Positions 1-27,090 of a DNA stretch of 27,090 nucleotides are shown here, piece by piece. The DNA lies in IMG/VR virus record IMGVR_UViG_3300034190_002297, positions 1-27,090 of that record; one strand, 5' to 3'. The stretch comes from a virus. Both the position numbers and the translations under genes were made by a program. The notes under the pieces are model-generated. The model saw nothing but the letters and a program-made list of their open reading frames with translations, was not told where the DNA came from and did not search any database. How positions within the stretch are numbered: position 1 is the first letter of the stretch; each line of letters opens with the position of its first letter.

Positions 1-881
1 GCCGCTGATCTCATTTGGTCAAGCACTTCATCGAAATTTAAACGGCTGGCATAGGCTCCGACTAAATCCCGCACTTTCAATTCCAGAGAATGATTGTCAG
101 CGGCTTTTGCCTCATCCGATAACAACTGCCAATCGCCGGTATCCCGTGCGCTGGTCAGGTGACTAGTCCGGTTTTTGTTCTGTGTCTGCATCCCGTTCAG
201 ACATGCCAACGTCCAAGCGATTTGGAAGACTGAGATACTGCCGGAACCGACTTCGGAATTTGATAATCCGATGCCGTTTGCCATTAGATCGCCAACCGCC
301 GAACCGGTCCCAGTTTGGACCTCAGACTTCAGTCTTAAATACATGCGCCGCTCTGAAATATCTGCAGAGACAACCCGCCATTTTGCCTCGCTATCCATCA
401 ATTGCGGCAGGCTCGACTGCAACAGATTGACGTTGTCAAAAGTCTTGAAACGATCAGAAACAAACGCCCGTAAAATGCCCTTGTTTGGGTCATCCTGTTG
501 ACCACCGGCAAACGTCCTGAGCATCTTGCGCTTAGGCTCTTTTTCAAAATGCGCATTCAACAGTGCGTCGAACTCTGCCGGATAATTTGCCTGCAGGCGT
601 TTCGCGGTGCGCACATCAATATCTGCATGGTTGGCAAGTTGACCAAATGCCACAGAATTGATGTCCAGAATTTTCGTTGGCTCACCATGCGCGGCTTCAA
701 TGATCATTTGCGGTGCGCCGTCTTCGCTGGTGCTTTTCTGCAAATCGTTTGTGGGCGCGAGATAGTCTGCAGACCGTGCCGCTTGATCCGCGACTTTCTG
801 CATCAGCGACATCAGTGCGCCGTTTTCGTTTTCGATATGGTGCGCAGTTTGGGCGGGGATATTGTTTACGTGCATATTCAT
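1..881 (-). CDS. DUF932-family protein, 3' end outside window
   Basis: An open reading frame runs from the ATG at 881 down to base 1 with no stop, about 293 codons, so the C-terminus is cut by the window edge. The segment GILRAFVSDRFKTFDNVNLL (about residues 127-146) is the signature stretch of DUF932 (phage/plasmid-like TIGR03299) proteins, which are common on plasmids and phages and have no established biochemical role. An in-frame GTG at 893 is an alternative start; neither start has a convincing Shine-Dalgarno. It is the most distal gene of the minus-strand accessory cluster, about 100 bases after the papain-like gene. The plus-strand frames over it are antisense shadows. Family call is from pattern memory. 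Confidence 0.8.
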   Translation of the reverse strand, partial: MNMHVNNIPAQTAHHIENENGALMSLMQKVADQAARSADYLAPTNDLQKSTSEDGAPQMIIEAAHGEPTKILDINSVAFGQLANHADIDVRTAKRLQANYPAEFDALLNAHFEKEPKRKMLRTFAGGQQDDPNKGILRAFVSDRFKTFDNVNLLQSSLPQLMDSEAKWRVVSADISERRMYLRLKSEVQTGTGSAVGDLMANGIGLSNSEVGSGSISVFQIAWTLACLNGMQTQNKNRTSHLTSARDTGDWQLLSDEAKAADNHSLELKVRDLVGAYASRLNFDEVLDQMRSA

Positions 882-981
882 TTTGGTGGTCACTTTCTGC
901 CCCGTGGGGCTGTGGTTGGTTGGCCGTCTCATCAGTACAGGTTTGGCCTTGATCCTGCAGACGGGGTTGCCCCCGTTTCGA

Positions 982-1440
982 CTATCCGCTGTAGTAAATC
1001 CCCCCCTTTAATTTCCAATAGCCATAGACCGCACGGGTGCCGTCTCGGCTGCAGTCGTAAGTGTCCTGCACTACACCATCGATCACCGCCACACAGTGAT
1101 TTGATACACGGCATACCAGCCTGCCAGCGGGTAATTCCTCGGCAAGCAGATGGACCTTGCAACCCGATCCAATGGTCATGGTTGGCGTCCATTCAAAGCC
1201 CAATTGCAGCATGTAATCTTTGAACCACTTGCGGGTGGTATAGATGCCATTTCTGGCTGACCGGCTGCGCTTGGCAGTGTGCTTTGATTTGCGCTGCATG
1301 AAATTGCCATGCGCCAATTGCTCATAGACCACCTTGTAGGGCAGTCCGGTTGAAATCGATACAGCGCGGCAAACGCAATCACCCGCCTTGCCTTTATAGC
1401 CTGCAGTCTCGCGGCCCCCGTCATTAAATTCAAACGCCAT
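982..1440 (-). CDS. Papain-like cysteine peptidase-fold phage/plasmid protein
   Basis: This is a 152-aa protein when started at the ATG at 1440. The frame stays open upstream to 1608, but family resemblance begins at MAFEFNDGGRE. It contains DGGRETAGYKGKAGDCVCRA (residues 7-26), a potential catalytic Cys at 22, and later SNHCVAVIDGVVQDTYDCSR with the matching His and Asp. I recognise a widespread phage/plasmid accessory family with a probable papain-like fold (GDCVTRAI...H...D). Substrate and role are unknown; peptidase, deamidase and inactive fold are all possible. It overlaps the upstream gene by 11 bases (ATG inside the 1430-1747 gene), so the two are probably translated together. Confidence 0.72.
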   Translation of the reverse strand: MAFEFNDGGRETAGYKGKAGDCVCRAVSISTGLPYKVVYEQLAHGNFMQRKSKHTAKRSRSARNGIYTTRKWFKDYMLQLGFEWTPTMTIGSGCKVHLLAEELPAGRLVCRVSNHCVAVIDGVVQDTYDCSRDGTRAVYGYWKLKGGIYYSG

Positions 1441-1747
1441 AGAACATGCCCCGCGAGATTTTATGACTGCGTTTGATCGGGCCGCATCTGGACATTGACC
1501 GCATTGGGGCATCACCGGCGTGGTACTTATCTGAGAATGTCGGCTCTTTATTGAATAGGCACCGGTGCATCTCAACAGCCAGCGCGGCGTCACAATCTTC
1601 CTCGGCAAAAACTGCGAAACTGTTCTGATAAGAATATACTGAAAAGTCAGAGCGGCGCAGGCCTAGAGCCTGCAGGTCATCATTTGATATTTCAATCCAG
1701 CCGTGGTTGTTGTCGCGGTGGAAAGTGAATTTCATTTGCTTGGTCAT
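1430..1747 (-). CDS. Hypothetical phage/plasmid accessory protein
   Basis: This 105-aa protein has the readable core HGWIEISNDDLQALGL followed by YSYQNSFAVFAEEDCDAAL. The pairing of an HGW motif with an EEDCDA motif resembles small uncharacterised proteins found beside DUF932 genes on proteobacterial plasmids; I know no function. The first ATG is at 1747, with a second in frame at 1735. The start lies one base after the stop of the upstream membrane protein gene (TGATATG), and its end overlaps the papain-like gene by 11 bases, so the cluster looks like one operon. The protein has no membrane segment or recognised catalytic motif. Confidence 0.6.
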   Translation of the reverse strand: MTKQMKFTFHRDNNHGWIEISNDDLQALGLRRSDFSVYSYQNSFAVFAEEDCDAALAVEMHRCLFNKEPTFSDKYHAGDAPMRSMSRCGPIKRSHKISRGMFYGV

Positions 1748-1748
1748 A

Positions 1749-1940
1749 TCAGCGGCCCCCCATAACGATCATGGGGAGATGGCAAGCCACCCAAGGGCAA
1801 CCGATTAATGCAGGCACTATTAAGACGGTGCCAAAACCGGTGATGTAGGCCTCTGCAATCAAGGGAATTGCGAAAGGTCCGATGCAGGCAAGCAGCACGG
1901 CTGCTAATACAGTCAGATAAAAAATTGCGGTGTCGATCAT
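1749..1940 (-). CDS. Small predicted membrane protein
   Basis: This 63-aa protein is almost entirely hydrophobic. One segment spans about residues 5-32, with a second around 36-59, so one or two inner-membrane helices are expected and charged residues are nearly absent until the C-terminal GR. The start at 1940 is supported by GAAGG eight bases upstream. It is the first gene of the lower minus-strand group (1940 down to 1). Possible roles for such a phage/plasmid gene include superinfection exclusion, holin or regulatory peptide, but nothing in the sequence picks one. Plus-strand alternatives here are not coding-like. Confidence 0.5.
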   Translation of the reverse strand: MIDTAIFYLTVLAAVLLACIGPFAIPLIAEAYITGFGTVLIVPALIGCPWVACHLPMIVMGGR

Positions 1941-2116
1941 GTGGTCATCCTTCTATGTGGTTGGTGGTGAGGCATAGCGTTGCCCCCTGCCGCTACCGGC
2001 AAAGCCGACCATATCTAGATTTTAAAAAGTGGCAATAGCTAAATTTAAAAACTGCACTGCAGACCGCCACCAGTAAACACCTCCGAAAAAACAGGCTTAA
2101 AACTACACTCTATTAT

Positions 2117-2368
2117 AGGGCTGTTTTTTTACCATTTTTGCCCGTCCCCAATACCACCCCAAAAATGCCACCTAATAACCTTTTGCGTGTGCTTGATCTA
2201 CTTAAACGGTTTGGGGCCTGAGAGGCCATATAAGCCCCGCCAGCGCGTTTCATCAAAACGCCACCCTGTTATGTGCGGGAATTTCAGCGGCCTCCAAGGT
2301 GCCTTCCAGCGGCTGTGTGAACATATTCAAGAATTGATTTTCATATGTACACAAACAAAAACAGCCCT
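2117..2368. repeat. Inverted repeat pair, 12 bases, 228 apart
   Basis: AGGGCTGTTTTT at 2117-2128 is the exact reverse complement of AAAAACAGCCCT at 2357-2368. The first copy overlaps the TATAAT box of the minus strand. The pair brackets the hairpin-rich part of the interval. It is too short to call insertion-sequence ends, and no gene lies between the copies. Confidence 0.4.
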
Positions 2369-2456
2369 TTTTCGGTAAATTATTCCTCACAGGAAACATC
2401 ACCCTTTTAGGTTGAAATATTAAAAAACCTGGCTACCCTTTAAGTTGACTAGGTTA

Positions 2457-2488
2457 AAACGAAAAAAACGGCCCCATTTTTGGGACCG
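2457..2488 (-). terminator. Rho-independent terminator after the 3194-2569 gene pair
   Basis: Read on the minus strand, CGGTCCC, a six-base loop and GGGGCCG form a 7-bp stem (2488-2469, one G-T wobble). It is followed by a run of seven T and a further T-rich tail (2468-2457). It lies about 80 bases past the stop of the 2569-2871 gene. Confidence 0.75.
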
Positions 2489-2568
2489 CCTCTATTTTTA
2501 AAAATTGGTCAAGCTGTCGAGCAACCAAAACCAAAATACGATAAAACCGACAACCGTGTAGAACCCTT

Positions 2569-2871
2569 TCAAGCGTCCACCGCTACCGGTTCCTCAACCG
2601 TGTGCAGTACCATTACGTCTTCGCTGTCGGAATAAATTCCGCAGGTAATCCGCTGTAGTTTTAACCGATAGTCACGGGGTTCTAGAGCGTTCAGCCAATC
2701 GACATATTCAGCCGCCGCCCATGCGATAAAATCGGACCTCTCACGGGTGCCATCCCGCTGCAGCCCCCGCCGGACAGGCAGGCCTTGGGGGTCGATCCAC
2801 TGCGCCATCACCGTCAGGTTTGGCCGGTATCTCAGCCGGACAAGGTGGCCGTGCAAAATTGGATCAGTCAT
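2569..2871 (-). CDS. Hypothetical protein (100 aa)
   Basis: I chose the ATG at 2871 rather than the frame's upstream ATG at 2940. It is preceded by GGAGG at seven bases and makes an ATGA overlap with the stop of the upstream gene, a classic coupling signal. The product begins MTDPILHGHLVRLRYR and has WIDPQGLPVRRG and AEYVDWLNAL segments, with an acidic, valine-rich tail. There are no transmembrane segments or recognised motifs, and I do not recognise the family. GC is visibly high (42 of 60 bases in 2761-2820), unlike the plus-strand phage genes further right. Confidence 0.6.
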   Translation of the reverse strand: MTDPILHGHLVRLRYRPNLTVMAQWIDPQGLPVRRGLQRDGTRERSDFIAWAAAEYVDWLNALEPRDYRLKLQRITCGIYSDSEDVMVLHTVEEPVAVDA

Positions 2872-3194
2872 GCGCTGGCCTCCAATTTTTTTATGATCAA
2901 GTTGAGCCTGCGCGGGTTGGCGATAATAGCAGACCGGCACCGTGGCCGTTTTTTAAAAAATGCAATGCCCCGTGGCGTCTGGCCGTACATCTGTTTTTTC
3001 CATTCTGTGCCGAGGCCTAGGTCTTTGCGCGGCCTGCCCTGAGACATAGGTAAGCATGTGGTCATATGCCTGCCTCTGCCTTCGGTGAAATCGCCGGACG
3101 CGGCGGTGTAGTTTTGCGCCTGTAGGATGCGCAGGCCTCGTTCCTCAGATGCGGATATGCGCAGGGTAGACCCTGCAATTTCAATAGTTTTCAT
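2868..3194 (-). CDS. Hypothetical basic protein (108 aa)
   Basis: The start is set at the ATG at 3194 (MKTIEIAGSTLRIS), with AAGGA about nine bases upstream; the frame is open to 3302 but without a better start. The C-terminal half is rich in Lys/Arg (RPRKDLGLGTEWKKQMYG, KKRPRCRSAIIANPRRLNL), as in small DNA-binding phage proteins, though no helix-turn-helix is evident. It is the first gene of the upper minus-strand pair, transcribed away from the dyad operators at 3293-3335, so it is probably the gene they control. Function is unknown. Confidence 0.55.
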   Translation of the reverse strand: MKTIEIAGSTLRISASEERGLRILQAQNYTAASGDFTEGRGRHMTTCLPMSQGRPRKDLGLGTEWKKQMYGQTPRGIAFFKKRPRCRSAIIANPRRLNLIIKKLEASA

Positions 3195-3292
3195 TTTCGT
3201 TTTTCCTTTGTGGTTGGTCACCGGATCGATCACCGGTCCAGCCCCGCTACCATACCACCAGACCAGCCGATGCGCCACCAGCAAACGCCACG

Positions 3293-3335
3293 TTAGAATC
3301 ATTCTAAAACAGCACCTAGATGAGAATGATTCTCA
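3293..3335. promoter_or_regulatory. Tandem Fur/Irr-like dyad operators
   Basis: Two perfect 7-1-7 palindromes lie 28 bases apart centre to centre: TTAGAATCATTCTAA (3293-3307) and TGAGAATGATTCTCA (3321-3335). They share the core AGAAT-N-ATTCT. The second differs from the classic Fur 7-1-7 site TGATAATnATTATCA by one symmetric pair; the first has the TTAGAA-N3-TTCTAA form of alphaproteobacterial Irr (ICE) boxes. They sit in the divergent region between the minus-strand cluster and the 64-aa plus-strand gene. Binding by Fur, Irr or a phage repressor is inferred only. Confidence 0.65.
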
Positions 3336-3365
3336 TTCGCAGCCAGCGAAAAAATCCCGATCCCG

Positions 3366-3383
3366 ACCACCACCACCACCACC
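3366..3383. repeat. ACC trinucleotide run (6 units)
   Basis: Six consecutive ACC units lie in the intergenic region. This is a simple low-complexity tract with no assigned function. It marks roughly where the GC-rich left segment gives way to the AT-richer phage segment. Confidence 0.6.
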
Positions 3384-3429
3384 CGTAAGTATGTGTTTCA
3401 ACTATTCCGTATTCCGGTAAGATTTGCGG

Positions 3430-3455
3430 TGTGAAATGACTTTGACGCGCAAGTA
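3430..3455 (+). repeat. 26-base direct repeat, copy A
   Basis: The copy begins TGTGAAATGA and ends TGACGCGCAAGTA. Copy B at 3737-3762 matches at 24 of 26 bases. Both copies contain the 11-base word TGACGCGCAAG. The pair flanks the 64-aa gene at 3520-3714. Confidence 0.8.
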
Positions 3456-3519
3456 TTTTTTTGGTAACTAACTCACACTTAGTTTTTTAGTTATATCCAA
3501 CCACAAGAAAGTTTAACGA

Positions 3520-3714
3520 ATGGCAATATTTACAACCAATGAGGCAGAGCAAATTAATCAAACTATTAACCACGCAGTAGAACTAGCAAACAAGCACTCT
3601 ACTACTTACTGTGTTGTTTACATTGATAAATTTAAGACCACCATACCCATGAGAGCAGAACCCTGCCCGTCTGAGTTCGGTTGGCAAATAGTCATGAAGA
3701 TAACCCCAGACTAA
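3520..3714 (+). CDS. Hypothetical protein (64 aa) in a repeat-flanked cassette
   Basis: The product starts MAIFTTNEAEQINQTINHAV and has a helical N-terminal half followed by a strand-rich part (TTYCVVYIDKFKTTIPM). I do not recognise the family. The ribosome site is weak (AAGAAAG about eight bases before the ATG). The gene stands alone: it follows the dyad operators and repeat copy A, and is followed by an 18-base palindrome, repeat copy B and a strong terminator, so it is a monocistronic unit. An inverted repeat AACTAA/TTAGTT lies at about 3467-3484 in its leader. A small regulator is plausible but unproven. Confidence 0.55.
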   Translation: MAIFTTNEAEQINQTINHAVELANKHSTTYCVVYIDKFKTTIPMRAEPCPSEFGWQIVMKITPD

Positions 3715-3715
3715 C

Positions 3716-3733
3716 TTGTTAGCATACTAACAA
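3716..3733. promoter_or_regulatory. 18-base palindrome after the 64-aa gene
   Basis: TTGTTAG, CATA and CTAACAA form a perfect dyad starting two bases after the stop codon. There is no T-tract, so it is more like an operator or an mRNA-end hairpin than a terminator. The terminator proper follows at 3765. Confidence 0.6.
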
Positions 3734-3736
3734 TGC

Positions 3737-3762
3737 TGTGAAATGAGTCTGACGCGCAAGTA
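3737..3762 (+). repeat. 26-base direct repeat, copy B
   Basis: This is the partner of copy A (3430-3455), with two substitutions, both in the short segment between the conserved TGTGAAATGA and TGACGCGCAAGTA blocks. It lies directly between the palindrome at 3716 and the terminator at 3765. Confidence 0.8.
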
Positions 3763-3764
3763 AG

Positions 3765-3790
3765 AAGCCCTCTGTTTTAGGGGGCTTTTT
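3765..3790 (+). terminator. Rho-independent terminator of the 64-aa gene
   Basis: AAGCCCTC, a seven-base loop and GGGGGCTT form an 8-bp stem with one wobble, ending in a run of five T (3786-3790). It separates the 64-aa unit from the integrase operon. Confidence 0.85.
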
Positions 3791-3819
3791 CATATTTAAA
3801 TCCCTTTGAATTATTTTAG

Positions 3820-3848
3820 TTGACACTCTGCAAGGTGGCGGGTTAGGT
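3820..3848 (+). promoter_or_regulatory. Probable sigma-70 promoter of the integrase operon
   Basis: A consensus -35, TTGACA (3820-3825), is followed after 17 bases by TTAGGT (3843-3848), a weak -10. It lies after a terminator and about 40 bases ahead of the first gene of the operon. AAGGTGGCG lies in the spacer. Confidence 0.5.
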
Positions 3849-3890
3849 GTTCAACACTACCAACCACAATCACATGGAAAGCGACCACAA

Positions 3891-4220
3891 ATGCAAGCAG
3901 TTATAAATCTAAAACAGCGTATGCTAAATAAGAGCATCATCGATGCCAACGCCAGTGTCAGGAAGTTTCTGGCTGAAGAGACTGTCCTCTCGTATGATAA
4001 TATCCCAGTGGGCGGCAAGAATGGCGTACACATTCCAGCCTTGTTTCCAGACGGCACGAAGACAAAAATACACTTCTACCGCCGTCCTCGCGGTGATCGT
4101 CATCTTTGGATTAAAAAACTAGCCAAACACGCCAAAGACGGTGACATCATTACCATCAGCCGCGCCACTGGAAGTATCTGCAATCAATACCTTCAGATTG
4201 GAATCGAGGCGGCGGCATGA
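3891..4220 (+). CDS. Hypothetical protein upstream of integrase (109 aa)
   Basis: This is the first gene of the plus-strand operon. GGAAAG lies about eleven bases before the ATG. Readable segments include PDGTKTKIHFYRRPRGDRHLWIKK and AKDGDIITISRATG. The alternation of basic and aromatic residues would suit a nucleic-acid-binding protein, but I do not recognise a domain. Its last codons overlap the integrase start (ATGA at 4217), so the two are translationally coupled. An excisionase-like role is conceivable from position alone; no winged-helix or AlpA-type motif is visible. Confidence 0.6.
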   Translation: MQAVINLKQRMLNKSIIDANASVRKFLAEETVLSYDNIPVGGKNGVHIPALFPDGTKTKIHFYRRPRGDRHLWIKKLAKHAKDGDIITISRATGSICNQYLQIGIEAAA

Positions 4221-5320
4221 ATAAGCATCCTTATGTCCAAAGGTCCGAGACACGGGGGAAGTGGAAGGTCCACTTGCCTCGCGCAGTCCGGCAAGCCGTT
4301 GTAGGTGCTAAGTCTGGTACATACACTAGTAAGCAAGACGCCATAGATTATGCAGCCGAAGTACACTCAGCCTACACGTCATTCAGACAAGGCGAGTTAA
4401 CTGCGATAAACATCTCAGACCGGTCAGTCGCTGGTCTGATCAATCAATACCGGCAGACTAATAAGTACAAAACTCTCGCGGTAAGCAGTAAGCGGAATTA
4501 CAACCACTACTTCAATACCGCACTGCCTATTTGTATTGGCAATTCCAATACTGCCTTCAGGGACATGCTCACTGCCAACGTCACGGTCAAACACGCTGAG
4601 AAGTTGCAACAGCAAGTCGAGCAGTTGGTCAGTTACACCACATCATTCCAAGTGATAAACAAACTGTCGGTAGTCTGGAACCGTGGTATCAAGCTAGGTC
4701 TGGCTAGGTCTAATCCCTTCGCTGAGATGGGTCTGTCTAAACCACCGCCCCGCCGCCAGAAATGGACTGATGAGCAGTTTGCCGACTTCATAGCACACTG
4801 CGACAAGGTTGGTGGTTCTGGTCTGGTTAATCCGAAAGACAGTTGGTCTACAGTAGGCACTCACGTAATCCTGTGTATGCACTTAGCCCAACGTGCGGGT
4901 GATATGCGTACTCTTACATGGTCAAATTTAAATGACAGCGGCCTTCTGACGTTTACTCAGAAGAAAACCGGAAAGGTAATGGTCATGCCTATTACACAGT
5001 TAATTGAGGCTAGACTAAGATTACACCCACACGCCGCACATACTGATAACATCCTGCGCAATCCTAATACTAATGAGCCTTACACCGCCGACAACCTACG
5101 CCGCAGGTTTAGAACGCTGGCACGGGAAATGGGTCTGCCAGATGATATACAGGTGATGGATGCACGTAGAACAGCGGCTACCAATGCAGCCAATGCCGGA
5201 GCCACAGAAGCAGAGATCATGGCTCTGACCGGCCACACACGCCCTGAGACGCTACGGGAAATATACCAACTACGCACGGTAAAGCAACTGAACAACCTCA
5301 ACAGTAAGCGAGGTCTATGA
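4217..5320 (+). CDS. int: Phage tyrosine integrase
   Basis: This 367-aa tyrosine recombinase catalyses site-specific strand exchange between phage and host attachment sites. The N-terminal half (about 1-170) is the arm/core-binding region. The catalytic domain shows Arg226 in AQRAGDMRTLTW, a beta-hairpin Lys in QKKTGKV, Arg317 in MDARRTAAT, His340 in LTGHTRPE and nucleophile Tyr350 in REIYQL. The usual first His of box II (HxLR) is Met314 here; substitutions at that position are known in phage integrases. The gene overlaps both neighbours by four bases (ATGA). A candidate attachment site, the tRNA-Asp 3' half at 7539-7579, lies 2.2 kb downstream rather than next to the gene. Confidence 0.93.
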   Translation: MNKHPYVQRSETRGKWKVHLPRAVRQAVVGAKSGTYTSKQDAIDYAAEVHSAYTSFRQGELTAINISDRSVAGLINQYRQTNKYKTLAVSSKRNYNHYFNTALPICIGNSNTAFRDMLTANVTVKHAEKLQQQVEQLVSYTTSFQVINKLSVVWNRGIKLGLARSNPFAEMGLSKPPPRRQKWTDEQFADFIAHCDKVGGSGLVNPKDSWSTVGTHVILCMHLAQRAGDMRTLTWSNLNDSGLLTFTQKKTGKVMVMPITQLIEARLRLHPHAAHTDNILRNPNTNEPYTADNLRRRFRTLAREMGLPDDIQVMDARRTAATNAANAGATEAEIMALTGHTRPETLREIYQLRTVKQLNNLNSKRGL

Positions 5321-5547
5321 TGGCTAGGACTATGCGGGTGCCGCTGAAAGATCACATCGAAAAGTTTAAAGTCTTCGTAGTTTTAAATAATAAAGTGGAG
5401 TATCGGCAGATTGGTAAGGTGGCGGGTACTCGCCATCAACTGCCACACAAACAGTTGGCGTCCTTGCAACTCGGTGATATATGGTGGCCTAGACACGACT
5501 ATCAAACGCCACCTAACGCCCGACATGGGTATGAGAGGATAGTATGA
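5317..5547 (+). CDS. Hypothetical protein (76 aa)
   Basis: The ATG overlaps the integrase stop (ATGA), and the gene ends overlapping the next start in the same way, so it sits inside a coupled operon. The product, MMARTMRVPLKDHIEKFKVF onward, is basic with a WWPRHDY segment near the C-terminus; there is no membrane segment and I do not recognise the family. An AAACGCCAC word is embedded near its 3' end (5504-5512), 32 bases ahead of the next gene. Small DNA-binding or excisionase-like roles would suit the position but are speculative. Confidence 0.6.
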   Translation: MMARTMRVPLKDHIEKFKVFVVLNNKVEYRQIGKVAGTRHQLPHKQLASLQLGDIWWPRHDYQTPPNARHGYERIV

Positions 5548-5756
5548 CAGACAAGGAATACGGAGAGTGGATGACCAAACTAAAACGGGTCCAGAAGGAG
5601 AATGAAAAATTGCGGCATAACTACGACATACTCAAACGCGAAGCAGACCTCTACGAGAGGCAGGCTAAACGATTTGCCGCGCAGTTAGATCGTGTCGAGA
5701 AGGAACTAGCGCAAGCCAAGGCTGAACTTAAACTTTGGATGGGAACTGGCGTATGA
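5544..5756 (+). CDS. Small coiled-coil protein (70 aa)
   Basis: Almost the whole protein (about residues 8-62) is a charged heptad-type helix, e.g. LKRVQKENEKLRHNYDILKR and LDRVEKELAQAKAELKLW, so an extended coiled-coil dimer is expected. It has four-base overlaps with both neighbours, the previous gene at 5544 and thyX at 5753. No catalytic motif or hydrophobic membrane segment is present. Such small coiled-coil phage proteins often act as partners or scaffolds; no specific function can be assigned from sequence. Confidence 0.65.
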   Translation: MTDKEYGEWMTKLKRVQKENEKLRHNYDILKREADLYERQAKRFAAQLDRVEKELAQAKAELKLWMGTGV

Positions 5757-6439
5757 CTAGTATAACAGCAACCCTGCTAGATTGCATGGGCAGCGATATG
5801 ACCACTGTGAATGCGGCTAGAGTGTCGTACAACCGCGAGAGCGAGGCCTTGGGTGCCTCTGGTGTTGAGGGTAGCCCTATGCTGCCTATACTCAATGACG
5901 GCGATAAAAGGCTGATAGGCTATCTGGCAACTAACCGTCACACCAGCCCATTTGGACATGCCTTTGCCAGTTTTTTATGCGAGGCTCCGATCTACGTGTG
6001 TAGGCAGATGGTCAAGCATCGGTTTCTCAGAATAAACGAAGTATCAAGAAGATATATTTCTGATGATCCGGAGTTTTATTATCCACCTCATTATCGGGCG
6101 GTTGCCAAAAATAAAAAGCAAGGCAGTGGTGGGCGAGTAGGTGATGTCGAAGGGAATGCGGCTATAGCAAACGTCACCAAGCACAATGCTAGGTCCATGA
6201 TGGAGTACCGCAATCTTCTATCGGCAGGCATCTGCGAGGAACAGGCTCGTTCTGTGCTACCTCTCAGCATGATGACCAAATGGTGGTGGTCTGGAAGCCT
6301 AGACGCCTTCGCAGACATGTGCCGCCTGCGCTGCGCTCCTGACGCGCAAGAAGAAAGTCGGATACTGGCTATGCAGATCAGTGTCGAAATGGTAAAACGC
6401 TACCCAGTAAGTTGGGCCGCTCTAAGAGGAATACACTAA
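5753..6439 (+). CDS. thyX: Flavin-dependent thymidylate synthase
   Basis: ThyX makes dTMP from dUMP using methylene-tetrahydrofolate, FAD and NADPH. This 228-aa protein has the family order: RVSYNRES near 23-30, RHTSPFGH at 62-69, then the signature KHRFLRINEVS at 88-98, matching RHRx7S with a conservative Lys for the first Arg. I chose the ATG at 5753, which overlaps the previous stop (ATGA), over the frame's ATG at 5735, because the family N-terminus begins near there. It fits with the class II ribonucleotide reductase and MazG-like gene downstream as phage-encoded dNTP supply. One TGACGCGCAAG word lies inside it (6340-6350). Confidence 0.95.
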   Translation: MTSITATLLDCMGSDMTTVNAARVSYNRESEALGASGVEGSPMLPILNDGDKRLIGYLATNRHTSPFGHAFASFLCEAPIYVCRQMVKHRFLRINEVSRRYISDDPEFYYPPHYRAVAKNKKQGSGGRVGDVEGNAAIANVTKHNARSMMEYRNLLSAGICEEQARSVLPLSMMTKWWWSGSLDAFADMCRLRCAPDAQEESRILAMQISVEMVKRYPVSWAALRGIH

Positions 6440-6534
6440 TGAAAAAACCAACCACAATTTATATACCCAGCAAGAAGACACACGATCTGCTTGCCAGCAT
6501 GTTAGCAAAGCCAATTAAGAAGGGAGCCAAGTAA
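6439..6534 (+). CDS. Small basic protein (31 aa)
   Basis: ATG at 6439 overlaps the thyX stop (TAATG) and its own TAA overlaps the next ATG (TAATG). An AGAGGA ribosome site lies about eight bases upstream. The product starts MKKPTTIYIPSKKTHDLLAS and ends KPIKKGAK; it is strongly basic with no hydrophobic segment. The double stop-start coupling and a proper ribosome site make it a likely real gene despite its size. Function is unknown. Confidence 0.6.
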   Translation: MKKPTTIYIPSKKTHDLLASMLAKPIKKGAK

Positions 6535-6794
6535 TGGCTGATTGGAAACCCGCACTGACCCCAGAGCAAGCCAAGCCTCAGAACGATATAGAGGCTCTCA
6601 CATTAGCCTTACATCTTGCTCTGACCGCCCCAACGGATGAGCAATCCCAGAAAGCAGTGAAACTGGCTAATGAACTATCTAGCAGGCTGACCAAAGAACA
6701 AGTCGATGCAGTCATTGCGGCCTTATCCAAGGACAACCCCTGCATCGTTTACACAGACAAAGCAGAACTGGAAGTGGAGAGGGCTGATGTCTGA
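6534..6794 (+). CDS. Hypothetical protein with KDNP-IVYTD motif (86 aa)
   Basis: AAGGGAG precedes the ATG by seven bases, and TAATG couples the gene to the 31-aa gene. The N-terminal two thirds are helical (NDIEALTLALHLALTAP). The C-terminal part has IAALSKDNPCIVYTD (residues 61-75), which recurs in the 67-aa protein at 8772-8975 as IAALAKDNPAIVYTD; the underlying DNA is also similar. A duplicated or shared C-terminal module between two otherwise different small proteins is therefore visible. Function is unknown. It overlaps the next gene by eight bases. Confidence 0.7.
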   Translation: MADWKPALTPEQAKPQNDIEALTLALHLALTAPTDEQSQKAVKLANELSSRLTKEQVDAVIAALSKDNPCIVYTDKAELEVERADV

Positions 6795-7041
6795 CGTTAG
6801 TACAGGATGTAATTTTACCTTTGCACGTAATCCAAATCTCACACAGAACCCTACCGCTAAGACAGAGATAAAAGCCTTGGTAACTCCCTCGCTTAAAATA
6901 GAATATGCTAATCAAACCGACAAGCAAATATTTCTTGAAGGCGTGATCTGTGATGCTGGATGGGACTTGAGCCTTACAGATCGTCCCGCGCAATGGGATC
7001 GTGTCATTGGATGGCTTGAAGAGGAGATGTCTGATGACTAA
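6787..7041 (+). CDS. Hypothetical protein (84 aa)
   Basis: The start is placed at the ATG at 6787, preceded by GGAGAGGG. The frame is open further upstream (6706), but that would lie deep in the previous gene. The product begins MSDVSTGCNFTFARNPN and ends with an acidic, tryptophan-bearing tail (QWDRVIGWLEEEMSDD). No recognised domain. It has eight-base overlaps on both sides, within a run of very small coupled genes between thyX and the attachment region. Such genes commonly encode host-takeover or anti-defence proteins in phages; that is context, not evidence. Confidence 0.6.
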   Translation: MSDVSTGCNFTFARNPNLTQNPTAKTEIKALVTPSLKIEYANQTDKQIFLEGVICDAGWDLSLTDRPAQWDRVIGWLEEEMSDD

Positions 7042-7249
7042 CAAGGAAACAATAATTGCAGCCCTAACGGAAGCACGTAGAACCAGCACAAATAATGTCG
7101 ATATGATAGCTGCAGCGACCTATGCCTTGAATATAGATTTTTTCGAAGCGTTTGATGTCAAATCAAGTGCAGATGCGACAGAAATCGTAGCGGGTATCTT
7201 GTATGAGCATACAGCGGGTCTAGTTTTTGAGGAGCAAGCTAATGGATAA
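7034..7249 (+). CDS. Hypothetical protein (71 aa)
   Basis: The start is taken at ATG 7034 (MTNKETIIAALTEARRTSTN), with GAGGAG eight bases upstream, rather than the frame's 7001 opening. The protein is acidic and helical, ending HTAGLVFEEQANG, and I recognise no motif. It overlaps the previous gene by eight bases and the next by eight, continuing the coupled small-gene run. Function is unknown. Confidence 0.6.
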   Translation: MTNKETIIAALTEARRTSTNNVDMIAAATYALNIDFFEAFDVKSSADATEIVAGILYEHTAGLVFEEQANG

Positions 7250-7391
7250 ACTTACGCACGATGAAACACTACTTCTATTAGACGCACTTAGTTCAGTGCT
7301 TCCGGATAACTTCTCCTCTGCGCAGATGCAGAAACGTGCTGAACGTAAATTAAAACGCTGGTTAGATCACAAGGATATAGAATTTACCTGA
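7242..7391 (+). CDS. Small hypothetical protein (49 aa)
   Basis: ATG at 7242 overlaps the previous gene by eight bases, with GAGGAG seven bases upstream. The product, MDKLTHDETLLLLDALSSVL onward, is amphipathic, with a basic C-terminal helix (KRAERKLKRWLDHKD). It is the last gene before the 350-base attachment region, and its transcript would end at the terminator at 7474. No family recognised. Confidence 0.6.
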   Translation: MDKLTHDETLLLLDALSSVLPDNFSSAQMQKRAERKLKRWLDHKDIEFT

Positions 7392-7448
7392 TGGTGATTC
7401 GTATCTCAGAAGCAGGCGGTTAAACAGTTGAAGTTTTTTTAATCATTT

Positions 7449-7468
7449 GCCACAAACAGCCACAAACA
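7449..7468 (+). repeat. Tandem repeat GCCACAAACA x2
   Basis: Two perfect head-to-tail copies lie at 7449-7458 and 7459-7468, about 70-90 bases from the tRNA-like core. Tandem short repeats at this distance are typical of integrase arm-binding sites, which is the inference here. Confidence 0.6.
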
Positions 7469-7473
7469 CAAAA

Positions 7474-7500
7474 ACGGACCTTTTTACGGGTCCGTTTTTT
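7474..7500 (+). terminator. Rho-independent terminator of the int/thyX operon
   Basis: ACGGACC (7474-7480), an eight-base loop and GGTCCGT (7489-7495) are followed by six T (7495-7500). The stem is perfect. A preceding A-run would let it also work weakly from the opposite strand. Confidence 0.88.
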
Positions 7501-7507
7501 AGTATTT

Positions 7508-7527
7508 AGCCCTTAAAAACAAGGGCT
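7508..7527. other. Second hairpin, AGCCCTT/AAGGGCT
   Basis: This is a perfect 7-bp stem with a six-base A-rich loop, between the terminator and the tRNA-like core. It has no T-tract. It may be part of the attachment site architecture or a terminator remnant. Confidence 0.5.
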
Positions 7528-7538
7528 TGGTATTTAGT

Positions 7539-7579
7539 TGGCGCGGTTGACGGGGCTTGAACCCGCGACCTCCGGCGTG
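7539..7579 (-). other. Candidate attP core: 3' half of tRNA-Asp(GTC)
   Basis: Read on the minus strand, these 41 bases run from the CAC of the anticodon loop through a GCCGG half-stem, AGGTC variable loop, T-arm GCGGG-TTCAAGC-CCCGT, an acceptor 3' strand and terminal CCA. That is the 3' half of a tRNA-Asp of alphaproteobacterial type. The 5' half (D-arm, acceptor 5' strand) is absent, so it is not a functional tRNA gene. Temperate phages often carry exactly this as attP, restoring the host tRNA on integration. Confidence 0.75.
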
Positions 7580-7743
7580 TTGGGTTAACATTTAAGAACA
7601 ATAGGTTACACCGCTATGTTGTGGAGAACCCGTTATCTAGGTGGCGTTTTTAGGGGTTTACTATTTAATTTTTGTGTATAGGCTTACGCCTGTCCCTTGG
7701 GGGGCAGGAATAGTACACTACTAATATTAGACATAGGCTACTC

Positions 7744-8502
7744 ATGTTATATCTAGAGCAACTAGAAGTAATCCTAGACATTCCCCTTAAAGAAGGGGAC
7801 CGCAAAGTAATCCAATGTCCATTCTGCCATGGCCTAAAAAAACTAAGTCTATCCAAAGAACAAGGCATAATCCGGTGGAATTGCTTTAGAGCATCTTGCG
7901 AAGGTAAAGGAATACACTCAGGCAGACGTAATCTACAAGCGACTAAGGCGTACCTAGCCAACTCCTCTAATGTTCCTGCCAAGTACATACGTCCACTACC
8001 ATCCCTGACAACGTCCGTAGACAACCACCAGCCAGCCATCGACTACCTAGCCTCGGTGAACAGCCTTCAAGCGCATGAGAGAGGCTATTTGCGGATAAGG
8101 TATGCTCCGGCTGAGAACCGAGTACTCTTCTGTCATGGACATGGTGCCGTTGGACGTGCGCTTGGCGGTGGACCTAAGTGGATGTCTTACGGAGAGTTGC
8201 CGCATGGTATACCTGTAGGTAATGGGCAGACTGCTGTGTTAGTAGAGGATGTAGCTAGTGCCTGTTCAGTCAGTCGTGATGATAACCTAACTGGTATAGC
8301 CCTTTTAGGTACGCACTTAACAAGTGGCATAAAAAAAATAATAAAAAACTACAACAAAGTGTATTTAGTCCTTGACAAGGATGCCGCAATAAAGGGTATA
8401 AAAGAGTCGCGTAGGAACTCTGGTGTTTTAGTTAGATTTACTTCTACTGATCTTAAATACCAGACTACTGCGCAGATAGAAGACACACTCAACAGCCTAT
8501 AA
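7744..8502 (+). CDS. Phage DNA primase (zinc finger + TOPRIM)
   Basis: This 252-aa primase lays RNA primers for phage replication. The zinc ribbon uses Cys25/Cys28 (QCPFCHG) and Cys47/Cys52 (WNCFRASC). The TOPRIM half has the conserved Glu168 in VLVEDVASA and the Asp pair D211/D213 in LVLDKDAA. It has no fused helicase, unlike T7 gp4; the separate helicase is the 403-aa protein at 9087. The ribosome site is weak (AGG about eight bases before the ATG). It is the first gene after the attachment region and starts the replication module. Confidence 0.9.
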   Translation: MLYLEQLEVILDIPLKEGDRKVIQCPFCHGLKKLSLSKEQGIIRWNCFRASCEGKGIHSGRRNLQATKAYLANSSNVPAKYIRPLPSLTTSVDNHQPAIDYLASVNSLQAHERGYLRIRYAPAENRVLFCHGHGAVGRALGGGPKWMSYGELPHGIPVGNGQTAVLVEDVASACSVSRDDNLTGIALLGTHLTSGIKKIIKNYNKVYLVLDKDAAIKGIKESRRNSGVLVRFTSTDLKYQTTAQIEDTLNSL

Positions 8503-8511
8503 GGAACGGGC

Positions 8512-8691
8512 ATGAATTGGTTAGAAACAGAAAAAGTATATGACTTTGGATGGCTAAAGTCTGGCGGCAAAGGTAGCTTGATGCGCAGGATATTATCATC
8601 CATGATGCAGATTAGCACTTATGCTCTCGGTGGTGGATTGTATGTCAGCGCATCAAGCTGGCAAGACGCGCCAACCGCGCCACCACAATAA
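8512..8691 (+). CDS. Small hypothetical protein (59 aa)
   Basis: ATG at 8512 has AAGGA six bases upstream and lies nine bases after the primase stop. The product begins MNWLETEKVYDFGWLKSGGK, has a mildly hydrophobic middle (MMQISTYALGGGLYVSAS) that could be one short membrane helix, and ends in a proline-rich tail (QDAPTAPPQ). It looks like a virion-associated or membrane micro-protein, but no family is recognised. Confidence 0.55.
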   Translation: MNWLETEKVYDFGWLKSGGKGSLMRRILSSMMQISTYALGGGLYVSASSWQDAPTAPPQ

Positions 8692-8771
8692 TTAATTTAA
8701 AATTTGCACTTTTTAATCGCGCAGTATAGATGCCGCGCAAGACCTAATTTTAATTGAAAGACCCCTATACC

Positions 8772-8975
8772 ATGAAAGCAAGAGCAATCATAATTGTTGA
8801 TTTTCAAATCGACGGCGGCTTCAGCGAAGCGGCTGCACAAGAACAAAAAGTGAAGGATGCCATTGCGGCGTTAGCCAAGGATAATCCTGCCATCGTCTAT
8901 ACCGACATGGAAATGAAGGAGCGTCGCGGTGACGGCAAACCGGACGTGGCTCGGATGAAGTTCCGTACCTCATAA
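8772..8975 (+). CDS. Hypothetical protein with KDNP-IVYTD motif (67 aa)
   Basis: I prefer the ATG at 8772 (MKARAIIIVDFQIDGG) over the TTG-opened frame at 8754. The first 15 residues form a beta-strand, then a helix leads to IAALAKDNPAIVYTD (residues 31-45) and a charged, conserved-looking tail MKERRGDGKPDVARMKFRTS. The IAAL-x-KDNP-x-IVYTD block is shared with the 86-aa protein at 6534, on the other side of the attachment site. It is monocistronic, with a terminator at 9009. No function is known to me. Confidence 0.68.
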   Translation: MKARAIIIVDFQIDGGFSEAAAQEQKVKDAIAALAKDNPAIVYTDMEMKERRGDGKPDVARMKFRTS

Positions 8976-9008
8976 GTATATAACTACAAACTAACTGCTA
9001 ATTAAATC

Positions 9009-9033
9009 AGCCTCCTTAATCGGGGGCTTTTTT
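9009..9033 (+). terminator. Rho-independent terminator
   Basis: AGCCTCC, TTAATC and GGGGGCT form a 7-bp stem with one wobble, followed by six T (9028-9033). It ends transcripts of the 67-aa gene and separates it from the helicase gene, implying a promoter in the 50 bases that follow. Confidence 0.85.
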
Positions 9034-9086
9034 ATTGTCCAACTGTGTGGTATAAACGCCACCTTAGACCCACATGAGGACCACAC

Positions 9087-10298
9087 ATGTACCAATCACT
9101 AATTAAGTGCTGTTTGAATAATGAATTTTATTCAGACAATCAGGCTAGGCTAAGAGCCAGCCTCTTCGATGACACTGCTAGAGAAGTCTACAAAGCCATA
9201 GCCGCCAGCCATAGTAAATTTGCCAAGGACATTTCCCCTACAGATTTGATGGCGCAATGGAGAGCGGCTAATCCCTCGTCTACCGCTGCTTGGACCGCTG
9301 AAATTGATGATACTATAAATCACATTGCTGCAGCACCCGACATCGATCAGGAAATTGCTGCAGACGTTATAGCCAACCTTTGGCGGCAGTCAGTTGGTTT
9401 AGACATAGCCAACCTTGGTATTCTTATGTCTGAAGGCCAGACCAATGCTATGGACGATTTAAAGGCACTCCTAGACAAAGTGTCTAACGGTTATATGCCT
9501 GATGATTTCCCAGAGCCAAACGCACAAGACATATATGAGATGCTGGCGGTTGTGAGCAACGACAATCGTTTTAAATTTAATATCCAATCTGTGAGCAATC
9601 GTGTTTATGGGATTGGTCGCGGCGAGTTTATGATAGCTGCTGCTTATACTAACGTAGGCAAAACAGCATTTGGTGCGTCTTTGTCGGCGGCTCCGGCAGG
9701 TTTCTGCGAACAAGGTGCGCGGGTGCTGTACGTTTGCACCGAGGAATTAGCCTCTAGAGCAAGGCTTCGTGCCATCCAAGCATATACCAACCTAACTCAA
9801 GACGAAGTGGCCTTGGATATTAAATCAGCTATGGCGAGATATGCAGGCATAAATGATAGGCTACTGTACATAGATGCCCAAGGTTGGGACGTTTCATATT
9901 TGAGTGCTTATATTAATCACATTAGTCCTGACATTGTCATTATCGATATAGCCGATAAAATTGAAGTATCCGGTAAATTTAATGCAGGACATGAACGACT
10001 TAGAGAACTCTACTACCGTCTGCGTGAACTAGCTAAAACACACAATTGTGCGGTGATCGCTACCTCACAAGCCTCTGCAGATGCGGAAGGTAGAAGCAGG
10101 CTCACTATGAGTATGCTGGAAGGCTCTAAGGTTGGTAAGCAGAGTGAGGCAGATTTACTGATTGGTATTGGTAAGACTATCAATGATCAGGACGATGATA
10201 CCACTCGCTACATTAATATTATGAAGAATAAAATTTCTGGTTGGCATGGCCTGATACCTGTTATTTTAGAGGACAAGGTAAATCGCTATGTTGTGTAA
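9087..10298 (+). CDS. DnaB-like replicative helicase
   Basis: This 403-aa protein is a hexameric RecA-fold DNA helicase that would drive the phage fork. The N-terminal domain (about 1-130) is helical, as in DnaB. The ATPase core has Walker A AAYTNVGKTAF with Lys192, a Glu pair in VCTEELASRARLRA, Walker B DIVIIDIADKI with Asp287, and an ATSQASADAEGR sensor-type stretch. The first residue of Walker A is Ala rather than Gly, a tolerated change in phage DnaB-like proteins. An AAACGCCAC word lies 25 bases before the start. It pairs with the separate primase at 7744. Confidence 0.9.
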   Translation: MYQSLIKCCLNNEFYSDNQARLRASLFDDTAREVYKAIAASHSKFAKDISPTDLMAQWRAANPSSTAAWTAEIDDTINHIAAAPDIDQEIAADVIANLWRQSVGLDIANLGILMSEGQTNAMDDLKALLDKVSNGYMPDDFPEPNAQDIYEMLAVVSNDNRFKFNIQSVSNRVYGIGRGEFMIAAAYTNVGKTAFGASLSAAPAGFCEQGARVLYVCTEELASRARLRAIQAYTNLTQDEVALDIKSAMARYAGINDRLLYIDAQGWDVSYLSAYINHISPDIVIIDIADKIEVSGKFNAGHERLRELYYRLRELAKTHNCAVIATSQASADAEGRSRLTMSMLEGSKVGKQSEADLLIGIGKTINDQDDDTTRYINIMKNKISGWHGLIPVILEDKVNRYVV

Positions 10299-10443
10299 TA
10301 TGGAAAGTAAACTGCCGCTTTCCTTGGAATTATTCATACAGGCAATGGGCATCCTCAAACTAGAGGATGATACCCCTGCTCCTATTGTCAGCATTGAGCC
10401 AAGAGTGACCGTGTTGGACGCAGACGGGGAGCCTGACTTTTGA
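10288..10443 (+). CDS. Small hypothetical protein (51 aa)
   Basis: ATG at 10288 overlaps the helicase end by 11 bases and has AAGGT eight bases upstream; an in-frame ATG at 10300 is the alternative. The product begins MLCNMESKLPLSLELFIQAM and is acidic at the C-terminus (LDADGEPDF). Its TGA overlaps the TTG start of the polymerase (TTGA), so it couples helicase and polymerase translation. A small polymerase- or helicase-associated factor is possible; no motif supports it. Confidence 0.6.
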   Translation: MLCNMESKLPLSLELFIQAMGILKLEDDTPAPIVSIEPRVTVLDADGEPDF

Positions 10444-12602
10444 GTGATATACTTGTTTTAGATTTGGAAACCACTGTTGAACGAATAGCAGGCCGAATAG
10501 ATAATAGTCCGTATAATCCAAGTAACCGGATCGTATCAGCGCACTTCGGCTGGCTGGGTTGGGATGATGTGGATGACTATCATCATGCAGTTTACCATCA
10601 CATTGAGCAGTCACAATCGGACAGTACAGAGTCTCTCCGCGAGGCTCTCCGGAAGGCAAAAGTTCTAGTCTGCCACAACGCCAAATTCGATGTGTCTTGG
10701 CTGTTAGAAGCAGGCTTTGACGTGCCAGAAAAAATCTACTGTACTTTAATCGGGGAGTACCTGCTGTCTAAGGCCCAACGCAGGGATTTATCTCTGAAAG
10801 GTTCAGCGGAACGCAGAGGTCTGCGTAACCAGAAGAAATCAGACTTGATCGATCACTGGTTCCAAGACGGCGTGGATTTCTCTGAGATGCCACTGGCTAC
10901 TATGCTGGAATACGCAGAAGCAGATGTCAGAACCACCGCTGAACTGTACTTAGCGCAGATGGACGATTTTGACGCGCAAGAAAATAAATCTCTCATCACT
11001 GCCCGTGACCAGATGAATGAGATGCTGGTTTTTTTGGTTGAATTAGAGCGAAACGGTTGTTCCATTGATTTAGCCGCCTTGGACACTGTCGAGAAGGAGT
11101 TCCAAGCAGAGAAGGTAGAACTGACTGCCCGTCTGACTGAAATAGTCGAACAGGTTATGGGTGATACGCCAATAAACCTAAATTCTGGAGATGACATGAC
11201 TAAGGTCGTTTACTCCAGAGAGGTGATCGACAAGGCCATTCACAAGCAGACGTGGAACATAGGCACCAATGATGCGGGTAAATCACTTATGCCGCCTAGG
11301 ATGAGTTTGAATCAATTTTCAGACGCCGTCAGGGCTACCACCCGTGTGGTCGAGAAAACACAAGCGGTTTGTTGCTTTGACTGTAATGGATTTGGTTCGA
11401 TACAAAAGTTCAAGGTCAAAACTAAAACTAAGCTGGGCAAGAAGTACCGCATCCAGACCGAAGAGCCATACAAGAATAGGACTAAATGTAAAACTTGCGG
11501 CGGTCTGGGTGCTATCTACCAGCCAACCGGTGAAACCGCCGGTCTGAGAATGATCCCTACCGGACCATCCTACGCCGCTGCCGGTGGATTTAAGACCGAC
11601 AAGGAAACCATCCAGACTTTGATCGGAGTAGCCACACGCAAGAGAAAGCCGGTGGCAGTTGAATTTCTAACCAAATTATCACGCTTATCGGCTGTCTCAG
11701 TTTATCTCGACAGTTTTGTAGCCGGACTTAAAAGAGGTACGCGCAAGAATGGAATACTACATGCAAATTTTAATCAGTGTATTGCTGCTACTGGTAGGCT
11801 GTCTTCTAGCAATCCTAACGCTCAAAACTGGCCCAAGCGAGGGTTCCCTGTACGCAGGGCTATTGTGTCTAGGTTTGATGATGGCCTGCTATTAGAGGCA
11901 GACTATAGTGGGTTGGAATTTAGGACGTGTGTTGAACTTAGTCGTGACGCGCAAGGACTAGCCGACATCCGAGAAGGCAAAGACATCCATCGCCAGACTG
12001 CCTCAATTTGCCTTCAGAAAGACCCAAAGGATGTGACCAAGGATGAACGTCAGGGCCATAAGTGGGCCTCGTTCCAACCCCTTTTCGGCGGCACTGGGGC
12101 AGGAATGGAGCCACATATCAAAGCGTATTTCGGCAAATTCTATGAGATTTATCGTGGCATAGAGGCTTGGCACAATTCTCTGATGACCGGCACTTTAAAG
12201 AACGGTATCGTTCAGACGCCGTCTGGTCGGCAGTACTACTGGCCTAATGTAGTTCGGACTAGAGGCAATAGAGTTAGTCATAGTACGCAGATATTAAATT
12301 ATCCGGTACAAGGGTTTTCTGCCGACATGGTTCAACTAGCGTGTATCCGCGCCTTACGCTTCTTTCGGCAGGCTAGTCTGAGAAGCAAACTTATCCTCAC
12401 TGTGCATGACAGCATAGTCGTAGATACGCACCCTGATGAGGTTGAACAGGTCAAATCCATACTGGTTGAAGCAATGACCCGTATTGATGAGGAGATGGTT
12501 ACACGTTTTGGATACAAGTGCGTAGTACCCTTTGATGTAGAAATTAGCGCAGGCAAAAACTGGCTTGATCAGGAAGAACTATCATTGACAAACGCCACTT
12601 AG
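10440..12602 (+). CDS. Family A DNA polymerase with DnaJ-type zinc insert
   Basis: This 720-aa replicative polymerase has a DnaQ-type 3'-5' exonuclease: Asp8/Glu10 (LVLDLETT), Asp84 (HNAKFD) and Tyr158/Asp162 (YAEAD). The polymerase domain shows motif A DYSGLEFR with Asp488, motif B around Lys541 (GHKWASFQPLFGG) and motif C HDS at 656-658. Between them, at about residues 311-355, lie CFDCNGFG (Cys312, Cys315) and CKTCGGLG (Cys350, Cys353), two CxxCxGxG knuckles like the DnaJ central domain. I recall this architecture from phage HMO-2011 relatives. The start is TTG, coupled to the previous stop, with GGGGAG upstream. Two TGACGCGCAAG words lie inside it. Confidence 0.95.
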   Translation: MSDILVLDLETTVERIAGRIDNSPYNPSNRIVSAHFGWLGWDDVDDYHHAVYHHIEQSQSDSTESLREALRKAKVLVCHNAKFDVSWLLEAGFDVPEKIYCTLIGEYLLSKAQRRDLSLKGSAERRGLRNQKKSDLIDHWFQDGVDFSEMPLATMLEYAEADVRTTAELYLAQMDDFDAQENKSLITARDQMNEMLVFLVELERNGCSIDLAALDTVEKEFQAEKVELTARLTEIVEQVMGDTPINLNSGDDMTKVVYSREVIDKAIHKQTWNIGTNDAGKSLMPPRMSLNQFSDAVRATTRVVEKTQAVCCFDCNGFGSIQKFKVKTKTKLGKKYRIQTEEPYKNRTKCKTCGGLGAIYQPTGETAGLRMIPTGPSYAAAGGFKTDKETIQTLIGVATRKRKPVAVEFLTKLSRLSAVSVYLDSFVAGLKRGTRKNGILHANFNQCIAATGRLSSSNPNAQNWPKRGFPVRRAIVSRFDDGLLLEADYSGLEFRTCVELSRDAQGLADIREGKDIHRQTASICLQKDPKDVTKDERQGHKWASFQPLFGGTGAGMEPHIKAYFGKFYEIYRGIEAWHNSLMTGTLKNGIVQTPSGRQYYWPNVVRTRGNRVSHSTQILNYPVQGFSADMVQLACIRALRFFRQASLRSKLILTVHDSIVVDTHPDEVEQVKSILVEAMTRIDEEMVTRFGYKCVVPFDVEISAGKNWLDQEELSLTNAT

Positions 12603-12614
12603 TTATGGTAAAAT
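12585..12614 (+). promoter_or_regulatory. Sigma-70 promoter ahead of the SSB gene
   Basis: Consensus -35, TTGACA (12585-12590), and TAAAAT (12609-12614) are separated by 18 bases. The pair sits over the 3' end of the polymerase gene. The spacer starts inside an AAACGCCAC word (12590-12598). The predicted transcript would start near 12621, ahead of an AAGGAG ribosome site. Confidence 0.7.
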
Positions 12615-12638
12615 GAATGTTCAAATCAAGGAGACAAA

Positions 12639-13466
12639 ATGTCTGATATAATTCCCGCAGAAGGTGGCCTGACGCCAGATGAATTGGCTGCAATGCTGGG
12701 TGCTGCAGATGCGCCAAAATCGGTTAGAATACCGGCCTTAAAGATCAATTCTCAGGGCGAAGACAAAGACGGCAACCAAATTCCACTGGGTGCATTCTTT
12801 TTAAATACAGAGGAAGAACGTGTCTATGCCAAGGATGGTGTAGTGCTTCATGCTCTATCAAATCACATCCAGTATATGCACTGGGACGATGGTAGGCTAG
12901 TCAACAAGTCCAGACTTATTATTGATAGACGAGAAGAAGCGCGTGATCAACTAGGTGGCACAATGTGCGGTATGCCAACATACGAGCAGTCGGTTCAGAT
13001 GACGCCAGAGCAGCGGAAAGAGTACGAAGGCCGTGATCGCTATCGTGTGGTACGTGGTCTAGTATCATATACAGGCAAGACTGCTTCCGGAGAAGAACGT
13101 ACCATTGAAAATGAGCCGGTGATCCTGTCTCTAAAGCGCAAGAACTATGGGCCGTTCTACCATGATGTAATCAAGCGCATCCCGTCTGATAGTAAGTTCA
13201 TTTATTTTCGTTTGGCTCTTACGGCTGACAAGCAGACCACCGAGAAGGGTGCTAAATATTATGTTATGCGCTTTAGCCCTGATCTGCAGAATAAAATCAC
13301 TCTAGACCAGAAAATGTATGACAGTATGAATGCAGTCGCAGGTATGGTGAAGGCTGAAAATGATCGTATTGATAAATCTTACTTCGATGCGATTGCCCGT
13401 AAAGCAGACGAGGCTGAACAAGACAGAATAATGAAAGAGGTTAACACTCTAGAACACGACTTTTAA
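12639..13466 (+). CDS. Probable ssDNA-binding protein (gp2.5-like role)
   Basis: This 275-aa protein follows the polymerase and precedes a RecE-like exonuclease. It has its own promoter and a strong AAGGAG ribosome site, as expected for an abundant protein. The central part is strand-rich (VRIPALKINSQGEDKDGNQI, RYRVVRGLVSYTG, YYVMRFSPD), compatible with an OB-fold. The C-terminus ends acidic with a terminal Phe (EVNTLEHDF), the tail type of T7 gp2.5 and bacterial SSB. I do not see a named family motif, so the call rests on tail, position and expression signals; a recombination mediator is the main alternative. Confidence 0.55.
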   Translation: MSDIIPAEGGLTPDELAAMLGAADAPKSVRIPALKINSQGEDKDGNQIPLGAFFLNTEEERVYAKDGVVLHALSNHIQYMHWDDGRLVNKSRLIIDRREEARDQLGGTMCGMPTYEQSVQMTPEQRKEYEGRDRYRVVRGLVSYTGKTASGEERTIENEPVILSLKRKNYGPFYHDVIKRIPSDSKFIYFRLALTADKQTTEKGAKYYVMRFSPDLQNKITLDQKMYDSMNAVAGMVKAENDRIDKSYFDAIARKADEAEQDRIMKEVNTLEHDF

Positions 13467-13469
13467 AAA

Positions 13470-14234
13470 GTGGGTGTAATAGAGAATATGACCAATGAGG
13501 ATTATCACGCGACTGCTGATATTTCCTCTACCGTAGTTAAGACTGTATGGAAGAAGTCTCTGGCTCACTGGAAGGGCCAGAAATTCACCTCTACTGCCGC
13601 CCTACTAATAGGTTCGGCACTTCATGGCATACTGCTAGAGCCTCATAGGGAGATAGCGATTAAAGGACCGAAGACCAGACGGTCCAAGGCCTATACTGAG
13701 ATGGAGAGAGACTTAGGTCCGGATCAGGTGCTGCTTACTGAAGGTGAGTGGTACTTAGTCAAAGGGATGACTAAGTCAGCAATGGCTAATCCGGCGTTTC
13801 GGAAGGTGCTTGAGCATCCAGACCGTAAAAACGAAGTGTCAATCTTTGCGGAGTGTCCCAGTACTGGTATTTCCGTAAAAGCGCGGCCTGACTGCATGGT
13901 CAAGGGGGTTGTCTACGATGTTAAATCTACCGTCGACAGTAGTCCATCGGGCTTTGCGAAAGAGTGCTGGAAGTATGCGTATCCAATCCAAGCTGCTTAT
14001 TACTTATACGTCTGCAAGTTGGCTCAAGTTGACGTGGAAGAGTTCTCCTTTTTAGCAATAGAAAAGACGGCTCCATACGTTGCCCACCAGCATGTTGTAG
14101 GTCCAGAGTTAATGGAATGGGCGCATGAACAGGTGCTGGCAACCCTACGCCGTATAGCAGACGCCAAACAGCTAGACGATTACGGCACGGGCTGGGGTGA
14201 CTTTACCCTGCTTGAGAAGCCCAAGTGGCTATAA
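13470..14234 (+). CDS. RecE-like PD-(D/E)XK exonuclease (DUF3799 type)
   Basis: This 254-aa nuclease of the exodeoxyribonuclease VIII/PDDEXK type probably resects DNA ends for phage recombination. Family landmarks are the N-terminal GVIENMTNEDYHATADISS, ALLIGSALHGILLEP, and the active site Asp141 (ARPD) with Asp150-x-Lys152 (YDVKST), then a helix with QAAYYLY. The GTG at 13470 is preferred over ATG 13488 because the family starts with G-V/I-Y-N-x-x-NEDYH; no clear ribosome site is visible for either. It lies three bases after the SSB-like gene and overlaps the next nuclease by ten bases. Confidence 0.82.
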   Translation: MGVIENMTNEDYHATADISSTVVKTVWKKSLAHWKGQKFTSTAALLIGSALHGILLEPHREIAIKGPKTRRSKAYTEMERDLGPDQVLLTEGEWYLVKGMTKSAMANPAFRKVLEHPDRKNEVSIFAECPSTGISVKARPDCMVKGVVYDVKSTVDSSPSGFAKECWKYAYPIQAAYYLYVCKLAQVDVEEFSFLAIEKTAPYVAHQHVVGPELMEWAHEQVLATLRRIADAKQLDDYGTGWGDFTLLEKPKWL

Positions 14235-14578
14235 CGCCGTCCAGTGCCAAGGCTAAAGGGCGCAAACATCAACAATGGGTGCGGGATCAAATTCTCGCAC
14301 TCTTCCCTAAAAAATTGGAAAAAGACGATGTGCGCAGCACCAGCATGGGGTGTGGCGGCGAGGACATCCAACTCAGCCCACTGGCCCGTAGGCTGTTTCC
14401 ATACAGCGTAGAATGCAAGGCAAACAAGGCTTTCGCTATTTACAAGATCATGGAACAGGCCACCGACAACTGCCCAAAAGGTGCCACTCCCTTGGCAATA
14501 ATTAAGGGTGATCGTCAGAAGCCATTGGCGGTGATTGACGCGCAAGAATTTTTCCAACTGACCAAAAAAGGCCGATAA
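14225..14578 (+). CDS. Small PD-(D/E)XK endonuclease, possible junction resolvase
   Basis: This 117-aa protein starts at GTG 14225 inside the end of the exonuclease gene. It begins with a basic patch (AKAKGRKHQQWVRDQI) and has GCGGEDIQLSP with Glu46/Asp47, then VECK with Glu63 and Lys65. That spacing and the downstream EQA helix match short phage PD-(D/E)XK nucleases that act as Holliday-junction resolvases or T7 endonuclease I analogues. It probably resolves replication or recombination intermediates, working with the exonuclease and SSB-like gene. It carries a TGACGCGCAAG word (14536-14546). The substrate is inferred. Confidence 0.75.
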   Translation: MAITPSSAKAKGRKHQQWVRDQILALFPKKLEKDDVRSTSMGCGGEDIQLSPLARRLFPYSVECKANKAFAIYKIMEQATDNCPKGATPLAIIKGDRQKPLAVIDAQEFFQLTKKGR

Positions 14579-14904
14579 TGGAAATCGAAGATTTTGACGA
14601 GAACGTCCTAGCAATAATTATGACTATCAACGAAGAGGATCATTCTTTTGACCTCAAGGTTGGACATTCTCTGTCCGACGAGATGGATGAGGAAGACAGG
14701 CATTTCTATTTGGATGTCCTCAACGGGCTGATGATATCCATGCGGGAAGGTATCGATAAACTAGCCTTTGATGGGATGATGGCGCGGCACATGTCTCGCA
14801 TGATTGAGAGGTCTATGCCTGAGAATGCTGATCCGGAAGAAGTCCTAAAAGACATCCTTGGTGACAGCGAAAATGTAGTGGCCTTTAAAAGGAAACTGCA
14901 CTGA
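14578..14904 (+). CDS. Hypothetical acidic protein (108 aa)
   Basis: The start overlaps the nuclease stop (TAATG) and the end overlaps the DUF3310 start (TGATG). The protein is acidic and helical, with a methionine-rich middle (MARHMSRMIERSMPE) and the segment DEMDEEDRHFYLDVLNGLM. It has no membrane segment, zinc ligands or catalytic motif. I do not recognise it; conserved position in a replication operon would suggest an accessory replication or regulatory role. Confidence 0.65.
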   Translation: MEIEDFDENVLAIIMTINEEDHSFDLKVGHSLSDEMDEEDRHFYLDVLNGLMISMREGIDKLAFDGMMARHMSRMIERSMPENADPEEVLKDILGDSENVVAFKRKLH

Positions 14905-15170
14905 TGGCTAAATGGGCAGAACAAGAATGGCATCAAGGCGCAATTGACCATCCAAATATGGTGCATAAACCGCCACATTATAACGAAGGCACGATTGAGT
15001 GCATTGAGTACATTGAGGACTTCCTTAGTAAAGAAGAATACATAGGCTACCTGCGCGGTAACATTGCTAAATACCAGCATAGGTGGCGGTACAAAGGCGG
15101 CGTACAGGACTTAAATAAATCTCGTTGGTACTTAGACCGGTTAATTTCCGAATTGGAGACTGACCAGTGA
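14904..15170 (+). CDS. DUF3310-family protein
   Basis: This 88-aa protein carries the full DUF3310 pattern: KPPHYNEGTIECIEYIEDFL (residues 22-41), then EYIGYLRGNIAKYQHRWRYK, then DLNKSRWYLDRLI. The family is common in phages and is related to a region of T7 gp1.7, a nucleotide kinase, but the short stand-alone members lack demonstrated activity. Here it sits directly before the MazG-like and ribonucleotide reductase genes, which supports a link to nucleotide metabolism. It overlaps both neighbours by a few bases. Confidence 0.82.
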   Translation: MAKWAEQEWHQGAIDHPNMVHKPPHYNEGTIECIEYIEDFLSKEEYIGYLRGNIAKYQHRWRYKGGVQDLNKSRWYLDRLISELETDQ

Positions 15171-15607
15171 TCACTCAACAAGACATAGATGATGTAGCTT
15201 CTCTGGCTGATCCTCTTCCGGTCCAAACTCCCTTAAAAATGGTCAGGCAATTTGCCACTGCAATGGGCCACCCATTAGATGAAAAATGGCGTTTTAACCG
15301 TGATCTTGAGGATTTGAGATACCGGCTGGTGGCAGAGGAATTTGGCGAGTTTTCTGACGAGAGTGACGCCGGTAATCGGCCTGCAGCCATGCTCTCAGAA
15401 TTAGCCGACATTGTGTATGTAACCTACGGCTACGCTGCCACCTTTGGCTGGGACTTGGACGAGGCAGTTAGGCGCATCCACACAGCAAATATGAGCAAAC
15501 TAGGGCCGGATGGTAAACCTCTGTACCGGCCTGATGGCAAGGTTCTCAAAGGACCAAATTACAGAAAAGCAGACCTATCAGATTTAGTAAGGACCGAAAA
15601 TGAATAG
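15167..15607 (+). CDS. MazG-like nucleotide pyrophosphohydrolase
   Basis: This 146-aa all-helical NTP/PRA-PH type hydrolase has the metal-binding pattern Glu57, Glu58 and Glu61 in LVAEEFGEF, then Glu78/Asp81 in ELADIVYV. It ends with a family-typical RIHTANMSKLGPDGKPLYRPDG segment. Such enzymes cleave nucleoside triphosphates to monophosphates; in marine phages they are thought to adjust nucleotide or alarmone pools. The start is GTG 15167 overlapping the DUF3310 stop (GTGA). It overlaps the ribonucleotide reductase gene by eight bases, so they are co-translated. Confidence 0.87.
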   Translation: MITQQDIDDVASLADPLPVQTPLKMVRQFATAMGHPLDEKWRFNRDLEDLRYRLVAEEFGEFSDESDAGNRPAAMLSELADIVYVTYGYAATFGWDLDEAVRRIHTANMSKLGPDGKPLYRPDGKVLKGPNYRKADLSDLVRTENE

Positions 15608-17504
15608 TAACTACCTACCCACAGACTACCAGACATTCATCGCAACCAGCCGCTACGCACGTTGGCTGGAAGACGAAGGCCGAAGAGAAACGTGGTCTGA
15701 GACAGTGGATCGCTATATGAGTAATATCGTCAATACTTGGCTCAAGCCTGTCGATCAGGCCGACATACGTGATGCAATCCTTTCACTCAGCGTTATGCCT
15801 AGCATGAGGTCGTTGATGTGCGCCGGAGAGGCCAGTAGGCGTGACAATACTTGCATGTATAATTGCTCTTATCTAGCCGTAGATGACCCTAAGTGTTTCG
15901 ACGAGGCTATGTTTATCCTGCTCTGTGGCACTGGTGTCGGATTCTCTGTCGAGCAGCAGTACATCAATCTCCTTCCCGAAGTTCCTGACTTGTCGGAGTG
16001 TGAAACCACAATCGTCGTTAAGGATTCTAAGGAAGGTTGGGCGAAGGCTCTCAGACAAGTTCTAGCACTCCTATGGGCTGGTGAAATACCACAGTGGGAT
16101 GTCTCGCGTGTTCGTCCAGCCGGAGCAAGGCTGAAGACGTTTGGTGGCAGGGCATCTGGACCTGCACCATTGGTTGATCTGTTTAATTTTGCAGTGGCTA
16201 AATTTAAGGGTGCGCAAGGCCGCAAATTGTCCTCTTTGGAATGCCACGACATCATGTGCAAAATTGGAGAGGTGGTTGTGGTCGGCGGTGTTCGACGCAG
16301 TGCCATGATCTCATTGTCTAATTTAGAAGATGACAAGATGCGCCACGCTAAAGCAGGCACCGGTTGGTACGCAACAGAGAGTCAAAGAACTTTAGCAAAT
16401 AATTCAGTTGCTTACACCGAAAAACCCGACATGTCTGCATTCATGCGGGAGTGGGTAAGTCTCATGGAAAGTGGAACAGGTGAACGTGGTATCTTTAACC
16501 GTCAGGCTTGCAAAGATTTGGCAGAAAAATCTGGGCGTAGAAAATCTGACTATGCCTTCGGTTGCAACCCATGTTCGGAGATCAGCTTACGCCCAAACCA
16601 ATTTTGCAACCTTACAGAGGCGGTTATCAGGGCCACAGATACTATTGATGACATCGCGGAAAAGGTCCGACTTGCCACTATACTTGGTACTATCCAATCT
16701 ACATATACCAAGTTCCCTTACTTGCGGAAAATCTGGGCAGACAACACAGAAGAGGAGCGGCTGTTAGGCGTAAGTCTTACCGGTATTATGGACAACCCGC
16801 TGATGACGTTAGCCAATGAAGGTCTGGCTGATACTCTTGAGCATCTCAAACAAATAGCCATTGATACCAATAAAGAATGGTCTGAGAAATTGGGCATTCC
16901 ACAAAGTACAGCCATAAGTTGTGTTAAGCCAAGTGGTACGGTTTCACAATTGTGTGATAGTGCGTCTGGGATACACCCACGGCATTCTCCTTATTACATT
17001 CGTACCGTCAGGGGTGATTCCAAAGACCCTCTAACGAGACTTATGTCTGATCAGGGTATACCAAATGAGCCTTGTGTAAGTAAGGGAGATACAACCGTTG
17101 TATTCTCATTTCCGGTAAAATCTCCGGTAGGAGCAGTCCATACAAAAGACGTGTCTGCCATAGATCAACTAAAACTTTGGTTGGCGTACCAGCGGCATTG
17201 GTGTGAGCATAAACCTTCAATTACATGCAATATTAGGTCGCAGGAATGGTTACAGGTTGGTGCCTTTGTGTATGAGCATTTTGATGAGATGTCCGGAGTG
17301 TCGTTCCTTCCATTCGATGATCACATCTATCAGCAGGCTCCATATCAGGACTGTCAGGCTACTGACTATCACATCCTGCTAGATCAGATGCCCGAAAAAA
17401 TAGATTGGACGAAATTATCCGAATACGAATTAGAGGATACCACGTCTGGGATGCAGACATTAGCCTGTTCCGGAGACGTGTGTGAAATGGTTGATATAAC
17501 CTAA
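15600..17504 (+). CDS. Class II (B12-dependent) ribonucleotide reductase
   Basis: This 634-aa monomeric adenosylcobalamin-dependent reductase converts ribonucleotides to deoxyribonucleotides without oxygen or iron. Redox Cys89 lies in CMYNCSYLAV; the active-site loop NPCSEISL has Cys325 and Glu327, with the partner Cys336 in QFCNL, the same 11-residue spacing as in Lactobacillus RTPR. The C-terminal shuttle pair is Cys623/Cys628 (CSGDVC). It is complete for the family, with no visible gap or intein. It depends on host cobalamin. It overlaps the MazG-like gene and is the last gene of the replication operon. Confidence 0.94.
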   Translation: MNSNYLPTDYQTFIATSRYARWLEDEGRRETWSETVDRYMSNIVNTWLKPVDQADIRDAILSLSVMPSMRSLMCAGEASRRDNTCMYNCSYLAVDDPKCFDEAMFILLCGTGVGFSVEQQYINLLPEVPDLSECETTIVVKDSKEGWAKALRQVLALLWAGEIPQWDVSRVRPAGARLKTFGGRASGPAPLVDLFNFAVAKFKGAQGRKLSSLECHDIMCKIGEVVVVGGVRRSAMISLSNLEDDKMRHAKAGTGWYATESQRTLANNSVAYTEKPDMSAFMREWVSLMESGTGERGIFNRQACKDLAEKSGRRKSDYAFGCNPCSEISLRPNQFCNLTEAVIRATDTIDDIAEKVRLATILGTIQSTYTKFPYLRKIWADNTEEERLLGVSLTGIMDNPLMTLANEGLADTLEHLKQIAIDTNKEWSEKLGIPQSTAISCVKPSGTVSQLCDSASGIHPRHSPYYIRTVRGDSKDPLTRLMSDQGIPNEPCVSKGDTTVVFSFPVKSPVGAVHTKDVSAIDQLKLWLAYQRHWCEHKPSITCNIRSQEWLQVGAFVYEHFDEMSGVSFLPFDDHIYQQAPYQDCQATDYHILLDQMPEKIDWTKLSEYELEDTTSGMQTLACSGDVCEMVDIT

Positions 17505-17505
17505 T

Positions 17506-17556
17506 TTACGTTATGGCGTACAAATCATAAAATTACGTTATGACGTACAAATCATA
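17506..17556. promoter_or_regulatory. Two tandem 24-base dyad repeats (operator-like)
   Basis: Copies at 17506-17529 and 17533-17556 start TTACGTTATG and end CGTACAAATCATA, differing at one base. Each contains a dyad, TACGT-TATG-ACGTA (perfect in copy 2). The 27-base period and position just ahead of the 62-aa gene's ribosome site suggest an operator for a dimeric regulator. Confidence 0.65.
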
Positions 17557-17568
17557 TGGAGTATACAC

Positions 17569-17757
17569 ATGTGGATATACGTTGCGGTACTAATACAACT
17601 AGGGATGTATAAAGTTCATGCGACAAATGTCGTTTTTCAAGATCAACTATCTTGCATAGAATTTCAGCAATTTGATCAATACAGACTAAGGAGTACTGCT
17701 CCTAGTCCTGATCATAAAGTGATATCCATGTGTGTCCAATTGCCTCAAGAAGCCTGA
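17569..17757 (+). CDS. Small hypothetical protein with hydrophobic N-terminus (62 aa)
   Basis: GGAG lies seven bases before the ATG. The first residues (MWIYVAVLIQLGMYKV) are hydrophobic but short, like a signal or a membrane-touching strand. Three Cys follow, including VSCIEF-type and MCVQL contexts (SCIEFQQF, ISMCVQL), which suggests a small exported or envelope protein with a possible disulphide. It follows the tandem dyad repeats, so it is probably regulated separately from the ribonucleotide reductase. It is convergent with the virion block. I recognise only that similar small proteins occur in marine phages. Confidence 0.6.
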   Translation: MWIYVAVLIQLGMYKVHATNVVFQDQLSCIEFQQFDQYRLRSTAPSPDHKVISMCVQLPQEA

Positions 17758-17832
17758 CGCTGCTTGTAGGGTTGATCTAGATACAGTATAAGAAGTTATC
17801 ATCAAAGCAAAATGTGGTCGCTTTCGATGTAA

Positions 17833-17870
17833 GAGTACGCTTGGCTTCGTGGTTGGGGCTGGGCGTACTC
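17833..17870. other. Inverted repeat at the convergent junction
   Basis: GAGTACGC (17833-17840) and GCGTACTC (17863-17870) are perfect complements around a 22-base GT-rich loop. The structure ends two bases past the stop of the 1185-aa gene. No T-tract follows on either strand, so it is not a textbook terminator; an mRNA 3'-end structure or a protein site are options. Confidence 0.55.
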
Positions 17871-17872
17871 GT

Positions 17873-20800
17873 CTAAAAAGGAATTAATTCCTTCATCTGA
17901 CTAGCAGTATTGGTAACAGACCGTTCCGCACTCATAACATTGTCCCAGAATGAATACACTGGCTGACGATCCTCTTCTGTGTATAAACCTACCCGTAGAC
18001 CGGTTTGGAATAATTTATCAGCCATCTCTCTGCTCATTCTAAAGTCCTCACCAAACCCTACTGAAGACCTACGCCGTGCAATCTCTTCTGCAAGTTGAAG
18101 AGCGAGGTCAGGGTCGGCTAGTAGTGTGTCCATAGCCTTGGGTGCTTGGTTTGCTACGTCTAATTTGTCTGAAGCAAACTGCATACCAGCCCGTATTCTT
18201 GTACCAGTACGGCTCAATGGTCCTGCAGTAATGTAGATTAACCGGTTTACTGCGCCTTGGAATTGCTGAAGTTCATTAGTATTCGATCCGGCAGGTAGTG
18301 CCTTAGATGCGCGTGAACTGCCCACGTCTTGGGTGAAATTCAGTATCTCTCTTAGTAGTATCTGCATTTTAGGGCGGTCTTTAAACAGGCTGTCCATCAC
18401 GGCTATAGTTTCAGCACCGTCTTTTTCCATCCACTTCTTAATTTTACCGGGTTGCATAATAGCAGCACCGCCTAGGTCTTCCGTGTTGCCTAGCGCAATA
18501 CTACGAAGATATTTTATATACTCCGATTGCAGACCTTCTCTTATAAGAGGATTGTCGCCGGATTCTTTTAAAATTTGCGGAATTAAATCAGCAGCGTCAT
18601 CCTTGGCGAACAGGCTTTTTATTTTACCTGCAGCAGAATTGGATATAACCCCCAGTTCTGGGTCCATGTATTTATTTATGAAGGGTGCTAGAGCCTTAGA
18701 CAGAGCGTCTGATTTAACGGCTTCAAACGACTTTTGAGCGGCTTCTAACTCCTCCTTCAACGCAGCCGTATTACTACCTGCTCTACGAATATTAGCAATG
18801 AAGGCATCTAATTGCTGTCCTAATGGTGAATCTTTTGCTCTGGTAGATAGTGTTGAAGAGTAATTCTGTACAGCAGCTATTAACTTACCATTATCAATTT
18901 GGCCTATACCTCTGGCATTAACGTCTGACCAGATTGTCTCTAGTATCTTGGCAGTAAGGTACTCGTCTATCACTGTCTGATCTAGTGGATTACCGCTACG
19001 TTCTAGGACTTGCTGGAGTGCTTTTACATTAGTAGCATATCTGCCTTCCAAAGTATCTGTGGCAACGTCTTGTGCCACGTTTTTTACTCTCCTTGGTTGG
19101 AATGTAGTTTTCTCTATTAGATTGGTTACTTCCTCAAAAGGTGCATCTCTGTACAAGGCAGCATACTGTTTAAATTCTTGCATAGCATTGGCTGCATCGC
19201 GGCCTGCTGTAGTGATACTACTCTCAGCAATCTTGACCCCTTCATCATCGATGAATTTCTTAATTTCTATAAATTTACGTGCTAGGTCAGAATTACCTTG
19301 TGTATAAGCATCGTCTATTAAATCTACAATTTTCGGTCTAATTGTGTTAAATAAGTATTTAAAAGTGCCGCTAGGACTGTCTTCTAAATCAGCAAAAGGT
19401 TGCGCTTCTATATAAGGAGTATTCCCTGCCTTTGGAGAGGTGTCTCTTGTTATTAATTTCATAAGACGAGTAGTCAAAGAATTACGGGCAGCATCTTCAA
19501 ATAACTCTTCTTCATCTCCTATAATTGTAACTTTTGCTGCAAAGGTATCGTAATCAAATTTAACGTCATCAGGTATGGCATCGAAAGCCGCATTTTTGGC
19601 AGCGAGAGCCTTCTGAGTACTGGCTATGATGCCATCTGCCATTTGTTGTGTGGATGCTTGTGATGCACCTTGTACGCCAGAAGGCTGTACTCCGGAAATT
19701 CTCTGCAAGTCCGGACCAAAGGAAGGATCAGCGAGGATATTGTAAATTTCAGACCTGACTTTATCGTCTAATTTCTTTTCAGCCTGCGCTACTCCTGCCC
19801 CAGCCTTGTCTATTCTAGCAGTTCGTACATCTCCTATTTTCAAAGCCGCATCATCGACAGTACCGCCACTGGTCAGTACTCCCTCTGCTTCCTCAGTGAG
19901 TATATTGTCTACGGTTTTACCTGCTTCAGCAGCCTTTGTAACCATAGCACCACCAGAGGTGGCAGAAGATGTAATATTAGCCTTAAACATACTTGCGGCT
20001 GTAACTCTAGTTGCTTCAGAAATTCCTTCGCCTCGTTCTATTGCAGACAGAACGTCCAAAGCAATCTCAGCGTATTTACCGCCTGTTTCGGACGCCTCTA
20101 AGACAAAGGTTTTATTATTTCTAAGGGCGGCAATTATCCTATCTCTTGCGTCATCCACAGTTTGCTGGCTGGCTTTAGACTCAATCAAAGACAGGTCGTT
20201 TAATACACTGTCCATCTGGCTCAATTGCCGCTCATAGTCAGAACCTGCCACTGCCTGTACAATTTTACCAAACAAAGCCTGATTAATAAAGTTACCGGCT
20301 GCAACGGCGGCTTTAACGCCTGTTCCCAGTATACCACTGGCAAGAAGACTATCCATAAGGATGTTTGCACGGGCATTAACTACCGACTGAGCCTCAGACG
20401 CACCTTCATCGGTCTTAATACCCCAATCACCAAACGGTGCTACGGAATTATCACCTATAAGGATGGTGGACATTTTATTATCAGCCGTAGTGGCTACGCC
20501 TGCTTCGCCGCCAATGGCCTTGGCAAGCAACCTAGTATCAAAGTTAACCAGTTTATTTGTAGCAGGGGAAATTTGTTTTAGTACTGGCGCGGCAAATCTT
20601 TCCCAATATACGGCTTTAGACAAAGGGTTGAATGTAAGATTCAAGGCAGTCTTACCTGCCGTCCTAACGCCCTGCTCTACCGCTTCTCCTGCTATACCAC
20701 CTAGAATAAATCCACCGGCAATGCCCACGCCGTCTTCTATAAGAGCATCGGCAGTACTCATGCCAGTATTAGACTTTGGTATTTCCGGATCACCAGCACC

Positions 20801-21430
20801 TTGTTTAGACAAATCTGTATCGTACAAACCCGTCTTTTCGCCTACGACATCAACTATAGCACCGCCTAATTGAACGGCATTATTCCACGCATCTGCCACT
20901 CCACCTTCAATTTTAGTAAATAGATTTACTCTGGCAGTATCATCTGCATAAGCCTCTGGGAAAAGGTAGTCGTATGCTTGGTCTGCGTATTTACCTACGA
21001 TAGGCGTCTTAGAAGTGAGAATAGAAGAAGGCTCCGGCATACGATACACCTGACCATCGCTAGGGTCTTTGTAGAGATAGCCAAGATTAGGAGACTTCCG
21101 GACATTAGGGTTAACAATCTTACCGTCTTCATCCTCTTGGGTTAAACCGTTGTATATCTCCCAAGCAGTAGGCATAATTTCAGTATTCGTTTCGGCTTCT
21201 TTAGCCTTACGGTCTTCTTCTGTGTCAGTCCTATTGCCCACCTTAAACTCATCAAACATGTCGGTTGATGGCGGCTGCATCTTGAGCATAGGATCTCCTG
21301 CAGCCGTCTGTACAGCAGAGGATGCTGTGGACGTAGAATACTTAGAAAATGGATTTTCTTCCTCGTCTTTTACTGAGGTATCGTTTTCTGGCACTGCGTA
21401 TTTAGAGAAAGGGTTTTGATCTTCTTCCAT
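17873..21430 (-). CDS. Large virion/internal (ejection) protein candidate (1185 aa)
   Basis: This is the last gene of the minus-strand virion block, and its ATG overlaps the preceding stop (TAATG). The N-terminus carries NPFSKY twice (residues 6-11 and 26-31), a short motif of the kind seen at the start of phage internal proteins. Long helical stretches follow, with two hydrophobic, Gly/Ala-rich patches (GVGIAGGFILGGIAGEAV, LLASGILGTGVKAAVAAG) that could insert into membranes. There is no enzyme signature. Size, position after a lysozyme-bearing protein and composition suggest the role of T7 gp15/gp16-type core proteins that enter the host with the DNA. Homology is not proven. Confidence 0.6.
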   Translation of the reverse strand: MEEDQNPFSKYAVPENDTSVKDEEENPFSKYSTSTASSAVQTAAGDPMLKMQPPSTDMFDEFKVGNRTDTEEDRKAKEAETNTEIMPTAWEIYNGLTQEDEDGKIVNPNVRKSPNLGYLYKDPSDGQVYRMPEPSSILTSKTPIVGKYADQAYDYLFPEAYADDTARVNLFTKIEGGVADAWNNAVQLGGAIVDVVGEKTGLYDTDLSKQGAGDPEIPKSNTGMSTADALIEDGVGIAGGFILGGIAGEAVEQGVRTAGKTALNLTFNPLSKAVYWERFAAPVLKQISPATNKLVNFDTRLLAKAIGGEAGVATTADNKMSTILIGDNSVAPFGDWGIKTDEGASEAQSVVNARANILMDSLLASGILGTGVKAAVAAGNFINQALFGKIVQAVAGSDYERQLSQMDSVLNDLSLIESKASQQTVDDARDRIIAALRNNKTFVLEASETGGKYAEIALDVLSAIERGEGISEATRVTAASMFKANITSSATSGGAMVTKAAEAGKTVDNILTEEAEGVLTSGGTVDDAALKIGDVRTARIDKAGAGVAQAEKKLDDKVRSEIYNILADPSFGPDLQRISGVQPSGVQGASQASTQQMADGIIASTQKALAAKNAAFDAIPDDVKFDYDTFAAKVTIIGDEEELFEDAARNSLTTRLMKLITRDTSPKAGNTPYIEAQPFADLEDSPSGTFKYLFNTIRPKIVDLIDDAYTQGNSDLARKFIEIKKFIDDEGVKIAESSITTAGRDAANAMQEFKQYAALYRDAPFEEVTNLIEKTTFQPRRVKNVAQDVATDTLEGRYATNVKALQQVLERSGNPLDQTVIDEYLTAKILETIWSDVNARGIGQIDNGKLIAAVQNYSSTLSTRAKDSPLGQQLDAFIANIRRAGSNTAALKEELEAAQKSFEAVKSDALSKALAPFINKYMDPELGVISNSAAGKIKSLFAKDDAADLIPQILKESGDNPLIREGLQSEYIKYLRSIALGNTEDLGGAAIMQPGKIKKWMEKDGAETIAVMDSLFKDRPKMQILLREILNFTQDVGSSRASKALPAGSNTNELQQFQGAVNRLIYITAGPLSRTGTRIRAGMQFASDKLDVANQAPKAMDTLLADPDLALQLAEEIARRRSSVGFGEDFRMSREMADKLFQTGLRVGLYTEEDRQPVYSFWDNVMSAERSVTNTASQMKELIPF

Positions 21431-24330
21431 TATTTATCCCCTGTCAGGTATTGACTGCCATCTATTTTGAAATGATCCTGAAACTGCTTCAGTAGTAAAG
21501 CCCGTGCTTCTGGAGTTTTTGCAGCGGCATACCTTGTGTTTAAATCTGTGATTGCGGCTTGGGGTGGATCAGCCCTTGGTACTCCTATGCTAGTATTCTC
21601 TGTTGACGGTTTTGTATCAGTAACCGGTTTGAGCAGCGTTTGATTTTGAGGTAAACTGGTACGGTTCTTAATTGCATTGTACATGGATAGCATCTGTGGA
21701 CCGGCTTGTTTGGCAGCATCCTCTGGAGACAAGGCGAAGATGTAATCCGGAATAAAGCCCAACTGAGACTTCGCGTTCGTTTTCTCCTTAGAGAATGTAT
21801 TTGAATAGTCCTGTTCAAGACTGTTTAACTGGCCTTGAAGATAGTCCATATACACCATCTCAAGGTCGGAACCTTTATCAAACTTCTTGAGGAACTTGAA
21901 AAACTCAACACGATCTGCGTTAGACATTGCAGTAGAGGACTGACCTTCAGCACCACCGGTACGGAACTGCATGATGACCAGCTTGGCCTCTAGTATTTTT
22001 CTTGCTTGAGCAAGTGCTACGGCTTCTGTACCTAGTATACTTGTGGCAAGGTCTTGATTAGCCAAACCGTCAATACTTTCACCCTCTTGTAATAGTCCTT
22101 CATCTTTAAGAGCATTTTCATATTGAGAAAGGGTAACGGTGTTATCCCCTTCAGTCATTCTACTCAATACGCCAAAGGCAGTGTCGGCATTGGTAAGAAT
22201 ACTTTTGACTGAAGACACTATTCCGGCAGTACCAGTGAGAACATCAGGATTATTTCTAGTAATTTGAATAATCTCAGACATACCATTGGCAAGTGAAAAT
22301 ACATTGCCTAGTTTTTTATTATAGGCGTTAACGCTGGTTGTCATTTGACCGGTTCGACTTTGGATAAACTGCCCAGCCTCTTTAGTCCAAGGGATAATCT
22401 GTACTGGTTTATCCTGTGTACCCGTAGCTAGTTCATTTTTACCGTTTACCCATTGCAAACGGCCCACGCCGTCTTCGCCTACAACATAAACCTTGCTCAT
22501 TAAGTTTGGATCATCATTTAAAAGATTTGTTAGTCTGGTGACTGCGTCAGAATCTCCTATTAAAGTAGCAATTCTTAAAGATTCCCTGACCTCGGCAGGA
22601 TTAGTCATATCTGCAGAGGTGTATTGCTTCCACCCAGCCATAGCATCTAGTTTCTGAGTTTCTGTCAGATTTTTCCATACTGGTAGGGTCTGCAGTTTTT
22701 GCATGTATGCCTTCTCAGGAGTGAGACTAGGAAGCCTACTTGCGTCTTTTTCAGCGGTTTTCCAATACGTTTCTTGGGCATCTAATTGCGTTTGAATGTG
22801 TACTGGTATTGGTAATTCCCCATAAGTATCTTTCCATGCTGACTTGTATGTGAGTACGTCTGCTGTGCTGTTCATACTGTAAATAGGCTGCAGTTTTTCA
22901 GCCGCATCTTTTACTACCAGTTTAGTTTTATGGGCAGTAAGCTGCTCTTGCAATTCGGGAGAGATCGTTGCTTGCTTGCTAGTTGCTTGACTAATCCAAT
23001 TATCAACGTCTTCCGGTTTTTTTAGCGTAGTCCAATCAATTTGTCCTGCCTCATACCTTTGTACCGAGTTCAAATAGTCTTGTGCAGCTTCGTTGCCATT
23101 TGCCGCCATAGACATAATTACGGTGTCTGGGTAGCGTTTACCGGTACTTTGGTCTATCAAAGGATCAACTGCGCGTCTAGTTGGCAAGGAACTACTACTA
23201 CTAGCTGCACCGTTTAATAGCGCAGCATCTGTCTGGACATCTACATCATTAGATACAAGTTTACCCTCACCATAGTCCACAGTTCCAAACCAAGAGCCAC
23301 CGGTAGCCCATGTTGTTTTATCTTGTGATGCTACAAATGGCATAACTATATTTAAAATTTCTTGGTCGGTGAATACTTTTCCAGTAGTTGGATTTTTCTT
23401 TTTGAAGGCTTCGTATCTGGCTTTCAGACGGCGTACAAAATTATCCCGTGCATTTGTCCCATCCTTACGTGCTTGATTTAGAGTATCATTAATATACCAA
23501 GCATGTATTTTATCCTGCGCTTTTGCATCAAAAATAGTGTTTAAACCGTTTTCAAAACCTTCGCCCAAGTCCGTAAAATTATTAGTGCGGTTTGCAATGT
23601 CCTCTAGTGTAGAATGTACAAATTGCCATTTACCCATAGGAGTAGTGCCAGCGTTGGGCATACCTTCTACTAGACCAATACTACTATCAAAGTAGCCGCT
23701 TTCGCCACCCTTTCTGGCAAAGTCTAAATTTGCACCTATGGTGTTCTGGGAAACTTTATAATTAGCAAATTTACCTGACAATTTGCCCTTAGTTAAATTG
23801 TAGAGGGCATCTATATTATCGTTACCTTCGCCCTTTGATAAAGGGTCTGTCCATCCAACGGCTTGACTAATTACAGCAGCCGGTGGAGCAGCCGGTGGAG
23901 CAGCCGAAGAAGTATCCGAAGAATTATCCGTAGATTTAAGGTCAGACCAATTATACTCTCCTTTTAAATAATCATAAGCCGATTTAAAATTATTATTATT
24001 ACCCGCCACAAATGGGGTAATCATAGCCATAGCAGCCGTATTTTTTGGATCGACGCCTAATTCACTGGCAACTTGTGTGGCAACTTCTAAAGTCTTCTTG
24101 TCGTATTTATCTATCTCCGCTTGCGCCTTTGCTGCTTGCCGACGATCCCAGCGTTTCTCTTCTGCAATCGTCTTTAATTCAGCCATCTTGAGGTCTTTTT
24201 TGTCCTTCATTTGCTGCGCAAAAACAGGCGCAAATCCTTGAGCAAAAGCGGCAAAATTATCTGTCTTCTTTTGATATGCACCAGATTTAATACCAGCACG
24301 AACACTACTTGCTGCATCTCTAAACGACAT
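21430..24330 (-). CDS. Internal virion protein with lysozyme-like domain (966 aa)
   Basis: The start is set at ATG 24330 (MSFRDAASSVRAG), with GAGGAG seven bases upstream, instead of the frame's 24360. Around residues 200-260 it has GGESGYFDSSIGLVEGMPNA followed by TTPMGKWQFVHSTLEDIANR, the pattern of phage lysozyme-like/muramidase domains (TPMGxYQFVxSTL). This would open the peptidoglycan during DNA injection, as the T7 gp16 lytic domain does. The rest is long, polar and helical. An AAPPAAPPAA linker precedes the lysozyme part. It overlaps the 184-aa gene by 11 bases and the 1185-aa gene by one. Confidence 0.72.
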   Translation of the reverse strand: MSFRDAASSVRAGIKSGAYQKKTDNFAAFAQGFAPVFAQQMKDKKDLKMAELKTIAEEKRWDRRQAAKAQAEIDKYDKKTLEVATQVASELGVDPKNTAAMAMITPFVAGNNNNFKSAYDYLKGEYNWSDLKSTDNSSDTSSAAPPAAPPAAVISQAVGWTDPLSKGEGNDNIDALYNLTKGKLSGKFANYKVSQNTIGANLDFARKGGESGYFDSSIGLVEGMPNAGTTPMGKWQFVHSTLEDIANRTNNFTDLGEGFENGLNTIFDAKAQDKIHAWYINDTLNQARKDGTNARDNFVRRLKARYEAFKKKNPTTGKVFTDQEILNIVMPFVASQDKTTWATGGSWFGTVDYGEGKLVSNDVDVQTDAALLNGAASSSSSLPTRRAVDPLIDQSTGKRYPDTVIMSMAANGNEAAQDYLNSVQRYEAGQIDWTTLKKPEDVDNWISQATSKQATISPELQEQLTAHKTKLVVKDAAEKLQPIYSMNSTADVLTYKSAWKDTYGELPIPVHIQTQLDAQETYWKTAEKDASRLPSLTPEKAYMQKLQTLPVWKNLTETQKLDAMAGWKQYTSADMTNPAEVRESLRIATLIGDSDAVTRLTNLLNDDPNLMSKVYVVGEDGVGRLQWVNGKNELATGTQDKPVQIIPWTKEAGQFIQSRTGQMTTSVNAYNKKLGNVFSLANGMSEIIQITRNNPDVLTGTAGIVSSVKSILTNADTAFGVLSRMTEGDNTVTLSQYENALKDEGLLQEGESIDGLANQDLATSILGTEAVALAQARKILEAKLVIMQFRTGGAEGQSSTAMSNADRVEFFKFLKKFDKGSDLEMVYMDYLQGQLNSLEQDYSNTFSKEKTNAKSQLGFIPDYIFALSPEDAAKQAGPQMLSMYNAIKNRTSLPQNQTLLKPVTDTKPSTENTSIGVPRADPPQAAITDLNTRYAAAKTPEARALLLKQFQDHFKIDGSQYLTGDK

Positions 24331-24874
24331 CTTCTGGCTCCTCTGATACTGGTACGTCACCTAACATTGCAGCCTGCTCATCAGGCGGTGCTACGTCAGG
24401 ATTGGGCGGTGCCATAAGGCCCGTAGGTGCTTCTGCTGGTGGTGCCATCATCAGGTCTTCCTGCTCCGGTGCCTCGTCTTCTTCAACGATGCCCAGCGCG
24501 TTACGAAGTAGCGTAGGTGTGATGACCATGCGGTTCTTATTATCCACACCCATCTCAGTAGTAATGCCTACGTCATCAGAAATAATCTCAATGTAACGCG
24601 CCAACGGCCCAGCAATGAGGATAGCCAGATCAATTGGTATCTTGCCCTTGGCAATAACCTGCAGGAGAAGAGTAGATACCACAGTGGCTATGTGCGCTTC
24701 GATCTTCAACATGGCAAAGACCATCTCAGTCTTCTCGGTGTCATTGATCAGGTTGATCATGTACTCCACAGCACCGTCATAATCAGTGATATCCGGTGGC
24801 CTATGCCAAGGATAATTACGTGTGTCAGAGGTATAGTGTGCGCCTGCGATAGGGCGTTTGAAATTAGGCGTCAT
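24320..24874 (-). CDS. Hypothetical virion-block protein (184 aa)
   Basis: The start at 24874 has GGAGA about seven bases upstream. The N-terminal part contains RNYPWHRPPDITDYDGAVEY, a segment type I associate with structural-block proteins of marine phages. A central helical part has hydrophobic stretches (VVSTLLLQVIAKG, IDLAILIAGPLARYI). The C-terminal 50 residues are Pro/Ala/Glu-rich and disordered (APPAEAPTGLMAPPNPD). No enzymatic motif. It overlaps its neighbours by 11 bases on each side, so it is translated with the virion genes. A minor virion or assembly role is inferred from position. Confidence 0.6.
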   Translation of the reverse strand: MTPNFKRPIAGAHYTSDTRNYPWHRPPDITDYDGAVEYMINLINDTEKTEMVFAMLKIEAHIATVVSTLLLQVIAKGKIPIDLAILIAGPLARYIEIISDDVGITTEMGVDNKNRMVITPTLLRNALGIVEEDEAPEQEDLMMAPPAEAPTGLMAPPNPDVAPPDEQAAMLGDVPVSEEPEDVV

Positions 24875-25052
24875 CAGCAGTCTCCATCTCTTCTGGATTA
24901 ACTACTTCGGTACTGCTGTAGTTTTCTTGCATTTCATCGAAGTATTCCGGAGTGTATTGCAACTCGCCTTCAGACATCTCCATCATTTTCTCCGGCATCC
25001 TACCGGCTAGAAATTCTTTAATGGATTTCTGTACTGCCTTTTCAAACTTCAT
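24864..25052 (-). CDS. Small acidic virion-block protein (62 aa)
   Basis: ATG at 25052 lies 11 bases inside the end of the S74-domain gene; a GGGATGAT stretch upstream may serve as ribosome site. The product begins MKFEKAVQKSIKEFLAGRMP and then becomes very acidic (MSEGELQYTPEYFDEMQENY, NPEEMETADDA). The basic helix plus acidic tail layout resembles small scaffold or connector-associated proteins, but I do not recognise a family. Confidence 0.6.
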   Translation of the reverse strand: MKFEKAVQKSIKEFLAGRMPEKMMEMSEGELQYTPEYFDEMQENYSSTEVVNPEEMETADDA

Positions 25053-27054
25053 TTGATATCATCCCATAATTTACCGTCAGGTAACCATGCTCACCTGTTT
25101 TGACTGCTTCTGGATGGGTCTTTTGTATCTCTTGCGCGAGTACGCCGAAGGTAGGATACTGGTCTGCACCTATTCGTATACCTTCTTCATTCCAATCCCA
25201 CTGGTAGAAGTTGATCCCCTTGAGCGTGTCGATTTTAACGATGTTCTTTTTCAGACGAGTGTCTGAGGTAAATATCAACGGTAATGCCGCTGCTGTGATA
25301 GTACCGATAGCACCCCACTTACCGCTGCTGTCTTTTCCGGCATTCGCTTGTGCGCCTAACTGGGCAGACAGTAACTGCGTCTCAAACTGCATGTCGCTGA
25401 CTGCGCCTTTGAAGGCATAATCTAAAAGATTGTCGATGCTGTCCCACAACCTGTTCTGGGCTTCTTGAGTAAGGTCCAGACGGTTCTTTACGTCAGTGGA
25501 CATTGCCTCAAAGATCATAGCCGTGTTTGTGGTCAAAACCGACTGACGCCATTTGGCATTTGCACTGTCTATGTTGAACTGCATGTTAGCGTAGAATTGC
25601 CGTTCAGCCGCATCCATCTGAGAATTAAACTCGGCGGCATCATTAATTTCACCAGCATTAAATCGTTTGAGTGCGTTTATTTCTGTGGCATTCTGCAATT
25701 GAATTTGCGTATTCAGATTATCGTAGAAAGTAGCAAATTCATTCTTCTGCTCAGAGGTGAAAATTCTCTGTGCATTAATTGCGCCTTGATCTTCCAGCAA
25801 TGCCTGCACCATAGCCTGCTTGTTTATAACCTCTGCCTGTTGCTCGTTGGTTAGGTTGGAGATATCCATTTGCAGAAAGGATTGGGCATTCTGTACTGCA
25901 GCGGCTTCCCGCGCACTCAGGTTAGCCAATTCAAAGTTAGACAGCACTTGCGCTTTATTAATAATAGCCTGTTGCCGGTTGTCTAGATTTTTAACCGTTA
26001 GCGTTTGGAAGAAAGCCGCTTCTTCTGAAGCAACTCCTAAAGTGGCTTCCATAATAGCATTTGAATAAGCGGCTGTAGCTGCAGTGCCGGATATTCCGGA
26101 AAAGGCTATACTCTTGCGTACTTCTCTGAGAGTACCTTGCGCCCATGCTGGCACCACTGGATTACCATTTGAGTCTGAAAATTCAGCAGAGATAATCTTC
26201 ATCTGACCAAGAGTTGTAGCCTTATGGTCTGTATAGTTACCCTCCCCTAGTTTGTCGGCTAGGAGTTTTCCTGAGATAGTAGAAGTGTCGATTATGGTGG
26301 ATATATCTTGAGTGGCAAACTCGTTTAACGCATTGCCTAGTACGCCTGTACCTTCGCCCTCGGCTCTTACGTCTATTTCAATGTTGTCAGCGTCTACAAG
26401 ATTATCACTGTCTATAGTGCCGGTGGCTGCATCAACCTTGGTATTCTCTGTTAGTTTGTCTGACGCAGTAGATGCTGTGTATGTTACCGGACCAGATGTT
26501 GAAACGGTAGGCACTACCTCAGTGGTATTAACCGTATCCGGATCGTATCCGACTTCCTTCATCGCATAAGCATCGTCAGTACCGTCTATAGAAGTACCGG
26601 CTGCATCAGCGTCTATTGAAGGCACTACATCAGCCATACTCAGGCCTTTGCCTGCCAGCCAACTATCAGGATCGTCTACAATAGCCTGCATTTCTTCCTG
26701 AGAGGTAACCAAGCCTACATCTTTAGCCCATTGTAGAACCTGATCTGTGCCTAGAGAAGGTGTATAAGAAGGAACAACTGGGGCTGCTTGCACTACTGTG
26801 GTTGTAGAGCCACCGCCGCCGCCGCCACCGGTAGATTCATCATATAGAGCGTCATAATCGTTGTCACCGCCATTGTTGATAAATGTCGAACCGTATTCAG
26901 TGGACCCTGCCGCATCTGCATTAGGGTTATTATCCATAGAGGTAGAAACTAAATTTCCTCCACTATATACTTGTCCATCATTAGGCGTCAGTGTATTCGC
27001 CACAGACTGCCCTAAACTATTTCCATCGCCTATGTTGTCGCTCCACCAACCCAT
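25042..27054 (-). CDS. Virion protein with C-terminal S74 chaperone domain (670 aa)
   Basis: The start at 27054 has GGGAG eight bases upstream. The C-terminal 74 residues (597-670) begin SDTRLKKNI and continue GINFYQWDW...FGVLAQEIQKTHPEAV. This is the peptidase S74/intramolecular chaperone pattern that trimerises and then cleaves itself before the SD in phage fibres. The N-terminal third is Gly/Thr/Asp-rich and disordered with a poly-Gly tract. The middle (about 340-580) is helical with roughly 22-residue imperfect repeats (NLDNRQQAIINKAQ, NLSAREAAAVQNAQ, NLTNEQQAEVINKQ), not beta-helical. It is therefore a helical virion or fibre-like protein carrying an S74 tail. Confidence 0.82.
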   Translation of the reverse strand: MGWWSDNIGDGNSLGQSVANTLTPNDGQVYSGGNLVSTSMDNNPNADAAGSTEYGSTFINNGGDNDYDALYDESTGGGGGGGSTTTVVQAAPVVPSYTPSLGTDQVLQWAKDVGLVTSQEEMQAIVDDPDSWLAGKGLSMADVVPSIDADAAGTSIDGTDDAYAMKEVGYDPDTVNTTEVVPTVSTSGPVTYTASTASDKLTENTKVDAATGTIDSDNLVDADNIEIDVRAEGEGTGVLGNALNEFATQDISTIIDTSTISGKLLADKLGEGNYTDHKATTLGQMKIISAEFSDSNGNPVVPAWAQGTLREVRKSIAFSGISGTAATAAYSNAIMEATLGVASEEAAFFQTLTVKNLDNRQQAIINKAQVLSNFELANLSAREAAAVQNAQSFLQMDISNLTNEQQAEVINKQAMVQALLEDQGAINAQRIFTSEQKNEFATFYDNLNTQIQLQNATEINALKRFNAGEINDAAEFNSQMDAAERQFYANMQFNIDSANAKWRQSVLTTNTAMIFEAMSTDVKNRLDLTQEAQNRLWDSIDNLLDYAFKGAVSDMQFETQLLSAQLGAQANAGKDSSGKWGAIGTITAAALPLIFTSDTRLKKNIVKIDTLKGINFYQWDWNEEGIRIGADQYPTFGVLAQEIQKTHPEAVKTGEHGYLTVNYGMISNEV

Positions 27055-27090
27055 TATAAATTCTCCCTTTCACTTACACAGGCTCTAATC

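Follow-up and report, generated by a model that had tools for sequence, protein, structure and literature searches.

Paired Irr- and Fur-type candidate operators in a divergent control region of a marine phage genome fragment

Two short palindromes lie between the diverging operons of a marine phage, and both resemble boxes bound by iron regulators of alphaproteobacteria. The locus raises the question of whether phage genes could be tied to the iron status of the host, or whether the palindromes serve a repressor encoded by the phage itself.

The phage fragment and its divergent control region

The window, that is, the whole stretch of DNA analysed here, is a complete IMG/VR virus record of 27,090 bases. 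Pfam detected an integrase, ThyX and a DnaB-like helicase, and Roseobacter phage CRP-738 is the best alignment partner for the helicase, the polymerase and the RNR, in agreeing gene order (65% identity over 55% of window positions 9087-16900). Judging by these genes, best alignments and the matching order, the window is a 27 kb piece of a marine HMO-2011-type (roseophage-like) phage genome. It shares with the phages of this type (CRP-738, CRP-235, CRP-212 and HMO-2011) the order integrase, primase, helicase, polymerase, RNR and leftward structural genes. Compared with the 53.8 kb of CRP-738, about half of the phage genome is absent from the contig. An alignment search for prophages, aimed at the host, returned no integrase relative in cellular genome contigs; the likeliest host family is Rhodobacteraceae. 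The features of the control region and its surroundings are as follows.

3..932, minus strand: leftward gene cut by the window end, with a weak DUF932 match below the cut-off
2569..2868, minus strand: second leftward gene, of no family, with a 91% identical counterpart in the sister phage described below
2868..3194, minus strand: first leftward gene (108 aa), which matches no family in Pfam or PHROG
3293..3307, no strand assigned: site 1, Irr/ICE-type candidate operator TTAGAATCATTCTAA, a perfect 7-1-7 dyad nearer the leftward genes
3321..3335, no strand assigned: site 2, Fur-type candidate operator TGAGAATGATTCTCA, a perfect 7-1-7 dyad inside a Fur-like stretch at 3319-3340
3430..3455, plus strand: first copy of a direct repeat (TGTGAAATGACTTTGACGCGCAAGTA), preceding the first rightward gene
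3520..3714, plus strand: first rightward gene (64 aa), with 59% identity to its counterpart in the sister phage
3737..3762, plus strand: direct repeat copy 2, 92% identical, preceding a terminator-like hairpin at 3769-3784
3891..4220, plus strand: 109-aa protein predicted to fold as a B3 DNA-binding domain; the integrase gene follows
4217..5320, plus strand: tyrosine integrase (Pfam PF00589, E = 4.5e-12)

An earlier, sequence-only reading had described two perfect 7-1-7 dyads with the common core AGAATNATTCT, spaced 28 bp from centre to centre. Both are present as described, and a scan showed them to be the sole exact matches to AGAATNATTCT in the window. They lie between the leftward operon, whose start codon at 3194 is about 100 bp from site 1, and the rightward operon, which begins at 3520. 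The dyad of site 2 is part of a longer one of the form 8-1-8, and an imperfect second register overlaps it. A search of 3150-3900 detected no sigma-70-like promoter.

Perfect 7-1-7 dyads are in themselves no rarity: the window contains three, and 300 Markov-shuffled windows averaged 1.9 ± 1.3. Two AGAATNATTCT sites occurred in only one of the 300 shuffled windows, and two perfect dyads of the same core within 60 bp of each other in none. When up to two mismatches to AGAATNATTCT are allowed, the window has 24 matches against 15.4 expected, a number reached in 2 of 100 shuffles. The dyad pair exceeds chance.

Among the leftward genes found, none was recognised as iron-related or could be given a function. 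The 108-aa gene has one IMG/VR relative, at 34% identity, and the corresponding gene of the sister phage (L005, 338-745; 135 aa) is non-homologous to it (BLASTP E = 17). The first leftward gene is thus swapped between two close phages that have kept both the control region and the second gene, which marks a cargo position. A link of the truncated gene at 3-932 to gp63 of CRP-738 through DUF932 was considered and was left unconfirmed by BLASTP. On the rightward side, the 26-bp repeat, with core GACGCGCAAGTA, flanks the 64-aa gene. Its core is present in the sister phage and, in part, in CRP-235 and CRP-212, each time ahead of the first rightward gene, and the repeat is a candidate phage promoter, operator or site for the B3 protein.

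The AF2 model of the 109-aa protein (pLDDT 89.7, pTM 0.81) has B3 domains as its top matches in both Foldseek and VIA; the VIA comparison with the FUS3 B3 domain gave Z 11.1 and rmsd 2.5 with 96 aligned residues. The structural matches comprise plant transcription factors and EcoRII-, BfiI- and UbaLAI-type enzymes. B3 sequence homology was found neither in Pfam (22 members) nor among PDB sequences, and the fold match is one of structure only. The family is widespread (196 IMG/VR stretches) and is conserved before the integrase across HMO-2011-type phages, which suggests that this stand-alone protein is probably a phage regulator or an anti-restriction protein.

Correspondence with cellular Irr and Fur boxes

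The sequence-only reading had likened the first dyad to Fur boxes and the second to Irr boxes. Independent cellular data support the presence of both types, but the assignment has to be swapped. A motif from rubrerythrin (rbr) promoters and the enrichment of TGAGAATNATTCTCA before metal genes indicate that site 1 is of the Irr/ICE type and site 2 of the Fur/Mur type.

The rbr set consisted of the best 90 promoters from 190 Alphaproteobacteria genomes (107 with matches), weaker matches being excluded. Expectation maximization without a seed motif on these 90 promoters yielded TTTAGAATAATTCTAAA, with an estimated occupancy of 92% of the promoters. Boxes matching the ICE consensus in at least 11 of 12 positions occur in 51 of these 90 best promoters, compared with a shuffle mean of 0.15, and boxes with at least 10 of 12 lie upstream of rbr in 67 of them. 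Phage sequences did not contribute to the EM matrix, under which site 1 scores 18.7 bits and takes the top place in the window; this score was reached twice in 200 Markov windows. Site 1 also matches the ICE consensus TTAGAANNNTTCTAA in 12 of 12 positions. The same matrix ranks site 2 second in the window, a rank that is not significant alone (0.9 such matches per shuffled window). In one AT-rich alphaproteobacterial genome, ICE boxes with one mismatch were fewer than in the control. According to the accessible text of the sources, Irr represses under iron depletion (PMC3413700, PMC7540006); in S. meliloti the ICE of mbfA overlaps the −35/−10 core promoter, and mutation of its half-site TTCTAA led to loss of Irr repression (PMC7540006).

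For site 2, the best 19-mer Fur-box match is 15/19 in the window and 16/19 in the sister phage, measured against the consensus GATAATGATAATCATTATC as printed in PMC4506495, whose accessible text describes metal-dependent binding of an alphaproteobacterial Fur to the classical box. Exact TGAGAATNATTCTCA occurs at 19 sites in 17 of 337 Alphaproteobacteria genomes compared with a single site for the reversed control (about 19 to 1). Seven of 17 inspected TGAGAATNATTCTCA loci adjoin a clear iron or metal gene by Pfam (Iron_transport, ZnuA-type in three cases, FTR1, a TonB-dependent receptor and Rrf2), two are plausible (a cupredoxin and an ECF-type sigma factor), and the remaining eight have no obvious metal gene or fall inside coding sequence. 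A sample of 248 Rhodobacteraceae genomes contained eight TGAGAATNATTCTCA sites in seven genomes and no control sites. Half of these eight sites precede ZnuA-type genes (one by Pfam, three by eye), a context that fits Mur. The classical Fur 19-mer with at most three mismatches gave few sites in four alphaproteobacterial genomes, and in one AT-rich genome among them their number was below the control.

The two boxes also occur together in bacteria. A genome scan for TTAGAANNNTTCTAA followed, after a gap of 5-30 bp, by GAATNATTC returned at least 119 stretches. Of the 80 that were listed, 40 have alphaproteobacterial titles, and the contexts of 13 of those 40 loci were examined. Several of the 13 are Irr-type targets, with rubrerythrin beside a FUR-family (irr-like) gene in L164, L187 and L224; mbfA-, bfd- and iscS-like genes are found by eye among the other contexts. 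Pfam was used to check the FUR-family genes of these three loci and the rubrerythrin of L164, the rubrerythrins of L187 and L224 being recognised by eye; gene names for L165, L167, L186, L193, L216, L220, L230, L508, L511 and L512 likewise come from by-eye reading of the sequences. Between the irr-like gene and rbr, L164 has TTAGAATCATTCTAA followed by TGAGAATTATTCTCA, and L187 has TTAGAACTATTCTAA followed by TGAGAATAATTCTCA. In both loci the ICE is proximal to rbr and the boxes are 19 bp apart. The order is the one seen in the phage relative to its leftward genes, with a spacing of 19 versus 28 bp. TGAGAATNATTCTCA with at most one mismatch occurs nowhere else in the genomes of L164 and L187.

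Such pairs are infrequent: the strict pair pattern was found in 1 of 190 Alphaproteobacteria genomes, a loose pair in 3 of the 90 best rbr promoters, and the tandem pattern in 1 of the 248 genomes of the Rhodobacteraceae sample. Tandem ICE boxes are common in Alphaproteobacteria among the matches listed. The irr-like FUR-family gene and rubrerythrin form a conserved neighbourhood in L164, L187 and L224, accompanied by tandem ICE or ICE-plus-Fur boxes, and in L187 and L224 this neighbourhood also has an Fe-S oxidoreductase-like gene.

The sister phage and other viral sequences

A sister contig in IMG/VR (L005/L097) has an integrase 90% identical and a 109-aa gene 95% identical to those of the window, and its control region is alignable. 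Its site 1, TTAGAACTATTCTAA, retains the ICE match at 12/12, both changes falling in the three unspecified central bases, and scores 23.8 bits under the rbr EM matrix, above site 1 of the window. The sister's site 2, GAGTATGATAATCATTCTC, is the 16/19 Fur box in a shifted register. Around the sites, 12 of 70 bases differ between the two phages. When 12 substitutions were placed at random in 20,000 trials, the ICE match of 12/12 was kept in 8% and the sister's Fur score was reached in 1.6%; the ICE was kept jointly with a Fur match of at least 16/19 in 0.055% of the trials, and the reverse direction gave 1.3%. The identity between window and sister is 13/15 in site 1, 17/21 in site 2 and 71/95 in the leader. 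These values do not clearly set the sites apart from their surroundings, and what persists in this one sequence pair is the quality of the boxes.

The distribution of the pair is narrow. A scan of IMG/VR with the control region matched the sister contig only. The pair was found in 1 of 80 integrase relatives, the one being the sister itself, with about a quarter of the 80 having less than 900 bp upstream. Of the 109-aa gene 79 relatives were examined, 69 of which come with 900 bp or more of upstream sequence, and none of the 79 has the pair. Because these relatives lack the pair, it is unlikely to be a general target of the 109-aa protein. Matching dyads are also absent from the corresponding junction in CRP-738, CRP-235 and CRP-212. 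The pair seems to have been acquired locally.

Tandem dyads of the same core were found in 65 viral stretches, of which 31 have a terminase gene (by four query proteins) within 2.5 kb, often within 600 bp. Tandem AGAATNATTCT dyads stand just before terminase large-subunit genes in L098, L104, L127, L133 and related loci; some of these loci have the exact TTAG/TGAG pair, and some have GATAATGAGAAT hexamers. The L098 and L127 groups repeat the exact ICE-plus-TGAG pairing. Their terminases are nearest to those of pelagiphages (SAR11 phages), for L127 also to that of a Vibrio phage, and no dyads were found near the terminases of EXVC032P, Vibrio phage 1.262.O and HTVC023P. Two interpretations fit the terminase-linked dyads: further phages may exploit the iron regulators of their hosts, or the element may serve packaging or a regulator of the phage.

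Iron control by the host and its alternatives

We consider it moderately probable, from the sequence comparisons above, that host Irr and Fur control the leftward operon of the phage. The alternative raised by the sequence-only reading, that the dyads are operators of a phage-encoded repressor (for immunity or an early/late switch) reading or mimicking the AGAATNATTCT core, is in our estimate unlikely. Tandem dyads in the divergent promoter of an integrase-bearing phage have the classic geometry of repressor sites, in the viral contig L135 tandem TTAGAATCATTCTAA-type dyads immediately precede a small gene with a match to a transcriptional regulator in PHROG, a predicted B3-fold DNA-binding protein is encoded 560 bp away, and about half of the phage genome lies outside the contig. 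Pfam detected no HTH repressor in 19 ORFs of the window, a set that covers the large replication and structural ORFs in part, or in the 10 leftward genes of CRP-738 scanned. The statement in that reading that no repressor gene is visible nearby has to be amended for the B3-fold gene at 3891-4220, which is conserved in relatives and yet, in the 79 examined, unaccompanied by the pair. The two boxes, moreover, differ from each other and match two distinct cellular motifs. This last point also bears on the idea that one host Fur-superfamily regulator, Irr only or Fur/Mur only, binds both dyads cooperatively with no dual control, which we hold to be decidedly improbable. The AGAAT core is common to both dyads, and the tandem ICE boxes among the alphaproteobacterial matches listed are presumably bound by one protein; but the outer bases of the two dyads differ as the ICE and Fur motifs do, and the sister phage shifts site 2 towards GATAATCATT (Fur) and retains site 1 as an ICE.

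A DNA-structure or packaging element (a TerS or pac/cos-type site) in place of an operator would accord with the terminase gene near 31 of the 65 viral tandem-dyad stretches. We give it very little credence, as the terminases of HMO-2011-type phages are far from this region (at 43-46 kb of 53.8 kb in CRP-738) and the three named relatives with known hosts that were checked near their terminases are without dyads. Most improbable, in our judgement, is that the dyads reflect chance or some other alphaproteobacterial element, such as a CtrA site or the CcrM motif GANTC. Perfect 7-1-7 dyads arise about twice per shuffled window and GANTC lies inside both dyads of the window, but no shuffle reproduced a same-core pair within 60 bp. 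The GANTC reading was rejected on the sister phage, where the motif is missing from both sites. The CtrA reading was rejected as well: site 1 has the form TTAG-N7-CTAA, which in the window and in the sister agrees at best in 6 of 8 positions with TTAA-N7-TTAA, the CtrA site consensus given in the accessible text of PMC9437464.

Control of phage genes by host iron status is, we infer, the best reading, and it suggests the following scenario. Where the leftward operon diverges from the integrase/replication operon, the box closer to the leftward genes would be read by Irr and the more upstream one by Fur (or Mur). The host contains active Irr when it is short of iron or heme, and its Fur occupies DNA when Fe2+ (or Mn2+) is in good supply. 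By analogy with the rbr and mbfA promoters of cells, where the ICE is on or near the core promoter, the main effect of binding would be repression of the leftward genes. Irr may thus repress the leftward operon when iron is low, with Fur modulating it when iron is high. Expression of the operon could be tied to the iron state of the cell, and perhaps also to its peroxide state, since the matching cellular target is rubrerythrin. A more far-reaching version, which we regard as possible but doubtful, is that the phage captured or mimicked an irr-linked rubrerythrin-type promoter, by which host Irr and Fur would gate one arm of the phage according to iron and peroxide, and that this is a wider habit to which other marine phages with the pair before their terminases would belong.

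Iron limits bacterial growth across much of the ocean. If the proposed control is real, a common marine phage type couples gene expression, and possibly the choice between lysis and lysogeny, to the iron supply, and a second host global regulator, after CtrA, is exploited by alphaproteobacterial phages, in a group for which PMC9038755 and PMC6918029 name no repressor (the word has 0 occurrences in both). In the open literature that we could cover, which leaves out many journals, we found no description of a marine phage carrying paired operators of the Irr or Fur type.

The phage-borne gene stx1 is under host Fur. Diphtheria tox is likewise a phage-borne gene under iron control (accessible text of PMC13001254). 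Its repressor is DtxR, so that in both cases such a gene is tied to host iron via a host metalloregulator, as proposed for the phage in the window. Those are single toxin genes of pathogens, whereas the candidate here is the promoter of an uncharacterised operon in a marine phage, with Irr as a regulator. With the Irr-regulated ICE promoters of alphaproteobacteria (mbfA, rbr and bfr, as far as described in PMC3413700 and PMC7540006) the phage has the TTAGAANNNTTCTAA box in common; its box differs in standing before genes without assigned function, the boxes are spaced by 28 rather than 19 bp, and Irr binding is predicted. With the alphaproteobacterial Fur/Mur boxes, site 2 has in common TGAGAATNATTCTCA and 15-16 of the 19 positions of GATAATGATAATCATTATC, and it differs in lying in a phage control region with no recognisable iron gene downstream. 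The CtrA-controlled phage promoters of 'lytic deferment' likewise involve an alphaproteobacterial phage whose divergent intergenic region has sites bound by a global regulator of the host; in that system, according to the accessible text, the input is the cell cycle and binding was shown by EMSA, whereas in the present phage the predicted input is iron and the regulator a different one (PMC9437464).

Follow-up and report, generated by a model that had tools for sequence, protein, structure and literature searches.

A polar word repeated on one strand of the window

The 27,090-nt viral sequence analysed here (the window) contains an 11-nt word, TGACGCGCAAG, that had been described as recurring six times on the plus strand only. 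This raises the question whether the word is a chance repeat, a consequence of protein conservation or a nucleic acid signal, and what might read such a signal. A search of both strands returned six exact copies, starting at 3443, 3750, 6340, 10970, 11945 and 14536, all on the plus strand and none on the minus strand. Allowing one mismatch on both strands adds a single match at 8731 (TGCCGCGCAAG), also on the plus strand and alignable only in the close relative L002. The strand-wide search confirmed that the virion half of the window has no copy. The word is the most frequent of all 11-mers in the window, with a density of 222 per Mb, while in 200 third-order Markov windows the top 11-mer was repeated two to four times and never more than that, and dinucleotide shuffles gave 0.00 exact and 0.36 one-mismatch matches. 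Recount, Markov windows and shuffles thus bear out the six plus-only copies, and the word is confirmed as a real enriched feature and not a chance repeat.

An A at position 13, shared by all copies behind a variable position 12 (GAA, GTA or GGA), had been missed in the initial annotation. With N-A following TGACGCGCAAG in six out of six cases, the 13-nt form can be written as TGACGCGCAAGNA, which is non-palindromic and has no reverse-strand copies, and hence constitutes an asymmetric site of about 13 nt without dyad symmetry. All six copies of the word lie on the coding strand, that is, they are oriented with transcription. An antisense partner, CTTGCGCGTCA, was not found on the minus strand of the window at up to one mismatch. 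The 9-base match at 11739 that had been listed alongside the word does exist, but it is not conserved in L005-L007, relatives of about 80% identity.

The window comes from an HMO-2011-type podovirus, to judge by its family A polymerase with a DnaJ-like insert, and encodes an integrase. Phage records searched by megablast contained no match to it; its nearest relatives in culture are four Roseobacter phages, namely CRP-738, whose polymerase is 67% identical, CRP-235, CRP-212 and CRP-3.

Two intergenic copies flank the first gene of the right arm

Two copies are intergenic and, as noted initially, lie within 26-nt direct repeats, which are 92% identical to each other. The features of this region, together with the intergenic one-mismatch copy, are as follows:

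3430..3455, plus strand: first 26-nt direct repeat, containing word copy 1 (TGACGCGCAAGTA at 3443-3455)
3520..3714, plus strand: small ORF of 64 aa, the right arm's first gene, between the two intergenic copies
3737..3762, plus strand: second 26-nt direct repeat, containing word copy 2 (TGACGCGCAAGTA at 3750-3762)
3769..3790, plus strand: hairpin resembling an intrinsic terminator, with a T tail, immediately behind word copy 2
3821..3849, plus strand: promoter candidate TTGACA-17 nt-TTAGGT, read by eye, preceding the 109-aa ORF and the integrase
3891..4220, plus strand: 109-aa conserved early protein (SIIDAN family), used as anchor for locating the element in relatives
4217..5320, plus strand: tyrosine integrase (Pfam PF00589, E=4.5e-12), in a unit preceded by the element
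8731..8741, plus strand: one-mismatch copy TGCCGCGCAAG, intergenic, without A at position 13

Copy 1 has a T-run behind it and lies upstream of the small ORF, and copy 2 is placed between the small ORF and the terminator. The positions and the orientation of the word are conserved in a related phage, L007, which is about 80% identical to the window: five of the six copies are exact and the sixth has one mismatch (TTACGCGCAAG), all on the plus strand. Since 21.5% of 11-mers overall are identical between the window and L007, five exact words out of six correspond to a binomial p of 0.0023. At the first intergenic copy the word is intact in L007 with flanks of just 62% identity, and the counterpart of the second repeat, 3737..3762, reads TTACGCGCAAGTA. 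The terminator-like hairpin behind copy 2 is strong in both phages, and the TTGACA of the promoter candidate is also present in L007; a consensus promoter scan of the sequence did not pick up this candidate.

The small ORF belongs to no family recognised in a Pfam scan and matches uncharacterised phage proteins only, with nothing convincing in the PDB. Its AlphaFold model shows an alpha-beta-beta-beta arrangement (pLDDT 85), and its counterparts across relatives form one divergent family. It was rejected as the binder of the word because phages without it still carry the element. The 109-aa ORF was considered as a B3-like DNA-binding protein and set aside (no family, a PDB match that was not useful, single-sequence model with pLDDT 42); nor is it a suitable binder, as it is missing from CRP-3, CRP-235 and CRP-212, all three of which retain the element.

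Four copies lie within genes

The remaining copies lie, all in the sense direction, within three genes of replication and nucleotide metabolism:

6340..6352, plus strand: word copy 3, TGACGCGCAAGAA, in thyX (5735-6439), encoding Asp-Ala-Gln-Glu; kept in L007 and L084
10970..10982, plus strand: word copy 4, TGACGCGCAAGAA, in the DNA polymerase gene (10440-12602), encoding Asp-Ala-Gln-Glu
11945..11957, plus strand: word copy 5, TGACGCGCAAGGA, in the DNA polymerase gene, polymorphic within the clade
14536..14548, plus strand: word copy 6, TGACGCGCAAGAA, in a RusA-like gene (14225-14578), present in all clade members spanning the site

All four are read in frame as GAC-GCG-CAA, as originally described; the proteins concerned, which had been called unrelated, number three, namely ThyX, the RusA-like protein and, twice, the DNA polymerase, a family A enzyme with a DnaJ-like insert carrying two CxxCxGxG motifs (CCFDCNGFG...CKTCGGLG). 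In 3,000 synonymous-codon shuffles with the proteins held fixed, the mean number of coding copies was 0.07 and three or more never occurred, compared with the four observed, and shuffles of codon order within genes produced at most one.

Among clade members covering them, the ThyX, first polymerase and RusA-like sites exhibit zero synonymous change, the fractions of comparable invariant triplets being 0.28, 0.11 and 0.20. The codons at the first polymerase site are identical in 10 of 10 clade sequences. At the second polymerase site, eight clade sequences are exact, one has GCA for GCG (GAC GCG CAA thus being used in eight of nine DAQ-bearing sequences) and six encode Asp-Ser-Gln (GAT AGC CAA) within close flanks that are otherwise nearly identical. 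Copy 6 takes the form TGACGCGCAAGTA in half of the relatives. The residue string of copy 4 occurs in none of the listed outgroup states, the commonest of which are FEREH, YEKEE and LAREH, and Asp-Ala-Gln is likewise in none of those listed for the RusA-like site, where DAEH is commonest; the word therefore arose together with amino-acid changes at these two sites. As the flanks at two sites are 92-95% identical, part of the coding conservation is at the protein level.

A coincidence of protein sequence or codon usage, which would leave the intergenic pair as the sole genuine element, is an improbable account of the coding copies. Many relatives do have DxQ at the second polymerase site and D-[AT]-Q in ThyX, and exact coding copies are found in the window's clade only, with none in CRP-3, CRP-235 and CRP-212. 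Such a coincidence is at odds, however, with the protein-fixed shuffles, with the invariant codons at three sites among divergent relatives, with DAQ taking the place of other residues at two sites and with the A at position 13, which is constant despite the variable position before it. The coding copies are rather a strong extension of the element that is restricted to this clade.

Relatives carry lineage-specific versions of the element

Relatives of 70% DNA identity or less are without the word itself, which is absent even with one mismatch from CRP-738, CRP-235 and CRP-3, and have homologous elements at the same place. Same-oriented, lineage-specific versions (TGACGTGCGAGTA, TTGACGTGCCAGTC, TTGTTCGCGCAGGGAAATT and others) were found in CRP-3, CRP-235, CRP-212 and several environmental lineages, where the element flanks the homologous first small ORF on both sides and its second copy stands just before a terminator. 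A screen of all loci for small ORFs between direct repeats returned this homologous first right-arm ORF in separate lineages, with the following repeats:

Window: TGACGCGCAAGTA
CRP-235: TCTGACGTGCGAGTA
CRP-3: TTGACGTGCCAGTC
L117: TTCTCGCGCAGGG
L033 group: CACTTGTTCGCGCAGGGAAATT
L126/L147: CACTTTCCCGCGTGGGGAAATCTT
L177: GAGTAGTCGCGCAGGGTAAA

The repeat pair of CRP-212 is a less exact match. Each of the complete genomes of CRP-3, CRP-235 and CRP-212 contains two copies, the bracketing pair. Where the small ORF is missing, one copy is left in the corresponding position (CRP-738, L039, L154 and L162) or, in L020, a pair that is separated by 36 nt and encloses nothing; in CRP-738 and L154 the element lies directly upstream of the next promoter. 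In most lineages a T-run follows the first copy, and the second copy is usually located between stop codon and terminator. Class-B phages have a TATA-like sequence, read by eye, about 20 nt upstream of copy 1.

Alignment of 31 elements gives the consensus T-n3-CGnGY-n-RGKA with three invariant columns (CG and one G), and a CGCG core is common to a wide range of these phages. In a census of CGCGYRRGGNA, an expression drawn up after some members had already been seen, 65 of 69 matches fell on the right-arm sense strand, a count that includes many redundant contigs and is uncorrected for kinship. The elements fall into two classes, with TCGCGCAAGTA, present in L036, L073 and L063, intermediate between them; the version of the class-B lineage L147, TTTCCCGCGTGGGGAAA, is partly palindromic. 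No such element occurs in the sequence examined of HMO-2011, CRP-1, CRP-207, CRP-345 and HTVC033P. The copy that lies within the coding sequence of class-B integrases (CGCGCAGGGAAA, Arg-Ala-Gly-Lys) was not taken to be a selected site because related integrases use other codons, and two IMG/VR matches to the pattern AAATGANTNTGACGCGCAAG were judged to be chance, their context being unrelated.

These alignments show TGACGCGCAAGNA to be the window lineage's version of an asymmetric element of about 13 nt whose location and orientation are conserved among the HMO-2011-type phages that carry an integrase, those of the CRP-3/CRP-738 kind. The initial suggestion of a polarised nucleic acid signal is upheld by the enrichment over codon shuffles, by the same sites and direction in a relative of about 80% identity and by the homologous element in distant ones.

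The element co-occurs with an integrase and lies away from the attachment site

The link to the integrase was assessed at loci that have the 109-aa early gene and are sufficiently long. There the element is seen exclusively upstream of integrase-bearing units: 21 of the 31 loci that have an integrase downstream carry it, as against 0 of the 36 that do not (Fisher 3e-10, uncorrected for relatedness). Three of the ten integrase-bearing loci without the element carry the intermediate form TCGCGCAAGTA, and the named phages among the remaining exceptions, CRP-1 and CRP-345, have the CRP-1/HMO-2011 organisation. The window phage is CRP-3-like and probably temperate. A search for prophages of this kind in bacterial genomes gave distant polymerases only.

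CRP-3 integrates into a host tRNA-Met gene, and its published attL/attR primers map to 2829 and 3642, on either side of a tRNA-like stretch (about 3185) that adjoins the primase gene (PMC6918029). In the window, a stretch resembling a tRNA 3' end and also adjoining the primase gene was read by eye on the minus strand at about 7538-7590 and is likely to represent a candidate attP; Rfam and tRNA scans of the window returned nothing. The word was considered as attP or as an integrase arm site. Integrase arm-type sites such as lambda P/P' are short asymmetric sites of integrase-bearing phages, and the element resembles them in being short, asymmetric and tied to such phages. Unlike arm-type sites, however, it does not flank attP: there is no copy near that of CRP-3 or near the window candidate, the distances amounting to kilobases, and the word is therefore not an attachment or arm site.

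Possible readers of the element

The finding holds and goes further than the initial description, the word being part of a conserved, lineage-specific, polar element, for which a mechanism can be proposed. As copies agree within a genome and differ between lineages while position and direction are kept, one trans-acting reader of matching specificity would be expected. A lysogeny regulator would be its natural form, given the integrase genes of these phages and the integration of CRP-3, and the lineage-specific versions favour a phage-encoded partner over a host factor. Our best explanation, which by analogy we put forward tentatively and with somewhat less than even confidence, is an asymmetric site bound by a putative trans-acting factor that controls early transcription and is stoperator-like in action. 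A putative protein, encoded by the phage or, less likely, by the host, would bind the element in DNA and control transcription in one direction. Bound to copy 1, it would work at the early promoter or immediately past it; bound to copy 2, it would affect read-through toward the integrase unit, and at the coding copies elongation along the long early operon. The net effect would be a prophage that is silent in the lysogen. Among the ORFs that were scanned against Pfam, from both the window and CRP-3, no repressor or helix-turn-helix protein was recognised. A search for proteins common to all element-bearing phages yielded the core replication genes and the 65-aa gp08 (8772-8975 in the window), which was dismissed as a binder, showing no sign of DNA binding.

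In cluster A mycobacteriophages, stoperators are 13-bp sites without symmetry that follow the direction of transcription, differ between immunity groups, number 20-30 per genome and have been located mostly in promoters and short gaps between genes (PMC6550527, PMC9283540). A cognate monomeric immunity repressor binds them, and they block transcription elongation in one orientation. Like those of L5, Bxb1 and TipsytheTRex, the element is an asymmetric site of about 13 bp in one orientation, spread over early and replication genes, lineage-specific and found in an integrase-bearing phage. In contrast to the 20-30 stoperator sites, it has two to six copies, six in the 27 kb of the window and only two each in CRP-3, CRP-235 and CRP-212, and four of the six window copies are well inside genes, which speaks against the stoperator-like reading. 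The phage group is also unrelated, and no homologous repressor was recognised in the scanned ORFs; we do not claim membership in the stoperator class.

In its widest form, the proposal would be that integrase-bearing HMO-2011-type phages, an abundant marine group, have their own fast-changing polar element with a putative phage-encoded reader, that at least one lineage has built the word into its ThyX, DNA polymerase and RusA-like genes with a change of amino acids, and that this is an independently evolved, stoperator-like immunity or transcription control. We consider it rather unlikely that all of this holds together. If true, a regulatory word would, unusually, override protein sequence in replication genes at the coding copies. 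With its paired, lineage-specific copies on either side of the first early gene, the element can serve as bait for the regulator, and element variants may predict immunity groups in metagenomes.

The main rival to a DNA site, somewhat unlikely in our estimate, is an RNA-level signal. The word would then work as a linear motif in the transcript, both near the two ends (5' and 3') of the first early mRNA and within downstream messages. It might be read by a phage or host RNA-binding protein or by a small RNA, and might serve antitermination at the terminator that follows copy 2, affect how mRNA is processed or how stable it is, or control translation. All observations would fit such a signal about equally well: every copy has the sense orientation of the transcribed genes, copy 2 lies, like its homologs, between stop codon and terminator, and the TATA-like sequence of class-B phages would place copy 1 near the transcript start. 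Antitermination sites such as lambdoid nut and HK022 put are structured RNA elements. The element shares with them its polarity, its restriction to the sense strand and its proximity to an early promoter and a terminator, but it lacks a conserved hairpin comparable to boxB or the put stems. None was found around the individual copies, and when class A and class B elements were folded to a consensus no conserved structure emerged. Of the RNA-level tag proposed at the outset, the linear motif is thus what is left. An antisense small RNA partner is disfavoured by the lack of CTTGCGCGTCA on the window's minus strand, and in CRP-738 and L154 the element precedes the next promoter, where it may not be transcribed.

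A further reading is a recombination or cassette boundary, at which the paired copies would be crossover or insertion sites moving the small first gene and the coding copies would be chance or secondary. We regard this as quite unlikely. The single copies or closely spaced pair in phages without the small ORF would suit it, but it leaves unexplained the strict direction and the four coding copies with hardly any synonymous change, the known recombination site of CRP-3 is elsewhere, beside the primase gene, and gene loss between direct repeats requires no dedicated signal.

Chi and DNA uptake sequences are over-represented polar words, as is the word in the phage. A host-derived signal carried by the phage, whether Chi-like, an uptake word or a host-regulator site, is nevertheless very unlikely, even though the wide distribution of the CGCG core would suit a conserved host factor. 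In 115 alphaproteobacterial genomes, sampled as the candidate host class and not as the exact host, the word occurs at about 1-2 per Mb on both strands, mostly with 0-10 copies per genome, against 222 per Mb in the window, and this sample lends no support to an enrichment in the host. In addition, the word is missing from most of the phage group, including CRP phages of the same host group at up to one mismatch, and the lineage-specific versions point to a phage-encoded partner. A packaging site is unlikely given the empty virion half, as a pac site would not spread over replication genes, and nothing in the analysis supports a replication-priming site. Other over-represented words in the relatives (TAGTTGGTTA, TTGGTCCTT and similar ones) are mostly ribosome-binding leaders of left-arm genes and unrelated to the element.

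Possible gain or loss of the word in the DNA polymerase gene

At the 11945 copy of the 11-base word, which lies inside the DNA polymerase gene, the relatives L001, L002, L003, L069 and L078 carry TGATAGCCAAGGGT instead, a difference of six clustered base changes within flanks that are nearly identical to those of the window. Such a pattern would fit acquisition or loss of the word at this site as a single unit. The distances between the copies at 3750 and 6340 (2590 nt) and at 11945 and 14536 (2591 nt) are almost equal, and the corresponding distances in L007, 2592 and 2591 nt, are close to these values; the near-equal spacing is probably due to chance.

A candidate attachment site and a conserved small protein beside the primase

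The region around the primase contains the following features:

7538-7590, minus strand: stretch resembling a tRNA 3' end (GGTTCAAGCCCCGTCAACC), adjoining the primase
7531-7559 and 8662-8690: inverted repeat of 29 nt, arms 79% complementary
8772-8975: protein of 65 aa, with the primase on one side and the helicase on the other

As in the cultured Roseobacter phage CRP-3, the tRNA-like stretch is located beside the primase, and 7538-7590 is the probable core of the phage attachment site (attP). One arm of the inverted repeat overlaps this candidate, the other lies in the gap before the ORF at 8772. The 65-aa protein is kept in every tested phage bearing the element, a lineage-specific version of the word near the first small ORF of the right arm (the early/replication half); no counterpart was found in the parts of HMO-2011 and CRP-1 that were retrieved.

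Other repeated sequences

Leader words (AACCAACTA..AAGGACCAAT) recur ahead of start codons in minus-strand genes of the relatives L019, L036, L045 and L059; the window version, CCAACCACAA, is found at 3500-3515 and 3860-3875. They form a ribosome-binding-region signature common to this phage group. In class-B phages, relatives with a second sequence class of the element, direct repeats of CCTGTTAACT flank the promoter -35 behind the element (L033, at 1106 and 1130; also CRP-738, L039 and L162). These repeats, which are absent from the window, look like a putative operator separate from the element. The window itself contains a further repeat, in the stretch that separates the right arm from the virion genes:

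17503-17556: tandem repeat of 27 nt, 93%, at the ribonucleotide reductase stop codon
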